Shown here one piece after another: positions 1 through 59,870 of a stretch of 59,870 bases of DNA (position 1 is its first letter; each line of letters opens with the position of its first letter). Location: assembly GCA_002862785.1 (NCBI GenBank), contig PKDZ01000053.1, positions 1 through 59,870 on the forward strand, read 5' to 3'. The notes beneath the pieces are model-generated. The model saw nothing but the letters and a program-made list of their open reading frames with translations. It was not told where the DNA came from and did not search any database. Made by a program: the position numbers and the translations under genes. This DNA comes from Flavobacteriales bacterium. Its GTDB lineage: Bacteria > Bacteroidota > Bacteroidia > Flavobacteriales_D > Sanyastnellaceae.

Positions 1-1932
1 GCCGCCCTCGACACTGCCGCCCTGACCACCTTCCTCGAGGACAACGGGTTCCCTGAGGACGCTGATGCCGCCACCCTCTTCCAACGCGTGGCCGATGGCG
101 ACCTCGATCCGGAGGCCCTGGCCGACTACTTGGGCGACGCCAACGCGGAGATGTTCAACCCGCCGGTGATTGGCGCTGAAGTCTACCGGTGGGCCGCTCA
201 ACCTCTGCGAGCCGGTGAAGCCGCACCGCGCGGCATCGACACCGCCAATGCGGCTTGGGTCCGCACCCACGAGGAAGGCCTCGACGAAGTCTGCTACAGT
301 TACTGTTACTATTTCGGCCTCATCGAAGTCGACCCCACCGACGAGACCCACCTCGTCATCGGCGGCGTGCCCCTGCTCGAGAGCACCGATGGCGGCGCCA
401 TGTGGTCCTCCATTGCCCAGGACAACGTCCACGTCGACCACCACCACATCTGGTTCAACCCGGCCAACCCGTTGCACCTGATCAACGGCAACGACGGCGG
501 CATCAACGTCACCTTCGACGGCGGCGAACATTGGACCAGCTGCAACTCCCCTGCGGTGGGTCAGTTCTACGCCGTGGCCGTGGACGACGCCAATCCCTAC
601 CGCATCTATGGCGGATTGCAGGACAATGGCACGTGGCGCGGCCCGAGCCGCTACAAAGCCAGTCCGCGTTGGCACCAGACCGGCGACTACCCCTACGACC
701 GGCTCAACGGCGGGGACGGCATGCAAATCCAGGTCGACACCCGCGACAACGAGACGATCTACACCGGCTCCCAGTTCGGTTGGTATGCCCGTTCCAACAA
801 GCAGACCGGCGACCGCGCCTTCCTTCACCCCAAACACACCCTTGGAGAAACCCCGCTCCGGTGGAATTGGCAGACCCCGATCTACCTGAGCCGCCACCAC
901 CAAGACGTGCTGTACATGGCGTCCAACCGCGTGCATCGCTCGCTGGCCCAAGGCGACGATTTCGAGGCGATGTCGGACGACCTCACTCGGGGCTCCCGCT
1001 CAGGCAATGTCCCCTTCGGCTCCTTGACCTCCCTCCACGAAAGCCCACTGCGCTTCGGGCGCCTCGCCGTGGGCTCCGATGATGGCTTGCTCCACACCAG
1101 CATGGACGGTGGCTACACCTGGGAGGACCGCACACCGCCGGCCCCCAACGCTTCGCCGGATCGCTCCTTGTGGATTTCAGAAGTCCTCTGGTCCCACCAC
1201 GACCCCGACCGGCTCTACGCCACCTTCAACGGCTACCGCCACGACCACTTCGCCCCCTACCTCTACGTCTCGGAAGACGCAGGGATGACCTGGACCCGCA
1301 GAGGCGATGACGGAACCGTCCGCGGCGGCCTGCCCATGGAACCCATCAACGCCTTGGCGGAATCCGCCGATGTGAATGGCTTGCTGTTCTGCGGCACCGA
1401 CGGCGGCCTGTATGCCTCGATGGATGACGGCCTGAGTTGGAGCATGGCGCACTCCGACCTGCCGCGTGTGCCGGTGCACGACCTCGTCATCCAAGAGCGC
1501 GAAAACGAGCTCGTCATTGGGACCCACGGCCGCAGCATCTGGGTGCTCGACCTCGACGCATTGGTGGATGGCCTGAGTGAAGGAGAAACCGACATGGCGA
1601 CCCTTCGCTTTGACGCCCCCGAGGAGCTCGAATGGCGCGAGGGTTGGGGCGAACGCGGCTACGGCTGGGGAGACCCCTGGGAGCCCAAGGTCAGCGTCAG
1701 CGTGTTCTTGCCGGAGGGCGGAACGTGCACCCTTCAAGCCGAGGACAGCACCGGAACCATGGTGATGCAAGCCGAATTCGAGTCGACCCGACGCGGGTGG
1801 CAGACCCTCGAATTCGTTCCCGAAAAGCTCAATGAAGACGGGTACCTCGACCCGGGCACCTACACCGTGGTGCTCAAGCTCGCCGACGGCACGACCGCCC
1901 GTCAGGACTGGGCCATCCTCGAGGAGGAATAA
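1..1932 (+). CDS. BNR/Asp-box (VPS10-like) beta-propeller protein, 5' end outside window
   Basis: The frame is open from base 1, so the true start lies left of the window; the GTG at 88 is only an internal codon. At least five Asp-box motifs of the form S/T-x-D-x-G-x-x-W are visible (STDGGAMW, TFDGGEHW, SMDGGYTW, SEDAGMTW, SMDDGLSW), spaced as in sialidase/VPS10-type beta-propellers. A run rich in His follows the first box (VDHHHIWF). After the propeller comes a C-terminal part of about 110 residues with a beta-sandwich look, ending LADGTTARQDWAILEEE. Such proteins in Bacteroidota are usually exported and annotated as glycosyl hydrolases without proven activity. No T9SS C-terminal domain is evident. 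It converges on nadE, with 3 bases between the stop codons. Family call is firm; substrate unknown. Confidence 0.75.
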   Translation, partial: AALDTAALTTFLEDNGFPEDADAATLFQRVADGDLDPEALADYLGDANAEMFNPPVIGAEVYRWAAQPLRAGEAAPRGIDTANAAWVRTHEEGLDEVCYSYCYYFGLIEVDPTDETHLVIGGVPLLESTDGGAMWSSIAQDNVHVDHHHIWFNPANPLHLINGNDGGINVTFDGGEHWTSCNSPAVGQFYAVAVDDANPYRIYGGLQDNGTWRGPSRYKASPRWHQTGDYPYDRLNGGDGMQIQVDTRDNETIYTGSQFGWYARSNKQTGDRAFLHPKHTLGETPLRWNWQTPIYLSRHHQDVLYMASNRVHRSLAQGDDFEAMSDDLTRGSRSGNVPFGSLTSLHESPLRFGRLAVGSDDGLLHTSMDGGYTWEDRTPPAPNASPDRSLWISEVLWSHHDPDRLYATFNGYRHDHFAPYLYVSEDAGMTWTRRGDDGTVRGGLPMEPINALAESADVNGLLFCGTDGGLYASMDDGLSWSMAHSDLPRVPVHDLVIQERENELVIGTHGRSIWVLDLDALVDGLSEGETDMATLRFDAPEELEWREGWGERGYGWGDPWEPKVSVSVFLPEGGTCTLQAEDSTGTMVMQAEFESTRRGWQTLEFVPEKLNEDGYLDPGTYTVVLKLADGTTARQDWAILEEE

Positions 1933-1935
1933 GGG

Positions 1936-2757
1936 TCAGCTGAACAAGGAAGCGGGGATCTCGCAGACCGGGATGGGATCCATCTTGTGCCGGTTGGCCC
2001 GGTGATGGCGGAGGTAAATCTCCAGCACCGCCGCCTCGCGGGAATCCGTGCCGAACTCCGAGACCGAGCGACCTGCGGCCACCTGTTCCATCGCCCACTC
2101 GAGCTCATCGTAGGTGGCTCCGAGCTGGTCTTCATCCGTGCGGTCATCGCCCCAAAGACCGTCGGTGGGTGCAGCATTCAAGATCGCCTCTCCCACCCCG
2201 AGGGCACGTCCGACGGCGTACACCTCGTTCTTGAGCAGGTCGGCAATCGGGCTGAGGTCCACCCCCCCATCGCCGTACTTGGTGTAGAAGCCGACGCCAA
2301 AGTCCTCGACCTTGTTGCCGGTGCCGGCCACGAGGGCGCGGCGTTCGGTTGCGACGGCATACAGCGTCGTCATCCTCAATCGAGCCCGCGCATTGGCCAG
2401 GGACAGTCCCCCAAACGGCGCGCCAGACGCTCCAGCAAGGGCATCGGACAACCCATCGAAGGACGGAGTGAGGTCCACGACCAGCGAGGAGACGTTCTCA
2501 AATTCAGACTCGAGCCATGCGATGTGGCCCGCCCCACGCTGGTCCTGATCGGCGGCCTGGTGAATGGGCATGCGCAGCACCGTCGTGGGCCGGCCCGTGC
2601 GGGCGGCCAGCGTGGACGTCACCGCAGAATCGATGCCGCCACTGACCCCGACCACCCAGCCGTCGAGGCCGGCGCGGTCGATGTAATCGGTCATCCAGCG
2701 GCCGATGTGATCGGCGGCGGCGGCGGCATCCAGGGTACGGGAGGAGCAAAGGGCCAT
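1936..2757 (-). CDS. nadE: NAD(+) synthase, ammonia-dependent type
   Basis: 273 residues, the usual length of single-domain NadE, with no N-terminal glutaminase domain. The PP-loop SGGIDSA (residues 39-45) binds the pyrophosphate of ATP used to adenylate deamido-NAD; further family features include AGTGNKVEDFGVGFYTKYGD and a DGLWGDDRTDEDQLG stretch typical of the deamido-NAD/ATP site. It catalyses the last step of NAD synthesis in the cytoplasm. The ATG at 2757 lies one base beyond the stop of the upstream barrel gene on the same strand, so the two are probably co-transcribed. Nothing looks degenerate. Confidence 0.93.
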   Translation of the reverse strand: MALCSSRTLDAAAAADHIGRWMTDYIDRAGLDGWVVGVSGGIDSAVTSTLAARTGRPTTVLRMPIHQAADQDQRGAGHIAWLESEFENVSSLVVDLTPSFDGLSDALAGASGAPFGGLSLANARARLRMTTLYAVATERRALVAGTGNKVEDFGVGFYTKYGDGGVDLSPIADLLKNEVYAVGRALGVGEAILNAAPTDGLWGDDRTDEDQLGATYDELEWAMEQVAAGRSVSEFGTDSREAAVLEIYLRHHRANRHKMDPIPVCEIPASLFS

Positions 2758-2758
2758 G

Positions 2759-3640
2759 TCAGAACAACAATCCGAGGCTCAAAAGGATCGCGTTGTCGAC
2801 CATTTTCCGGTCGTACCCTTCCGGGAAGAGCGGGACGGCCGTATCCGACACCGGCAAGGATTGCAGGTGCTCCTCGTCCAAAGTCGGTCCGAAATTCCGA
2901 TTGTTGGCCACATTGAAAAGGCCGTTGTTGAACGTCGCCCCAAGCAGCAGTGCGGTCTTGCCACTGAGGTTGTATTCGATGCCGAGGCCCAGGATCATCG
3001 CCGCCCGCATCAGGGCCACTTCATCTTCGACCGGGACATCCTTGAATTCGATTTCCCCGGTCTCGAGATCCTCGACCCACTCGCTGCCGACGAAGACTTC
3101 TGAATCGTTGCGGAACCGGTATTTCACGAGGTCATCTGCCGTGGCCCGCAGGTTCAGGCCGAGACCGAGACCGAATTGGCCCCAATAGGTGATGTGGCCG
3201 ATTTGCCGCGTCCGGAACTTGAAAGTGACCGGGAGCTCCACCCAATGCTGGGTCAGCGTCCGCTCTCGCTCGACGACAAACTGGGTGGTGTCGTTGGCCG
3301 GATCGAGCGGATCGCCGGTCAGACGCTCAATGGACGTCATCTTTCCGCCGTTGCGGAAGACGTTGACGCCCGTCCCGATGGCATAGTTGTCGGCAAACAT
3401 GATGTCGGCCGTGAAGCCGAAACCGAATCGACCGATGCTCCCGTCGCTGACCGTGCTGCCATCCCGTGCATCGAGCCAGGCAATGGACGGCAAAAGGTGA
3501 AGCCCCATTCGGAAGCGGGGTTCCTCGTACCGGGCAAGACCAGGGCGGGAAGACGCGTTGTTTTGCTGGGCCACTCCATCGAAGGTGAGAAAGAGGCCGG
3601 AGAGGGCGAGAAGAAAGGTCGGTGTCTTGTGAATGGACAT
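2759..3640 (-). CDS. Outer-membrane beta-barrel protein (PorT-like family)
   Basis: 293 residues with a signal peptide at the N terminus (hydrophobic TFLLALSGLFLTFDGVAQ). After that come alternating amphipathic strands such as FRMGLHLLPSIAWL, RFGFGFTADIMFADNYAIGTGVNVF and WGQFGLGLGLNL, ending in the strand NAILLSLGLLF with a terminal aromatic residue, as expected for a BamA-inserted barrel. It resembles the PorT/outer-membrane beta-barrel family of Bacteroidota, some members of which serve type IX secretion. I cannot tell whether this is PorT itself or a paralogue. It is divergent from gldB, with about 90 bases between the starts, and is followed at once by nadE. Confidence 0.7.
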   Translation of the reverse strand: MSIHKTPTFLLALSGLFLTFDGVAQQNNASSRPGLARYEEPRFRMGLHLLPSIAWLDARDGSTVSDGSIGRFGFGFTADIMFADNYAIGTGVNVFRNGGKMTSIERLTGDPLDPANDTTQFVVERERTLTQHWVELPVTFKFRTRQIGHITYWGQFGLGLGLNLRATADDLVKYRFRNDSEVFVGSEWVEDLETGEIEFKDVPVEDEVALMRAAMILGLGIEYNLSGKTALLLGATFNNGLFNVANNRNFGPTLDEEHLQSLPVSDTAVPLFPEGYDRKMVDNAILLSLGLLF

Positions 3641-3732
3641 GGGCTGTGTGGATTGACGAACGTCCTTCCGGTGGCAAAATGCATGCCGAATCCCAACGAA
3701 CCGGCCGTCAGCCCCACATTTTTACACCTCTG

Positions 3733-4806
3733 ATGCGTCCATTCGTTCTCCACCGGATTCTCCGCCTCCACCCATTGGGCTGGCTCCCTGTGCTGCCCCT
3801 TCTCCTCCTGGCCGGATGTGAATCGGGGCGGGGAGACTATGCCCGCTTCGATGTTGCCCCGACGGGGCCAGCTCTCGACACCGAGACATCCTGGAGGACA
3901 GTCCTGAACGGCACCCCTCTCCCTGCACCCACCGAAGCTCCGGCCTCGATCGCGCCCCTCGTCACCAACATCCTGCAACTCGGTCCTTGGCCCCCAGCCG
4001 ACCTCATGGAGCAGGCCAGACTCGATTCCGCCTGGGCCGCCTTCACCGCCTTCGAGGGCACCCGTGTCGGCGTGCGCGGCATTGACAGTGTGCTGTCCCA
4101 AACCGGCCGTCTCGACGACGCCACCGAGCGCCTCTCGGACGCCTTTGGACGCTGGCGGGTTCATTTCCCCAACGACCCTGTCCCTGCGGTGGACCTCGCC
4201 TACACCGGGTTCAACTACAGCGCCTACCCCACCGATGACCTGCTGCTGATTGGCTGCGAATTCTTCCTCGGTGCCGACCACCCCGCCGTCCTGGGCCTGC
4301 CCCCGACCATTTACCCACGGTACATGCAAGAACGGATGGTCCCCGACCACCTCGTCGGCGACGCCCTCCGGGGCTGGCTGCTCGTCCATTTCCAGGACGG
4401 GCATTACGATCCCAAAGGACGGCTCGCCGAGGAGCTGCTCTATTGGGGCAAGGTTCTTTACATCGCCCAGTGCCTCGCCCCGGAAACCCCTCCCCACGAT
4501 CTGCTGGACTGGACCCGGGAAGAATGGAATTGGGCCATGGCCAACGAGCGTTCCGTCTGGAGCGAACTGCGCACCGAGGAGATGCTCTACACCCGGCGCA
4601 GGATGGACGTTCAGCGCTGGACGTCGGACGCGCCCTTCACCAAGGCGGGGGCCGTTCCCCAGGACAGTCCCGACCGCCTCGGATGGTTCATCGGGATGCG
4701 CTGGGTCGAAGATTTCATGGCCCGACGGACCGACCTCGATTTGCCCGAGCTGATGGCGCAGGAGGACGTCCTGCCGTTTTTGCAGGCCTACCGGCCCGGC
4801 AGTTGA
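3733..4806 (+). CDS. gldB: Gliding motility-associated lipoprotein GldB
   Basis: 357 residues from the ATG at 3733. I chose this start because a lipoprotein signal follows it directly: LPVLPLLLLAGC with the lipobox cysteine; the frame is open back to 3622 but that part does not resemble a protein start. The body has the GldB hallmarks: a mixed helical sequence with DLAYTGFNYSAYPTDDLLLIGCEFFLGADHP, a helix-rich middle, and a C terminus with WFIGMRWVEDFM. GldB is required for gliding and T9SS function in Flavobacterium; it is anchored in the envelope. Its neighbour gldC follows after 23 bases, the order known from flavobacteria. It is not proof of gliding, since other gld genes are outside the window. 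Confidence 0.88.
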   Translation: MRPFVLHRILRLHPLGWLPVLPLLLLAGCESGRGDYARFDVAPTGPALDTETSWRTVLNGTPLPAPTEAPASIAPLVTNILQLGPWPPADLMEQARLDSAWAAFTAFEGTRVGVRGIDSVLSQTGRLDDATERLSDAFGRWRVHFPNDPVPAVDLAYTGFNYSAYPTDDLLLIGCEFFLGADHPAVLGLPPTIYPRYMQERMVPDHLVGDALRGWLLVHFQDGHYDPKGRLAEELLYWGKVLYIAQCLAPETPPHDLLDWTREEWNWAMANERSVWSELRTEEMLYTRRRMDVQRWTSDAPFTKAGAVPQDSPDRLGWFIGMRWVEDFMARRTDLDLPELMAQEDVLPFLQAYRPGS

Positions 4807-4829
4807 ACGCGGCGGGCGAACTTGCGCCC

Positions 4830-5168
4830 ATGTCTGACTCCCGCACCTCCCAGATCCAGCTGAACGTGACCACCGACGCCAACAAGGTGCCGACCGCCAT
4901 CCGCTGGTCCGCCAGCGACGCCGGCATCGCAGACGCCGAGGCCAAAGCCTTCGCCTTGAGCGTCTGGAACGGCCGAGAAGCGCTGAGCATCGACCTCTGG
5001 GACAAGGACATGACCGTGGAGGAGATGAAGGTCTTTGTCTGCCAATCCATGATGACCATGGCGGACGCCCTCGAACGGTCAACGCAAGACGAACGGGCCG
5101 CCGGCGCCATCCGCGGCTTCACCTCCGAACTGGCCGAGCGCCTGGGCGTGGGACCCGCGGCCGGCTGA
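4830..5168 (+). CDS. gldC: Gliding motility protein GldC
   Basis: 112 residues, the normal size of GldC. Typical stretches are IQLNVTTDANKVPTAIRWSASDAG, the acidic SIDLWDKDMTVEEMKVFVCQSM and a C-terminal helix ending in LAERLGVGP. It has no signal peptide and is probably cytoplasmic or peripheral. In Flavobacterium loss of gldC gives a partial spreading defect. The ATG at 4830 sits 23 bases after gldB on the same strand, so they form one unit. Its stop codon abuts the stop of the convergent engB gene with no bases between them. Confidence 0.88.
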   Translation: MSDSRTSQIQLNVTTDANKVPTAIRWSASDAGIADAEAKAFALSVWNGREALSIDLWDKDMTVEEMKVFVCQSMMTMADALERSTQDERAAGAIRGFTSELAERLGVGPAAG

Positions 5169-5810
5169 TCACTCTTCCTCTGGAGGCTTTCGGTAAATCG
5201 GGTTGGTCTGGGCGATGAACCCAAGCACATCTTGGCGACCGTCCCCCTTCTCAGCGGACGTCACGAAATGCGGCGGCATGGCCGACCACTGCTTCAGCAT
5301 GCGCTCAGTGTAGCGCGGCAGAAAGGCCTCCCGCTCGGCAATCGTCAGCTTGTCCACCTTTGTGAAGATGATGGCGAAGGACAACCCGTTTTCCGCCATC
5401 CACACCATGAAGTCCAGGTCGATCTTCTGCGGGGGCAGACGCGAGTCGATCAGCATCATGATGCACATCAGATTCTCACGCTTGGTGAGGTACTCCTTGG
5501 AAGTCCGCTCCCACGACTTGCGGTCCTTCTTGGACACCTTGGCGTAGCCAATGCCCGGCAGGTCGACGAGGTACCACTCGCGCCCGGCCGTGCTCATCGA
5601 GAAGTGGTTGAGGAGCTGCGTCTTGCCCGGGGTGGAGCTGGTCTTGGCCAGCGCCTTGCGCCCGGTGAGCATGTTGATCAACGAGCTCTTGCCCACGTTG
5701 GACCGCCCGATGAAGGCGTATTCCGGCCGGTCCGCCTTGGGGCATTCCTGCCGCTTGGCACTGGACTTGACGAATTGCGGATCGTCAACCGAGTATTCCG
5801 CGGCGCTCAT
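5169..5810 (-). CDS. engB: Ribosome biogenesis GTPase EngB (YihA/YsxC)
   Basis: 213 residues. The GTPase motifs are in order: G1 GRSNVGKS at residues 35-42, the switch I Thr in SSTPGKT, G3 DLPGIG, and G4 TKVDK. EngB is an essential TRAFAC GTPase acting late in 50S subunit assembly in the cytoplasm. The N terminus SVDDPQFVKSSAKRQECPKADRPEYAFIGRSN is typical of the family. Its first 26 bases overlap the end of the upstream alpha/beta hydrolase gene, so translation is likely coupled. Complete, no oddities. Confidence 0.94.
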   Translation of the reverse strand: MSAAEYSVDDPQFVKSSAKRQECPKADRPEYAFIGRSNVGKSSLINMLTGRKALAKTSSTPGKTQLLNHFSMSTAGREWYLVDLPGIGYAKVSKKDRKSWERTSKEYLTKRENLMCIMMLIDSRLPPQKIDLDFMVWMAENGLSFAIIFTKVDKLTIAEREAFLPRYTERMLKQWSAMPPHFVTSAEKGDGRQDVLGFIAQTNPIYRKPPEEE

Positions 5811-6555
5811 ACCAGTCGGACAAAATGCGATTGAACGGCTCCGGGTGCTCCATCATCGGCGCGTGCCCGCACTCGTCAATCCAGTACAGGTCGGCATCGG
5901 GCAGCAGGGACTCGAATTCGCCCGCCACCTCGGGCGGGGTGATGGTGTCGTTCCGCCCCCAAATGAGACAGGTCGGCTGGGTCATCGCGGGCAGGTCCTT
6001 GGCCATGTTGTGGCGGATGGCACTCTTGGCAATGGCGAGGATGCGCAGCACCCGGTTGCGGTCGTTGACAATGGCAAAGCACTCGTCCACCAGGTCCGGC
6101 GTCGCGTGCATCGGGTCGAAGAACGTCTCGCCCACCTTGTTGCGGATGAACTCCTTGTCCTCGCGGCGGGGGAAGCTGCTCCCAAACGCGTTCTCGTACA
6201 GGCCGCTGCTCGCGGTCAGAGTGAGCGAGGCCACACGGTCGGGGTTGCGCTTGGTGTAGATCAACCCGACATGGCCCCCAAGGGAATTGCCCAACAGGTG
6301 AACCTTCTCGAGGCCGAGGTGGTCGATGAATTTCTCGACATGCTTGGCAAGGGTCTTCGCACTGGTGGTGGCCAGCGGCAGGTCGTACAGCGGGAGCATC
6401 GGAATGATGACCCGCATCTTCCCGGCAAAGTGGGCAAAGAGGTGCTCGAAATTGCTCAGCGCTCCGAAGAGGCCGTGTAGCAGCACGAGGGGCGTGCCCT
6501 CTTCCGCACTCTGGACGTAGCGGAAATCGCCGGAGGTGATCAAATCCTGTTCCAT
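5785..6555 (-). CDS. Alpha/beta hydrolase
   Basis: 256 residues when started at the ATG at 6555; a TTG at 6570 would add five residues. The alpha/beta hydrolase fold is clear: oxyanion loop LLHGLFGALSN, nucleophile elbow GNSLGG (Ser91), acid in GRNDTITP (Asp203) and His231 in CGHAPMMEHP. The sequence is of the 'hydrolase next to engB/mraZ' kind often seen in Flavobacteriia; the substrate is unknown. No signal peptide, so cytoplasmic. It is divergent from the dcw cluster and overlaps engB by 26 bases. A weak -7-like TTTCTTTG lies just upstream on this strand. Confidence 0.82.
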   Translation of the reverse strand: MEQDLITSGDFRYVQSAEEGTPLVLLHGLFGALSNFEHLFAHFAGKMRVIIPMLPLYDLPLATTSAKTLAKHVEKFIDHLGLEKVHLLGNSLGGHVGLIYTKRNPDRVASLTLTASSGLYENAFGSSFPRREDKEFIRNKVGETFFDPMHATPDLVDECFAIVNDRNRVLRILAIAKSAIRHNMAKDLPAMTQPTCLIWGRNDTITPPEVAGEFESLLPDADLYWIDECGHAPMMEHPEPFNRILSDWYERRGILG

Positions 6556-6777
6556 GGGCGTGTTGAACAAAGAAAGAGACAGCGCTCCCCCCTTTGGAGT
6601 TCTGACCGCCGGTCAATGAGGCCCGCCGTGTGGACAACCATCCGGTGGGGCATTGTGGATTGCCTTCAACATCCCACAATCTCCCACCTTCTCCCGCCCT
6701 GTTGAATTCCGGATTCAACAAGCTGAATTTGAGCTCATTGTGGATTTCCCTGAGGGTTTTCTCCCTCCACGGGTGTG

Positions 6778-6799
6778 GACACTTTTTCCACAAAGTGTC
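6778..6799. repeat. Perfect 8-base inverted repeat with a DnaA-box-like core
   Basis: Arms GACACTTT (6778-6785) and AAAGTGTC (6792-6799) flank a six-base loop TTCCAC. TTTTCCACA at 6784-6792 fits the relaxed DnaA box TTWTNCACA. It lies just upstream of the GTGGG array. It could be a regulator site; there is no T-run to make it a terminator of anything. Confidence 0.45.
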
Positions 6800-6804
6800 G
6801 GATT

Positions 6805-6839
6805 GTGGGTCACAGTGGGAAATCGTGGGAAAAAGCGGG
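6805..6839 (+). promoter_or_regulatory. MraZ box array: four GTGGG/GCGGG units at 10-base spacing
   Basis: GTGGG occurs at 6805, 6815 and 6825, and GCGGG at 6835, each exactly one helical turn apart. This is the known layout of MraZ operators in other bacteria (TGGG repeats separated by five bases upstream of mraZ). The array ends directly at the -7 element of mraZ and covers the -33 position, so bound MraZ would block the promoter. Autoregulation is inferred from the family. Confidence 0.8.
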
Positions 6840-6847
6840 TACTTTTG
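6840..6847 (+). promoter_or_regulatory. mraZ/dcw promoter -7 element
   Basis: TACTTTTG is an exact match to the Bacteroidota -7 consensus TAnnTTTG. It ends 23 bases before the mraZ ATG. No good TTTG-type -33 is visible, because that position is occupied by the GTGGG boxes. Confidence 0.6.
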
Positions 6848-6848
6848 G

Positions 6849-6864
6849 ATGGGCAAGTGCCCAT
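6849..6864. repeat. Inverted repeat at the predicted dcw transcript start
   Basis: ATGGGCA (6849-6855) and TGCCCAT (6858-6864) form a perfect seven-base inverted repeat with a two-base centre. The expected start of transcription falls inside it. It ends six bases before the mraZ ATG, so a 5' hairpin could mask ribosome entry or protect the mRNA. Confidence 0.45.
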
Positions 6865-6870
6865 TGAATC

Positions 6871-7374
6871 ATGCTGAACCTCCTCGGGGAATACCACTGT
6901 CGGATCGACGCCAAAGGGCGCGTCAGCTTCCCGGCCAAACTGCGCAAGCAGCTGGACCGCGTGCTGCACGACGGCCTGGTGGTCAACCGCGACATTTTCG
7001 AGGGGTGCCTGGTGATCTACCCCAAGCCGGAATGGGACAAGGTCAACGCCGAGATGTCCCGCCTCAGCCGGTATGACCGCAACCACCAGCTCTTCCAGCG
7101 GAAATTCATGAAGGGGGCCACCCTCGTGGAAGTGGACGGCTCCGGCCGACTGCTCGTGCCCGCCGCCCTGCTGGGCCACGCCGGCCTCGACGCCGGCAAG
7201 GCGGGCGACTGCGTGGTCACCGGCCTCGGCGAGAAGATCGAGGTGTGGTCCAAGGCCCGCTTCGAGCAGCAGGTGCTCGGCGGCGAGGACGATTTCGACT
7301 TCGGCGCCCTCGCCGAGAAAGTGCGTCAGGACATCGATCCGGCGCGGAACCCCAACGACTCCGCACGCAACTGA
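6871..7374 (+). CDS. mraZ: Division/cell wall cluster transcriptional repressor MraZ
   Basis: 167 residues with the two SpoVT/AbrB-like MraZ repeats: the first around LLGEYHCRIDAKGRVSFPAKLR, the second around FMKGATLVEVDGSGRLLVPAALL. Both contain the D-x-K/S-G-R core. MraZ assembles as a ring and binds repeated TGGG boxes upstream of its own gene; four such boxes lie just upstream here. The ATG at 6871 sits about 23 bases after the -7 element. The stop overlaps the rsmH start by one base (TGATG). The acidic tail of about 25 residues is a little longer than usual. Confidence 0.95.
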   Translation: MLNLLGEYHCRIDAKGRVSFPAKLRKQLDRVLHDGLVVNRDIFEGCLVIYPKPEWDKVNAEMSRLSRYDRNHQLFQRKFMKGATLVEVDGSGRLLVPAALLGHAGLDAGKAGDCVVTGLGEKIEVWSKARFEQQVLGGEDDFDFGALAEKVRQDIDPARNPNDSARN

Positions 7375-8297
7375 TGTCCACCACGTATCACGTTCCCGTG
7401 CTGTTTGACGCCTCCCTCGACGGATTGGCCCTGCAGCCCGGCGGAACGTACGTGGACTGCACTTTTGGAGGTGGCGGACACAGCCGCGGCATCCTCGAAC
7501 GCCTCGGGCCGGAGGGGCGCCTGTTCGGATTCGATTGCGATCCCGACGCGGCGGACAACGTGCCCGACGATTCGCGGTTCCACCTCATCCCCGAGAACTT
7601 CCGGTTCGCCTCCAACTTCCTTCGCCTCCAGGGCGTGCAACAGGTGGACGGCATCCTCGCCGACCTGGGCGTCAGCTCGCACCAGTTCGACGCCGAAAAC
7701 CGCGGCTTCAGCACCCGGGGCGATGGCGGCCTCGACATGCGGATGGACCCCCGCCTCGCTGAGGGGGCCGACGCCCTCCTGCGCCGCATGGAAGCCGAAG
7801 AGCTGGCGCGGCTGTTCCGCCAGTTCGGCGAGCTCCCCCAGCCCCACAAGGCCGCCCGGGCCATCCTGAACGCCCTCGCCGAAGAGGCGGATGACACCCT
7901 CTCTACAGGGTGGCTGCAACAGGTCTTGGGGCCCCTCGCCCCGCCCAACAAGCGCAACCAATACCTCGCTCAGGCCTTCCAAGCGCTGCGCATCGCCGTC
8001 AACGACGAACTCGGCGCCCTGGCGGACCTACTTCGCGCCAGCCTCCGTCTCCTCAAGCCTGGCGGGCGGCTCGTGGTCATTAGCTACCACAGCCTCGAGG
8101 ACCGCATGGTCAAACGCTTCATGCGCGCCGGCAACCTCGAAGGCGACATCCAAAAAGACTTCAAGGGCCGGGCCCTTGTCCCATTCGACAAGGTGACCGG
8201 CAAGGCCCTCGTGGCCGGTCCGGAAGAAATGGTCCAGAATCCCCGGTCCCGAAGCGCTCGACTGCGCGTCGCAGCCCGCAACACCCTCGCCGCATGA
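7374..8297 (+). CDS. rsmH: 16S rRNA (cytosine(1402)-N(4))-methyltransferase RsmH
   Basis: 307 residues from the ATG at 7374, which overlaps the mraZ stop. SAM-binding motif YVDCTFGGGGHSRGILERL, followed by the family signatures GILADLGVSSHQFD, FSTRGDGGLDMRMD, AFQALRIAVNDEL and VVISYHSLEDRMVKRF. It methylates N4 of C1402 in 16S rRNA in the cytoplasm. The position between mraZ and ftsL is the standard dcw order. The frame is open upstream to 7245, but that part lies over mraZ and is not family-like. Confidence 0.95.
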   Translation: MSTTYHVPVLFDASLDGLALQPGGTYVDCTFGGGGHSRGILERLGPEGRLFGFDCDPDAADNVPDDSRFHLIPENFRFASNFLRLQGVQQVDGILADLGVSSHQFDAENRGFSTRGDGGLDMRMDPRLAEGADALLRRMEAEELARLFRQFGELPQPHKAARAILNALAEEADDTLSTGWLQQVLGPLAPPNKRNQYLAQAFQALRIAVNDELGALADLLRASLRLLKPGGRLVVISYHSLEDRMVKRFMRAGNLEGDIQKDFKGRALVPFDKVTGKALVAGPEEMVQNPRSRSARLRVAARNTLAA

Positions 8298-8836
8298 TGG
8301 GCCGCCGCAAATCCAATGGCCGCAAGAAGGCCAACCGCAAGCTGACCCCCGAGGAACAGCTGGCGCGGAGCGTGGCCACCCCCTCCCCCGGAAAGAAGAA
8401 GCGCAAGGGCAAAGCACACTCTCACGCCAAGCCACTTGACCCCGCCACCGGATCGAATCGGAAGCCGCACACCGAGCGCAAGCCCGGCCGCCTCCGCGAG
8501 GGCTTCCGCCGCGTGTTCGCCCCGGTCCGGCACTCCTTGACAGGAGAATGGCTGGGCGGTCCCGAGGTCATTCGCCACCTCCCCTTCGCCGCCTTCCTCG
8601 GCGTCCTCTTCATCGGCTACATCTACCTCGAATACCGGTACGAATACGATGAGCGGGCCATCAAGGAAGGGCGAAAGGAGGTCCGCAACCTCCGTCACCA
8701 CGAGCAAGCCCTGCGCGGCCGGTTCGAATCCCAACTGCAGCGCAGCCGCCTCGACGAGGCCATGGCCGACGTGGACCTCACCGCCCCCGATTCCCCGCCC
8801 GTCCTCCTGCCGGACGCCAACCCCACCAGCCCGTGA
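8294..8836 (+). CDS. FtsL-like cell division protein
   Basis: 180 residues. A basic, low-complexity cytoplasmic part of about 95 residues (many Lys/Arg/Pro) is followed by one membrane segment (about 97-112, FAAFLGVLFIGYIYLE). Then comes a helical, coiled-coil-like periplasmic part (RAIKEGRKEVRNLRHHEQALRGRFESQLQ). This is the layout of the Bacteroidota FtsL-like family, and the gene sits in the ftsL slot between rsmH and ftsI. It probably joins FtsQ to recruit FtsW/FtsI. Its start overlaps rsmH (ATGA) and its stop overlaps the ftsI GTG start. Sequence similarity to enterobacterial FtsL is negligible, so the call rests on topology and position. Confidence 0.8.
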   Translation: MMGRRKSNGRKKANRKLTPEEQLARSVATPSPGKKKRKGKAHSHAKPLDPATGSNRKPHTERKPGRLREGFRRVFAPVRHSLTGEWLGGPEVIRHLPFAAFLGVLFIGYIYLEYRYEYDERAIKEGRKEVRNLRHHEQALRGRFESQLQRSRLDEAMADVDLTAPDSPPVLLPDANPTSP

Positions 8837-10974
8837 AGCGCACCGAGCACATCGCCTCCCGGGCCTGGTTCATCTTCGCCCTCTTCGCCCTCTTCGGTGT
8901 CGGCATCGTCGCGCGCATCCTGATGGTGCAGCTCGACCCGCAGTATGAGGCCGGCAAGGCCATGCTGCCCCAGCTGCGCACCATCGAGCCGGAACGGGGC
9001 CGCATCCTCTCCGCAGAAGGCCATCTTCTGGCCGCCAGCGTACCCCGGTTCGACCTGCATTGGGACCCCACGGTCATCGACACCGAGCAAGAGAAAACTG
9101 ACTTCCTCGCGGCACTCCCCGCACTGGCCGAAGCCTGCCGTCGAGAGTTCGGAAAGCGCAACACAGCAGGTTGGCGCGACTTCCTCCTCGACGCCCACCG
9201 GACCGGGACCAGCCGCTACGTGGCCATTGCCCGGAACATTGAATGGGACCGCCGCCAGACCGTGGAGTCCTTTCCCTGGATCGACGGACGGAGCCAGAAC
9301 CGGTCCGGCTTCATGTTCACCGAGAAGCCTCGTCGGGACAAGCCCTTCAGTCCGCTCGCCAACCGCACCATCGGCCTGCACCGTCCCGAAGGCAACAGCG
9401 TGGGCATCGAAGCCGCCTACGACTCCGCCCTCTCCGGACAGGCCGGCGAACGCTGGATGCGCCGAATCCACGGCAATTACTGGATCCCCGCCACCGACGA
9501 TTTCCTGCGCTCTCCCGAGCCCGGACTCGACGTCAGGACCACCCTCGACCTGCGGACGCAAGATGTCGCCTCCGACGCTCTGCGCGCCCAACTCGGCAAG
9601 CACGAGGCCGAATGGGGATGCGCTGTGGTCATGGAGGTCGCGACCGGCAACGTGGTGGCCATCGCCAACCTCGTCCGAGACCCCGAGAGCGGTCAATGCT
9701 CGGAGTCCTATAACCACGCGCTGGGCTCGGCCGTGGAACCCGGATCCACCTTCAAGCTGGCGAGCCTCATGGCCATGCTCGAAACCGGACGGATCGCCCC
9801 GAACGATACCCTGGACACTGGAGATGGCGCCTACCAACCGGCTCGAGGGTGCTCGCGCATGACCGACACCAGCCATCCCCAAGGTGGCTATGGTCCCCTC
9901 CGGCTCAAAGAGGTCTTCGAGCGGAGCTCCAATGTCGGCACGGCCCTGGCCGTCCAACAGGTCTTCGGAGACGACCCACAGGCCTGGCTTGACGCCCTGT
10001 CCGAGATCGCAATCGGTCGGAAACTCGGCGTGGAACTCGCCGGCGAAGGCACACCGACCGTGCACAAGAGTACCGGGGAACGCACCTGGAGCTCCTGCTC
10101 CTTGACCTCGATGTCCATAGGCTATGAGGTGGCGATGACCCCACTGCAGACGGCCGCCTTCTACAACGCCATTGCCGCCGATGGCCGGCTCATCCGCCCC
10201 CGTTTTGCCGACGCCCTGCTCGACGGATCGACCGTAGTGGAGGAACTGCCCACCGTGGTCCTGGAGGAGCGGATCGCCAGCCGGACCACCCTCTCCGCCT
10301 TGCAGGACATGATGGAATCGGTCTGTGCCCCCGGTGGGCACGGCACGGCCGAAGACGTGTTTCGCAACCGCCCCTACCGAGTGGCGGGCAAGACGGGCAC
10401 GGCCCGGGCCAGCCGACCGGGAGGCGGCTATGACGGACACCGGGGGTCCTTCGTCGGATACTTCCCCGCCGAGCGTCCCGCCTTCACGATCGCCGTGGTG
10501 GTCCAGCGTCCCACCCAAGCCGGCTACTACGGCGGTGTCGTCGCCGCGCCCGTCTTCCGGGCCGTCGCCGATCACCTCTACGGCACCCGACCGGAACTCG
10601 CCGGAGACAACGGCGGCGCCCTCGCCGGAGCGCCCCGCCTTCCCGTTTCCATGAACGGGCACCTCGCCACCCTGCGGTCCCTCTACGATGAACTTGACAT
10701 GTCCTTCCTGGTGGACACCGCCGGACAGGGTACGACCCCGCCGACCCACGTCGCCGCCCAGACAGGTGAGCGTCATGTGACCCTCACCACCCGACGCGTC
10801 CCCGAGGACGCCGTCCCGGATGTCCGCGGCATGTCCCTCCGCGACGCCCTCCAATTGCTCGAGCGTCAAGGCTTGCGCGTGGACATCCAAGGGCGGGGCA
10901 CAGTCCGACGCCAGAGCCTCGCGCCCGGGACCGAGCCCCGCAACGGCCAAACCATCCTCCTCGAACTGTCATGA
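8833..10974 (+). CDS. ftsI: Peptidoglycan transpeptidase FtsI (class B PBP3) with C-terminal PASTA domain
   Basis: 713 residues, GTG start overlapping ftsL by four bases. One N-terminal membrane anchor (WFIFALFALFGVGIVARIL), then the pedestal domain with IEPERGRILSAEGHLLAAS. The transpeptidase domain follows with S305-T-F-K308, S365-S-N367 and K520-T-G522, all catalytic residues intact. The last 60 residues (VPDVRGMSLRDALQLLERQGL onward) form one PASTA domain, a muropeptide or lipid II contact seen in Bacteroidota FtsI but not in E. coli. It crosslinks septal peptidoglycan with FtsW. A conserved Asp/Gly-rich linker separates the two domains. Confidence 0.94.
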   Translation: MKRTEHIASRAWFIFALFALFGVGIVARILMVQLDPQYEAGKAMLPQLRTIEPERGRILSAEGHLLAASVPRFDLHWDPTVIDTEQEKTDFLAALPALAEACRREFGKRNTAGWRDFLLDAHRTGTSRYVAIARNIEWDRRQTVESFPWIDGRSQNRSGFMFTEKPRRDKPFSPLANRTIGLHRPEGNSVGIEAAYDSALSGQAGERWMRRIHGNYWIPATDDFLRSPEPGLDVRTTLDLRTQDVASDALRAQLGKHEAEWGCAVVMEVATGNVVAIANLVRDPESGQCSESYNHALGSAVEPGSTFKLASLMAMLETGRIAPNDTLDTGDGAYQPARGCSRMTDTSHPQGGYGPLRLKEVFERSSNVGTALAVQQVFGDDPQAWLDALSEIAIGRKLGVELAGEGTPTVHKSTGERTWSSCSLTSMSIGYEVAMTPLQTAAFYNAIAADGRLIRPRFADALLDGSTVVEELPTVVLEERIASRTTLSALQDMMESVCAPGGHGTAEDVFRNRPYRVAGKTGTARASRPGGGYDGHRGSFVGYFPAERPAFTIAVVVQRPTQAGYYGGVVAAPVFRAVADHLYGTRPELAGDNGGALAGAPRLPVSMNGHLATLRSLYDELDMSFLVDTAGQGTTPPTHVAAQTGERHVTLTTRRVPEDAVPDVRGMSLRDALQLLERQGLRVDIQGRGTVRRQSLAPGTEPRNGQTILLELS

Positions 10975-12467
10975 AGCTGCTCAAGGACATCCTCTATGGA
11001 GCGCGGATCACCGAGGTCGCCGGATCCACCCACATCGCGGTCGAATCCGTGGTGGCGGACAGCCGACAGGTCAGGCCGTTCGGCTGCTTCGTGGCCATTG
11101 CCGGTACCGCCGTGGACGGCCATGAGCACATCCCCGGCGCCGTCCGCGCTGGTGCGGCTGCCATCGTGTGCGAAAGCATGCCCGCAGAGCACGACCGGAG
11201 CGACCAGGTCGTCTACATCCAGGTGGAAAACAGCCGGGCTGCCCTCGGCCACCTCGCCGCCAACTTCCACGACAACCCGACCGAGCGCCTCAAGGTCATC
11301 GCCATCACCGGCACCAACGGCAAGACCACGGTGGCCACCCTCCTCCACCGGCTCGCCCGCATGTTCGACCGCAAGGCCGGACTGGTCAGCACCGTGGAAA
11401 ACCGCATCGTGGATCGCGTGGTCCCCGCGACCCACACCACACCCGACCCGGTGGGCCTGCAGAAGCTCTTCGCCGACATGCTCGATGCCGGGTGCACGCA
11501 CTGCTTCATGGAAGCGAGCTCGCACGCCCTGGACCAACACCGCCTCGCCGGGTCCCAACTGACCGGCGGAGTCTTCACCAACATCACCCACGACCACCTG
11601 GATTACCACGGGGATTTCAATGCCTACATCGGGGCCAAGAAGTCCCTATTCGACAAGCTCCCGGCGACCGCCTTCGCCCTGACCAATGCCGATGCACGGC
11701 ACGGCGACACGATGGTGCAGGGCACCCGAGCCCGCGTCGTCACCTATGGCACCCATCAGGTGGCCGACCACAAGGCCCGCCTCGTGGAGAACGGCCTGGG
11801 CGGACTGCAACTCCACCTCGAAGGACAAGACCTCTACACCCGGCTGATCGGCGAATTCAATGCCTCCAACCTGACCGCGGTCTATGCCGTGGCCCGCGAG
11901 CTCGGATGGAACGCGATAGACACCCTGACCCACCTGTCCATGCTCGAAGCCCCCGCCGGGCGGATGCAGCAGGTCCGGGCCGGGGCAGGTGACGTCCACG
12001 CCATCGTGGATTACGCCCACACCCCCGACGCCCTAGAAAAGGTCCTCGAGACCCTGCGAACCGTCCGCTCCGCCGGTCCCGGAACCGGTGCCCAAGGAGA
12101 AGCACGCATCCTCTGTGTCGTGGGATGCGGAGGCGACCGTGACCGGACCAAGCGACCGGTCATGGCCCGCACCGCCGCCGATCTCGCCGACCTCGTCATC
12201 CTCACCTCGGACAACCCGCGGAGCGAGGACCCCGCCGCCATCATCGCCGAAATGCGGGATGGGCTGGACCCTGTCCAGATGCGGAAGGTCACTGCCAACA
12301 CCGACCGGGCCGAAGCCATCCGCTCCGCCTGCATGCAAGCCCAACCGGGAGACGTCATCCTCGTCGCCGGGAAAGGGCACGAGAAATACCAGGACATCGC
12401 CGGAGAGCGCCTGCCCTTCGACGACGTCGCCGTGCTGTCCGAATCCCTGAACGCCCTCACCCGCTGA
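10971..12467 (+). CDS. murE: UDP-MurNAc-L-Ala-D-Glu:meso-diaminopimelate ligase MurE
   Basis: 498 residues, start overlapping ftsI by four bases (ATGA). Mur ligase ATP motif GTNGKTT at about residues 114-120, central TTPDPVGLQKLF and the HDHLDYHG motif, then the C-terminal domain with D414-N-P-R417. The DNPR motif is diagnostic for meso-diaminopimelate rather than lysine as the third residue of the stem peptide, so the organism should have DAP-type peptidoglycan. Cytoplasmic. All motifs are intact. Confidence 0.96.
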   Translation: MKLLKDILYGARITEVAGSTHIAVESVVADSRQVRPFGCFVAIAGTAVDGHEHIPGAVRAGAAAIVCESMPAEHDRSDQVVYIQVENSRAALGHLAANFHDNPTERLKVIAITGTNGKTTVATLLHRLARMFDRKAGLVSTVENRIVDRVVPATHTTPDPVGLQKLFADMLDAGCTHCFMEASSHALDQHRLAGSQLTGGVFTNITHDHLDYHGDFNAYIGAKKSLFDKLPATAFALTNADARHGDTMVQGTRARVVTYGTHQVADHKARLVENGLGGLQLHLEGQDLYTRLIGEFNASNLTAVYAVARELGWNAIDTLTHLSMLEAPAGRMQQVRAGAGDVHAIVDYAHTPDALEKVLETLRTVRSAGPGTGAQGEARILCVVGCGGDRDRTKRPVMARTAADLADLVILTSDNPRSEDPAAIIAEMRDGLDPVQMRKVTANTDRAEAIRSACMQAQPGDVILVAGKGHEKYQDIAGERLPFDDVAVLSESLNALTR

Positions 12468-12470
12468 TCG

Positions 12471-13709
12471 ATGCTGTACCACCTCTTCGACCATCTCCAG
12501 CAGATTGCGGACGTCCCAGGAGTCGGCCTGTTCCAATACATCAGTTTCCGGGCCGCCGCCGCCGCAATGCTGTCCCTGCTCGTCTCCATCCTGGCGGGAC
12601 GGCGCATCATCGAATGGCTCCAGCTCAAGCAGGTAGGCGAAATCGTCCGCGACCTCGGACTCGAAGGCCAAATGCAGAAGCAGGGCACCCCGACCATGGG
12701 CGGCATCATCATCCTGAGTGCCATCCTCATTCCGACCCTGCTCCTGGCCGACCTCACCAACGTCTACATCCAGTGCATGCTCCTCGTGACCGTGCTGCTC
12801 GGCGGCATCGGCTTCATCGACGACTACATCAAGGTCTTCATGAAAAACAAGGAGGGCCTGGCGGGGAAATTCAAGGTCGTCGGCCAAGTGGCCGCCAGCC
12901 TCCTCGTGGCCGCCATGCTCTTCTGGAACCCCCAGGTGCGGGTCAAGGAGCTCGTCCCGGCCGACAGCACGGAAGCCATCGCCCAACATGCGGAGGACCT
13001 CGATGGCGACGGGTGGGTCCGCGTCGAACGCCGCTCCCAGAAGACCACCATCCCCTTCGTCAAAGACAACGAATTTGACTACGCCTGGCTGACCAACTGG
13101 GCCGGCGACCTGCCCTGGCTGCGCTTCGCTGTCTTTGCCCTGGTCGTGACCTTCATCGTCACCGCCGTCTCCAACGGAGCCAATCTGACCGATGGCATCG
13201 ACGGACTGGCCACGGGAACGAGCGCCATCGTCGGACTCACGCTCGCCATCCTCGCCTACGTCTCGGGCAACGCCGTTTTCAGCGACTACCTCAACGTCCT
13301 CTTCATTCCCGACTCAGGCGAGCTCGTGGTATTCATCTCCGCCTTTGTGGGCGCTTGTGTCGGTTTCCTATGGTACAACGCCTTTCCCGCCCAGGTCTTC
13401 ATGGGCGACACGGGCAGCCTCGCCCTGGGTGGCATCATCGCCACGTTTGCCATCGCCATCCGCAAGGAGCTGCTGATCCCTGTCCTCTGCGGGATTTTCC
13501 TCATCGAGAACCTGAGCGTCGTGCTGCAGGTGGCGTGGTTCCGCCACACCAAGAAGAAGTACGGCGAGGGCCGCCGGATTTTCCGGATGTCGCCCCTGCA
13601 CCACCACTACCAGAAGGGCGGCATGCCCGAGAGCAAGATCACCGCGCGCTTCTGGATTGTCGGCATCCTGTTGGCCGTCGTCACCATCGTCACCCTCAAG
13701 GTCCGCTGA
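12471..13709 (+). CDS. mraY: Phospho-MurNAc-pentapeptide transferase MraY
   Basis: 412 residues, integral membrane protein with about ten helices. It makes lipid I from UDP-MurNAc-pentapeptide and undecaprenyl phosphate. Motifs: [18 protein letters not shown] (catalytic Asp pair), [26 protein letters not shown] and [13 protein letters not shown]. It is about 50 residues longer than E. coli MraY because of an extra loop before the LTDGIDG helix. That loop carries an EF-hand-like DLDGDG. Three bases separate it from murE, and its stop overlaps the murD ATG by one base. Confidence 0.96.
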
Positions 13710-15070
13710 TGTACGACCGCGTCACCATACTCGGAGCCGGCGAGAGCGGTGAGGGGGCCGCCAAGCTGTGCCTCGGACTCGGCGCGTCCTGCCGGGTAAC
13801 GGATGCAGGTGCGATCCAGGCCGAACGCAAGCAGCGGCTCATGGGGCTCGGCGTGGACGTGGAGGAAGGCGGACACGACCGAGACGCCCTGACGGCCTGC
13901 GATCTGCTGGTCAAATCGCCCGGCGTCCCCCCCACGGCACCGCCCGTCCAATGGGCCCGCGAAGCCGGCATCGAGGTCATCGGCGAACTCGAATTCGCCG
14001 CCCGCCACACGAGCGGTCGCATCGCCGCTGTGACCGGAACCAACGGAAAGACCACCACCACCGGGTTGCTACACCACCTGCTGGTGACCGGTGGACTCGA
14101 TGCCGGATGCGCCGGCAACATCGGCGACAGCTTCGCCGGCGCCGTGGCCGATGCCCGCCAGCGGCCCGAAGGAGACCGCGACATCTGGGTCGTGGAGGCC
14201 TCCAGCTTCCAGCTCGAGGACACCGTCGATTTCCGCCCGGACGTCGCCCTTCTCCTCAACCTCACCCCCGACCACCTCGACCGCCACGGCGACGTCGACG
14301 GGTACGGGGATGCCAAATGGAACATCACGTCGCGCCAAACGGCCGACGACCACCTCATCGTCAACGCCGACGACCCCGGATTGCGCGCGCTGCGCAGCCG
14401 ACGGAAGACGGCGGCGACGGTCCACGAAATCACCGCGGACACCCCCGCTGCCGGCCGAACGGCCGCCGCAGCCCATTCCCTCGATACACAACGATTCACA
14501 TTCCCCAACCCCACCCTCACCATGAGCATCCAGGAACTCGCCCTCCAGGGCAAGCACAACCTCTACAACTCGATGGCCGCCGGCGTCGCCGCCCGCCTCT
14601 TTGACCTGAATGACGCCGAACTCCGCGAAGGCCTGCAGCACTTCCGCAACCTCGAGCACCGCCTCGAACGCGTGGCCGACGTCAACGGGATCCGCTTCAT
14701 CAACGACAGCAAGGCCACCAACGTCAACGCTGCGTGGTACGCCCTCGACAGCATGACCCGCCCGACGGTCTGGATCGCCGGCGGCGTCGACAAGGGCAAC
14801 GACTACACTGAGCTCATCCCCCTCGTCGGAGAAAAGGTCCACACCCTCATTTGCCTGGGCAAGGACAACGCCAAACTGAAGAAGACCTTCGGCACCGCCG
14901 TCTCCCGCATCCTCGAGGTGGAAAGCGCCGAGGAAGCCGCCATCCTCGGGTACAACGTGGCCCAACCAGGCGACGCCGTGCTCCTGTCCCCGGCCTGTGC
15001 CAGCTTCGATCTGTTTTCATCCTACGAGGAGCGGGGCCTCCGCTTCAAAGGCGGCGTCCGCTCCCTTTGA
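13709..15070 (+). CDS. murD: UDP-MurNAc-L-alanine:D-glutamate ligase MurD
   Basis: 453 residues from the ATG at 13709 (TGATG overlap with mraY). Rossmann N terminus VTILGAGESGEGAAKL binds the UDP moiety; ATP motif G110-T-N-G-K-T115; NLTPDHLDRHG and the later FINDSKATNVNA and LLSPACASFDLFSSYEERG motifs complete the Mur ligase pattern. It adds D-Glu to UDP-MurNAc-L-Ala. The open frame continues upstream over mraY but is not family-like. One base separates its stop from ftsW. Confidence 0.95.
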   Translation: MYDRVTILGAGESGEGAAKLCLGLGASCRVTDAGAIQAERKQRLMGLGVDVEEGGHDRDALTACDLLVKSPGVPPTAPPVQWAREAGIEVIGELEFAARHTSGRIAAVTGTNGKTTTTGLLHHLLVTGGLDAGCAGNIGDSFAGAVADARQRPEGDRDIWVVEASSFQLEDTVDFRPDVALLLNLTPDHLDRHGDVDGYGDAKWNITSRQTADDHLIVNADDPGLRALRSRRKTAATVHEITADTPAAGRTAAAAHSLDTQRFTFPNPTLTMSIQELALQGKHNLYNSMAAGVAARLFDLNDAELREGLQHFRNLEHRLERVADVNGIRFINDSKATNVNAAWYALDSMTRPTVWIAGGVDKGNDYTELIPLVGEKVHTLICLGKDNAKLKKTFGTAVSRILEVESAEEAAILGYNVAQPGDAVLLSPACASFDLFSSYEERGLRFKGGVRSL

Positions 15071-15071
15071 G

Positions 15072-16292
15072 ATGACGGGCCGGTTCGCCGATTTCCTGTC
15101 CGAACACCTGCGAGGGGACCGCGTCATCTGGGTCGTGGTCTTCCTCCTGGTGCTCACCTCCATCGTCAGCGTGTACTCTGCCAGTGCCACCCTCGCGTGG
15201 CGTGCCGGTGGTGATTCCCTGGGCGTCCTCTTCAAGCATTCGGCCTTCCTCGGGGTGGGGATGGTCGGCATGTGGGTCGTCCACCGGATGAAATTCGCAT
15301 GGTTCTCCCGCCTGAGCCAATTGGGCATCCACATCTCGCTGGGGCTCTTGCTCATGGCCCTGCTCGTGGGATCGGAGATCAACGACGCGCGGCGCTGGGT
15401 GGACATCGCCGGTTTCCGATTCCAGCCTTCGGACATCGCCAAGGTTGCGCTCGTGGCCTATGTGGCCCGTATGCTCGACCGCAACCGCCTCATCCTGCAT
15501 GACTTCCGCAAAGGCGTCCAACCGATTCTGCTCTACATCGTCGCCACCTGCGCCCTCATCCTTCCGGCCGACTTTTCGACAGCCGCGCTGCTGGCCGCCG
15601 TCTGCTTCCTGTTGATGGCCGTCGCCGGCGTGTCCACGCGCAACCTCGGCATCACCGCCGGGCTCGGCGCGGGCAGCATCCTCGCCGTGGCCGGACTCGG
15701 CGCCATCGCTCCGGGCCTGTTTCCCCGCTTCAACACCTGGGTCGCGCGAGCAACCGGCTTCTTCGGTGGAGAAGGCGGTTCCGACACGACGCAGATTGAC
15801 TTCGCCCTGCAGGCCATCCACCAAGGCGGGCTCCTGCCGCAGGGCCCCGCTTCCGGGGTCAGCCGCAACGCCATGCCCGTGGCCTACGCCGACATGATCT
15901 ACGCCTTCATCATCGAGGAATGGGGCCTGATCCTGGGCGGCTTCGGCCTCGTTCTCCTCTACCTCATCCTGTTTTCCCGGGCCATCCGCATCGGCACCCG
16001 GTGCCCCCGTCCCTTCGGAAGTCTCCTCGCCATCGGGCTGGGCCTCATGCTCACCTTCCAAGCCATGGTCAACATGGGCGTCGCCGTCCAGCTGCTGCCC
16101 ATGACCGGCCAGCCCCTGCCTCTCGTTTCCATGGGCGGAACCTCCATCGTGGTCACCTGCATCGCCCTCGGCATGATCCTGTCCGTGAGCCGTTCCCTGA
16201 CCGACCCGGAGGCCGCCGAACCCATCGAGAATCCCGGTCCCCGCCACGCGCGCACCCTCGACCCCCAACCGGCCCACCGCGCCCATGCCTGA
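15072..16292 (+). CDS. ftsW: Septal peptidoglycan polymerase FtsW (SEDS family)
   Basis: 406 residues from the ATG at 15072, one base after murD. About ten membrane helices, beginning VIWVVVFLLVLTSIVSVYSAS. The SEDS signatures are present: INDARRWVDIAGFRFQPSDIAKVALV, ATGFFGGEGGSDTTQIDFALQAIHQGGL and QLLPMTGQPLPLVSMGGTS. FtsW polymerises lipid II at the septum together with FtsI, encoded four genes upstream. The end overlaps murG by eight bases. Confidence 0.94.
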   Translation: MTGRFADFLSEHLRGDRVIWVVVFLLVLTSIVSVYSASATLAWRAGGDSLGVLFKHSAFLGVGMVGMWVVHRMKFAWFSRLSQLGIHISLGLLLMALLVGSEINDARRWVDIAGFRFQPSDIAKVALVAYVARMLDRNRLILHDFRKGVQPILLYIVATCALILPADFSTAALLAAVCFLLMAVAGVSTRNLGITAGLGAGSILAVAGLGAIAPGLFPRFNTWVARATGFFGGEGGSDTTQIDFALQAIHQGGLLPQGPASGVSRNAMPVAYADMIYAFIIEEWGLILGGFGLVLLYLILFSRAIRIGTRCPRPFGSLLAIGLGLMLTFQAMVNMGVAVQLLPMTGQPLPLVSMGGTSIVVTCIALGMILSVSRSLTDPEAAEPIENPGPRHARTLDPQPAHRAHA

Positions 16293-17436
16293 CCGCCCCC
16301 TCCGCGTCCTCATCTCCGGCGGCGGAACCGGCGGGCACATCCACCCGGCCCTGGCCATCGCCGAAGCCTTGCAGGCTCGGAAACCTGACACGGTCATCGA
16401 ATTCGTCGGCGCCCGGGGCCGCATGGAAATGGACCGCGTGCCGGCCGCCGGCCACACCATCACCGGTCTGCCCATCACCGGCTTTGACCGGCGACTGTCC
16501 ACACGCAACCTGCTCTTTCCCTTCCGGTTGCTCCGCTCCCTCTGGATGAGCCGCCGCATCGTCCGCCGGTTCCGACCGGACGTGGCCATCGGCGTGGGCG
16601 GTTTCGCAAGCGGTCCGCTCCTCTGGGCGGCGGCCAAGGCCGGCATTCCCACGGTCATCCAAGAGCAGAATGGGTTTCCGGGCATCACCAACCGACTGCT
16701 CGCCCGACACGTGGACCGGGTCTGCGCGGGGTTTCCCGGCCTCGAACGGTGGTTCCCTGCCGACAAAATCATCGAGACCGGCAACCCCCTGAGAAAGGGG
16801 CTCATCGACCGGCTCGGCCATGCCTCCGGAGTCGACCGGAGTGAGAGAGAAGCCCGCCGCCACTTCGGCCTGGCCGAAGGCCGTCCCGTCCTGCTCGTCC
16901 TTGGCGGCAGCCTCGGCGCAGCCAGCATGAACCGGGCCGTCCGGGCCCTCGCCGAATCTGGCCTCTTGGCCGAAAAGGGGCTACAGGTCTTGTGGCAATG
17001 CGGTGGGCGCTATGCCGACGAACACACGGCCTGGACCACAGCCCACGGGGACCCGGACCTCCACGTCACCGGCTTCATCGATCGCATGGACCTCGCCTAT
17101 GATGCGGCCTCCATCATCGCGAGCCGGGCGGGGGCCATGTCCATTGCCGAACTCGGCTTGGTCGGCAAGCCCACCCTTCTCGTCCCCTCGCCCCACGTCA
17201 CCGAGGACCACCAGACCAAAAACGCCCTGTCCGTGGTCGACCGAGGGGGAGCGGTCTTGATTCCGGACAACCGCATCGTGGACACCCTCGGTACCGAAGT
17301 CCGCTCCCTTCTCGACGATGCCGAGACCTGCACCGCCCTCTCGGACGCGCTGGCCAAGACGGCCCGTCCGGATGCGGCCGACCGCGTCGTGGACCAGGTC
17401 CTGTCCGCCCTCTCCACCCCATCACCGGCGGAATGA
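16285..17436 (+). CDS. murG: UDP-GlcNAc:lipid I N-acetylglucosaminyltransferase MurG
   Basis: 383 residues. N-terminal glycine-rich loop SGGGTGGHIHPALAIAEAL (residues 9-27), the membrane-contact and acceptor region VGGFASGPLLWAA, VIQEQNGFPGITNRLL, then the UDP-GlcNAc site LVLGGSLGA and SRAGAMSIAELGLVGKPTLLVPSP. A GT-B glycosyltransferase at the inner face of the membrane that turns lipid I into lipid II. It overlaps ftsW by 8 bases and murC by 4 bases, implying tight co-translation. Confidence 0.95.
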   Translation: MPDRPLRVLISGGGTGGHIHPALAIAEALQARKPDTVIEFVGARGRMEMDRVPAAGHTITGLPITGFDRRLSTRNLLFPFRLLRSLWMSRRIVRRFRPDVAIGVGGFASGPLLWAAAKAGIPTVIQEQNGFPGITNRLLARHVDRVCAGFPGLERWFPADKIIETGNPLRKGLIDRLGHASGVDRSEREARRHFGLAEGRPVLLVLGGSLGAASMNRAVRALAESGLLAEKGLQVLWQCGGRYADEHTAWTTAHGDPDLHVTGFIDRMDLAYDAASIIASRAGAMSIAELGLVGKPTLLVPSPHVTEDHQTKNALSVVDRGGAVLIPDNRIVDTLGTEVRSLLDDAETCTALSDALAKTARPDAADRVVDQVLSALSTPSPAE

Positions 17437-18854
17437 CCGACCAGCTCTATTTCCTCGGCATCGGCGGCATCGGGATGAGCGCCCTCGCCCGGTGGCACCG
17501 CCACCACGGCGCGACCGTGGCCGGCCACGACCGCACGGAAACCGCCCTCACAGCCGCCCTCGAGGCCGAAGGCATTGCCATCGACGCCACCGGACGGGAA
17601 GACGCCCTTCCCCAGGACCTGCTCGACGACCTCAAGGCAGGCAGAACGGACCGCTGGACCATCGTCCGCACACCGGCCGTGCCGGACGATTTCCCCCTCC
17701 TGATCCGGCTCCGCGAAGCCGGATTCCCCATCCTCAAGCGGTCGGAGCTCCTCGGCCGCATCACCGCCGACCGCCCCCTACTCGCGGTGGCCGGCACGCA
17801 CGGAAAGACGACCACCTCCACCCTGCTCGCCCACCTGCTCCAGCAGAACGGCACGTCGGTCGAGGCCTTCCTCGGCGGCATCGCCCGCTCCACCGGCACC
17901 AACCTCCTCGTCGCGGACCCCGGGGAACCCCATCCCTGGACCGTGGCCGAAGCGGATGAATTTGACCGGAGCTTCCTCACCCTCCATCCCCGCCACGCCG
18001 TCATCACCTCCGCCGACGCCGACCACCTGGACATCTACGGAACTCCCGACGTCCTCCACCGAGCCATGGTCGACTTTGCCGCCCAGGTCGAGCCGGGGGG
18101 GCTGATCCTTCACCAGGAGGCTGCCGCCACACTTCGAGGCGTTCCCGGCCTCCCCGAGCATTCAATCTATGGCCCGCTGGCACCGGGCGCCAACCTCCCT
18201 GAAAGCTGGGCGGCAGCCCATTCAGCGACGGCAGAAGGCGCAGGAGGCGCCGCCTTCACCCTGCACCTGTCCGGATACGCCCCCATCGACATTGCCTGGT
18301 CCATGCCTGGCGAGCACAATGCGGCCAACGCCACCGCCGCCGCGGCCCTCGCCCTCCGAGCCGGCGTGACCCCCGACTCCATTGCCCGGGGCCTCACCTC
18401 CTTCCCCGGCATCGCCCGGCGATTCGAAATCCGACACGACGCACCGGGCCTCACCGTCATCGACGATTACGCCCACCACCCCAGCGAGATCGACAACACC
18501 ATTGCCGCCGCTCGGGCAGCCTTCCCTAGCCGGCGGCTCGTCGGGGTCTTCCAACCCCACCTCTTCACCCGCACCCGCGACTTCCTCGACGGGTTCGCCA
18601 CCGCCCTGTCGAAACTGGACCACGCGGTGCTCCTCCCAATCTATCCAGCGAGGGAACGGCCGCTCCCCGGGGTGGATGCACAGGCCGTTGGGGAAAAGAT
18701 GGTCGGGTGTCCAGTGGAATGCCCCACGGAAAGCCGGTTTTTGGATGTTCTGGAGACGTGTGATCCGGACGTGCTGCTCTTCATGGGAGCGGGGGACCTC
18801 GACCAGTGGATTCCCCCAGCCATTGAGCAGCTATCCGCCTCCCGTCCAACATAG
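17433..18854 (+). CDS. murC: UDP-MurNAc:L-alanine ligase MurC
   Basis: 473 residues. N terminus YFLGIGGIGMSALARW is the UDP-MurNAc-binding Rossmann start; ATP motif G121-T-H-G-K-T126, where the His in place of Asn marks MurC/Mpl. Further motifs: AEADEFDRSFLTLHP, ITSADADHLDIYG and VIDDYAHHPSEIDNTI. It adds the first L-Ala of the stem peptide. Starts with ATGA overlapping murG. 17 bases separate it from ftsQ. Confidence 0.95.
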   Translation: MTDQLYFLGIGGIGMSALARWHRHHGATVAGHDRTETALTAALEAEGIAIDATGREDALPQDLLDDLKAGRTDRWTIVRTPAVPDDFPLLIRLREAGFPILKRSELLGRITADRPLLAVAGTHGKTTTSTLLAHLLQQNGTSVEAFLGGIARSTGTNLLVADPGEPHPWTVAEADEFDRSFLTLHPRHAVITSADADHLDIYGTPDVLHRAMVDFAAQVEPGGLILHQEAAATLRGVPGLPEHSIYGPLAPGANLPESWAAAHSATAEGAGGAAFTLHLSGYAPIDIAWSMPGEHNAANATAAAALALRAGVTPDSIARGLTSFPGIARRFEIRHDAPGLTVIDDYAHHPSEIDNTIAAARAAFPSRRLVGVFQPHLFTRTRDFLDGFATALSKLDHAVLLPIYPARERPLPGVDAQAVGEKMVGCPVECPTESRFLDVLETCDPDVLLFMGAGDLDQWIPPAIEQLSASRPT

Positions 18855-18871
18855 GAAACCCCGCAGCAACC

Positions 18872-19633
18872 GTGAGCAAGAAGGCCACCCCCACCCCCTC
18901 GAAGTCGCCCTCCCGGAGCGCGTGGTGGCTGACCTTGCCCCTGCTGGCGGTCACGTTGGTGGTGTTCACCGCAGCCGACCGCGAGGCCGAAGCGGTCCCC
19001 TGCCGGGCCATTGACATCAAAGTGGACCAGCTCGATGGCATGTATTTCGTCGATGCCCCTTCGCTCCGAAACGAGGTCATCCAGCAATTCGCCCTGCTCG
19101 AGCGCCCGATGGAGTCGCTCCCCTATGCGCAGCTTCACGAAGCCATCCTCGATCACCACGGCGTGTCGTCTTGTGACATCGTGCCCACCTTAGGAGGCTC
19201 CCTGCACATCCGCGTCCAACAGCAACGGCCCATTGCCCGGGTCTGGACGCCGGACAGCGTGCTCTACCTCGACGACGAAGGGCGTTGGATGCCCCTTTCC
19301 GACCGCTACACCGCCCAGGTGCCCATCGTCCACGCGTCCAACCGGGAATCCGCCCGGGACGCCATGCCCCTCCTGCGCACCATGGACCGCGACGCCTTCT
19401 GGAACGGCTTCATCGACCAGGTGGCGGTGGAGGACGACGGCAACGTCCGCTTCCACCCCCGCATCGGCGACCTCGTCGTGGAACTCGGCCGTGCCGAGGA
19501 GCTCGACGTGCGGCTCGACGACCAACTGAGACACCTCAAGACCTTTTACCGCGCCCTGCTCGACAGTGGAGACCTGCGCCAATACGGCACCCTGGACCTC
19601 CGCTACGACGGACAGCTCGTGGCCAGCAAATGA
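18872..19633 (+). CDS. ftsQ: Cell division protein FtsQ (DivIB)
   Basis: 253 residues from a GTG start. Short basic cytoplasmic head, one membrane helix (about 17-34, AWWLTLPLLAVTLVVFTA), then a periplasmic part with a POTRA-like start (DAPSLRNEVIQQF, LHEAILDHHGVSSCDIVPTLGGSLHIRVQQQRPIARVW) and the FtsQ beta domain (LYLDDEGRWMPLSDRYTAQVPIV). It bridges early and late division proteins. Divergent in sequence, as usual in Bacteroidota, but topology and the slot between murC and ftsA agree. ftsA follows after 16 bases. Confidence 0.86.
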   Translation: MSKKATPTPSKSPSRSAWWLTLPLLAVTLVVFTAADREAEAVPCRAIDIKVDQLDGMYFVDAPSLRNEVIQQFALLERPMESLPYAQLHEAILDHHGVSSCDIVPTLGGSLHIRVQQQRPIARVWTPDSVLYLDDEGRWMPLSDRYTAQVPIVHASNRESARDAMPLLRTMDRDAFWNGFIDQVAVEDDGNVRFHPRIGDLVVELGRAEELDVRLDDQLRHLKTFYRALLDSGDLRQYGTLDLRYDGQLVASK

Positions 19634-19649
19634 CCCCATCCCCACGCCC

Positions 19650-20921
19650 ATGAACCAAAACCATTCCCCACAGGACATCGTCGTCGGACTCGACATCGGA
19701 ACCACCAAGATCGCCTGCATCGTAGGCCAGAAGAATGCCCATGGCAAGCTGGAGGTCATCGGGTATGGTCGGAGTGAATCCATCGGAGTGACCCGCGGCG
19801 TGGTGGCCAACATCGAGCAGACCGTCCAGTCCATCCGGACCGCCGTGGAAGCCGCCGAGAAGTCCGCCAACGTGCGCATCGAAGTGGTCAACGTCGGCAT
19901 CGCGGGGCAGCACATCAAGAGCCTACAGCATCGGGGACAGCTGATCCGGACCGAGACGGAAGAGGAAATCAACCGTCAAGACGTCCAGCAACTCATCGAG
20001 GACATGAAAAAGCTCAAGGTGTTGCCCGGGGAGGAGATCCTCCACGTGCTGCCTCAAGAGTTCACCGTGGATGGGGAGCCCGGCATCAAAGAGCCTGTTG
20101 GCCACACTGGCGTGCGCCTCGAAGCCAACTTTCACATCATCACCGGACAGACGTCCGCGGCCAAAAACATCTACCGCTGCATCAAGCGGGCCGGCCTGCA
20201 GGTGGACCAGCTCATCCTCGAGCCCATCGCCTCCAGCTCTGCCGTCCTGAGCGAGGAGGAGAAAGAGGCCGGCGTGGCGCTCGTCGACATCGGCGGCGGC
20301 ACCACCGACATTGCCATTTTCCAGGAGGGCATCATCCGCCACACGGCCGTGATTCCGTTTGGAGGCAACGCCATCACCGACGACATCAAGCAGGGCTGCG
20401 GGGTCCTCAAGAAGCACGCCGAAGCCCTCAAGAACAAGTTTGGCTCCGCCCTGGAGCAGGAAACCGACAAGAACGACATCGTGGTCATTCCCGGCTTGCC
20501 AGGTCGCGCGCCGAAAGAGGTGTCCCGCCGCAACATCGCCGGCATCATCCAGGCCCGGATGTCGGAAATCATCGAGCACGTCCACTACGAGATCAAGAAC
20601 AGCGGCCTGGAGCGCGAGCTGATCGGCGGCATCGTGGTCACGGGTGGAGGAAGCCAACTCCGGCACGTGCGCCAACTGTTCGAATACGTCACCACCCTCG
20701 ATTGCCGCATCGGCTACCCGAACACCCACCTCGCCCAAGCCCCCAACCGGGAGCTGACCGCGCCCACCTTCGCCACCGGCATCGGGCTGGTTCTGCTTGG
20801 CTTTGACGATGAGCGGGATTACGAGGACACCCGGCACGAAGAAGCCGGCGAGACCCGCCGTGGCGCCAAGAAGTTCCTGCAGAAGATCAAGGACTTCTTC
20901 GAGGAGGAAGCGGAGGAGTAA
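19650..20921 (+). CDS. ftsA: Cell division protein FtsA
   Basis: 423 residues from the ATG at 19650. Actin-like ATPase: phosphate-1 motif VVGLDIGTTKIACIVG, the inserted 1C domain (LRVLPQEFTVDGEPGIKEPVGHTGVRLE region), phosphate-2 VALVDIGGGTTDIAIF and adenosine motif GGIVVTGGGSQL. The C terminus has a charged stretch followed by KKFLQKIKDFFEEEAEE, an amphipathic helix that should tether it to the membrane. It anchors FtsZ. The frame runs open into ftsQ, but family similarity begins at this ATG. Confidence 0.95.
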   Translation: MNQNHSPQDIVVGLDIGTTKIACIVGQKNAHGKLEVIGYGRSESIGVTRGVVANIEQTVQSIRTAVEAAEKSANVRIEVVNVGIAGQHIKSLQHRGQLIRTETEEEINRQDVQQLIEDMKKLKVLPGEEILHVLPQEFTVDGEPGIKEPVGHTGVRLEANFHIITGQTSAAKNIYRCIKRAGLQVDQLILEPIASSSAVLSEEEKEAGVALVDIGGGTTDIAIFQEGIIRHTAVIPFGGNAITDDIKQGCGVLKKHAEALKNKFGSALEQETDKNDIVVIPGLPGRAPKEVSRRNIAGIIQARMSEIIEHVHYEIKNSGLERELIGGIVVTGGGSQLRHVRQLFEYVTTLDCRIGYPNTHLAQAPNRELTAPTFATGIGLVLLGFDDERDYEDTRHEEAGETRRGAKKFLQKIKDFFEEEAEE

Positions 20922-20983
20922 TTCCCACGCCCGGACCGTCCAAATCGCGTTTTCCACCGCCACTTCGTGGATGGAAACCCGAA

Positions 20984-21010
20984 CCTGCCCTCCGGACCGG
21001 GAGGGTCAGG
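20984..21010 (+). promoter_or_regulatory. Hairpin between ftsA and ftsZ
   Basis: CCTG-CCCTCC (20984-20993) pairs with GGAGGG-t-CAGG (21000-21010) with a single-base bulge and a six-base loop. It is followed by GTGTTTCTTG, T-rich but not a clean T-run. This could be a weak attenuator or a processing site adjusting the FtsZ:FtsA ratio in a 169-base gap that is unusually long for this cluster. Confidence 0.4.
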
Positions 21011-21090
21011 GTGTTTCTTGTTGCCCACCCGCGAAGTATGGAAGCGCCTGATTCACGGTGACCGAACATTCCCCATCCAACCGCACGACG

Positions 21091-22929
21091 ATGCAATTCA
21101 ACATTCCCAAGAACCCAGGCTCCCCGATCAAGGTCATCGGTGTGGGAGGTGGCGGCTCCAACGCCGTCAACTACATGCACCAACAGGGAATCAACGGGGT
21201 CGACTTCATCGTCTGCAACACGGACAACCAGGCCCTAGAAGCCTCATCCGTTCCCACCCGCATCCAACTCGGCACGACCCTGACCGCCGGACAAGGCGCA
21301 GGCAGCATCCCCGAAATCGGAAAGAACGCGGCCATCGAAAACCTCGATGACGTCCTGAACCAGCTGACGGACGACACGACGATGGTGTTCATCACCGCCG
21401 GCATGGGCGGTGGCACCGGAACCGGTGCCGCCCCCGTCATCGCCCAAGCGTGCAAGGACCTCGACATCCTCACCGTCGGCATCGTCACCGTGCCCTTCAA
21501 CTTCGAAGGCAAGCGCCGGGCCAATCAGGCGGCAGAAGGCCTTGAGCGCATGCGCGCCGCAGTCGACACGTTGCTGGTCATCCGAAACGACAAACTCCGC
21601 GAACTCTTCGGCAACCTCGCCCTCAAGCAAGCCTTCTCCAACGCGGATGAAGTGCTGTGCACCGCGGCGAAAGGCATTGCCGAGGTCATCACCCTCACCG
21701 GCGACATCAACGTCGACATGAACGACGTCAAGACGGTCATGCGCAATTCCGGAGCGGCCATCATGGGCGCCGGTGCCGCCAGCGGAGACGGCCGAGCCAT
21801 GACCGCCGTGGCGGAGGCCCTCGAGTCGCCGCTCCTCAACGACAACGACATCACGGGCGCCAATTTCGTTCTGCTGAACATCACCTACGGAACGGACGAG
21901 CTCCTGATGGACGAGATCTCCGAGATCACCGACTACATCCAGGACCAGGCCGGCGCCACCGCCGAGGTCATCTGGGGCTACGGCCACGACGAGACCCTCG
22001 GAGAGAAAATTTGCGTCACGGTCATTGCCACCGGATTCGAAGCCCGGGCCGACCTTCCCGAGGGCCCCAGCGGCAAGCGACAGCATCTGGTTGACGGAGC
22101 CCGAGAAATTACCCAACCACTCGAAGGCCCCATTCCCACCGAGCCTTGGGAGACCCCATCCACGATCGCGGACGAAGAGCCCCGGCTGAAGACGGACGCT
22201 TCCCCCATGGACTTGACCGAGGACATCGAGCCTACCCTGCTGACCAACCAGTGGCAAGCCGAAGATGTCACCTCCGACACACCGGACGCCGCCCTCGATT
22301 TGTTCGGCACCCCGACCGATGCCGTGGAAGAAGTCCAACTCCGCCACGAACTCGTCGAAGAAACCCCTGAGATCCCGGCCCCCGCGGAGGCGACCATCGA
22401 CGTCACCCCCGAAGTGGAGCCGGAGGAGGAGCCCGTTGCCGCTTCCTCCGAGAAGGTAGGCGGCTTCACCGTCCTCAACCTCGATGAAGTCGAAGAAGAC
22501 ACCATCACCCCGGAACAGGTGGCCGGCGTGACCTTCACCGATCAGGAAATCAGCGGAGAGGTGGACGCCCCGCAAGAAGAAGTGACCGCCAACGCCCAAC
22601 CGGTCCCGACCCCCTCCACGCCCCAACCGGAAGTGGACACAGAGCCGGCCCCAACGCCTGCCCCCCGCCCCCTGCAGCAGGGCATCGGCATGGACGATCT
22701 CACCGCCCGCACCGCCCAGCGCCAGTTCAACATCGAAGAGCGGACCAAGCGCCTTCGCACTCCGAACGGCCTGACCGAACTCGAGAGCGAGCCCGCCTTC
22801 AAGCGGCGCAACATCCAACTCGAGCCGACCCCGTCCAGCGATGAGTCTCAGGCCACCCGCCTCAGCATCGATGAGGAGACCGGCGGACTGAAGACAGACA
22901 ACCCCTTCCTCCACGACAACGTGGACTGA
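21091..22929 (+). CDS. ftsZ: Cell division protein FtsZ
   Basis: 612 residues from the ATG at 21091; a GTG at 21058 would add 11 residues that do not resemble FtsZ. The GTPase domain (1 to about 330) has KVIGVGGGGSNAVNYM, the tubulin signature GGGTGTGAAP (about residues 106-115), and the T7-loop NVDMNDVKTVM. A long acidic, Pro/Glu-rich linker of about 230 residues follows. The last residues RLSIDEETGGLKTDNPFLHDNVD match the conserved Bacteroidota FtsZ tail that binds FtsA and other partners. It polymerises into the Z ring. No separate promoter was clear; the hairpin upstream may matter. Confidence 0.96.
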   Translation: MQFNIPKNPGSPIKVIGVGGGGSNAVNYMHQQGINGVDFIVCNTDNQALEASSVPTRIQLGTTLTAGQGAGSIPEIGKNAAIENLDDVLNQLTDDTTMVFITAGMGGGTGTGAAPVIAQACKDLDILTVGIVTVPFNFEGKRRANQAAEGLERMRAAVDTLLVIRNDKLRELFGNLALKQAFSNADEVLCTAAKGIAEVITLTGDINVDMNDVKTVMRNSGAAIMGAGAASGDGRAMTAVAEALESPLLNDNDITGANFVLLNITYGTDELLMDEISEITDYIQDQAGATAEVIWGYGHDETLGEKICVTVIATGFEARADLPEGPSGKRQHLVDGAREITQPLEGPIPTEPWETPSTIADEEPRLKTDASPMDLTEDIEPTLLTNQWQAEDVTSDTPDAALDLFGTPTDAVEEVQLRHELVEETPEIPAPAEATIDVTPEVEPEEEPVAASSEKVGGFTVLNLDEVEEDTITPEQVAGVTFTDQEISGEVDAPQEEVTANAQPVPTPSTPQPEVDTEPAPTPAPRPLQQGIGMDDLTARTAQRQFNIEERTKRLRTPNGLTELESEPAFKRRNIQLEPTPSSDESQATRLSIDEETGGLKTDNPFLHDNVD

Positions 22930-22940
22930 TTCGGACAACG

Positions 22941-23390
22941 ATGACCTTGCAGGAGCGCATCAGCGCAGACATGAAGGAGGCCATGAAGGCCAAGGACAAG
23001 GTGCGACTGGCCGCTCTGCGCGACATCAAGAGCAAAATCATGCTGGCCCTGACCGAATCCGGGGGCACCGACAGCTTGGACGATGGCGCCGTCACGAAAA
23101 TCCTGTCCAAACAGCTCAAGCAGCGCGAGGACACCATGGACATCTACAAGGAACAGGGCCGCGAGGATCTGTATGTCGAAGAAGAAGCCCAGGCGGAAGC
23201 CCTCCGGGTCTATCTCCCCAAACCATTGAGCGAGGCCGAACTGGCATCCGCCGTCGAAGGCCTCATCACCGAACTGGGCGCCACCTCCATGGCCGACATG
23301 GGCCGCGTGATGGGCACGGCTTCCGCTCGGTTTGCCGGACGGGCAGATGGCAAGGCCATCAGTGCCCTCGTCCGCCAACATCTGGCCTGA
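22941..23390 (+). CDS. GatB/YqeY domain protein
   Basis: 149 residues. Starts MTLQERISADMKEAMKAKDKVRLAALRDIKSKI, the hallmark of the YqeY family, with the later KQREDTMDIYKEQGREDL and YLPKPLSEAEL motifs. The C-terminal helical part resembles the tRNA-binding tail of GatB, but YqeY proteins stand alone and their role is not settled. Cytoplasmic. It follows ftsZ by 11 bases, a linkage known in many Bacteroidota, so it is probably the last gene of the dcw transcript. Confidence 0.9.
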   Translation: MTLQERISADMKEAMKAKDKVRLAALRDIKSKIMLALTESGGTDSLDDGAVTKILSKQLKQREDTMDIYKEQGREDLYVEEEAQAEALRVYLPKPLSEAELASAVEGLITELGATSMADMGRVMGTASARFAGRADGKAISALVRQHLA

Positions 23391-23424
23391 CACCGGGCAC
23401 CCACACCTTTGACCACCCCCCTTC

Positions 23425-23445
23425 GGAATGCGGCATTTGCATTCC
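23425..23445. repeat. Inverted repeat upstream of marR
   Basis: GGAATGC (23425-23431) and GCATTCC (23439-23445) form perfect seven-base arms around seven bases. It lies between yqeY and marR. No T-run follows, so an operator is more likely than a terminator. Confidence 0.4.
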
Positions 23446-23467
23446 TTCGTATTTCATTCTCCTACAT

Positions 23468-23489
23468 TAAATGTCGATACATACATTTA
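23468..23489. promoter_or_regulatory. Putative MarR operator overlapping the marR -7 element
   Basis: TAAATGT (23468-23474) and ACATTTA (23483-23489) are perfect inverted arms around eight bases, the size of a MarR-dimer site. The right arm is part of TACATTTA (23482-23489), a TAnnTTT-type -7 element that ends four bases before the marR ATG. Binding would hide the promoter, consistent with autorepression. Confidence 0.55.
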
Positions 23490-23493
23490 GTGC

Positions 23494-23976
23494 ATGAAAC
23501 TCGAAGACCACCTTGTGCATCCCACCTTTCGCGATGAAGGGCAGAAACTTCACATGCACATCCTGGTCATCGCGCGCCAGCTCGACCTGATGCTCCGCCG
23601 CATCCTGAAACCCCACGGACTCACGCCGCCACAGTACAACGTGCTGCGCATCCTGCGCGGACAGCAGGGCGAACCGATTGCAGTCCAATCACTGGCTGCG
23701 CGTATGATCGACCCTTCGAGCAACACCTCCCGCATCATCGACAAGCTGGTCGAAAAGGGATGGACGGATCGCCAGGTCTGTCCGGAAGACCGCCGAAGGG
23801 CCGATGTCAGCATCACCCCCGCCGGAATCACGGTGTTGACAGGCCTCGACGCCCCGGTCAATGCCATGCTGTCTCACTCCCTCGACGGCGTGGACGAAAC
23901 GACCCGCACCCAATTGAACGGAGCGCTCGCCCACGTGTTGAACAACACGGGCGATATCATCGCGACCCAGAACTGA
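23494..23976 (+). CDS. MarR family transcriptional regulator
   Basis: 160 residues. Winged-helix core: GLTPPQYNVLRILRG, then the recognition segment LAARMIDPSSNTSRIIDKLVEKGW and the wing VCPEDRRRADVSITPAGI. N- and C-terminal helices would make the dimer interface. The ATG at 23494 is four bases from a TACATTTA element. Two inverted repeats precede it, suggesting self-control. It runs directly into a yceI gene 25 bases downstream, a pairing seen in other Bacteroidota; the regulator probably controls that gene. The ligand is unknown. Confidence 0.88.
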   Translation: MKLEDHLVHPTFRDEGQKLHMHILVIARQLDLMLRRILKPHGLTPPQYNVLRILRGQQGEPIAVQSLAARMIDPSSNTSRIIDKLVEKGWTDRQVCPEDRRRADVSITPAGITVLTGLDAPVNAMLSHSLDGVDETTRTQLNGALAHVLNNTGDIIATQN

Positions 23977-24001
23977 ACTCAACTACACAATCCAACACAA
24001 A

Positions 24002-24616
24002 ATGAAGCAACTGCTTTACACCGGAGCCCTGCTCCTCGCCCCCGGCCTCGCCGTCGCCGGAGGCAACGACGATGCCCCAACCCGTTACCAAGTGGACGCG
24101 AAATCCAGCACGGTGACCTGGGAAGGCACCAAGGTCACAGGTGCCCACAATGGCGACATCGCCATCAGCAACGGCATGATCACCGTGAGTGACGGCCTGA
24201 TCAGCGCCGCCACGGTCATCATCGACATGACCACCATCAACACGCTGGACCTCGACGGCGGCGCCAAGAAAAGCCTCGACGGTCACCTGAGCAGCGACGA
24301 CTTCTTCGGCGCGGAGACCTACCCGACCGCCCAGTTCGAGCTGCTGAAGCTCAATCCCCTCCGCGGAGGAGAGAACGGCGCCAACTTCTCCGCCACCGGC
24401 AAGGTGACGATCAAGGGGCGCAGCGACGAGGTGACCTTTCCGGCGAAGGTGGACATGTCCGACGGTGGCGCCCGCATCTCCGGCGAGATGGTCCTCGACC
24501 GCTCCCAATTCGATGTGCGTTTCCGCAGCAAGTCCTTCTTCGACGCCAAGGAGCTCGGCGACAAGCTCATCTACAACGACTTCACCATCGGCTTCGAGCT
24601 GGTGGCCGGTAAGTGA
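24002..24616 (+). CDS. YceI family periplasmic protein
   Basis: 204 residues. Signal peptide MKQLLYTGALLLAPGLAVAG, then the YceI lipocalin-like barrel: YQVDAKSSTVTWEGTKVTGAHNGDIAISNG, STVIIDMTTINTLD-like strands, GHLSSDDFFGAETYPTAQFEL and VTIKGRSDEVTFPAKV. YceI proteins bind polyisoprenoid or amide lipids in the periplasm; physiological roles are varied. It is co-transcribed with marR upstream. A strong terminator follows 22 bases after its stop. Confidence 0.9.
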   Translation: MKQLLYTGALLLAPGLAVAGGNDDAPTRYQVDAKSSTVTWEGTKVTGAHNGDIAISNGMITVSDGLISAATVIIDMTTINTLDLDGGAKKSLDGHLSSDDFFGAETYPTAQFELLKLNPLRGGENGANFSATGKVTIKGRSDEVTFPAKVDMSDGGARISGEMVLDRSQFDVRFRSKSFFDAKELGDKLIYNDFTIGFELVAGK

Positions 24617-24638
24617 TTCCGGTCCCTTCCAAAGCACA

Positions 24639-24670
24639 AGCCCTCGGCGCTCCGGCGTCGGGGGCTTTTT
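24639..24670 (+). terminator. Intrinsic terminator after yceI
   Basis: Stem AGCCCTCGGCG (24639-24649) with CGTCGGGGGCT (24656-24666), two G.T wobbles, six-base loop, followed by TTTT; five T in a row counting the stem end. It separates the marR-yceI unit from the convergent gene ending at 24679. Confidence 0.8.
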
Positions 24671-24678
24671 GCTGGGTG

Positions 24679-25449
24679 TCAGTGCAAGATGAGGCGCACG
24701 TCCAAGCCCCACCAGCTCCCATCCAATGTCCGCAGGATGGTCCGGGTGTCCGCATCGCCCTGGCCCACATTCCATCGGGCCGTCAGACCAGCTTGGGACA
24801 ACGGTTGGATCAACGGCCTCAAGACGCCCCCGATGTGCAGGTCAGCCTCCTCTCCTTCCTTGACCAGACCCAGCTCGAGCGCCATGCCCCACCGGTTCCA
24901 ATTGTACCGCAGCGACTCCTGTTCCAGCGCCAGGACGTTGCCATCCTGCTCCGTGCTGGTCGAGGTGAATGCATTGGTCGGCAAGATCTCCAGGACCACA
25001 CCTCCGCCCGCCCCAAGCCTCCAACCGGGGGCAAGCGTCACTTCCGTCCGGTACAGAATGGGCCAGGAATAAGACGCCACAATCCACTCCATGCTTCCAC
25101 TCAACTCCGGCGACGAGGCAAGCGGGGGCATCCAGTCCGCCTCAACCTGCCAAATCCGACGGGTCTGCTCAAACCCGAAAGCCAGTTGACCCACCTTGCC
25201 CAAACTCCTTCGGATGGACACCCCATAACTCCGCGTTCCACGCAGGCCCCAGCGACCAAACAACGATCCATCAGAAGCGGCCAGCGCCTGACCACCCCAT
25301 CCAGCACCATCTCCAATGGCCGGCCGGCCAAAGGGCACACTGGTCAGCAACCGGACATCCAAGGACCAATCCCCCTTCGTCTGAGCCTGGGTGATCAAAC
25401 CAGCCCTCAGCAGGAGGGCACACAAGAGGGCCTGCCGAAAGATGGTCAT
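24679..25449 (-). CDS. Putative outer-membrane beta-barrel protein, unrecognised family
   Basis: 256 residues when started at the ATG at 25449, which leads straight into a signal peptide (MTIFRQALLCALLLRAGLITQAQ). The mature part is rich in amphipathic strands (WSLDVRLLTSVPFG, SYGVSIRRSLGKVGQLAFGFEQ, WIVASYSWPILYRTEVTLAPGWRLGAGGGVVLEI) and ends in a strand with WWGLDVRLILH. That fits a small barrel of eight to ten strands. I do not recognise the family. The start overlaps the upstream small membrane-protein gene by four bases, so it is the last gene of the minus-strand run. Confidence 0.6.
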   Translation of the reverse strand: MTIFRQALLCALLLRAGLITQAQTKGDWSLDVRLLTSVPFGRPAIGDGAGWGGQALAASDGSLFGRWGLRGTRSYGVSIRRSLGKVGQLAFGFEQTRRIWQVEADWMPPLASSPELSGSMEWIVASYSWPILYRTEVTLAPGWRLGAGGGVVLEILPTNAFTSTSTEQDGNVLALEQESLRYNWNRWGMALELGLVKEGEEADLHIGGVLRPLIQPLSQAGLTARWNVGQGDADTRTILRTLDGSWWGLDVRLILH

Positions 25450-25772
25450 GACTGCATCCATCCCATGAGACCCAAGCCCACGGCCAACGCCGTGATCAGC
25501 AGCATCGCCCACCTCAAACCGCGGTGCGCAATGAACGGGCGACGGTGGCGCCCATGAAGCAGGTGATTGACCCGCAATGCCGCCTTGAACTGGTCCCGGT
25601 GCACGCCGAACAGCGCGACGGTCTCCTCCTCCTCCTGCCGCTCACCACGTTCAGCCTCGATGCCCTCCCTCTCGAGGTCACGGGCGAATTCCTCCGCCAG
25701 CTCCCGACTCCGGAATTCGAAGACCTGATAGCGGTTGTCCGCCGGATGGGGGTACCAATTGACCAGGCGCAT
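25446..25772 (-). CDS. Small membrane protein, function unknown
   Basis: 108 residues from the ATG at 25772, chosen because it lies two bases after the nitroreductase stop and opens a protein-like sequence (MRLVNWYPHPADNRYQVFEF). A cytoplasmic, very acidic middle (ELAEEFARDLEREGIEAERGERQEEEE) looks helical. One membrane segment closes the protein (WAMLLITALAVGLGLMGW). I do not recognise a family. It overlaps the following barrel gene by four bases, so the two are probably translated together. Confidence 0.6.
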   Translation of the reverse strand: MRLVNWYPHPADNRYQVFEFRSRELAEEFARDLEREGIEAERGERQEEEETVALFGVHRDQFKAALRVNHLLHGRHRRPFIAHRGLRWAMLLITALAVGLGLMGWMQS

Positions 25773-25774
25773 GC

Positions 25775-26362
25775 TCACTCGGTCGTCCAGCGGGTCACAT
25801 ATTCCAAGGGCTTCCGATGCCCTTTGGCGGGCCATTCGCCTTCCGGGTAGCCCATGTAGAACAGCCCCATCCCGTGTACGCCATCCTCGTGGCCGAGGAC
25901 CGACAACGCCTCGGGGTGGGACAGGAATCCCGGCGTCGACCAGAAGCCACCGATCCCGTGGGCCGTGCACATCAGGTACATGTTCTGCACGCAAGCCGCC
26001 AGCGCCGCCTGATCCTCCCACAAGGGGAACCGACCTTCAGCGTCATGGGCGAGTCCGAGGGCCACAATGGCATTGCAGCGCTCCCCTCGGGCCCGAATCT
26101 TCTCCGCCTTGGACTCCATGGCCTTCTCTCCGGCATGGGCGCGATAGGCCGAGGACAGCTGCCCCATGAGCCGGGTGGCCGCATCATCCATGAACACATG
26201 GAACCGCCACGGCTGGGTGAGGCCGTGATTTGGCGCCCAGGTTCCGTGTTGGAGCACCTGTTCAACGATTTCCCGGTGGACGCGCCGGCCGGAAAACCGC
26301 TCAGGCGAAATGCTCCGGCGGTCGAGGATGAGCGTGCTCGTGTCGCTGATGCTGTGCCTCAT
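25775..26362 (-). CDS. Nitroreductase family protein
   Basis: 195 residues from the ATG at 26362, just after the M28 peptidase stop. FMN-binding nitroreductase pattern: RRSISPERF at the N terminus, the LQHGTWAPNHGLTQPWRF stretch that contacts FMN, WEDQAALAACVQNMYLMCTAHGIGGFWSTP in the middle and GLFYMGYPEGEWPAKGHRKPLEYVTRW at the end, as in the TdsD/YdjA-like subgroup. It should be an NAD(P)H-dependent flavoenzyme of the cytoplasm; the natural substrate cannot be read from sequence. Co-directional with its neighbours. Confidence 0.87.
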   Translation of the reverse strand: MRHSISDTSTLILDRRSISPERFSGRRVHREIVEQVLQHGTWAPNHGLTQPWRFHVFMDDAATRLMGQLSSAYRAHAGEKAMESKAEKIRARGERCNAIVALGLAHDAEGRFPLWEDQAALAACVQNMYLMCTAHGIGGFWSTPGFLSHPEALSVLGHEDGVHGMGLFYMGYPEGEWPAKGHRKPLEYVTRWTTE

Positions 26363-26363
26363 G

Positions 26364-27806
26364 TCATTCGTCTTCGGTGCCCAGCGCCTCGTATTCCAGG
26401 CGATCAAGCAGATAGACCATCGAGGTCAGGGCCGCGGCGCCCAGCTTCAACTCCCTTGGATGGACGTTCTCGAAGACGTCCCGGTCGCTGTGGTGGTAAT
26501 CGAAATACCGCTGGCTGTTGGGACGCAGGCCCACCATGAGCGGTCGCTGATCAGCAGGTTTCTCCTTCTTGAGTGGACCGATGTCCACCCCGGCTCCCCC
26601 CCGACGGAGGTCGCCCATGCCATAGTCGACCAGCGATTCTCGCCAAGCCCGGACCGCCTCGGTCCCCGCATCCGTCGCATCGATGGCCCATCCACGAGGG
26701 GCATCCCCTCCAGCGTCACTCTCGAGTGCCGCCACGTGCCATTCTCCCTTCTCCCGCGCCTTGCGGGCGTACGTCTTGCCGCCATTGTTGCCGTTCTCCT
26801 CATTGATGAACAAGACGACCCGGATTGTGTGCCGGGGCTGATACCCGAGGGCCACCAGGGTCCGCATGACCTCGATGCTGTGGACGATGCCAGCACCATC
26901 ATCGTGCGCACCCTCTCCAATGTCCCAGCTGTCGAGATGGCCACCGACCACGATATAGCGGTCGGGATACTCCGTCCCGGTCCATTCGGCGATGACGTTG
27001 GCCTGCGCCTTGTCATCGTGCAGGATGCAACCCATCTCAAGGCCCACGCGGACATCGTGGCCATCCGACAACAGTCCAGCAATGCGGCGGGCATCCACGG
27101 TGCTCACCGCTGCGGCGGGTACACGGTGCACCGCATCGTCATACCGCATGGCCCCGGTGTGCGGGAACGTATCCAGCGCATGGGTCAAGGACCGCACCAG
27201 CGCCGCCACACCTCCATGGTCGGCCGCCTCCACCGCCCCGCGTGAGCGTTGATTGTTGGCCCCGCCATACGCTCCGCCGGCACTGATCATCAGCGGATCC
27301 ATCGGCCGGTTGAAGAAGGCGATGGCCCCATCCAATCCATCCGCACCCAGACTATCCAGCTCCTCGAACTGACGGAACACCCGAACCGGCGCCTCAATCT
27401 GGCCCTCGGTTCCAATGCTACCCCCAAGCGCGCTGATCTTGAGCGGTTCGGCTTGTCCTCCATCGATGCGCATCCAGGCACGCTCAACGTCGCTCCGTTC
27501 CCAGTGCGGCACGATGACAGTCTGCATCCGGACTTCTGGAGCCCCGGCCTCGCGGAGGGTCTTCGCCCCCCACAGGATGGCCGCATCGGCTTCAGGCGAC
27601 CCACTCAATCGGGCGCCCACCTCCTTGCAGAGGACCCGAAGGTCCTCCACGCATCCACCCTGACCCAGCACATGGTCGTGGATGCGGGCCACCATGGCGC
27701 TGTCCTCCGAAGACCAACGGCTGTCTTGAGCCCAAACGGAAGGCACCATGACCACGGCCATGGTCATCATCCCGAAGAAAGCGATCGTCTTGTTCATTCT
27801 GTTCAT
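26364..27806 (-). CDS. M28 family zinc metallopeptidase (aminopeptidase type)
   Basis: 480 residues from the ATG at 27806, followed by a signal peptide (IAFFGMMTMAVVMVPSVWAQ). A PA-like inserted domain lies in the middle. The M28 metal ligands are visible: GGHLDSWD (His, Asp), GAHDDGAG (bridging Asp), the catalytic NEENGNNGG Glu-Glu, SDAGGD and a C-terminal His in DYHHSDRDVFENV. It probably degrades peptides in the periplasm or outside. The start overlaps the stop of the upstream SDR gene region closely. ATGs at 27830 and 27797 are alternatives. Confidence 0.88.
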   Translation of the reverse strand: MNRMNKTIAFFGMMTMAVVMVPSVWAQDSRWSSEDSAMVARIHDHVLGQGGCVEDLRVLCKEVGARLSGSPEADAAILWGAKTLREAGAPEVRMQTVIVPHWERSDVERAWMRIDGGQAEPLKISALGGSIGTEGQIEAPVRVFRQFEELDSLGADGLDGAIAFFNRPMDPLMISAGGAYGGANNQRSRGAVEAADHGGVAALVRSLTHALDTFPHTGAMRYDDAVHRVPAAAVSTVDARRIAGLLSDGHDVRVGLEMGCILHDDKAQANVIAEWTGTEYPDRYIVVGGHLDSWDIGEGAHDDGAGIVHSIEVMRTLVALGYQPRHTIRVVLFINEENGNNGGKTYARKAREKGEWHVAALESDAGGDAPRGWAIDATDAGTEAVRAWRESLVDYGMGDLRRGGAGVDIGPLKKEKPADQRPLMVGLRPNSQRYFDYHHSDRDVFENVHPRELKLGAAALTSMVYLLDRLEYEALGTEDE

Positions 27807-27810
27807 GGTC

Positions 27811-28593
27811 TTACCCCATCCAGCTTCCATTGTTCACGTCCACCGCCTGGCCCGTCATGCCGGTTTGAGACGAAGACATCAACCAGGCGACTGCCTCCGC
27901 CATCTCCTCCGGGCTGCTCATCTTCCCCGTGGGCAGCAAAGCACACTGCTGGGCATGGCACTCTTCGTAAGTGATGCCCTGCGCCTCCGCCATGCGCTGG
28001 ATGCTCTCCCTGGCCATGTCCGTCTCCACCCATCCCGGGCAAATCGCATTCACCAAGATTCCCTCTCCCCCCCATTCCACTGCCAAGCTCCGGACCAGTC
28101 CGAGAACGGCCGTTTTGGAGGTGACGTACGCCGATTGACCGGGCACACCGAAACGCCCCAGCACGCTGGACGTCACCACGGCATGGGTCACTTCCCTCGG
28201 GGCCGCCACCAAATAAGGACGGCATTCCTGCAACGTCACGTACACTCCGGTCACATTGACCCTGAGAATCTCCTCCCAACGGTCTGTCTCTCCCTTCACA
28301 TCATAGGCATTCGCCCCGCCAATCCCAGCATTGGCCAATACCCCGGCAAGGTGAAGCGGACCCGATCCAGGCTCGCCCAACGCCTCGGCCAATGCCCCAT
28401 GCATCGCCTGTCGGTCGGCCACATCAAGCGCCATGACCTGGTGACCCTCCCCATCCAACAAGGACAGCGTCTCCACCAAGGGCTCCCGCCGTCGCCCCAC
28501 AAGCAGAACCGCATGTCCTTCCCGCGCCAGGCGTACCGCCGACGCCCGTCCAATCCCAGTGCCCGCTCCGGTCACCATCACTGCCGTCATCAT
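27811..28593 (-). CDS. SDR family oxidoreductase
   Basis: 260 residues. Classical short-chain dehydrogenase: TGAGTGIG cofactor loop at residues 8-15, RRR after beta-2 suggesting NADP preference, ANAG, catalytic Ser in VVTSSVLG and YVTSK (Tyr-x3-Lys), ending with a typical VDVNNGSWMG. Substrate unknown. It begins only 22 bases beyond the terminator of the giant gene upstream, so either its promoter lies within that short gap or it depends on read-through. Confidence 0.88.
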   Translation of the reverse strand: MMTAVMVTGAGTGIGRASAVRLAREGHAVLLVGRRREPLVETLSLLDGEGHQVMALDVADRQAMHGALAEALGEPGSGPLHLAGVLANAGIGGANAYDVKGETDRWEEILRVNVTGVYVTLQECRPYLVAAPREVTHAVVTSSVLGRFGVPGQSAYVTSKTAVLGLVRSLAVEWGGEGILVNAICPGWVETDMARESIQRMAEAQGITYEECHAQQCALLPTGKMSSPEEMAEAVAWLMSSSQTGMTGQAVDVNNGSWMG

Positions 28594-28614
28594 GATGCGA
28601 AGATGGGGAAAAGA

Positions 28615-28642
28615 GAAAGGCCCGACTTGCGTCGGGCCTTTC
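28615..28642 (-). terminator. Terminator of the first giant gene
   Basis: Perfect 12-base stem GAAAGGCCCGAC / GTCGGGCCTTTC (28615-28626 and 28631-28642) with a four-base loop. On the minus strand it is followed by TCTTTTCCCC, modestly T-rich. It sits 40 bases after the giant gene's stop. Confidence 0.7.
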
Positions 28643-28681
28643 CAAGAGGTTCGAAACGTTTCCGTTCCGGCGATCCTGTGA

Positions 28682-31600
28682 TCAGCACTCGGTACCGAAG
28701 GCGCCGAGGAAGATCAGGAGGTCGGAGGTCGTCGTCTGTCCGTCGCCGTTGAGGTCGGTGGGGCAGGGGTTGGCGATCTCGAATTCGCAGGAACCATCGT
28801 CGTTCGTGGCGGTCTCGTCGAAGTTGGATGCATCCGGGTAGGTGCAGCCCATCACGTAGTTCGTGAAGTCGCAGAGATCGTTGTTCTCGATGTCGACGCT
28901 GTCAGCGGAGACGTAGTTCGGAGCGAACGGCAGCGTGCAGCCTTCCGTACAAGCGGTACCGAGACCCACCAGGTATGTTCCCGTTCCACCTTCGGTATTA
29001 TTGAAGGCAGCACCGGAAATCGTCCATGAGACCTCACCCGGGAACGTGCCGTCTGTCACGATGAGGGTGTAGCAACCCGGCGTATCCACACAGATCTGGT
29101 CGGTGTCGGAATCTCCGCCGTTCTCGGTGGAAAGCAGGTCTCCGGAAGCAACCGCGTTGCCAGCGGCGTCGTAGAAGGTGTACGTGGCACCGTTCCATCC
29201 GTCACCGAAGCTGTCGAACATGTTGAACTCGATGAACGCACCGAAGCAACAGGAACCATCATCCACAGAAGCGAACGGGTTGTAGTTCACAGCATCGGGG
29301 TTCGTGCAACCGAGGCAGCTGTAGTCACAAAGCGTGTTGTCGGCGAAGTCGACCGGACCATTGTAGTTACAAGCGGTCTCGTCAGCACAACCCGTCGACG
29401 GAGCCGGAGCACAGGTGATGGCCAAGCTGATGTAGTAGCCCGTGGTGCTGGACACACAGCTCACGGAACCGTCGGAAGTGAAGCTGACGGTCAGGGAGTC
29501 GGTGCCGATCACAAGGCTCTCATCCGGATCCACATCGCTGTTGTACAAGTTGGCACCCGTGGCAGCGTCGTCAATGGTGAGCTCGTCCCAGCCCTGCTCG
29601 ATGAGCGTACCGGTGAGGTCGACGACGATTGTACCGCCGTTCGGGTTCACCAGCGTGAAGCTCCAGCTCTCGTTATTGTCGTAGCAGTACTCCCAGGTCT
29701 CCGTGTCACAGCCGAGGCAGCTGATAAAGTCACAGGGGGCGTTCGGATCGTCCACGTTGGCGTCTGCGTTGTAGTTGCAGGCCATGTCATCCATACAGCC
29801 ATAGACAACCGGCTCACAGGTGACGCTCAAGTCGAACGGCCCACCGAGGGAGCCGCTACCGGCGGCCACGAGGATGGCGTAAGTGCTGGCATTGTCGTCG
29901 GAGATGAACTGGAAGGTCTCCCCGTTATCGCAGGACTCGGACATCGTCTCCGTGTTGTCGCCTTCGTTCCAGCAGAGGAGGCTGGAGCAGATGCCCGTAC
30001 CACCGAAGATGGTGAAGGACTGCTCAACCGTAGCGCCGGCCGGGAAGTTGAATGGGCTGGCTTCGAGGGTAAAGTCGAAGCTGGAGCCACTTCCGAGCAC
30101 GTCACCGGCCACAATCAACTGGTCACCGCTGGCGGTGGTCAGGTTCACGTCGTCGGAACCGGTTCCGGCAATACCGTCACCGAAGCTATCCGCCACGTTG
30201 AGTGTGTAGGAACCAGCCGGGAGGCAGAGGGTCTCCGTGTTCGTTGCATTGGCAAAAGACGGAGCACCGCTGGCGACGACAGAACCACTACTGTTGGTAA
30301 TCGTCCAACTAGTCTCTCCAACAAATGTGTCCGCATTGATACTCAGGTCAAAGCAAACTTGTGGATCGGTGGTACAGCTACCAAGGCAGAGCGGGCTGGC
30401 ACTTCCATCCGAGGTGATGACCGCCGCAGCGATGCCATCGAGCTCGGTGCCCTCGTTCGTGAAGTACACGGTGTAGTCACCACCGGACAGACCGTAGTAG
30501 AAGTCGTTGAACACGGTCGGGAAGAGCTCGCCGGCCGGAATCGTCGCAACGGTGTCACCGTTGAACTCGATGACGGCACTGATGTTCTGGTAATTGTCGG
30601 AGTTCAAGCTGTTCACCTCGAGCGTGGCGTCCGGCGCGTCAACCTCCTGGAAGACTTCGAATTCAGTCGCGACGGTGGAACCGCAGGTGCTGATTGTGAT
30701 CAGCTGCTCCTGAGCACCGTTGTCGAGCGTATACCACACACCGGATCCACTACCTCCGCAGGCGTTGTCCCCACCCACGGCGGTCGCACCACCCGTGTTG
30801 CCGGCCAGCGTCTCACCGCACGCGATGGCGATGGCGTTGTCGCAACTGTCGTTGGGCTGAGTCACACCGATGTAGAGACATCCGCTGTTGACCGTCGCAT
30901 CGGGGTTGTAGTTGGACGCAGTCGCATCAGTACAGCCCTGGATCTCGGCGGACACCGAGATGCTGTAGGAACCGCACTCGTCGGTCTGGGTCGTCCAGAT
31001 GTAGACGTAGTAATTCAGGTCGCCCGCTGGGTTGGAGACGCCCGCCGTCACGGGGCCTTCCTGCTCGGAAGCAAACCACTGGTTCATTTCTTCTTGGACG
31101 GAGCCCATGACCACACCTCCGGAAAGGTCGGACAGGTCCGTGCAATCCTCACCGCTGTAGATGGCGTAACCCACGGCACCCGTTCCCGTAGCATCTACGG
31201 TCACGTTGTACAGGTTGTAAGCGGTATCGGTCTCGAGCTGGTACCACACACCGTAGGTCGTAGCGAACGTGCTCAGGGATCCGAGGCCGAAGTCCTCGTC
31301 CGGGCCGCTGCAACAAAGACTTCCATCGTAGGAACCACCATCCACGAGCGGCAGGGCCACGTCACAGAGATCGTCGTTGACCGGGAAGCCGTCGGGGCAA
31401 GAAGCACAGGTGGCTTCAATCACAATACCCGTCTGGGTTGTAAAGCTGCTGTAGGTGCCCACACGAACGAAGTAATTGTTGCCCTGCTCAGCGTTGATGC
31501 TCACAATAGAGTTGAACGTACCGGTCGTACCGAAACCACAGCCGGGAACACCGGAATCATCGTTGGTGGCGATAGCGGTCAGCGTGCCATCCGCATTCTC

Positions 31601-33958
31601 AATGAAGACGATGACATCCGTATCAGTCACACCGTTGTCAACGTCAGCGGAAGCGCAGGTATTGAAGGTCACTTGGTAATCTTGGTCCGCGTTGAACTCA
31701 TACCAGATGGCTGCGTTGTCGGAGATGGAGTTTCCAAGGACGCTCGTGCCGTTGTACTCGTCGCCATTGGCGTTCTCGAGCGTACCGGTGAGAATCAAGT
31801 CACAGGCGATAGCCTGAGCGGTCTCCGGGTTGTCGTTGTCCGGCGGGAACTGGCAGCTTCCGTCGTCCACACTGGCGGAGATATTGTAGTTGTTGGCCTG
31901 TGGATCGGTACATCCCGGGAACGCGCAGTCGGTCACATCCGTACCACCGAAAGCAACGGGGTATGCATTCGCCTGACCGTAGGTGAGCGGGGCGTAAACG
32001 TTGCCGAGGTTGTCGGCGATGGCCCAACCCTCCGTTCCAAAGATGGCACCGGTGCTGAAGGTGTAGCAACCGATGTCGAGGCAGTTGATGACCTCCGTGG
32101 TCGTCGGACCCGGAGCCATCGTACCGGTCAGCACGGTATCACCCGTCTCCTCGTCCACCACGTAGTAGTCGTTACCGGGGCTCCAGCCCGTGCCGAAGTC
32201 ATCCTGGAGGGTGAGGTACAGACCGAGCTGTCCGTTGTCACACACAACGCAGGAACCATCGTCGATGGTGGCCGCGGGGTCGTAGTTGATGGCCGCGGTC
32301 AGCGTACAACCGCTCACACAGTTGTCAGCACTGGTACCGAAACCGATGTCGTAGACACCGAGTCCACCCGTGTGGATCACGTTGCCGGAGAAGTCCATGA
32401 TCTCCCAGATCGGCAGACCAGCCGGGGAACCGCCGCCACCGGAGAACTGGAGACAGGCATCGCTCGGGATGCAGAACTCCCAGTAACCGTCGACCACCGT
32501 GCCCTCATAATCCGGAGCGTAAAGACCGTCGAAGTAACCCGCGTTGAGGATGGTGTCGCCACCGGCCTCGTAGATGTACGCAGCATTGTTGCCCCAGTAT
32601 AGGAAGATGTCGTGATTCAGGTGAAGGATGTAGCTCGTGCTGTCACCCGCACCGGAAGCGTCACAGGACGGAGTGAAGCAAGATCCGTCATCTGCCGTGG
32701 CATCTTCATCGTAGTTGAAGGCAGTAGCATCCGTGCAACCACAAGCCACACCAGGTCCAGCCACACCAAAGGCACCAAATCCATCACCATTGGTCTGGTC
32801 ATACAGAATCTCTCCGGTATTGTAATCGATGATCTGCCACTCCTTCTCTCCTGGGAAGGAACCGCCGGCGAGCTCGAGCACGTAGCACGCCGTTTCGGAG
32901 AGACAGAAAAAATCGTAACCCTGAGAACCGGCGTCGACCGTAAACTGGGCATTGTCAAGGCTACCGGAGGCCACAGCCGTTCCGTCGCCAGTCGTCAGCG
33001 TGTAGGTGGTGCCGTCCCATCCGTCACCGAAGGTGTCGAACATCATGAACTGCACGAGGGTCTCGCCGTCCGGGCAGCTCGGGAAGACACAGCTTCCGTC
33101 ATCCACCGTGGCATTGCCGTCAAAGTTGAGGGCCGTCGCGTCGGTACAACCACAGATCTCAGCGGTCTCTCCGAAGTAGAAGTTCACGGTGCCGCCATCT
33201 TGGTCCTGAGCGATGATGTCACCGGTGTACACGTTGTACATGGTCCATGCAATCTCACCGAGGAAGCTGCCGCCACCGGAGGTGACTTCGAAGCAGGCGT
33301 TGTTCGGGATGCAGAGGGTGTCTTGTCCGAGGTTGGGACCTCCAGCCGTACCACCGCTGCCGATGATAGAAGCATCGAGAGAACCGGTGGCAATCACCGT
33401 TCCACCAACGACAATCTCGTAGATGTTGCCGTTCCAACCGTCACCCCACGTGTCGGTCATCTCGAAGAATACCATGGTCTCGGAAGAATCCGGACACTGG
33501 TCGTAAAGACAAGAGCCATCGTCGAGCGTGGCATCCATGTCATAGTTCAGAGCAGAAGTATCCGTACAACCCGGAACATCGCTGATGAGCGAGAAAGCGA
33601 ACGTGGACCCGTTACCGGCAACCGTTCCGCCACATTCACCCGTACAGTTGAACGGGGTCGGATCGAGCGACCATGTGGTGCCTCCATCTCCGAAGGTGTC
33701 GTTGATCTCCACCGTGTAATCACCAGCGCCAAACGTGGCGATGCTGAAATCGGAGGAAGTGCCTGCCCCACCGGGCCAGAGGACAGTGTTGTCCGAGACA
33801 TTAAAAATGGTGTCGCCATTAAAGGTGACAATACAAGTCGTGACCTCACCCGGCCAAGAGTCGGCCGTGAAGGTGATGGTCTGCGCCTGGAGAGACGCAA
33901 AGAGGGCCAATGCGAACGTCGCAAAAGCACCTCGGAGAATGGAAGTTCTCAGGTTCAT
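28682..33958 (-). CDS. Giant secreted cysteine-repeat protein with dockerin-like C-terminal tail (paralogue 1)
   Basis: 1758 residues from the ATG at 33958, which opens a signal peptide (MNLRTSILRGAFATFALALFASLQAQ). The protein alternates two kinds of modules. One is a short cysteine motif of the form GCTD-x2-A-x-NY-x3-A-x2-DDGSC, of which I count about 11. The other is a beta-rich module of about 100 residues with D-x-FGDGWNG and a late CYTL/CFEV strand. PPC-like beta domains (IWYEFNADQDYQVTFNTC; VWYTLDNG) occur in the middle. The last 27 residues (CPTDLNGDGQTTTSDLL then IFLGAFGTEC) resemble one calcium-binding dockerin loop. Probably a cell-surface adhesin or matrix protein exported by Sec; no T9SS type A or B domain is recognisable. 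Base composition is slightly less GC-rich than neighbours. Confidence 0.75.
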   Translation of the reverse strand: MNLRTSILRGAFATFALALFASLQAQTITFTADSWPGEVTTCIVTFNGDTIFNVSDNTVLWPGGAGTSSDFSIATFGAGDYTVEINDTFGDGGTTWSLDPTPFNCTGECGGTVAGNGSTFAFSLISDVPGCTDTSALNYDMDATLDDGSCLYDQCPDSSETMVFFEMTDTWGDGWNGNIYEIVVGGTVIATGSLDASIIGSGGTAGGPNLGQDTLCIPNNACFEVTSGGGSFLGEIAWTMYNVYTGDIIAQDQDGGTVNFYFGETAEICGCTDATALNFDGNATVDDGSCVFPSCPDGETLVQFMMFDTFGDGWDGTTYTLTTGDGTAVASGSLDNAQFTVDAGSQGYDFFCLSETACYVLELAGGSFPGEKEWQIIDYNTGEILYDQTNGDGFGAFGVAGPGVACGCTDATAFNYDEDATADDGSCFTPSCDASGAGDSTSYILHLNHDIFLYWGNNAAYIYEAGGDTILNAGYFDGLYAPDYEGTVVDGYWEFCIPSDACLQFSGGGGSPAGLPIWEIMDFSGNVIHTGGLGVYDIGFGTSADNCVSGCTLTAAINYDPAATIDDGSCVVCDNGQLGLYLTLQDDFGTGWSPGNDYYVVDEETGDTVLTGTMAPGPTTTEVINCLDIGCYTFSTGAIFGTEGWAIADNLGNVYAPLTYGQANAYPVAFGGTDVTDCAFPGCTDPQANNYNISASVDDGSCQFPPDNDNPETAQAIACDLILTGTLENANGDEYNGTSVLGNSISDNAAIWYEFNADQDYQVTFNTCASADVDNGVTDTDVIVFIENADGTLTAIATNDDSGVPGCGFGTTGTFNSIVSINAEQGNNYFVRVGTYSSFTTQTGIVIEATCASCPDGFPVNDDLCDVALPLVDGGSYDGSLCCSGPDEDFGLGSLSTFATTYGVWYQLETDTAYNLYNVTVDATGTGAVGYAIYSGEDCTDLSDLSGGVVMGSVQEEMNQWFASEQEGPVTAGVSNPAGDLNYYVYIWTTQTDECGSYSISVSAEIQGCTDATASNYNPDATVNSGCLYIGVTQPNDSCDNAIAIACGETLAGNTGGATAVGGDNACGGSGSGVWYTLDNGAQEQLITISTCGSTVATEFEVFQEVDAPDATLEVNSLNSDNYQNISAVIEFNGDTVATIPAGELFPTVFNDFYYGLSGGDYTVYFTNEGTELDGIAAAVITSDGSASPLCLGSCTTDPQVCFDLSINADTFVGETSWTITNSSGSVVASGAPSFANATNTETLCLPAGSYTLNVADSFGDGIAGTGSDDVNLTTASGDQLIVAGDVLGSGSSFDFTLEASPFNFPAGATVEQSFTIFGGTGICSSLLCWNEGDNTETMSESCDNGETFQFISDDNASTYAILVAAGSGSLGGPFDLSVTCEPVVYGCMDDMACNYNADANVDDPNAPCDFISCLGCDTETWEYCYDNNESWSFTLVNPNGGTIVVDLTGTLIEQGWDELTIDDAATGANLYNSDVDPDESLVIGTDSLTVSFTSDGSVSCVSSTTGYYISLAITCAPAPSTGCADETACNYNGPVDFADNTLCDYSCLGCTNPDAVNYNPFASVDDGSCCFGAFIEFNMFDSFGDGWNGATYTFYDAAGNAVASGDLLSTENGGDSDTDQICVDTPGCYTLIVTDGTFPGEVSWTISGAAFNNTEGGTGTYLVGLGTACTEGCTLPFAPNYVSADSVDIENNDLCDFTNYVMGCTYPDASNFDETATNDDGSCEFEIANPCPTDLNGDGQTTTSDLLIFLGAFGTEC

Positions 33959-34100
33959 GATTAAGGTTTTTTCCAATTGCCGGAGCAATATAGCGGAAAC
34001 GTCGGCGAATCCGGAAGACTTTCAGCCGCAAAATCAGGCTGTCCGAAAGACACGATTCTCAGCGTGACTCATAGAACACTGATAATCATCGGTCGGAGTC

Positions 34101-34132
34101 AAAAAAGCCCCGGGAGGTTCTTCCCGGGGCTT
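34101..34132 (-). terminator. Terminator of the second giant gene
   Basis: Perfect 11-base stem AAGCCCCGGGA (34105-34115) / TCCCGGGGCTT (34122-34132), six-base loop. On the minus strand it is followed by a run of six T. It lies 62 bases after the stop at 34195, so the two giant genes are separate transcripts. Confidence 0.85.
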
Positions 34133-34194
34133 ATCGACCTCAGCCGGGTCGACCAAAAAAACTTTGTCAGCGTCGTCAGACCCTGAGATTCACC

Positions 34195-37100
34195 TCATTC
34201 CGTGCACGGATCACCGAAGCTGATGAGGAATTCGAGGAGGTCGGCGGTCGTCGTGGCACCGTCCTGGTTGAGGTCGGTCGGGCACGGACTCTGCAGGATG
34301 AACTCACAGGAGCCGTCGTCCTGAAGCGCCACGGAATCATAGTTCTCGGCGATGTCGTAGGTGCAACCACCACACCCCTCGAAGACGCAGTCCTCGAGCA
34401 CCGTGATGTTGGCCGTCGGGTCATAGTTGCAGGCCACAGGGACCGTACAACCGGCGATGCAGTCGGTCTCGCCCACCTCAAAATAGACGGGCGCGCTAGG
34501 GGCTCCACCCGACGTGATGCCGCTGGAGGCTCCAAGCAGGGTCCAACCGACCTCGACCGGAATCACACCAGCCGAGACCTCGAGATAATAGCACCCGTCG
34601 GCGAGACAGAAGTTGTCCGTTCCACTCGTCCCCTCGGCCGTGACGGTGAAGCCGATGCTCGGCAAGCCACCTTGGGCGAGCAACAGTCCATCCACGGAGT
34701 AAAGGCTGTACTGGGCCCCGTTCCAACCGTCACCGAAGTCGTCGGTCATCTGGAGCCGGATGCAGAAATCGTAGCAGCAGGAGCCGTCCTCGATGGTGGC
34801 GTCGTTGTCGAAGTTGCATGCTTCCGAATCGGTGCAGCCCGCGCAGGTCTCGTAATCACAGGACCCGTTGTCGGACGTGGCCGTCGCATCGTAGTTGCAG
34901 GCAATCGGATCGATGCAGCCGCACGTGACGCCGCCGAGGGAGAAGTTCACCGAGCCAATGGTACCGGACGTGATCTCACCATCCAACCCGGACAGGCTCC
35001 AGCTGATTTCCTCATCGAAATCACCTCCGCCCACGATCAGGTTGTAGCAGCCCTCGACCAGGCAGAACGTATCGAAGGCCTCGTCGCCTCCAAGGAAGTT
35101 GTCGACGTCCAAGACGTACAGGGCACTGTCGAGCGTACCGCTCAACAACGTGTCACCCATAGCATCCGTCAAGACGTAATCCGCTCCATTCCATCCGTCA
35201 CCGAAGCTGTCGTACATCTCGAGCATCAGCGGAATGCCCTCGTCGAAGCCGGCCGGACAGGTGCACCCGAGGTAGTCACAGGAACCGTCCTCGATGTTGG
35301 CGGCCGAGTCAAAGTTGCACGCCACCGAGTTGGTACACCCCTCCAGGGCGGGCGCGCAATCCAACAGCAGCTCGATCGTGCCGTTGTCGTCGGTCACCGG
35401 GTCACCATCGGCATCCTCAGCGGACACATAGGCATAATAATGGCGTCCGGGCTCAGAGATGAACTGCACCCACGCGTCATCCTGGTCGAAGAATCCGCAG
35501 TTGATGAAGTCGCTCTCCTCGGAGGCGTAAACACCCGGTTCGACCGTCAGGACGCACTCGAACAGGGCGGGAATGCCACCGGCGCACACCGCATCACTCA
35601 CATACAGGTTGAGCTTGGAGTCGATGTTGGAGCCACACAGGCTGAGCGTGTGCAGGTCGCCCGTGCCCTCGAAGGTGAACCACACGCCAGGCCCGGGAAC
35701 GGGATCACAGCCGTTGATCAGGTTGGGGGCACCCAAGTTGGTGGCACCACCCGTCGAGCCGGCCACCGGCACCCCACACTCCATCAAGGTGGCCGTGCCA
35801 CACGTGTTGTTGTCGGGCACCACGTTGAGGTAATCACAGGTGCCGTCGTCCATCGTCGCCGTGGGATCGTAGTTCGGCGCCACGGGGTCCATGCACCCGA
35901 GGTACACACCGTTGGTCACGAACTGATACTGGCCACAGTCCTCAGGGTCCGTCGTGAAGACATAGAAGAGGTAGTCCGTGTTGGGCTGAAGGACGGTGAA
36001 TTGGCTAATCTCGCCGGCACACTGCTCGGAGACCAGGCAACCCACCTGGGCCTCCAGGTCGCCACACTCGCCCACGTCGAAGATGGCGAGACCGATGTTG
36101 GCGGCACTCAAGTTCAACAGGTCGAAGAAGAAGGTCTCGTAGTCGCCGCTGTTGAACTGGAACCACGAACCGTAGCTCGTCTGGAAGCCAGCGAGGAAGC
36201 TGACGTCCACGTTGTCCGGGCTCGTGCAACAGACCGAACCGATGTGCGGCACGCCGTTCTGCAGCTCGAGGGCGGCGGAACAGTCATCGTTGATCGGCGC
36301 CCCGCTTGTGCAATCCACGCACTCGACGGACAGCAGGAATTCGTCACCACTCGTGTACTGGCTGAAGCGGGTGACATGGATGTAGTAATCCTCTCCCTGC
36401 TCCACGTTGAAGGCCACCTCACTCATGAAGCCCTCTGGACAGCCGTCGTCGTTTCCGCCGAGACACTCGAGGTTGTCGAGATCGCCGTCCACGGCCTTGA
36501 ACACGAAGACCTGGGAGTCGAAGAGCGGGTTGCCGGCGGGATTGAAGGCGTCCGTGCCACAGGTGCTCACAACCATCTGCTGGTCGGCCTGGGCGTTGAA
36601 GACATACCACACGCCGGCCGCATTGATGTCCTGACCGGAGCAGGTCGTGCCCACGAGGTCCTCGCCGTCGACCGCGTAGGTCAGCGTGCCGGAAATCTGG
36701 GCGCCGCACTGGACGGCCTGGGCGCTGTAAGCGTAGTTGTTGGAGGGCGGGCACTCACAGGAGCCATCGTCGTCCGTGGCGCTGGGATTGTAGTTGAGAC
36801 AGAAGGGGTCGGTGCAGCCAAGGAAGGTGCAGGACCCCGTCTCGCCGAAGTCGATGCCGTAGCTGCTCACTTCGTCGGTTCCCGTACCGTAGAAGTTGCC
36901 GGCCACATCCTCGAGGTACCATCCGATGTCGTCAGAATCATCTCCCGGGGTGATGTCAAAGAGGTAACATCCCGGGGCGAGACAGACGAGGTCGGTGCCG
37001 GTCGTCAGGTTGTCGCCTTGGTCCGCCTGATCGAGGGTGCCGGTTGCGGCAATGTCCCCATCGAGCTCAGAGATGTAGTAGACCCCGCCATTCCAGCCAT

Positions 37101-38646
37101 CGCCGAAGGCGTCCGTCATGCGAACCTCGAGGATGAGTTCCCCGGCCCCACAATAAATGCAGGTGCCGTCATCGATGGACGCGGTCGGCGTGAAGTTGGT
37201 GGCATTGAAATCCGTACAGCCGTAGCAGGTGAAGTTGCAGAAGCCGCTGTCGAAGATGGCGTTCGGGCTGAAGTTGCAGGCCGTCGGATCGGTACATCCC
37301 ACCGGGCAGCTCACGTCACCGAGCGTGATGCGGTCGGCACCGCTGATGAGTTGGTCTCCGAATTCCGCCTCGTCGAGGGAGCCGGTGTAGACCACCTGCC
37401 CGTCGTAGGTGGAGAAGGTGTAAATGCCATTGTTCCAACCGTCCTGAAAGCTGTCGAACATCTCGAAGTTGTAGCACCCCTCCGGCAGGCAGACCGCGTG
37501 GGTGCCGGCTCCACCGAAGTCGACCACTGTGTTGGTCTCCATGTTGCGGATGTTCCAGCTGATCTCACCGTCCCAGCTTCCGCCGCCAACCTCGAGGAAG
37601 AAGAAGTACTCCTCATAGCAGCAGGTGCCGTCGTCGTAGATGGCGGTGGCGTCGTAGTTCACCGCTCCGCTCTCGGTACATCCGTAGCAGCTGTAGTCAC
37701 AATCCCCGTTGGAAATGGTGGCCGTCTGGTCATAGTTGCAAGCCGTCGGGTCGGTGCAGCCCTGACAGCTGATGTACTCACAGCTCCCGTCGTTGAAGTT
37801 GGCGGTCGGGTCGTAGTTGCAGGCGCCTTCCGTCGTGCACCCCTCGTTGAGACAAGCGGGGTCGCCGACGAAGAAGAACTCCTCAATCGTTCCGCCTGGC
37901 ACCCCGGGGCCTCCCTCGAGAATGACCTGACCATCCCGGATGATTTCCCAGGAGGCCTCCACGGCGAGATTGTCGAAGTCGAGTTGAAGCACGTAACAAT
38001 CGTCCACAAGGCAGAGGTCGAGATCGATGGAGGCTCCATCGGTGAATTCAATGCTGCCCATTTCCATACCGGACAGGTTGCCAACTGCGGCCGAACCGAT
38101 GTTGCCCTGTCCGTCCACCCAGCCGTTCGCAAAGGCGTCATACAGGCGGACCGTCACACACGAATTGTAGCAGCAGGAGCCGTCGTTGAAACCGGCCTCC
38201 GGATCGTAGTTGCACGCCGTCTGGTCCATGCAGCCGGGAATGCCGTCGAGCTCCGTCAGGGAGAAGTTGAAAGCAGCAGCCGGACCAGCCGCCAATTCAC
38301 CCGAGCACGTTCCGCCGCAGATGAAGGGCAGATTGGTGGTGTTGACCTCGAAGCTGATGCCGCCATCGGCACCGGCGTCGAGCAGAATGATCGTGTAGGT
38401 GTCTTCCCCGTAGTCACTCAGGTCGATCGTATAGCTCTGGTTGAACCCGTTGGTGCTCCACAGTCCCCCCTCGCTGATGTTCACGATCTGGCCTTGCGTC
38501 AGGCTCGTCACCGCCACACCGTACTGGGTGGCATAGAAATCAGGATACAGGGTAATGGATTGCGACTGGGCCTGCAGTGCGAAGGCGAAGGCGACAAGCA
38601 GAATCCCCCAAGAGCGCAAGGGACGGCAAGGAAAGCGGAGCTTCAT
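34195..38646 (-). CDS. Giant secreted cysteine-repeat protein with dockerin-like C-terminal tail (paralogue 2)
   Basis: 1483 residues. Signal peptide near the N terminus (WGILLVAFAFALQAQSQS). It has the same architecture as the gene downstream: about 13 cysteine motifs (for example GCTDPTACNYDPTA, GCTDFNATNFTPTA, GCIDPIACNYDATA), several of them back to back. Between them are beta modules with AFGDGWNG/SFGDGWNG and PPC-like domains (GVWYVFNAQADQQMVVSTCG; GVWFTFEGTGDLHTLSLCG). The end, CPTDLNQDGATTTADLL then EFLISFGDPCTE, is nearly the same as in paralogue 1. A canonical Bacteroidota promoter precedes it. Likely an extracellular structural or adhesive protein; the function of either paralogue is unknown to me. 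Confidence 0.75.
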   Translation of the reverse strand: MKLRFPCRPLRSWGILLVAFAFALQAQSQSITLYPDFYATQYGVAVTSLTQGQIVNISEGGLWSTNGFNQSYTIDLSDYGEDTYTIILLDAGADGGISFEVNTTNLPFICGGTCSGELAAGPAAAFNFSLTELDGIPGCMDQTACNYDPEAGFNDGSCCYNSCVTVRLYDAFANGWVDGQGNIGSAAVGNLSGMEMGSIEFTDGASIDLDLCLVDDCYVLQLDFDNLAVEASWEIIRDGQVILEGGPGVPGGTIEEFFFVGDPACLNEGCTTEGACNYDPTANFNDGSCEYISCQGCTDPTACNYDQTATISNGDCDYSCYGCTESGAVNYDATAIYDDGTCCYEEYFFFLEVGGGSWDGEISWNIRNMETNTVVDFGGAGTHAVCLPEGCYNFEMFDSFQDGWNNGIYTFSTYDGQVVYTGSLDEAEFGDQLISGADRITLGDVSCPVGCTDPTACNFSPNAIFDSGFCNFTCYGCTDFNATNFTPTASIDDGTCIYCGAGELILEVRMTDAFGDGWNGGVYYISELDGDIAATGTLDQADQGDNLTTGTDLVCLAPGCYLFDITPGDDSDDIGWYLEDVAGNFYGTGTDEVSSYGIDFGETGSCTFLGCTDPFCLNYNPSATDDDGSCECPPSNNYAYSAQAVQCGAQISGTLTYAVDGEDLVGTTCSGQDINAAGVWYVFNAQADQQMVVSTCGTDAFNPAGNPLFDSQVFVFKAVDGDLDNLECLGGNDDGCPEGFMSEVAFNVEQGEDYYIHVTRFSQYTSGDEFLLSVECVDCTSGAPINDDCSAALELQNGVPHIGSVCCTSPDNVDVSFLAGFQTSYGSWFQFNSGDYETFFFDLLNLSAANIGLAIFDVGECGDLEAQVGCLVSEQCAGEISQFTVLQPNTDYLFYVFTTDPEDCGQYQFVTNGVYLGCMDPVAPNYDPTATMDDGTCDYLNVVPDNNTCGTATLMECGVPVAGSTGGATNLGAPNLINGCDPVPGPGVWFTFEGTGDLHTLSLCGSNIDSKLNLYVSDAVCAGGIPALFECVLTVEPGVYASEESDFINCGFFDQDDAWVQFISEPGRHYYAYVSAEDADGDPVTDDNGTIELLLDCAPALEGCTNSVACNFDSAANIEDGSCDYLGCTCPAGFDEGIPLMLEMYDSFGDGWNGADYVLTDAMGDTLLSGTLDSALYVLDVDNFLGGDEAFDTFCLVEGCYNLIVGGGDFDEEISWSLSGLDGEITSGTIGSVNFSLGGVTCGCIDPIACNYDATATSDNGSCDYETCAGCTDSEACNFDNDATIEDGSCCYDFCIRLQMTDDFGDGWNGAQYSLYSVDGLLLAQGGLPSIGFTVTAEGTSGTDNFCLADGCYYLEVSAGVIPVEVGWTLLGASSGITSGGAPSAPVYFEVGETDCIAGCTVPVACNYDPTANITVLEDCVFEGCGGCTYDIAENYDSVALQDDGSCEFILQSPCPTDLNQDGATTTADLLEFLISFGDPCTE

Positions 38647-38779
38647 GGTTCAGCGTTTGCTAATTCGGTCGTGACCCGGATCGAGGGCATTGGTCGCCAC
38701 TTTACACCCATTGGTCACCCCGAAAGATACAGCGAAAACCGCCTTGCCCCAAATTCTACCAAAGGTTATAATTAAATAC

Positions 38780-38810
38780 CAAACGTAATAAAATGTAGAC
38801 AAAAGACAAA
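38780..38810 (-). promoter_or_regulatory. Canonical Bacteroidota promoter of the second giant gene
   Basis: On the minus strand TTTG (complement of 38807-38810) is followed after exactly 19 bases by TACGTTTG (complement of 38780-38787). That is the textbook TTTG-N19-TAnnTTTG arrangement. The predicted leader to the ATG at 38646 is about 130 bases. The whole block 38750-38830 is markedly AT-rich. Confidence 0.7.
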
Positions 38811-38851
38811 AAATACCGTTTGATTTTGTCTTCGACCCGTCTGCAAGACCC

Positions 38852-39346
38852 TCAGGACCACATCTCGGCATGCCAGCTTTCGTCGAAAGCACTCACGAGC
38901 GTCCCCTTCTCCGAACGAGCGTCTGCCACAGTCTGCGCCAGCGGATCCACCACCTCGGTCGCCCCGTGGACCACCCCGGCCTTGCGCAGGGCCCAGAACT
39001 CCGCAGTGCGCGTGAACTGCCATGCCTCCTCCCCCGGCTGTCTCCACACCACCTGGTGCCGGTCGAACCAATCCACCCCGAGCGCCTCGCCCTGTGCCCG
39101 CACAAAGCCCACGAGCTTGTCGATGCTGCACCCGGTCGCCCCAGCTTGCCGCTCGTCCAGCCCGACCACGAGCACCCGGTCATACAGGATGCATCCGGCC
39201 GCCGTCAAGGCCGCCCCATGGGCCGCCCATCCATCGAGAAATCCGGAGAGCGCCTCGAGCACCGCCTCCTGCTCACCGGCCGTCAAATCGCGGTCCGCGG
39301 TGTGCACCCACAGCCGGGCATGGTCCGGCAACTCGTGAAACGTCAT
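38852..39346 (-). CDS. Conserved Bacteroidota protein of about 160 residues
   Basis: 164 residues, no signal peptide or membrane segment. It resembles a family in flavobacterial genomes often labelled 'ABC transporter ATPase', a label with no support here: no Walker A, signature or Walker B motif is present. Visible features are an acidic start (PDHARLWVHTADRDL), a central VDWFDRHQVVWRQPGEEAW and a C-terminal WHAEMWS. It follows the exosortase-associated gene by nine bases and is probably the last gene of that transcript. Function unknown. Confidence 0.6.
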   Translation of the reverse strand: MTFHELPDHARLWVHTADRDLTAGEQEAVLEALSGFLDGWAAHGAALTAAGCILYDRVLVVGLDERQAGATGCSIDKLVGFVRAQGEALGVDWFDRHQVVWRQPGEEAWQFTRTAEFWALRKAGVVHGATEVVDPLAQTVADARSEKGTLVSAFDESWHAEMWS

Positions 39347-39355
39347 GCCGTGAAA

Positions 39356-40003
39356 TTAGCGTTGTCCGGCCATCGCCCGCTCCCGCAACCACGGCAACAG
39401 CACCAGCATCAAAGACGGCATCGGCGATTGCAAGAAGCCCAACACTTCCCGGGCCACATTGTACCCCGCCTCCTCGGCTCCAGCCTGTCCGTCCACAAAC
39501 CAGAAGCCCGCGGTCAACAATCCAGCCGAAACATAAATGAGCAACAACTCCTTCCATCGGTCGGCCACCCCGGCCGCCCTCAGGAACAGCGCATCTAAGC
39601 AGAAAAAGCACAGCACGATGGCCGCCATAAGCGCCCATTTGGCCCGCGTCATCTCCTCCCGGCCCCAGCCGTGAAACACCTCATAGGTGTCTCGGGTGTA
39701 GGCTAAGTTGGTCCGGCACAGCGGCGCATAGCCATCCCACCAGCCCTTGCGCTTCTCGATCATGCAGGCGCGGTTCCATTCGCATTCCTCGTGCCCGAAA
39801 TCGTAGAAATCCGCATAGCGGTCTCCCACGGACATGTAATGGTTGAGCTTGACCTTGGTGTCTTCCTGGACATAGCCAAAGCCAAGCATGGCCGCGAGCA
39901 CCAGCGCCCACCACGGCCGCTTCCACGGCAACAGCGGCTTGCCCGCCGCAGCTCCTCCGCGCCCTCCAGCACCTCCGATTGGTCCAGCTCCTACCCCGCT
40001 CAT
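39356..40003 (-). CDS. Exosortase-associated membrane protein (inferred from position)
   Basis: 215 residues from the ATG at 40003, whose codon overlaps the exosortase stop. Gly-rich cytoplasmic start, then a membrane segment (WWALVLAAMLGFGYV). Next comes an exported loop with paired cysteines and aromatic residues (CEWNRACMIEKRKGWWDGYAPLCRTN), and two or three further membrane helices (WALMAAIVLCFFCLDALFL, LLLIYVSAGLLTAGFWFV). Flavobacterial exosortase loci commonly carry a small membrane protein right after the sortase; this gene fills that slot, but I cannot assign the named family with certainty. The extracellular cysteine loop may touch the cysteine-rich substrate. Confidence 0.55.
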   Translation of the reverse strand: MSGVGAGPIGGAGGRGGAAAGKPLLPWKRPWWALVLAAMLGFGYVQEDTKVKLNHYMSVGDRYADFYDFGHEECEWNRACMIEKRKGWWDGYAPLCRTNLAYTRDTYEVFHGWGREEMTRAKWALMAAIVLCFFCLDALFLRAAGVADRWKELLLIYVSAGLLTAGFWFVDGQAGAEEAGYNVAREVLGFLQSPMPSLMLVLLPWLRERAMAGQR

Positions 40004-40545
40004 GCCGCTGCATTTTTGGGCCCGCCATGTCCAGTCGCCTGACTGAACCGCGTCGCCCAGAGGTACCACAGCCAGAAGATGAAGCCGTACACCAACACCG
40101 TCCACGTGTAGTCGTGATTGAATTTGAGCGACTGCGGCCGATTGAACTGGATGATGACCAGGCTCACCACTCGCACCAGGTTAGCCAAGTGGATCAGCAC
40201 AATACCCGCTGGAATGAACCACAGCTTGCGTCGCGCCGGACCGGGAAAAGCGAGAATGAAGACAGTGAAGAGGGCAAACAACACAAGCCCATCACACGGC
40301 GCCCCAATCTGCAGAAGCCCCACACTGTCCGCGATGCCAATCTGCCACCGCAGCTCGGACGTGCTCACTTCATAAAGCCCGTAGCCAAGAGCGCGCAACA
40401 CCCATTCCGACGACAGCACCATCGAGTGGATCAGGTACTCATCGAGGAGCGTCTGGTCCTTTAGGAAATACTGATAGGCCACATACCACGCGAGGTATCC
40501 CACGAAGCCCAGTCCCAGAAATCGAATGAGATCGCGGTCCACCAC
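40000..40545 (-). CDS. Exosortase/archaeosortase family protease-transpeptidase
   Basis: 181 residues, GTG start, about five membrane helices. The three catalytic residues of the family are present and in order: Cys84 in GAPCDGL, Arg125 in ANLVRVV and His144 in FNHDYTW. Exosortases cut a C-terminal signal in the membrane and pass the protein on to an acceptor, usually in species making exopolysaccharide. The gene lies eight bases downstream of a protein ending in a matching C-terminal signal. It is opposite an EPS tyrosine-kinase gene. The small size is that of the Bacteroidota single-domain types (XrtF/XrtX-like) without a fused EpsI domain. Confidence 0.87.
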   Translation of the reverse strand: MVDRDLIRFLGLGFVGYLAWYVAYQYFLKDQTLLDEYLIHSMVLSSEWVLRALGYGLYEVSTSELRWQIGIADSVGLLQIGAPCDGLVLFALFTVFILAFPGPARRKLWFIPAGIVLIHLANLVRVVSLVIIQFNRPQSLKFNHDYTWTVLVYGFIFWLWYLWATRFSQATGHGGPKNAAA

Positions 40546-40553
40546 TCAGACGC

Positions 40554-40943
40554 TCAACCGCGCTCCAACTCGAGCTCCTCCTTCCGGCGCCGGATGCCAA
40601 TCACCCCAATGCCAAGCCCCCCAGCAATCAGGAAGCCCACCCCCCCATCAATCGGAATGCAACCCCCAGGTCCAAAGGTGGTTTCTGATTCATCCGTCAC
40701 CACGCCCTCCGTGTTGTTCTGATAAAACGTCATACAAGGGTCTTGCCCCAGGCCGCCACAAACTCCCGCTCCACTCGAATTGCAATCTGCTGGTTCAAAA
40801 CAGGTGGGATTACTCGAACAACTTGCAATGTCAGCGCAGAAAGCACACGTGCAATCACAACAACAATCCTGGGCCAAGGATGTCGTCGTAAACGAAAGAA
40901 CCGAGACCATTAAACCTGCCCGCAAAACACGCGTCATGAACAT
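40554..40943 (-). CDS. Cysteine-rich exported protein with PID-CTERM-like sorting signal
   Basis: 129 residues. Signal peptide (VLRAGLMVSVLSFTTTSLAQ), then a mature region with 12 cysteines, ten of them between residues 27 and 62 (starting CCCDCTCAFC), and a Ser/Thr/Glu stretch. The C terminus has the tripartite exosortase signal: PIDGG (97-101), a membrane helix (VGFLIAGGLGIGVIGI), and a basic cluster RRRK, then a short acidic tail. Similar PIDGG-type tails are called PID-CTERM in Bacteroidota. It is the first gene of the exosortase unit and probably its dedicated substrate. ATG at 40943; a second ATG at 40937 is possible. The upstream -7-like TAACTTTC ends four bases before the ATG. Confidence 0.8.
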   Translation of the reverse strand: MFMTRVLRAGLMVSVLSFTTTSLAQDCCCDCTCAFCADIASCSSNPTCFEPADCNSSGAGVCGGLGQDPCMTFYQNNTEGVVTDESETTFGPGGCIPIDGGVGFLIAGGLGIGVIGIRRRKEELELERG

Positions 40944-40978
40944 TCTTGAAAGTTAAGTCGTGCGATTCGCTTTCAAGA
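40944..40978. promoter_or_regulatory. Palindromic operator in the divergent exosortase/EPS promoter region
   Basis: TCTTGAAAG (40944-40952) and CTTTCAAGA (40970-40978) are perfect nine-base inverted arms 17 bases apart. On the minus strand the left arm overlaps the -7-like TAACTTTC (40948-40955) of the PID-CTERM gene. The right arm overlaps its -33 position and also the -33 region of the divergent tyrosine-kinase gene. A regulator bound here would act on both units. Confidence 0.5.
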
Positions 40979-40995
40979 GGAGGAAAGGGCTTGGG

Positions 40996-41003
40996 TACTT
41001 TTA
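40996..41003 (+). promoter_or_regulatory. -7 element of the EPS tyrosine-kinase gene
   Basis: TACTTTTA matches TAnnTTT(G/A) and ends four bases before the chosen ATG at 41008; TTTC at 40971-40974 lies 21 bases upstream as a possible -33. If correct, the mRNA starts at or next to the ATG (leaderless). Confidence 0.45.
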
Positions 41004-41007
41004 CCCC

Positions 41008-43428
41008 ATGCCGTCGAATCAAGTGGGTCCCACGAACAACAGTCTGAAACAACTCAGGTTGGTGCTGAAAGTAGCGGCCAAGAATTGGCTTCTTCTGCTG
41101 TTGCTGCCCAGTCTGTCATACGGGTATGGGCGGTTCGTGACCCACCAGCAACTCGATCAGCATGGAGCACAGGCGGAACTGTTGCTCGAAGAGAAAGACG
41201 AATACGACAAGGCACGCGAGGTTGTGGAGGGCGTCATCAGCCGGCGCTTTCAGCGTCAGGGGCCGGACATCGCCAACCAGGTCCGCATCCTCAAGAGCCG
41301 CGACCTCATCGCCCGGGCAGTCGGTGACCTCGACCACAACATCACGCACTTTATTGTCGGCCGTGTACGCGCCTTGCCGGTGGGCGGGCTCAGTGGCGTC
41401 GAAGTCGAAGCCTGGCCAGAGCATTTCAGCAACAATGCTCTCGGGGTGAACTTCGATTTGGAAGTCCTCGATTCAGAGCGCTACCGCCTCAGAACTGAGC
41501 TGCGCAACGGCCAGATATACGATGGCGAGCACAAATTCTACGACGTGGTGCAAACCGGGGACTTCAAGCTGTCCATCCACAGGGCGGGTGATGGGCGCGG
41601 TTCGATTGAACAGGCCATCGCACAAGGCCAGCGTTTCCAGGTGCGAAACGACGAGGACATCATCCTACAATATCGAAGCAGACTCAGCGTCAGCGGCGTA
41701 GGACAGACCAGCATCCTGAAGCTGCAGATCAACGACATCCGTCCCGAACGGGCCATTGAATTCCTGGATGCTTTGTCCAGACGCTACATTGAGTATTCAA
41801 CCGCAACCCGCGAGGCGATCAACAGCAAGACGGATGAGTTTATCGAAACCCAGCTCCTGCAAATCGAAGCCAACATCGACAGCCTGCAGGACATCATCGA
41901 CCAGCAGCGGGAAAAATCAGAGGTCATCGACCTGACCCGCAACGAGCAAGCCTATTTCCAAGAACTCGTTCAGCTCGAGACCAATCAGGAGGAATTAAGG
42001 GTCAACCTTCGAAGCCTGGGCACCCTCGAAGATTACCTCAGCAGGGGCGTGGAGAACACCAGTATTCCACCGTCAACCTTCCTATCCGCGGATGCCGTTG
42101 CCGCTGACAAAGTGAGCCAGCTCCACGACCTCCAGCTCCAACGGACACAGATGTTGCTCGACGTAACGCCCACCAGTTTTCAAATCATACGTCTCGACTC
42201 ACTCATCTCCACCACGCGCTTCAGCCTGTATAACTACATCGAATCTGCCCGACAAACCCTGCGAGAGGAAGACCAGGACCTCACCAGACGCATAGCAGAA
42301 CTGGAAGCTCGACTCTTCCGTTTGCCCAAAAGCGAGCGGCAAATCATCGCCGTGGAGCGTCGCTTGACCATCAACGACAAGTTCTTCGGTTACCTGCTCG
42401 AGCAGCGCGCAACCAACCTCATTGCCCGGGCTGCCATCACCTCCAACGCGAGCATCATCGAAGCCTCACGGGGCATCGGCATCACCGGACCCAACAAGGC
42501 CAAAACGATGCGGGACTGCACCCTCCTCGGGCTGGCTGTGGCCATCGGTCTCGCCGTGCTCCGGCTGCTCCTGTTCGAACGGTTGGAAAGCGTCAACGAA
42601 TTGCGGGAAGCCACCAAACTCCCCGTGAGCGGCGGGGTCCCCCGGTATGAAGACATCTCCGACAAAGAGTACGTCCTGGTGGCCAGCAAGAGCCCGCGCC
42701 ATCCGACCACGGAAGCGTTCAGAGGATTGAGGACAAACCTCCAATACCTGCTCAACAAGGACGGACAGAACACCATCCTCATCTCGAGCATGCACCCTGG
42801 GGAGGGCAAGACGTTCACGGCGACCAACATGGCCGCCTTGATGGCGCAGTCCGGGAAGAAGACCCTGCTCATCGACTTCGACCTTCACAAGCCCCGGGTG
42901 CACAAGGCACTGGGTGTGCCGCGCGGCACCGGCCTCAGCGGGTACCTCATCGGACAAGTGCCTTGGACCATGGCCGTCCAGCCCACGGAAATCCCGGGAC
43001 TCGACGTCATCACATCCGGTCCCGTCCCGCCGAATGCTTCCGAGCTCGTGCACAACGACCGCACCGACGAGCTCATCGCCGAAGCGAGGAAGGCCTACGA
43101 CTTCGTGGTCATCGACACCCCGCCCATCCTGATCATCACCGACGCCCTCGTTCTGATGCGGCACGTGGACAGGGCCCTGCTCGTGGCCAACGTCAAGCGA
43201 GCCAATGCGCGCGGTGTGCGCGAGCTCGAGGAACTGCTCGAGCAGAACAGCATCGAGCACGTGAGCATGGTGCTCAACGGCATCGTGCCCACCCGCTGGC
43301 GTTACTATGCCTCCAAGTACGCCTACCGCTATCTCTACAGCTACGGGTATGGCAGGTACGGCAGCTACACCGGCTACGGTGGTTACGGGTACGGCGGGGT
43401 GCGCTACGGCGAAGACGACGAAGACTGA
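41008..43428 (+). CDS. Polysaccharide chain-length regulator / bacterial tyrosine kinase (Wzc type)
   Basis: 806 residues from the ATG at 41008; a GTG at 40960 would add 16 residues before it, across the predicted promoter. N-terminal Wzz domain with a first membrane helix (NWLLLLLLPSLSYGYG), a long periplasmic helical region, a second helix near residue 515 (TLLGLAVAIGLAVLRLLLF), then the cytoplasmic BY-kinase: Walker A GEGKT (598-602), Walker A' LLIDFDLHKPR, Walker B VVIDTPP. The C-terminal 40 residues form a tyrosine cluster (15 or more Tyr) for autophosphorylation. It controls export of capsule or exopolysaccharide. Starts the EPS block and stops three bases before the asparagine-synthase gene. 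Confidence 0.92.
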   Translation: MPSNQVGPTNNSLKQLRLVLKVAAKNWLLLLLLPSLSYGYGRFVTHQQLDQHGAQAELLLEEKDEYDKAREVVEGVISRRFQRQGPDIANQVRILKSRDLIARAVGDLDHNITHFIVGRVRALPVGGLSGVEVEAWPEHFSNNALGVNFDLEVLDSERYRLRTELRNGQIYDGEHKFYDVVQTGDFKLSIHRAGDGRGSIEQAIAQGQRFQVRNDEDIILQYRSRLSVSGVGQTSILKLQINDIRPERAIEFLDALSRRYIEYSTATREAINSKTDEFIETQLLQIEANIDSLQDIIDQQREKSEVIDLTRNEQAYFQELVQLETNQEELRVNLRSLGTLEDYLSRGVENTSIPPSTFLSADAVAADKVSQLHDLQLQRTQMLLDVTPTSFQIIRLDSLISTTRFSLYNYIESARQTLREEDQDLTRRIAELEARLFRLPKSERQIIAVERRLTINDKFFGYLLEQRATNLIARAAITSNASIIEASRGIGITGPNKAKTMRDCTLLGLAVAIGLAVLRLLLFERLESVNELREATKLPVSGGVPRYEDISDKEYVLVASKSPRHPTTEAFRGLRTNLQYLLNKDGQNTILISSMHPGEGKTFTATNMAALMAQSGKKTLLIDFDLHKPRVHKALGVPRGTGLSGYLIGQVPWTMAVQPTEIPGLDVITSGPVPPNASELVHNDRTDELIAEARKAYDFVVIDTPPILIITDALVLMRHVDRALLVANVKRANARGVRELEELLEQNSIEHVSMVLNGIVPTRWRYYASKYAYRYLYSYGYGRYGSYTGYGGYGYGGVRYGEDDED

Positions 43429-43431
43429 CCG

Positions 43432-45309
43432 ATGTGCGGCATCACGGGCATCCACGGCAAGGCGGACTCCGACACCTGGGCTGCCGCGCACAGCATGACC
43501 GCCGCATTGGCCCACCGCGGACCGGATGCCGAAGGCCATTGGACGGATGACCGCAACGTCATCCTGGGCCACCGCAGGCTGAGCGTCCTCGACACCTCCG
43601 ACACGGCCAACCAACCCATGGTCAGCTGGTGTGGGCGCTACGTCATCGCCTTCAACGGGGAGGTCTACAACTACCGCGAGCTCCGGGAGGAACTCGACTA
43701 TCCCTTCAAGACATCCGGAGACACCGAAGTCGTGCTCGCCGCGCTCCGCGAGTGGGGCGTCGATGCGCTCCACCGGCTCAACGGCATGTTCGCGTTGGCC
43801 CTCTGGGATGGGCAGGAAGAGCGGCTGTTGCTGGCGAGGGACCGGATGGGCATCAAGCCCTTGTACCTGCACAGCTCCGCAGAAGGGCTATTGTGGGCCA
43901 GTGAAATCCGAAGCCTGCTGGCGTCCGGCCGGGTGGAACGCACACTGAACCGGGCCGGGGTCATCGATTTCCTGCGGTACCAAACGGTCCACGGTCCGCA
44001 CACCCTCATCGAGGGCGTGGAGATGCTGCCCGCCGGGCACCTGCTCTGGGCGGACGACAACGAAATCCGGACGGAAGCTTGGTGGGACGCGGGCAAAGCC
44101 GGTGCCGACCTCGCCGAGCAAGGGGCGCCCTGGACCTACAAGGCGGGCCCCGCGGCCAACCGCATCCGGGAGCTGCTGATGGACAGCGTGGACTTGCGGA
44201 TGCGGTCTGATGTGCCCTTCGGCGCGTTTCTGTCGGGTGGCATCGATTCCAGTGCCATTGTCGCGCTGATGTCCGAGGTGGGCGACCGGAAGGTGGCCAC
44301 CTTCAACGTGGCCTTCCACGAGGAAGAGTTTGACGAAAGCCGGTACGCCCGCATCGTGGCCCAGCGCTATGACACGGACCACCACGAGATCCGGTTGTCC
44401 GCCGATGACTTCCTGCACGCGGTGCCGGATGCGCTGGCCGCCACCGACCACCCCAGTGGCGATGGTCCGAACACCTTTGTCGTCTCCCAAGCCACCAAAC
44501 AAGCAGGCCTGACCGTCGCCCTCAGCGGATTGGGCGGGGACGAGATGTTTGCCGGCTACCCCGTCTTCCGCAGAACAGCCGACCTGCTGGACAAGCGCTG
44601 GGCCATGGCCTGGCCCCGCGGGCTCCGCAAGCTGGCCGGTGCCGCCTACCGGACTGCGCGGCCGGGCATCGCCGCCGACAAGTTTGCCACCCTCCTCACC
44701 GGGGACACCCTCAATCCTGACGCGACCTACCCCATCAGCCGCCGCGTCCTGCTCGAACCGGATGTCCGGCGCATGACCCCGTTGGCCCCTGTCGGCGACA
44801 GCGTGGCCCTGTGGTGCCGCGACGTCATGAACGCTGCCCCCGCCAAGGGGCTCCCGGTCTTCAGCCGCATCAGCCTGGCGGAGATGCACACGTACATGCA
44901 GCACGTCCTGCTGCGGGACACCGACCAAATGTCCATGGCCCATGCGCTGGAGGTTCGGGTTCCCTTCCTCGACCACCGCCTCGTCGAAACGGCCCTCGCC
45001 ATCTCCGACCCCATCAAATTCCCGCACACGCCCAAGGAACTGCTGACCCGCGCCCTTGGCGAACGGTTGCCGCGCGAGATCATCGACCGGCCCAAGATGG
45101 GCTTCACCCTGCCGTGGGACGTCTGGATGCGCGGAGCCCTCGAAACCACCTGCCGCGATGGCCTGCGAGTGCTCGTTGAGCGCGACCTGCTTCACAGCCA
45201 AGCAGCAGACGCACTTTGGTCCGCCTTCGAACAGGGCCGGACCACGTGGTCCCGGGTGTGGACCCTCGTCGCGTTGGGACAATGGATCGACCGCCATGGC
45301 CTCTCCTGA
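43432..45309 (+). CDS. asnB: Asparagine synthase (glutamine-hydrolysing) family protein
   Basis: 625 residues. Class II glutaminase domain with Cys2 (MCGITGIHG), HRGPDAEG, FNGEVYNYREL and DTEVVLAAL; synthetase domain with PP-loop LSGGIDSSAIVA and the later GLGGDEMFAGY and MSMAHALEVRVPFLDHRLVE. All catalytic residues are intact. Within polysaccharide loci such enzymes may amidate a sugar acid or an amino-acid substituent instead of making free asparagine; sequence alone does not decide. The position between a Wzc kinase and glycosyltransferases supports a polysaccharide role. The end overlaps the next gene by 14 bases. Confidence 0.9.
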   Translation: MCGITGIHGKADSDTWAAAHSMTAALAHRGPDAEGHWTDDRNVILGHRRLSVLDTSDTANQPMVSWCGRYVIAFNGEVYNYRELREELDYPFKTSGDTEVVLAALREWGVDALHRLNGMFALALWDGQEERLLLARDRMGIKPLYLHSSAEGLLWASEIRSLLASGRVERTLNRAGVIDFLRYQTVHGPHTLIEGVEMLPAGHLLWADDNEIRTEAWWDAGKAGADLAEQGAPWTYKAGPAANRIRELLMDSVDLRMRSDVPFGAFLSGGIDSSAIVALMSEVGDRKVATFNVAFHEEEFDESRYARIVAQRYDTDHHEIRLSADDFLHAVPDALAATDHPSGDGPNTFVVSQATKQAGLTVALSGLGGDEMFAGYPVFRRTADLLDKRWAMAWPRGLRKLAGAAYRTARPGIAADKFATLLTGDTLNPDATYPISRRVLLEPDVRRMTPLAPVGDSVALWCRDVMNAAPAKGLPVFSRISLAEMHTYMQHVLLRDTDQMSMAHALEVRVPFLDHRLVETALAISDPIKFPHTPKELLTRALGERLPREIIDRPKMGFTLPWDVWMRGALETTCRDGLRVLVERDLLHSQAADALWSAFEQGRTTWSRVWTLVALGQWIDRHGLS

Positions 45310-46417
45310 ACCCCGCCCTACCGTCCTGGTCGCCATCGACTGGTACCTACCGGCCTTTCGGGCCGGGGGGCCCATCCGGAGCATCGCCAACCTCGTGGCC
45401 GCCCTCGGCGATGACATCGACTTCCGCATCGTCTGTGGAGACCGGGACCTCGGCGCGAGCGAACCTCTGCCCGTTGACCTCGACACCTGGCACACGGTCG
45501 GGAAGGCCCTCGTCCTCTACCTCCCCAAAGCCGACTGGACGGCGGCGCGGTGGACCGCACTCCTCTCGGACATCCAGCCTGACCTGCTCTACCTGAACAG
45601 CCTCTACAGCGGTCCGTTCAGTCGGCTGCCCTGGAAGGTGGCCCGGGCCATGGGCACGCCGACCACGTTGGCCCCTAGGGGCATGCTCGGACCGGGCGCC
45701 TTGGCCGTCAAACCCCTCCGCAAACGCGCCTGGCTCTGGGTCCAACGGTTGACCGGCGGATACCGGGACATCCGCTGGCATGCCAGCACCGAGCAGGAGG
45801 CCGAAGAAATCCGCGCCTGGTTCCCCAACGCCAGCATCCACGTGGCGTTGAACCTGCCCGTTCCCTTCTCTCCAATGCCGTCCGACCGGCAGGCAGGCGC
45901 CCTCCGCATCCTCAGCGTCGGACGCATTCACCCGATCAAGAACTACCCCTTTGGTGTGGACGTCGCCAAGTCCCTTGTCCAAGCCGGAGTGCGCGTTGAG
46001 TACCGCATTGTCGGACCCATCGAAGACGCAGCCGAAGCCGACCGCATCCAACGGCAGTCCGAGGCGATCGAGCTCGAGCTCATCGGCCCCGTTTCTCCCG
46101 CAGAGACGGCGGATCACTTCGGGTGGGCCGACCTCGTACTGGTGCCCAGCTTCAACGAGAATTTCGGGCACGCTGTCGCCGAGGCTGTGGCGTGCGGAAA
46201 GCCCGTCATCGTCAGCGACCAGACCGCCTGGTCCGCCCTCGAGCCGGGCCACTCCGTGCGCTGCCTTCCCTTGGACCTCGAGGCCTGGACCGAGGCCGCC
46301 CAAGCGCTGCTCGACCTGTCGCCAGAAGACCTCATCGCAACCTCCGAAGACACCCACCGACGCTGCCTCCTCGGCCCGCCCCATCTTGCGGCCCAACACG
46401 CCCTGTTCACGCCATGA
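45296..46417 (+). CDS. Glycosyltransferase family 4-like (GT-B)
   Basis: 373 residues from the ATG at 45296, inside the end of asnB. N-terminal acceptor domain begins VLVAIDWYLPAFRAGGPIRSIANL with a glycine-containing loop, then the donor domain ILSVGRIHPIKNYPFGVDVAKSL, ADLVLVPSFNENFGHAVAEAVACGKPVIVSDQTAW. The last stretch is the E-x7-E nucleotide-sugar site in the variant FNENFGHAVAEA. It should transfer a sugar in exopolysaccharide assembly at the inner membrane face. Its stop overlaps the next gene by four bases. Confidence 0.88.
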   Translation: MASPEPRPTVLVAIDWYLPAFRAGGPIRSIANLVAALGDDIDFRIVCGDRDLGASEPLPVDLDTWHTVGKALVLYLPKADWTAARWTALLSDIQPDLLYLNSLYSGPFSRLPWKVARAMGTPTTLAPRGMLGPGALAVKPLRKRAWLWVQRLTGGYRDIRWHASTEQEAEEIRAWFPNASIHVALNLPVPFSPMPSDRQAGALRILSVGRIHPIKNYPFGVDVAKSLVQAGVRVEYRIVGPIEDAAEADRIQRQSEAIELELIGPVSPAETADHFGWADLVLVPSFNENFGHAVAEAVACGKPVIVSDQTAWSALEPGHSVRCLPLDLEAWTEAAQALLDLSPEDLIATSEDTHRRCLLGPPHLAAQHALFTP

Positions 46418-47160
46418 CCGTCTCCGTCGTCACCGTGACCTACAACGCCGCCCACACGGTGGCCGACGCAGTGCAGAGCGTGATCGGGCAAAAGGGCGAT
46501 TTTCACCTCGACTATCACATCGTGGACGGCGGCTCCAAGGATGGAACCCTCGAGCAGATTGAGCCCTTCAAAGACCGCATTGCCGAGATCACGACCGGTT
46601 CCGACGACGGCCTCTACGATGCCATGAACCGGGGCGTGGCCAGGGCCAAAGGCGACATCGTCGGCATCCTCAATGCCGATGACCGCTTCGCTGATGAACG
46701 GGTCATCGCCGATGTGCTCGGCGCCTTCGAAGCGACCGATGCGGATGGCATCTACGCCGACCTCGATTATGTGGATGCCCGGGATGGGGAGACCGTCACG
46801 CGGCGCTGGACTTCGGGGCAACCCGGCGACTTCCGAAAAGGGTGGATGCCGCCCCACCCGACCCTGTTTGTGCGGCGCGAAGTCTATGAGCAGCACGGCC
46901 TGTTCAACCTCAGCCTTCGGAGTGCAGCGGACTACGAGCTGATGCTGCGCTTCTTTCACTTCCGCGGGGCGGAGCTCGCCTACCTGCCGCGGGTCACCGT
47001 CAAGATGCGGGCCGGGGGACAGTCCAATGCCTCGCTGGCCAACCGGCTCAAGGCCAATGCTGAGGACGCCGAAGCCTGGCGCCTCAACGGCGCACGCCCC
47101 CCTGCCCTGCTCCGACTCCGCAAGCCGCTCAGGAAATTGGGACAGTTCGCCGGCCGTTGA
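46414..47160 (+). CDS. Glycosyltransferase family 2
   Basis: 248 residues. GT-A fold: VSVVTVTYNAAHTVADAVQSV at the N terminus, HIVDGGSKDGT with the nucleotide-binding Asp, SDDGLYDAMNRGVARAKGDIVGILNADDRF with the metal-binding D-D, and later PHPTLFVRREVYEQHGLFN. No membrane segment. It is the last gene of the EPS block, overlapping its predecessor by four bases (ATGA), and converges on guaB with 13 bases between the stops. Confidence 0.9.
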   Translation: MTVSVVTVTYNAAHTVADAVQSVIGQKGDFHLDYHIVDGGSKDGTLEQIEPFKDRIAEITTGSDDGLYDAMNRGVARAKGDIVGILNADDRFADERVIADVLGAFEATDADGIYADLDYVDARDGETVTRRWTSGQPGDFRKGWMPPHPTLFVRREVYEQHGLFNLSLRSAADYELMLRFFHFRGAELAYLPRVTVKMRAGGQSNASLANRLKANAEDAEAWRLNGARPPALLRLRKPLRKLGQFAGR

Positions 47161-47173
47161 TCGGCAGGTAAAA

Positions 47174-48722
<1,549 letters not shown>

Positions 48723-48744
48723 GCCCCTTTCGGGCGCCGGTTTT

Positions 48745-50841
48745 TCACGGTCTGCGCACCACCTGCACATGGCCCATCCGGGCCACCACCCGACCGGCGC
48801 CATCCTGGATGCGGAGGGTGTACGGGTAGAATGCCTCAGGGAGAAGCGCACCGTCCTTGGTTCCGTCCCATGCGGCATCGGGGTCCTGGGTGGTCCAGAT
48901 CAAATCACCCCACCGGGAGAAGACGTCCACGCGGTATTCCGTGACATCGGCAAAGGCGACCGACGGCTTCCACGTGTTGTTGAATCCATTGTGAACCAAG
49001 GCATTGGGAATCCACACCACCGGTGGAAGGGTGAGGCAAACCTCATTGGAGATGGAGGCCCACCCGCTGTCGGACTGCTCGGCCCGGACGCGGTAACAGA
49101 ACTCGCCGGGCGCGTCGTATTGGTCCTCCAATTCGTCGTCATGGGAAAAGTCAAACGCCCCGAAGTCTTCGATTTCCTCCAACGTCCCACCGTATTGGAC
49201 CCCGCGCAGCAACACCTGGCGGTCTCGGGGCGCATCCCACCCTTCAAAGCCGGTCCAGGAGAGCGCGTTGGCGAGGCGCTCCTCGAGCACGGTCCCCGTC
49301 AGGTAAACGGTTTCGGCGATGGACGTCCCCAGCACGGAATCGGCGCAGGCGTTGACCACCTTGAGGTAGTACTTGTATTGGCCCAACCCTCCCTCGATGG
49401 TGCTGTCCAACATCTGGATGGGACCGCCCGTCGACCAGCGGCTGGTGACGTATTCGTAGTCGTCGTCGTAAGGCTCGTTGCGCCAGAGTTCGTAGACGTG
49501 CGGCTCGCTTGAAGACGCGTCGGCCTCGGCACGGAGCACGGCCACCGAATCGGTCACGATGCTCACCTCGTTCCACCGGATCCACTCCGGTCCTCCCGGG
49601 TACGTGAAGAGGTTCTCGGCCACATTGGACGATTGCGTCCACGGGCCTTGCGCGGCATGGGCGATGACCCGGTAGCGGTACAGGCTCCCAATGGTGGCCC
49701 CGACGTGCTCGTAGATGGTTAGGGTGCCCGGCACCACATCGAGCAACTGGGGCCCGCTCTGCACACCGTCCTGGGTCAATTCGCTAATCCAGATCTCGTA
49801 CCGGTCGACGCCGCCGGGCCAATGCACCACGGGCGACCATTGAAGGTCCGCCCGGTCGGTGCACTGCGTCCAGTCCACGTCGAGGTACGTCGACGGAGCG
49901 CAAGCCGGATTGGCCGCCCCGGGGTCGGGCACCCCGCCGACATAGCAACTGTCGAAAGCGGCGACGTTGTAATACTCGATGGTGTTGGCCACGTTGCTGA
50001 ACGGGTTGGTCCAACTCAACTGGGTGGGGTCCTCGATGGTGGTCAGGACCGTCTCGATGGAGCCCGAGCAGATGTAGACGATGTAGCCCGCCACATCCGG
50101 CTCTGGACTGGGCTCCCAGCTGATCTCAGCGAGCCCGCTGAGCGAATCGACGTCGATGGCCACGATCTGGGGCGGACTGGGATCCACCTCATCGGCCACG
50201 GCGACCGAGGCCTGATTGGACCGGTGCACGCAGCCGGGGATGCCAAACGGGCCGTCCTCCGTCAAGGTGACGCGGTACGTGACCGTGCCATCGCATTGCG
50301 TCACGGGAAAGGACGTGTTGGAATTGCCAATGAGCCACGGCGCGGAGGCGATGACCGTCCACGATCCGTCGGGCAAGAGCTGTTCCACAGCGTAGGTCCC
50401 GCTGAAACCGGGCGGCGGACTGAAGTGGAAGGGGCTGTTCCAAGCGAGGTCCACCGTGCCGGGCACCACCCCCGCCGCGAGCTCGAGGAAGATGCTGCAG
50501 ACCGTGTCCGACGGGCCGGCCATGGTGCTGCCCGCTCCATCGAGCGCGTAGATCGTGAAACAGAATTCCTGGGTCGTGGTGAGCAGGGGCCAATTGACCC
50601 CGGTGGGGTACGTGGTGAGATCGTAGTCGGTGGCCGGGAGCGAGGTGTAGTCTGGCGGCGGGAGCAACGGCACCACGCTGTAGGCGGCCGCGCCCTGCGT
50701 GTCGGGCGCCCATCCGAGGTCGACCGAACCATCGTTCAAGACCTGAATGCATTCCCAGTCCTGGGCGGGCACGACACCGGCGAGCGCGAGCATGGGCACG
50801 AGCAGAAACGTGAGGCGGATGGAGGACCAACAGGACATCAT
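48745..50841 (-). CDS. Fibronectin-type-III-like secreted protein with T9SS type B sorting domain
   Basis: 698 residues. Signal peptide (LTFLLVPMLALAGVVPAQ), then several repeated beta-sandwich modules of fibronectin III type (GLAEISWEPSPEPDVAGYIVYIC; LQWSPVVHWPGGVDRYEIWI). The last 85 residues are the gliding-motility-associated C-terminal domain of type B T9SS cargo: VWIPNALVHNGFNNTWKPS, YRVDVFSRWGDLIWTTQD, WDGTKDGALLPEAFYPYTLRI. It is therefore likely exported and displayed by the type IX system. It lies downstream of nothing co-directional except the nitronate monooxygenase gene, 64 bases away; it may have its own promoter. Confidence 0.85.
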   Translation of the reverse strand: MMSCWSSIRLTFLLVPMLALAGVVPAQDWECIQVLNDGSVDLGWAPDTQGAAAYSVVPLLPPPDYTSLPATDYDLTTYPTGVNWPLLTTTQEFCFTIYALDGAGSTMAGPSDTVCSIFLELAAGVVPGTVDLAWNSPFHFSPPPGFSGTYAVEQLLPDGSWTVIASAPWLIGNSNTSFPVTQCDGTVTYRVTLTEDGPFGIPGCVHRSNQASVAVADEVDPSPPQIVAIDVDSLSGLAEISWEPSPEPDVAGYIVYICSGSIETVLTTIEDPTQLSWTNPFSNVANTIEYYNVAAFDSCYVGGVPDPGAANPACAPSTYLDVDWTQCTDRADLQWSPVVHWPGGVDRYEIWISELTQDGVQSGPQLLDVVPGTLTIYEHVGATIGSLYRYRVIAHAAQGPWTQSSNVAENLFTYPGGPEWIRWNEVSIVTDSVAVLRAEADASSSEPHVYELWRNEPYDDDYEYVTSRWSTGGPIQMLDSTIEGGLGQYKYYLKVVNACADSVLGTSIAETVYLTGTVLEERLANALSWTGFEGWDAPRDRQVLLRGVQYGGTLEEIEDFGAFDFSHDDELEDQYDAPGEFCYRVRAEQSDSGWASISNEVCLTLPPVVWIPNALVHNGFNNTWKPSVAFADVTEYRVDVFSRWGDLIWTTQDPDAAWDGTKDGALLPEAFYPYTLRIQDGAGRVVARMGHVQVVRRP

Positions 50842-50905
50842 CGCGGGCGCAAGTTGTACGCCAACAGGGAGGGAACGGTTGCCTTTGCCGATTGTTTTCC
50901 GGACG

Positions 50906-51910
50906 TCACCCGGGATTGTGCGCGAGGGCGTCCCAGTGGAATCCGGGGGCCATGTCCGCGGTCCCGAAGGCCCGATAGCGGTTCACGATGCGCTCCACCA
51001 ACTCACCGGCACCCGGCAAGTCGTCCAGCAAGGCGCTCACCTGGCCGATCTCGAGCTCCCCCTCGAGCAGGTCCCCCTCCCGCATCCCGCGTTTGGCGCG
51101 GCCCCGGCCGAGCAGAGCCCGAAGCGCCTCCACGTCGGCACCGGCCTCCTCGGCCCGGGCCACCTGATCGAAGAAACTGCCCTCCGGCCCGCGAAGAAGC
51201 CGCACCGGCGTCACATCCTTCAGCATGAGCCGGGTCTCCCCAGCACCGGCCTCGGCAATGCGCTGCTTGAACGCCTGGTGGGCGGGATTTTCCCGGGTCA
51301 TCACGAACCGGCTGCCCATCTGGACCCCCGAAGCGCCGAGTGCCAAGGCCGCGAGCAGGCTGCGGGCGTCATGCAGTCCTCCCGCGGCGATGACCGGAAT
51401 CCCGACCGCATCGACCACCTCCGGGACGAGGCACATCGTGGTCGTCTCCTCGCGGCCGTTGTGCCCGCCAGCCTCAAAGCCCTCCGCCACGATGGCATCC
51501 ACGCCGGCGGCCTCGGCCTTGCGCGCAAACACCGCACTGGACACCACGTGGATCACCGTGCATCCGGCGACCTTCAAGTGGTCCGTCCATTTCCGCGGGG
51601 AACCCGCACTGGTGAAAACCACCGGCACCCGTTCCCGGGCAATCGTCTCCATGTGCTCCTCCACGGCCGGATACAACAGGGGAACATTGACGGCAAACGG
51701 ACCGTCCCACGCTGCCTGGACCCGGGAGATCTCCTCCCGCAACTCATCGGGATACATGGAACCGGCCCCCAGCGTTCCAAGGCCTCCAGCGCGCCCGACG
51801 GCCACGACGAGATCCGCCCCGGTGCACCAGACCATACCAGCCTGGATGATTGGGTGCCGGGTGCCGAGGAGGCCACAGAGGAACTGCGGATGATGATGCG
51901 CACTGGACAT
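50906..51910 (-). CDS. Nitronate monooxygenase / FabK-like flavoprotein
   Basis: 334 residues. TIM barrel binding FMN: start FLCGLLGTRHPIIQAGMVWCTGADLVVAVGRAGGLGTLGAG, then GVDAIVAEGFEAGGHNG with the catalytic His, VIAAGGLHDARSLLAALALGASGVQMGSRF for the phosphate. The family includes nitronate monooxygenase and enoyl-ACP reductase FabK; the pattern PIIQAGM and EGFEAGGHNG fits both subgroups, and I cannot decide which. Cytoplasmic. Divergent from the DUF6089-like gene, with 77 bases between the starts. Confidence 0.85.
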   Translation of the reverse strand: MSSAHHHPQFLCGLLGTRHPIIQAGMVWCTGADLVVAVGRAGGLGTLGAGSMYPDELREEISRVQAAWDGPFAVNVPLLYPAVEEHMETIARERVPVVFTSAGSPRKWTDHLKVAGCTVIHVVSSAVFARKAEAAGVDAIVAEGFEAGGHNGREETTTMCLVPEVVDAVGIPVIAAGGLHDARSLLAALALGASGVQMGSRFVMTRENPAHQAFKQRIAEAGAGETRLMLKDVTPVRLLRGPEGSFFDQVARAEEAGADVEALRALLGRGRAKRGMREGDLLEGELEIGQVSALLDDLPGAGELVERIVNRYRAFGTADMAPGFHWDALAHNPG

Positions 51911-51987
51911 GGGAACAATCTCAAGATTCAGGCAACCCCCATCGCCTCAATCCCGTAACACAAGAACAAATATATCTTGGTCATATC

Positions 51988-53076
51988 ATGAATCAGATGG
52001 AAAACCCTACGCCGCCTCTCCGATTCAAGGTCCGATTTGCTGAGCGATGGAGACCCCTGATTCTTGTGCATATCTATTCAATGGCCATGCTGCCCTTCCT
52101 CGTTGGAATGCCGGATTCACCGGCAAGTGCACAAGGCGACTGGGACATCGGTCTTTCCGGAGGCATCTCAAATTACATCGGTGATATTGGTGATGGAACC
52201 GGACCAGGCAGAGCCTTCATCTGGGATCTCCAGGAACTGAAAAGTCGGCCCGCTCTCGGAGTCTTCGTTCGTCGCAAACTTGACCAATCTGGATTGTGGC
52301 ATATCCGCAGCGACTTCAACAAGATTCACATTGCGGGCAGCGACAAGAACACCCAATATGCCCCGCGCAGAGGACGGAACCTCCACTTCAGAAACAGAAT
52401 GATTGAAGTGTCGCTCCGCATGGAACGCGACCTCTTTCAGGCACCGTTGACGTGGGCACGCCAGCGAAGAGCAAGAGTGACCGTCAGGGGCTTCTTGGGT
52501 GTGGCTCGATTGCATCACAACCCTCAAGCACAACTGGACCCAGGGAACCGGTTGTATGCCCAATTTTCATCTCAATTCGGGTTTGACCCCGACCGCTGGT
52601 ATGATCTTGCTCCTATTCAAACAGAAGGCGTTGCTTACGAAACGTCCATCACGACCATCCCATTTGGACTCATGGCCCTCATTGCCGGCCAAAAAAGAGG
52701 TGGCGTCACCGACTTTTATTTGAGTCTCGAAATGGGGGTGCGGTGGACCAATTCAGACTATCTCGACGACATTTCATCGTTTTATGCCGACCCGTCGCAG
52801 ATGGAGGGTATCGGAGCCGCCTTGTCCAGCCAATCGAATCAAGCAGTTTTGGATGATGCGGGGCCAGATGCCGGCAGCCTATCCGCACACAGCTTCATCC
52901 AAGACGCCCCGGTCATCAGAGGAAATCAAACCAGTGATGATTGGTACGGAACCATCATGGTCTCTTTCGGAAAAGTCGTCAACCAGCGGAACCACTACTT
53001 CAGTCGCAATCGAAGTCGGTATGGAAACAAACGCAGAATCAAACGGTCTCCGAATCGGCGACGCATGCGATATTGA
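51988..53076 (+). CDS. DUF6089-like outer-membrane barrel protein
   Basis: 362 residues from the ATG at 51988, the first that leads to an export-type N terminus (ILVHIYSMAMLPFLVGMPDSPASAQ). The family start DWDIGLSGGISNYIGDIGD is followed by strands such as ALGVFVRRKL, WHIRSDFNKIHIAGSD and VTVRGFLGVARLHHNPQA, with the usual mid-protein IPFGLMALI. The end is very basic (RNRSRYGNKRRIKRSPNRRRMRY). Barrels of this kind are common in Bacteroidota; function is not established. Base composition is clearly more AT-rich than all neighbours, as is the 203-base gap behind it. Confidence 0.7.
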   Translation: MNQMENPTPPLRFKVRFAERWRPLILVHIYSMAMLPFLVGMPDSPASAQGDWDIGLSGGISNYIGDIGDGTGPGRAFIWDLQELKSRPALGVFVRRKLDQSGLWHIRSDFNKIHIAGSDKNTQYAPRRGRNLHFRNRMIEVSLRMERDLFQAPLTWARQRRARVTVRGFLGVARLHHNPQAQLDPGNRLYAQFSSQFGFDPDRWYDLAPIQTEGVAYETSITTIPFGLMALIAGQKRGGVTDFYLSLEMGVRWTNSDYLDDISSFYADPSQMEGIGAALSSQSNQAVLDDAGPDAGSLSAHSFIQDAPVIRGNQTSDDWYGTIMVSFGKVVNQRNHYFSRNRSRYGNKRRIKRSPNRRRMRY

Positions 53077-53279
53077 GTTGGAGGGGCAATCGCATCCAAT
53101 GATGCAAACTCCAGTTGAACCCTATGCTTTAGGGTAATAGAGGAGCTCACCTTCAATCTAACAGGAAAGTCTGCCTGACCCAAAAGACTTCAAAACAATC
53201 AACAGCAACGAGATTCCACCGTCTTTGGGGAAGAGAGAATGCTCAGACAGGCGCTAAATTCGGCGGTCAATTCGCCATA

Positions 53280-55256
53280 ATGCGCCACAACTGCCCTTCC
53301 ACTGCGACCCTATCCACCCTGTCGGGACTGTTTCTCTGTCTCTTCCTCGCCCTGCCCGGAGCCCACGCCCAGACCGTCGTGACCGTGGCCGGCGAGACCG
53401 TCAGCGCAGACGATTTCGCCCACATCTTCAAGAAGAACAACCGGGACAGCCTCATCACCCCGTCGAGCCTCGATGAATACATGGAGCTCTTCATTGACTT
53501 CAAGCTCAAGGTTCAGGCCGCCGAGGACCTCGGCATGGACACCGCTTCCTCTTTCGTGAGCGAGCTGGCGGGCTACCGCAAGCAGCTCGCCCGCCCCTAC
53601 CTCGTCGACAACGACCTGCTCGACGCCATGGTCCGCGAGGCCTACGACCGCACCCTCGAGGAGGTCCGCGCCTCCCACCTGCTCATCCGCGTCAGCCCGG
53701 AAGCCAGCCCGACCGACACCCTGTCCGCCTGGAACAAGGCCCTCGCCCTAAAGGAGCGCATCTCCAGCGGGGAGGACTTCGCCGCCATCGCCAGCTCCCG
53801 CGGCGGCAGCGACGATCCAAGCGTCAAGGACAACGGGGGCGACCTCGGTTGGTTCAGCGCCTTCATGATGGTCCACACCTTCGAAGAAGCCTGCTACGGC
53901 GCGTCCGTTGGCGACCTCGTCGGTCCGGTCCGCACCCGGTTCGGCTACCACATCATCCAGGTCACCGGCCGCCGCGACGCCCGCGGAGAAATGCGGGTCG
54001 CCCACATCATGATCCGCCCCGACGACGCCAAAGGTGGAGACGCGGAAGCCAAGGCCAAGATCGACGCCCTCGCTGCCGAACTCGCCGCCGGCGCCGACTT
54101 CACCGAGCTCGCCCGCCAGCACAGCGCCGACCAGAGCTCCCGCACCAAGGGCGGCGAGCTGCCCATGTTCGGCACGGGCCGCATGGTTGAGCCCTTCGAA
54201 GAAGCCTCCTTCGCCTTGGCCGCCGACGGCGACCTCTCAGAGCCGGTGCAGACCCAGTACGGTTGGCACATCATCAAGCGGCTAGAATACCAGGCCCCAC
54301 CCACCTTTGAGGAGTCCAAGCGGGAGCTGGAAAAGAAACTGCAGCGCGACAGCCGTTCGGAGCGCGTTCGGGAGAGCTTCATCGACAAGCGCAAGGCTGA
54401 ATACGGTTTCGCCATCGACGAAAAGCGCTTCGCCCAGGTGGTAGAGGCCACGGTGGTCGACAGCATTGTGCAGCCCATCATCGTCAAGAAAGGACTCGCC
54501 AAGAAGCCGATCATCACCGTCGGCAAGGAGAAGACCACCGTTCGCGAATTCCTCTCCTTTGTGGACAGCAAGCGCGCCCGCATCGACATGACCGGCCGCA
54601 CCGCTGAGTCCATCCTGCGCGAGGCCCTCGACGCCTTCGGGGACGACGTGACCATCGCCTACGAGGATACCCGCCTCGAAACCAAGCACAACGATTTCCG
54701 CCTCCTCATGGAAGAGTACCACGACGGCATTCTGCTCTTCGAGCTGACCGACCGCAAGGTGTGGAGCCGTGCCGTGCGCGACACGACCGGCCTCAAGGAG
54801 TTCTGGGACGCACACAGCGACGAATATGCTTGGAAGACCCGCGTGGACGGCCAGATCTTCCGCTGCGCCGACGTGGCCTCCGCCGAGCGCATCCTCGCCG
54901 TAGCGCAGGAAGAAGGCGGCGACGTCGAAACCATGCGTCGTGAGATGGTGTCCGAAAATCCGCTGAGCATCACCGTGGAAGAAAGCCGCACCGAGGTCGG
55001 CACGAATCCCGTTTTCGATGCCGCCTTCGACGCCCTCGGCGGCCAACCCGGCATCACGGAATTCGAGGAGGTCGACGGCATGATTCGATTCGTCCGCATC
55101 CGCTCCGTGGAGGTTCCGACCGGCAAGACGCTCGACGAAGCCCGTGGGAAGGTCATCGCCGACTTCCAGGACCACCTCGAGACGTCTTGGCTCGCCGAAC
55201 TCCGCGCCCGCTATCCCTACAAGGTCGACCGCGCTGTCCTGCACGCCATCCGTTGA
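53280..55256 (+). CDS. Periplasmic peptidyl-prolyl isomerase with two parvulin domains
   Basis: 658 residues. Signal peptide (TLSGLFLCLFLALPGAHAQ), N-terminal SurA-like helical region, then two tandem parvulin (rotamase) domains at about 130-235 and 240-350: RASHLLIRVSPEA... GDLGWFSAFMMV... FGYHIIQVTGRR, and RVAHIMIRPDDA... GGELPMFGTGRMVEPFEEASF... YGWHIIKRLEY. A long C-terminal part without clear domain follows. A folding factor for outer-membrane and exported proteins. Its stop overlaps the next gene start by one base (TGATG). A weak -7 TAAATTCG lies at 53255-53262. Confidence 0.88.
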   Translation: MRHNCPSTATLSTLSGLFLCLFLALPGAHAQTVVTVAGETVSADDFAHIFKKNNRDSLITPSSLDEYMELFIDFKLKVQAAEDLGMDTASSFVSELAGYRKQLARPYLVDNDLLDAMVREAYDRTLEEVRASHLLIRVSPEASPTDTLSAWNKALALKERISSGEDFAAIASSRGGSDDPSVKDNGGDLGWFSAFMMVHTFEEACYGASVGDLVGPVRTRFGYHIIQVTGRRDARGEMRVAHIMIRPDDAKGGDAEAKAKIDALAAELAAGADFTELARQHSADQSSRTKGGELPMFGTGRMVEPFEEASFALAADGDLSEPVQTQYGWHIIKRLEYQAPPTFEESKRELEKKLQRDSRSERVRESFIDKRKAEYGFAIDEKRFAQVVEATVVDSIVQPIIVKKGLAKKPIITVGKEKTTVREFLSFVDSKRARIDMTGRTAESILREALDAFGDDVTIAYEDTRLETKHNDFRLLMEEYHDGILLFELTDRKVWSRAVRDTTGLKEFWDAHSDEYAWKTRVDGQIFRCADVASAERILAVAQEEGGDVETMRREMVSENPLSITVEESRTEVGTNPVFDAAFDALGGQPGITEFEEVDGMIRFVRIRSVEVPTGKTLDEARGKVIADFQDHLETSWLAELRARYPYKVDRAVLHAIR

Positions 55257-56227
55257 TGCGTCAAGCGGGACCCGATTCCAATCCTCACGCCCTCGCTGTC
55301 TGGGCCCTCCTGGCCTTCGTCGGCTTGTGTGGGTGGCCCGGCTGCAAGGCCCCGGCCACTCCTGACCCAGGAGCGGTCGTCATCGCCACTGCCTATGGGG
55401 ACGCCCTCACCGTCGCCGATCTCCTCGCCGAGGTTCCCCCAGGCCTCACCGCCCGCGACAGCGCCGGGTGGGCCGACCGCGTCATCGCCGATTGGCATCA
55501 GCGCCGCACCCTCGTCCACCTCGCTGAAACCGAGCTCCCCGAGATGGAACTCGACTTCGAGCGCGAAGTCGCGAAATACCGGGAAACGCTGTACCTCCAC
55601 GCCTACGAGGACCGCTACCTCCGCGACCACCTCGACACCACGATCTCCGTGGCCGAGCTCCAAGCTTTCCTCGACGAACAGCCCGACCTCTTCCGCCTCG
55701 GGGAGCCCCTCTACCGCGCCCGCTGGATGGTCGTCCCCGACGAGGCACCCTTCCCCCGCGACATCCGCGGACTGCAGAAGCAACTTGCCTCCCAGGATCC
55801 CGAAGAGCTGTCCTCCTTGGCCAGCCGTTGCTCCGACGCTGGACTCCCCTTCGACCTCGACGCCGAGCGGTGGTGGACCTGGGAAGAACTGGGGGCGCTC
55901 GTCCCCCTCGACCCTCGCAAGGCCGCCCGCCAGCAGTCGTCCCGCCGCGTCACCAAAATCGACTGGCCCGCCGACACGGCCGCCGGCCGCCCCCTCGACC
56001 AACGGGCCTTGCTGCTCGTGACCGACCGCCTCGGCACCGGCTCCGTCAGCCCCGTGGAACGCGTCGCCGACCGCATTACCGAGCTGCTCCTGCACCGGCG
56101 CCGCAACCGTACCTTGGCGGACATGCGCCAGCAAGCCGTCCAGGCCGCCTGGGCCGAGGACGCCCTCACCAAGGCCGCCCCGGAAGGCACCCCAGACCCG
56201 AACTCCGCATCGAACGACATTCCATGA
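55256..56227 (+). CDS. PPIase-like lipoprotein, parvulin domain degenerate
   Basis: 323 residues from the ATG at 55256. Lipoprotein signal with cysteine in FVGLCGWPGC. The body looks like SurA-type PPIase proteins (ITVADLLAEVP-like start; ETELPEMELDFEREVAKYRETLYLHAYEDRYLRDHLD helical region) but the catalytic parvulin motifs (HILI, GGDLG, GYH) are not visible, so it is probably a chaperone without isomerase activity. It is sandwiched between two clear PPIase genes, overlapping both by 1-4 bases, and forms one operon with them. Confidence 0.65.
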   Translation: MRQAGPDSNPHALAVWALLAFVGLCGWPGCKAPATPDPGAVVIATAYGDALTVADLLAEVPPGLTARDSAGWADRVIADWHQRRTLVHLAETELPEMELDFEREVAKYRETLYLHAYEDRYLRDHLDTTISVAELQAFLDEQPDLFRLGEPLYRARWMVVPDEAPFPRDIRGLQKQLASQDPEELSSLASRCSDAGLPFDLDAERWWTWEELGALVPLDPRKAARQQSSRRVTKIDWPADTAAGRPLDQRALLLVTDRLGTGSVSPVERVADRITELLLHRRRNRTLADMRQQAVQAAWAEDALTKAAPEGTPDPNSASNDIP

Positions 56228-57585
56228 CGCGCATTTCCGCCTTCCTCGCCAGTGTGCTCCTCACCACAGGACTGACCGCCCAGACGGAGCCTGAGTTGCA
56301 GAAACTCGAGCAAATCGTGGCCGTGGTGGGCAACGAGATCGTGCTACAGAGTGACGTGGACGCCCAGATCTTCCAGATGGAAGCCTCTGGCATGCCGGTC
56401 GGTGACGTGTGCCCGGTGGTGGAGCAACTGATGCTGCAGAAGCTCCTGCTGCACCAAGCCCGCCTCGACTCCATCGAAGTCGACGACGGAGAAGTGACCG
56501 CCCAGATCGACCGGCGCCTTGAGTACTACATCGGCATGTTCGGCAGCGTGGAGGCTTTCGAAGCCGAATACGGCAAGACGGTCGCCGCCTGGAAGGCCGA
56601 ATTCCGCGAGCCGATGAAGGAACAGATCATGGCGGACCGGATGCAGGCCGACATCGAGGGCCAAGTCCGCGCCACGCCGCGGGACATTGCCGACCACTTC
56701 GCCTCCATTCCGACCGACAGCCTGCCGCTCATTCCCGAGGAAGTGCGCTACAGCCGCATCCTCATCGAGCCGGAACTCACAGAGCAGCAGAAACTCAAGA
56801 CCCGTTCGGCGCTGGACAGCATCCGCGCCGAAGTCGTGGCCGGCAAGTTGAGCCTCACGCTGGCGGCCATGCGCCACAGCGAGGATCCAGGCTCCAAGTA
56901 CAAGGGCGGCTGCTACGAGGACATCCGACGCGGCCAATTCGTTCCGGAAATGGAAGCCCAGGTGTTTGCCACGCCGGAGGGCGCCTTCAGCCCTGTCTTC
57001 GAGACGGACTACGGCTTCCACTTCGTCAAGACCACCAACATCCGCGGCGAGGTCTTCTCCATGTGCCACGTGCTGATGAAGTCCACTGTGCCCGCCTCCG
57101 CCCTCGAGGACGCTGCGGCCCTTGCCGACAGCGTCGCTGTCCTGCTCTCCGCCGACTCCCTCACCTTCGAGGAGGCCGTCACCCGCTTCTCCACCGAAGA
57201 GGACACCAAGAACCAAGGCGGACGTGTCATCAACCCGCGTACCGGCGGCCTGTATCATGGCGTCGACGAGCTTGAGCGCACCGACTTCTTCCTGATCAAC
57301 GAGCTCCGGCCCGGCGAGCACTCCCAGCCCACTTCCGTCCAGGGTGCCGAGCAGTCCGCCTACGCCCTGTATCGCCTCGACGGGCGGAAGCCCGCCCACA
57401 CCGCCAATCCCCAGCAGGATTACGAGCTGTTCCAGATGCAAGTCGAGGCCGATCTGCGCCAGGGCAAGCTCGACAAATGGGTCACCCGACAGCTCGCCGA
57501 GACGTACGTCCGCCTGACCTCCGACTTCGGCGGATGCGATTTCGACCAAGGCTGGTTCGGAGAAACCGCCGCCGGCAACCGCTGA
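56224..57585 (+). CDS. surA: SurA-type periplasmic chaperone/peptidyl-prolyl isomerase
   Basis: 453 residues. Signal peptide (ISAFLASVLLTTGLTAQ), N-terminal SurA domain (EQIVAVVGNEIVLQSDVDAQIFQMEASG, then LMLQKLLLHQARLDSIEV), and two parvulin domains, the first around EEVRYSRILIEPE... GGCYEDIRRGQFVPEMEAQ... YGFHFVKTTN, the second around CHVLMKSTVPAS... GGRVINPRTGGLYHGVDEL. It assists outer-membrane protein folding. Start overlaps the lipoprotein gene by four bases. The fumarylacetoacetase frame after it is the same reading frame, separated by this gene's stop codon. Confidence 0.88.
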   Translation: MTRISAFLASVLLTTGLTAQTEPELQKLEQIVAVVGNEIVLQSDVDAQIFQMEASGMPVGDVCPVVEQLMLQKLLLHQARLDSIEVDDGEVTAQIDRRLEYYIGMFGSVEAFEAEYGKTVAAWKAEFREPMKEQIMADRMQADIEGQVRATPRDIADHFASIPTDSLPLIPEEVRYSRILIEPELTEQQKLKTRSALDSIRAEVVAGKLSLTLAAMRHSEDPGSKYKGGCYEDIRRGQFVPEMEAQVFATPEGAFSPVFETDYGFHFVKTTNIRGEVFSMCHVLMKSTVPASALEDAAALADSVAVLLSADSLTFEEAVTRFSTEEDTKNQGGRVINPRTGGLYHGVDELERTDFFLINELRPGEHSQPTSVQGAEQSAYALYRLDGRKPAHTANPQQDYELFQMQVEADLRQGKLDKWVTRQLAETYVRLTSDFGGCDFDQGWFGETAAGNR

Positions 57586-57606
57586 TTCCCCGCGCCGCCC
57601 GAACTT

Positions 57607-58512
57607 GTGGGCATGCGCCAATGGGGAGAGTTCACCGACTTCTATTCGTCCGAGCACCACGCCCGGAACGTGGGCAAAATGTTCCGCGACCCGGAGAATG
57701 CGCTGCTGCCCAATTGGAAGCACCTGCCCGTCGGCTACCACGGCCGGTCGAGCAGCCTCATCGCCAGCGGTGAGCCCGTCTACCGGCCCTCCGGCCAGCG
57801 CAAGGAAACCGACGGCAGCATCACGTTTGGCCCCACCCGCAAGCTCGACTTCGAATTGGAGGTCGGCGTCGTGATCTCGCGCGACTCCGAGCGCGGCCGC
57901 CCGATCGCCATGGCCGAGGCCGACAGCTACATCGAGGGCCTCGTGCTGGTCAACGATTGGTCCGCCCGCGACATCCAAGCCTGGGAGTACGTGCCGCTCG
58001 GCCCTTTCCTCGGCAAGAACTTCGCGACAACGGTGGGCGACACGGTGGTGCCCTTGTCCGCTTTGGAACCCTACCGGATCGAGGGGCCTGTGCAAGACCC
58101 TGAACCCCTGCCCTATCTGCAACGCATCGGCCCTTCTCATTTCAACATCACGCTAGAAGCCTGGCATGAGACGGCGGATGGCGTGCGCACCCTGTTGGCC
58201 CGCACCAACCACCGCCACCTCTATTGGGACATCCGCCAGCAACTCGTGCACCACACCTCCAACGGCTGCCCCGTGCGCGTCGGCGACATCCTCGCCAGCG
58301 GCACCATCAGCGGGCCGGAGCGCGAGAGCTGGGGATGCATGCTCGAGCTCTCGTGGAATGGCACCGAGCCACTGACCCTTGAAGACGGCTCACAACGCAA
58401 TTTTCTCGAGGACGGCGACCTCATCGAGATGCGCGGCTGGGCGGGAGAAGGTGAACACCGCATCTCGTTGGGAGAGATTCGCAATCCAGTCGTGCCCGGC
58501 GCAGGGGCGTGA
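57607..58512 (+). CDS. Fumarylacetoacetase catalytic domain, N-terminal domain missing
   Basis: 301 residues from a GTG (ATG at 57613 is equally possible). Full-length fumarylacetoacetases have about 420 residues. Here the sequence starts where their catalytic domain starts: D11 and H18 (DFYSSEHHARNVG), E83 and E85 (FELEVG), D117 and R121 (NDWSARDIQ), K137 (GKNF). These equal human D126, H133, E199, E201, D233, R237 and K253, a constant offset of 115-116. The first 115 residues are absent, and the upstream frame is closed by the surA stop 22 bases before. All metal and active-site residues seen are intact. The enzyme would hydrolyse fumarylacetoacetate in tyrosine breakdown, if stable without the N domain. 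Confidence 0.75.
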   Translation: MGMRQWGEFTDFYSSEHHARNVGKMFRDPENALLPNWKHLPVGYHGRSSSLIASGEPVYRPSGQRKETDGSITFGPTRKLDFELEVGVVISRDSERGRPIAMAEADSYIEGLVLVNDWSARDIQAWEYVPLGPFLGKNFATTVGDTVVPLSALEPYRIEGPVQDPEPLPYLQRIGPSHFNITLEAWHETADGVRTLLARTNHRHLYWDIRQQLVHHTSNGCPVRVGDILASGTISGPERESWGCMLELSWNGTEPLTLEDGSQRNFLEDGDLIEMRGWAGEGEHRISLGEIRNPVVPGAGA

Positions 58513-58526
58513 GGTGGACCAAGGCT

Positions 58527-58534
58527 TAACTTTA
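58527..58534 (+). promoter_or_regulatory. Possible -7 element of the MoxR gene
   Basis: TAACTTTA fits TAnnTTT(A/G) and ends four bases before the ATG at 58539. No convincing -33 partner is visible. The short region 58513-58538 is more AT-rich than the coding flanks. Confidence 0.4.
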
Positions 58535-58538
58535 TACC

Positions 58539-59501
58539 ATGGCATTTGCATCGGACAAGGAGGCGCTCGACGCGCTGCGGGGAAAACACGCGGAACTGAC
58601 CGCGGAAATCCGCAAAGTCATCGTGGGACAGGAAGAGGTCGTCGAGCAGGTGCTCGTGAGCGTCTTCAGCGGCGGACACTGCCTGCTGGTCGGTGTGCCG
58701 GGACTGGCCAAGACGCTGCTCGTCAACACCATCGCCCAGGCCCTCGGCCTGAGCTTCAACCGCATCCAGTTCACGCCGGACCTCATGCCGAGCGACATCA
58801 TCGGTTCCGAGATCCTCGATGAGCAGCGCCGGTTCCAGTTCAACAAGGGGCCGCTGTTCTCCAACATCATCCTCGCCGACGAAATCAACCGGACGCCACC
58901 CAAGACGCAGTCCGCCCTCCTCGAGGCCATGCAGGAACGCGCCGTGACCGCCGCAGGTCAGCGCCACGAACTGCCCCACCCCTTCTTCGTGCTCGCCACA
59001 CAAAACCCCATCGAGCAAGAGGGCACCTACCCTCTCCCCGAGGCGCAGCTCGACCGCTTCATGTTCAACGTCTGGGTGGACTACCCGGAGTACGCTGACG
59101 AACTCGAGGTCGTGAAGCGCACCACAGGAGGAGCCTCGGCCTCCGTCAACGCCGTGCTCTCCAGCGACGAGATCGCCGCCTTCCAACAGCACATCCGCAA
59201 GATGCCCGTGGCCGACAACGTGGTGGAGTACGCCGTCAAGTTGGCGGCTAAGACGCGTCCTGGTCGCGAGCACGCACCCGATCAGGTCAACCAGTACCTC
59301 AGCTGGGGTGCTGGACCGCGCGCCTCCCAATACCTCATCATTGCGGCCAAGTGCCACGCCGCCTTCGCCGGCAAATACAGCCCGGACATCGAAAACGTAC
59401 GCGCCGTAGCCCTGCCCATCCTGCGCCACCGCATCGTCCGCAACTACAAGGCCGAAGCCGAAGGCATCACCGTCGAGAAGCTCGTCGGGGAGTTGGTCTG
59501 A
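58539..59501 (+). CDS. MoxR family AAA+ ATPase
   Basis: 320 residues. Walker A in the MoxR form GVPGLAKT, Walker B IILADEINRTPPKTQSALLEAM, sensor 1 LATQNPIEQEGTYPLPEAQLDRFMF with its arginine finger, and a C-terminal helical lid. MoxR proteins act as chaperones in maturation of other complexes, often with VWA-domain partners encoded downstream; none is in view because the window ends. In Bacteroidota this gene usually directly follows surA, here with a fumarylacetoacetase gene between them. Confidence 0.92.
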   Translation: MAFASDKEALDALRGKHAELTAEIRKVIVGQEEVVEQVLVSVFSGGHCLLVGVPGLAKTLLVNTIAQALGLSFNRIQFTPDLMPSDIIGSEILDEQRRFQFNKGPLFSNIILADEINRTPPKTQSALLEAMQERAVTAAGQRHELPHPFFVLATQNPIEQEGTYPLPEAQLDRFMFNVWVDYPEYADELEVVKRTTGGASASVNAVLSSDEIAAFQQHIRKMPVADNVVEYAVKLAAKTRPGREHAPDQVNQYLSWGAGPRASQYLIIAAKCHAAFAGKYSPDIENVRAVALPILRHRIVRNYKAEAEGITVEKLVGELV

Positions 59502-59870
59502 TCAGTCCCTGCGGACCACGCAGTTCTCCATCACGAGCATGTCCATCGACGTGCGGGCATAACAAGCGTAAGCGTGCTCAGGCGCGTTGACGATAGGCTC
59601 GTTCTCGTTGAAGCTCGTATTGAGCAAAATGGGCACCCCCGACTTGGCGTGAAAGGCACTAATGAGTGCGTGGTATCGGGGCGTCGCGTCAGCATAGACC
59701 GACTGCAGGCGTCCTGAGCCATCGACATGGGTTACGGCAGGGATTTTGGCGTGGCGTTCCGGCCGGATGGGGAACACCTTTTCCATGAACGGCACCGGCT
59801 CATCCAACTCAAACCAATCCTTGACGTGCTCGCTCAGGATGGAGGGCGCGAAGGGGCGGAAACGCTCGCG
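59502..59870 (-). CDS. Carbamoyltransferase (NodU/HypF family), 5' end outside window
   Basis: The frame stays open to the right edge, so only the last 122 residues are visible. The C-terminal carbamoyltransferase domain is clear: RERFRPFAPSIL (close to the family REPFRPFAP), SVYADATPRYHALISAF, GVPILLNTSFNENEPIV and a DMLVMENCVV end. A TTG at 59807 is a codon inside the gene, not its start. Such enzymes carbamoylate sugars or antibiotics; the role is open. Convergent with moxR, stop codons adjacent. Confidence 0.85.
   Translation of the reverse strand, partial: RERFRPFAPSILSEHVKDWFELDEPVPFMEKVFPIRPERHAKIPAVTHVDGSGRLQSVYADATPRYHALISAFHAKSGVPILLNTSFNENEPIVNAPEHAYACYARTSMDMLVMENCVVRRD

Follow-up and report, generated by a model that had tools for sequence, protein, structure and literature searches.

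A single small cysteine-rich PID-CTERM protein as the predicted cargo of an exosortase X unit in a Flavobacteriales bacterium

What does an exosortase process, and to what end, if only one small cysteine-rich protein is encoded beside it? This question is raised by a locus of a marine Flavobacteriales bacterium (GCA_002862785.1), located on contig PKDZ01000053.1 and analysed here within a window of 59,870 nucleotides. Four tightly packed genes are found on the minus strand from position 40943 down to 38852, in the 5′ to 3′ order cargo, exosortase, membrane partner and 164-aa protein (Table 1). The cargo and exosortase genes are 8 bases apart, the partner and 164-aa genes 9 bases, and the ATG of the partner at 40003 overlaps the stop codon of the exosortase gene (ATGA). 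The 164-aa gene lies within the span of the unit and was absent from the description given by an earlier sequence-only reading of this DNA.

Table 1. Genes of the exosortase unit and of the adjacent EPS block, with window positions
Feature	Position	Strand	Basis
Cargo, 129-aa exported Cys-rich PID-CTERM protein	40554..40943	-	NF046080 match, dN/dS, Cys count
Exosortase X, 181 aa, Cys84/Arg125/His144	40000..40545	-	NF046081 match, triad conservation
Membrane partner, 215 aa, diverged relative of the XrtX-associated membrane protein	39356..40003	-	NF046082 below cut-off, conserved positions, structure model
164-aa conserved protein, last gene in the tight run	38852..39346	-	Conservation beside the partner
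Wzc-like polysaccharide tyrosine autokinase, divergent	40960..43428	+	TIGR01007, 163.5 bits, cut-off 108.05
Asparagine-synthase-like protein of the short EPS block	43432..45309	+	TIGR01536, 441.2 bits, cut-off 267.1
Two glycosyltransferase genes, GT4 and GT2, end of the EPS block	within 45056..47160	+	PF13692 and PF00535 over cut-off

An EPS block on the other side of the unit had been noted and is indeed present, but it is short (40960 to 47160): beyond the Wzc-like kinase, the asparagine-synthase-like gene and the GT4 and GT2 genes come IMP dehydrogenase and further genes. Neither Rfam nor a tRNA scan gave any match in the window. The 164-aa protein had no match in Pfam or NCBIfam; it may resemble a widespread Bacteroidota protein that is often labelled 'ABC transporter ATPase'. 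Further along the minus strand (34195-38646) lies the gene of a 1483-aa giant with repeated Cys modules of the GCTDPTACNYDPTA...DDGSC type, which also matched no Pfam or NCBIfam family, and an adjoining 1768-aa ORF (28682-33988, minus strand) shows partial similarity to this giant.

The exosortase belongs to the exosortase/archaeosortase superfamily, as judged by TIGR04178 (55.3 bits, cut-off 23) and the Cys/Arg/His triad, and exceeds the cut-off for exosortase X (XrtX; NF046081, 173.8 bits, 173.3 in the genome search, cut-off 170). Its scores remain below the cut-off for XrtF (TIGR04128, 83.5 bits versus 90) and below the gathering cut-off of Pfam Exosortase_EpsH (PF09721, 21.0 bits versus 25.7). 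The triad positions named in the sequence-only reading are exact and are conserved in an alignment of 94 rows, with Cys84 kept in all 94 and Arg125 and His144 in 93 each, one row being gapped at both. This kind of system is already known, as NCBIfam names all three families, XrtX, PID-CTERM (NF046080) and the XrtX-associated membrane protein (NF046082). The window has the same three gene kinds consecutively and an exosortase over the curated cut-off; it differs in that the cargo is at and the partner below its cut-off, and in the 12-Cys ectodomain of the cargo. Two Cys are typical of sister cargoes, and numerous cargoes in other families lack Cys altogether. What is added here is the Cys-rich cargo, the near one-to-one pairing of enzyme and cargo within the family and the suggested micropeptide nature of the cargo class.

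For the cargo, the earlier description of a 129-residue protein with 12 Cys, PIDGG, a membrane helix and RRRK was confirmed. A signal peptide is followed by the ectodomain, PIDGG, a hydrophobic stretch and the basic end; the mature part comprises about 75 residues, and all 12 Cys lie between signal peptide and PID. Against the NF046080 cut-off of 26, the protein reached 25.3 bits by hmmscan and 27.3 bits when the genome was searched; the cargo of a congener (G091) scored 36.8 bits. Of four congener pairs, one was saturated and the others gave dN/dS values of 0.25, 0.29 and 0.40, compared with 0.04-0.06 for XrtX (window versus congeners, four pairs). These ratios indicate a real gene that is under purifying selection but evolves fast. 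Family and PDB sequence searches revealed no recognised binding domain in the cargo (best E in the PDB search, 0.18), and its structure model is of low confidence (mean pLDDT 56.5), with the C-terminal helix alone well modelled.

The membrane partner scored 44.3 bits with NF046082, below the cut-off of 75, which none of the 114 genomes of the family reached; as it occupies the gene position of the XrtX-associated membrane protein, we describe it as a diverged relative. Conserved motifs are GFxQExxKxxxN after helix 1, KW before helix 2 and LGFLQSPxP near the C-terminus. The exported Cys loop ascribed to this protein exists, as three Cys are located between helix 1 and helix 2, but it is a local feature because Cys74 and Cys80 occur in 8 of the 69 rows aligned, and one of these 8 duplicates the window. 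Pairing of these Cys with those of the cargo was considered as a general mechanism and dropped, as they are confined to part of the genus. The structure model of the partner is confident (pLDDT 90.9). Comparison with the PDB by Foldseek and VIA-align turned up no similarity beyond a helical arrangement that many proteins share (best E with Foldseek, 1.1; best Z, 5.2, over 312 Foldseek-ranked chains), though a relative may exist. When the XrtX and XrtF partners were compared by hhalign, a probability of 25.9% and an E of 7.3e-4 were obtained; on two XrtF partners the XrtX-partner model gave 20.6 and 9.9 bits (cut-off 75).

We favour, with moderate confidence, the view that the unit serves to produce and process a single small exported peptide, which XrtX would cut at PIDGG and probably transfer to an acceptor. 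This view draws on the gene set, the XrtX match with its conserved triad, the single cargo returned by the model searches, the co-occurrence and adjacency of enzyme and cargo in relatives, the even Cys numbers, the selection on the cargo gene, the neighbouring Wzc-like kinase and the phylum sample, all described in this text. The precursor would be exported by Sec, signal peptidase would take off its N-terminus and disulfides would form in the periplasm. The C-terminal helix would tether the peptide to the inner membrane and place PIDGG at its outer face, where XrtX and the partner would cut via Cys84; cleavage by XrtX is inferred from its family membership. The new C-terminus would most likely be passed to an acceptor rather than to water. 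For this acceptor we have two guesses, an envelope lipid or a glycan of the neighbouring Wzc pathway, and one of them is probably right. The product would be a peptide about 75 residues long, with six disulfides, that is attached to the envelope or matrix and might have a role at the surface or in biofilm. Two scores count against this proposal, as the cargo lies just at the PID cut-off and the partner falls short of that for its family. The coupling of cleavage to transfer is borrowed from archaeosortase A (ArtA), a member of the same catalytic superfamily for which PMC7157517 describes cleavage coupled to lipid attachment; ArtA differs in being archaeal and in having an S-layer glycoprotein among its cargo.

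An unlikely alternative outcome is that XrtX only releases the peptide, hydrolysis freeing it from the membrane as a secreted product that is stabilised by disulfides and has no anchor. The small size of the cargo, the missing binding domain and the fast change of the ectodomain, with 37-54% identity among congeners versus 70-92% for XrtX, would suit such a product. However, the precedent in the superfamily, as described in PMC7157517, is cleavage coupled to attachment, and EPS genes adjoin the unit.

The genome of the window organism (2.44 Mb, 92 contigs, 98.5% complete) contains a single exosortase and a single PID-CTERM protein that exceed the cut-offs. The idea of an exosortase with one dedicated cargo therefore held up in the genome-wide search, and the search for further PIDGG-type C termini, proposed earlier as a check, returned this single protein. 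Classical PEP-CTERM/EpsH (XrtA) systems resemble the unit in the C-terminal motif, helix and basic tail and in their link to EPS genes, but serve many large cargoes per genome instead of a single small one. It is improbable, though conceivable, that XrtX has further cargo in the window genome which the models missed, so that the peptide would not be its sole substrate. Motif variants of relatives, namely IPIEDG, IPISDG, TPIDSG and PIDGD, do score low or escape the curated model. Against this, the search of the window genome at E ≤ 10 gave just one other, weak PID match (12.2 bits, inside a 370-aa frame), and a broader C-terminal cargo model built in this analysis from 22 rows (A5) matched only the window cargo in this genome (G000) at E ≤ 0.01.

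Among relatives with a named record, the nearest are metagenome-assembled genomes, which mostly bear the title Crocinitomicaceae, Cryomorphaceae, Flavobacteriales or Bacteroidetes bacterium (80 loci kept). Seven records (L209, L220, L244, L246, L247, L251 and L253) are titled 'Chryseobacterium gleum', yet are metagenome-assembled genomes; their XrtX is 36-51% like that of the window, and the titles look wrong. Among 114 genomes of the same family, 75 had both XrtX and cargo, 10 XrtX only, 4 cargo only and 25 neither, based on 85 genomes with XrtX at E ≤ 1e-8 and 79 with a substrate (78 by A5 at E ≤ 1e-3, plus G027). Enzyme and cargo thus co-occur near one-to-one in these genomes as judged by model matches. 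A substrate kept where the exosortase is absent had been named as the observation that would speak against the unit. The four cargo-only genomes do not provide such a case, as all stop at contig ends: in G020, G078 and G099 an XrtX-scoring fragment begins at the contig end (29, 54 and 75 bits), and in G108 the substrate gene stops 56 bases short of it. The ten genomes with XrtX but no model-found cargo (G024, G043, G053, G056, G059, G065, G070, G072, G076 and G079) count against the processing-and-transfer proposal; contig ends explain two of them (G072 and G076), while G053, G059 and G043 are 98-99% complete. A motif-filter search for a substrate near XrtX in L093, L097-L100 and L417-L419 found none.

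XrtX or its fragment adjoins the cargo in 59 of the 75 genomes that have both. In the other 16, all of genus g18, cargo and enzyme are on different contigs, which also counts against the proposal. The wider neighbourhood was compared in 20 large loci, several of them cut by contig ends and four from g18 with cargo and enzyme apart. In 13 of these 20, a Wzc-like kinase lies divergently beside cargo or XrtX, in line with the earlier claim of an association with EPS genes; the seven loci without it comprise the four of g18, two cut by contig ends and one (L073) with neither Wzc nor the 164-aa protein in reach. No Wzc was found near XrtX in the g18 loci examined, a further point against the proposal. 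The 164-aa protein follows the partner in 12 of the 20 loci and is itself followed by a giant Cys-repeat protein like that at 34195-38646 of the window. In 11 of 13 g18 loci (L068, L070, L105, L106, L108-L110 and L112-L115, but not L107 and L111), a convergent ORF that weakly resembles the Cys-repeat giant adjoins the cargo. In L096 (G098), at about 3769-5457, cargo, XrtX and partner are each split into fragments in different frames, owing to assembly errors or decay. Because the XrtX score exceeds its cut-off, the cargo is under purifying selection and the gene order recurs in other genera, the unit is beyond chance.

Cargo size and Cys content vary considerably among relatives. In most sister genera, the stretch from signal peptide to PIDGG has about 25 residues and two Cys, of the type (Q)DAPFPDSGGTPCDGPFGPVCPIDGG. 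A rough script for cutting the signal peptide gave two Cys in 18 of 21 sister-genus rows; in L074, L122 and L123 it cut wrongly, and each has two Cys when cut by hand. Elsewhere in the phylum, genomes encode 1 to 9 PID proteins, and in 30 loci inspected (L162-L191) many are Cys-free with about 14-16 residues from signal peptide to PID end, longer ones occurring in L166 and L174 among some. Cys-rich ectodomains of 34-89 residues up to PID were found in genera g1 (that of the window), g18, g19 and g21 and in genome G022. With mature starts set by hand, all 30 of these Cys-rich cargoes, many of them close relatives, have an even number of Cys (8 in 15, 10 in 7, 6 in 5 and 12 in 3); automatic cutting gave an even count in 28, and the odd ones, L081 and L028, run into contig ends. 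Such paired changes suggest disulfides in the Cys-rich cargoes and favour them over metal binding. On the other hand, since the cargo in most sister genera has just two Cys in about 25 residues and numerous PID proteins from other families are Cys-free, Cys richness appears to be a lineage elaboration that does not define the XrtX/PID system. This weakens what the sequence-only reading had inferred from the Cys-rich nature of the protein. The comparison of relatives points to tiny peptides as the usual cargo of this exosortase group. A rival reading, in which the small PID protein would serve the exosortase, the partner or the Wzc machine as a subunit or regulator instead of being processed as cargo, is very improbable: near one-to-one pairing, adjacency in most genomes and the tiny size in many relatives would fit such a role, but up to 9 PID proteins accompany one XrtX match in genomes of other families, unlinked copies exist and very variable ectodomains surround a constant PID-helix-basic tail.

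A sample of 392 genomes of the phylum was searched with the XrtX and PID-CTERM models. XrtX-model matches (E ≤ 1e-20, XrtF-type enzymes included) were obtained in 103 and PID-CTERM matches (E ≤ 5e-4) in 65 of them. An XrtX-model match was present in 61 of the 65 PID-CTERM genomes, the exceptions being G146, G234, G461 and G490; conversely, 42 of the 103 XrtX-model genomes had no PID match at E ≤ 5e-4, and that only 61 of 103 had one counts against the proposal. XrtF-type exosortases score roughly 90-120 bits on the XrtX model. In the large family f6, weak PID matches were often on short Pro-rich ORFs. Since TIGR04128, which takes its name from Fjoh_1448, is frequent in f6, we regard this family as Flavobacteriaceae or a close neighbour. 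The XrtF system (TIGR04128 and TIGR04127; Flavobacterium johnsoniae Fjoh_1448/1449) is a sister exosortase type, likewise with a small membrane partner.

A model of 18 short Pro-rich ORFs (A4) and TIGR04128 were run on the same 199 genomes. At E ≤ 1e-3, the A4 peptide was detected in 126 of 128 XrtF-positive genomes; G527 and G645 were missed, but G527 carries the peptide at the usual place, which brings the count to 127 and leaves G645 as the exception. Among the 71 XrtF-negative genomes it was detected in one (G671), the best value among the other 70 being 0.00175. With six seed genomes left out, the peptide was found in 120 of 122 XrtF genomes versus 1 of 71 without XrtF. In 19 of 20 loci inspected (exception L338), its gene directly adjoins the 3′ end of ribE in convergent orientation, and pdxA flanks ribE on the opposite side; the candidate XrtF-target genes at this place are those of L335-L354 (except L338) and L357. 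Of 70 XrtF-free, peptide-free genomes, 28 were probed via PdxA: 26 have RibE beside PdxA, and none of these 26 flanks (764-857 bases each) contains a peptide 3′ of RibE, whereas L371 and L372 have no neighbouring RibE. In G671 (L380), too, no RibE lies beside PdxA. With the NCBIfam PID model, each of the 18 A4 members gives a hit at E ≤ 1; at E ≤ 0.1 it did not report the peptide of the g27 genome L354. Unlike the cargo of the window, which adjoins XrtX, the XrtF candidate peptide is unlinked and proline-rich.

On a PdxA tree with 49 of the 199 genomes, the XrtF label needs 4 changes, 2 of them forced by starred branches, and because these changes are few, the table largely reflects one XrtF-free clade. 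Two independent pairs on starred branches are available: the peptide follows XrtF in one, and the other, involving G671 (95% complete, 120 contigs), shows no difference. A sign test on two such pairs cannot reach significance, and the p-value of 2.7e-50 was rejected as proof of the XrtF-peptide link, given 4 label changes and one agreeing pair of two. Further XrtF-free, peptide-free branches on the best tree are G571, G598 together with G538, and G570, the last on a long branch of unsure place. Beyond the table, the link rests on these branches and on the shared motif-helix-tail design, and its phylogenetically independent support is thin.

Taken together, we lean slightly towards reading XrtX and XrtF as exosortases dedicated to micropeptides and not as ordinary protein sorters. 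Such a micropeptide would consist of a signal peptide, about 12-80 exported residues (proline-rich, two-Cys or Cys-rich), a PID motif, a helix and a basic tail, and the XrtF target would be the short proline-rich PID peptide usually encoded convergently beside ribE. According to PMC10936215, XrtF is needed for biofilm and surface colonisation, and the passages of PMC12188702 that concern XrtF describe its targets as not yet known. In the phenotype table of PMC10936215, deletions of xrtF, of the partner Fjoh_1449 and of the hypothetical Fjoh_0651 share a row with reduced sand colonisation, strongly reduced biofilm and absent zorbs. As Fjoh_0334, porZ and porU are also in this row, the match between xrtF and Fjoh_0651 is non-specific. 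The fragment that complemented Fjoh_0651 measured 434 bp including the promoter (PMC10936215), so that the encoded protein must be small, and we predict that Fjoh_0651 encodes a PID micropeptide. Among the matches listed in a literature search, none dealt with the biology of XrtX or PID-CTERM or with the target of XrtF, as judged by titles and abstract starts.

Should this enzyme group indeed have a single tiny peptide as its cargo, the identity of the target, the chemistry of the acceptor and the EPS link would become tractable, as only a short gene would have to be deleted and a short peptide weighed. Tiny-peptide cargo perhaps extends to XrtF, the related enzyme that is required for biofilm. 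The lineage of the window, in turn, would show how a small cargo peptide can grow into a disulfide-rich mini-domain.
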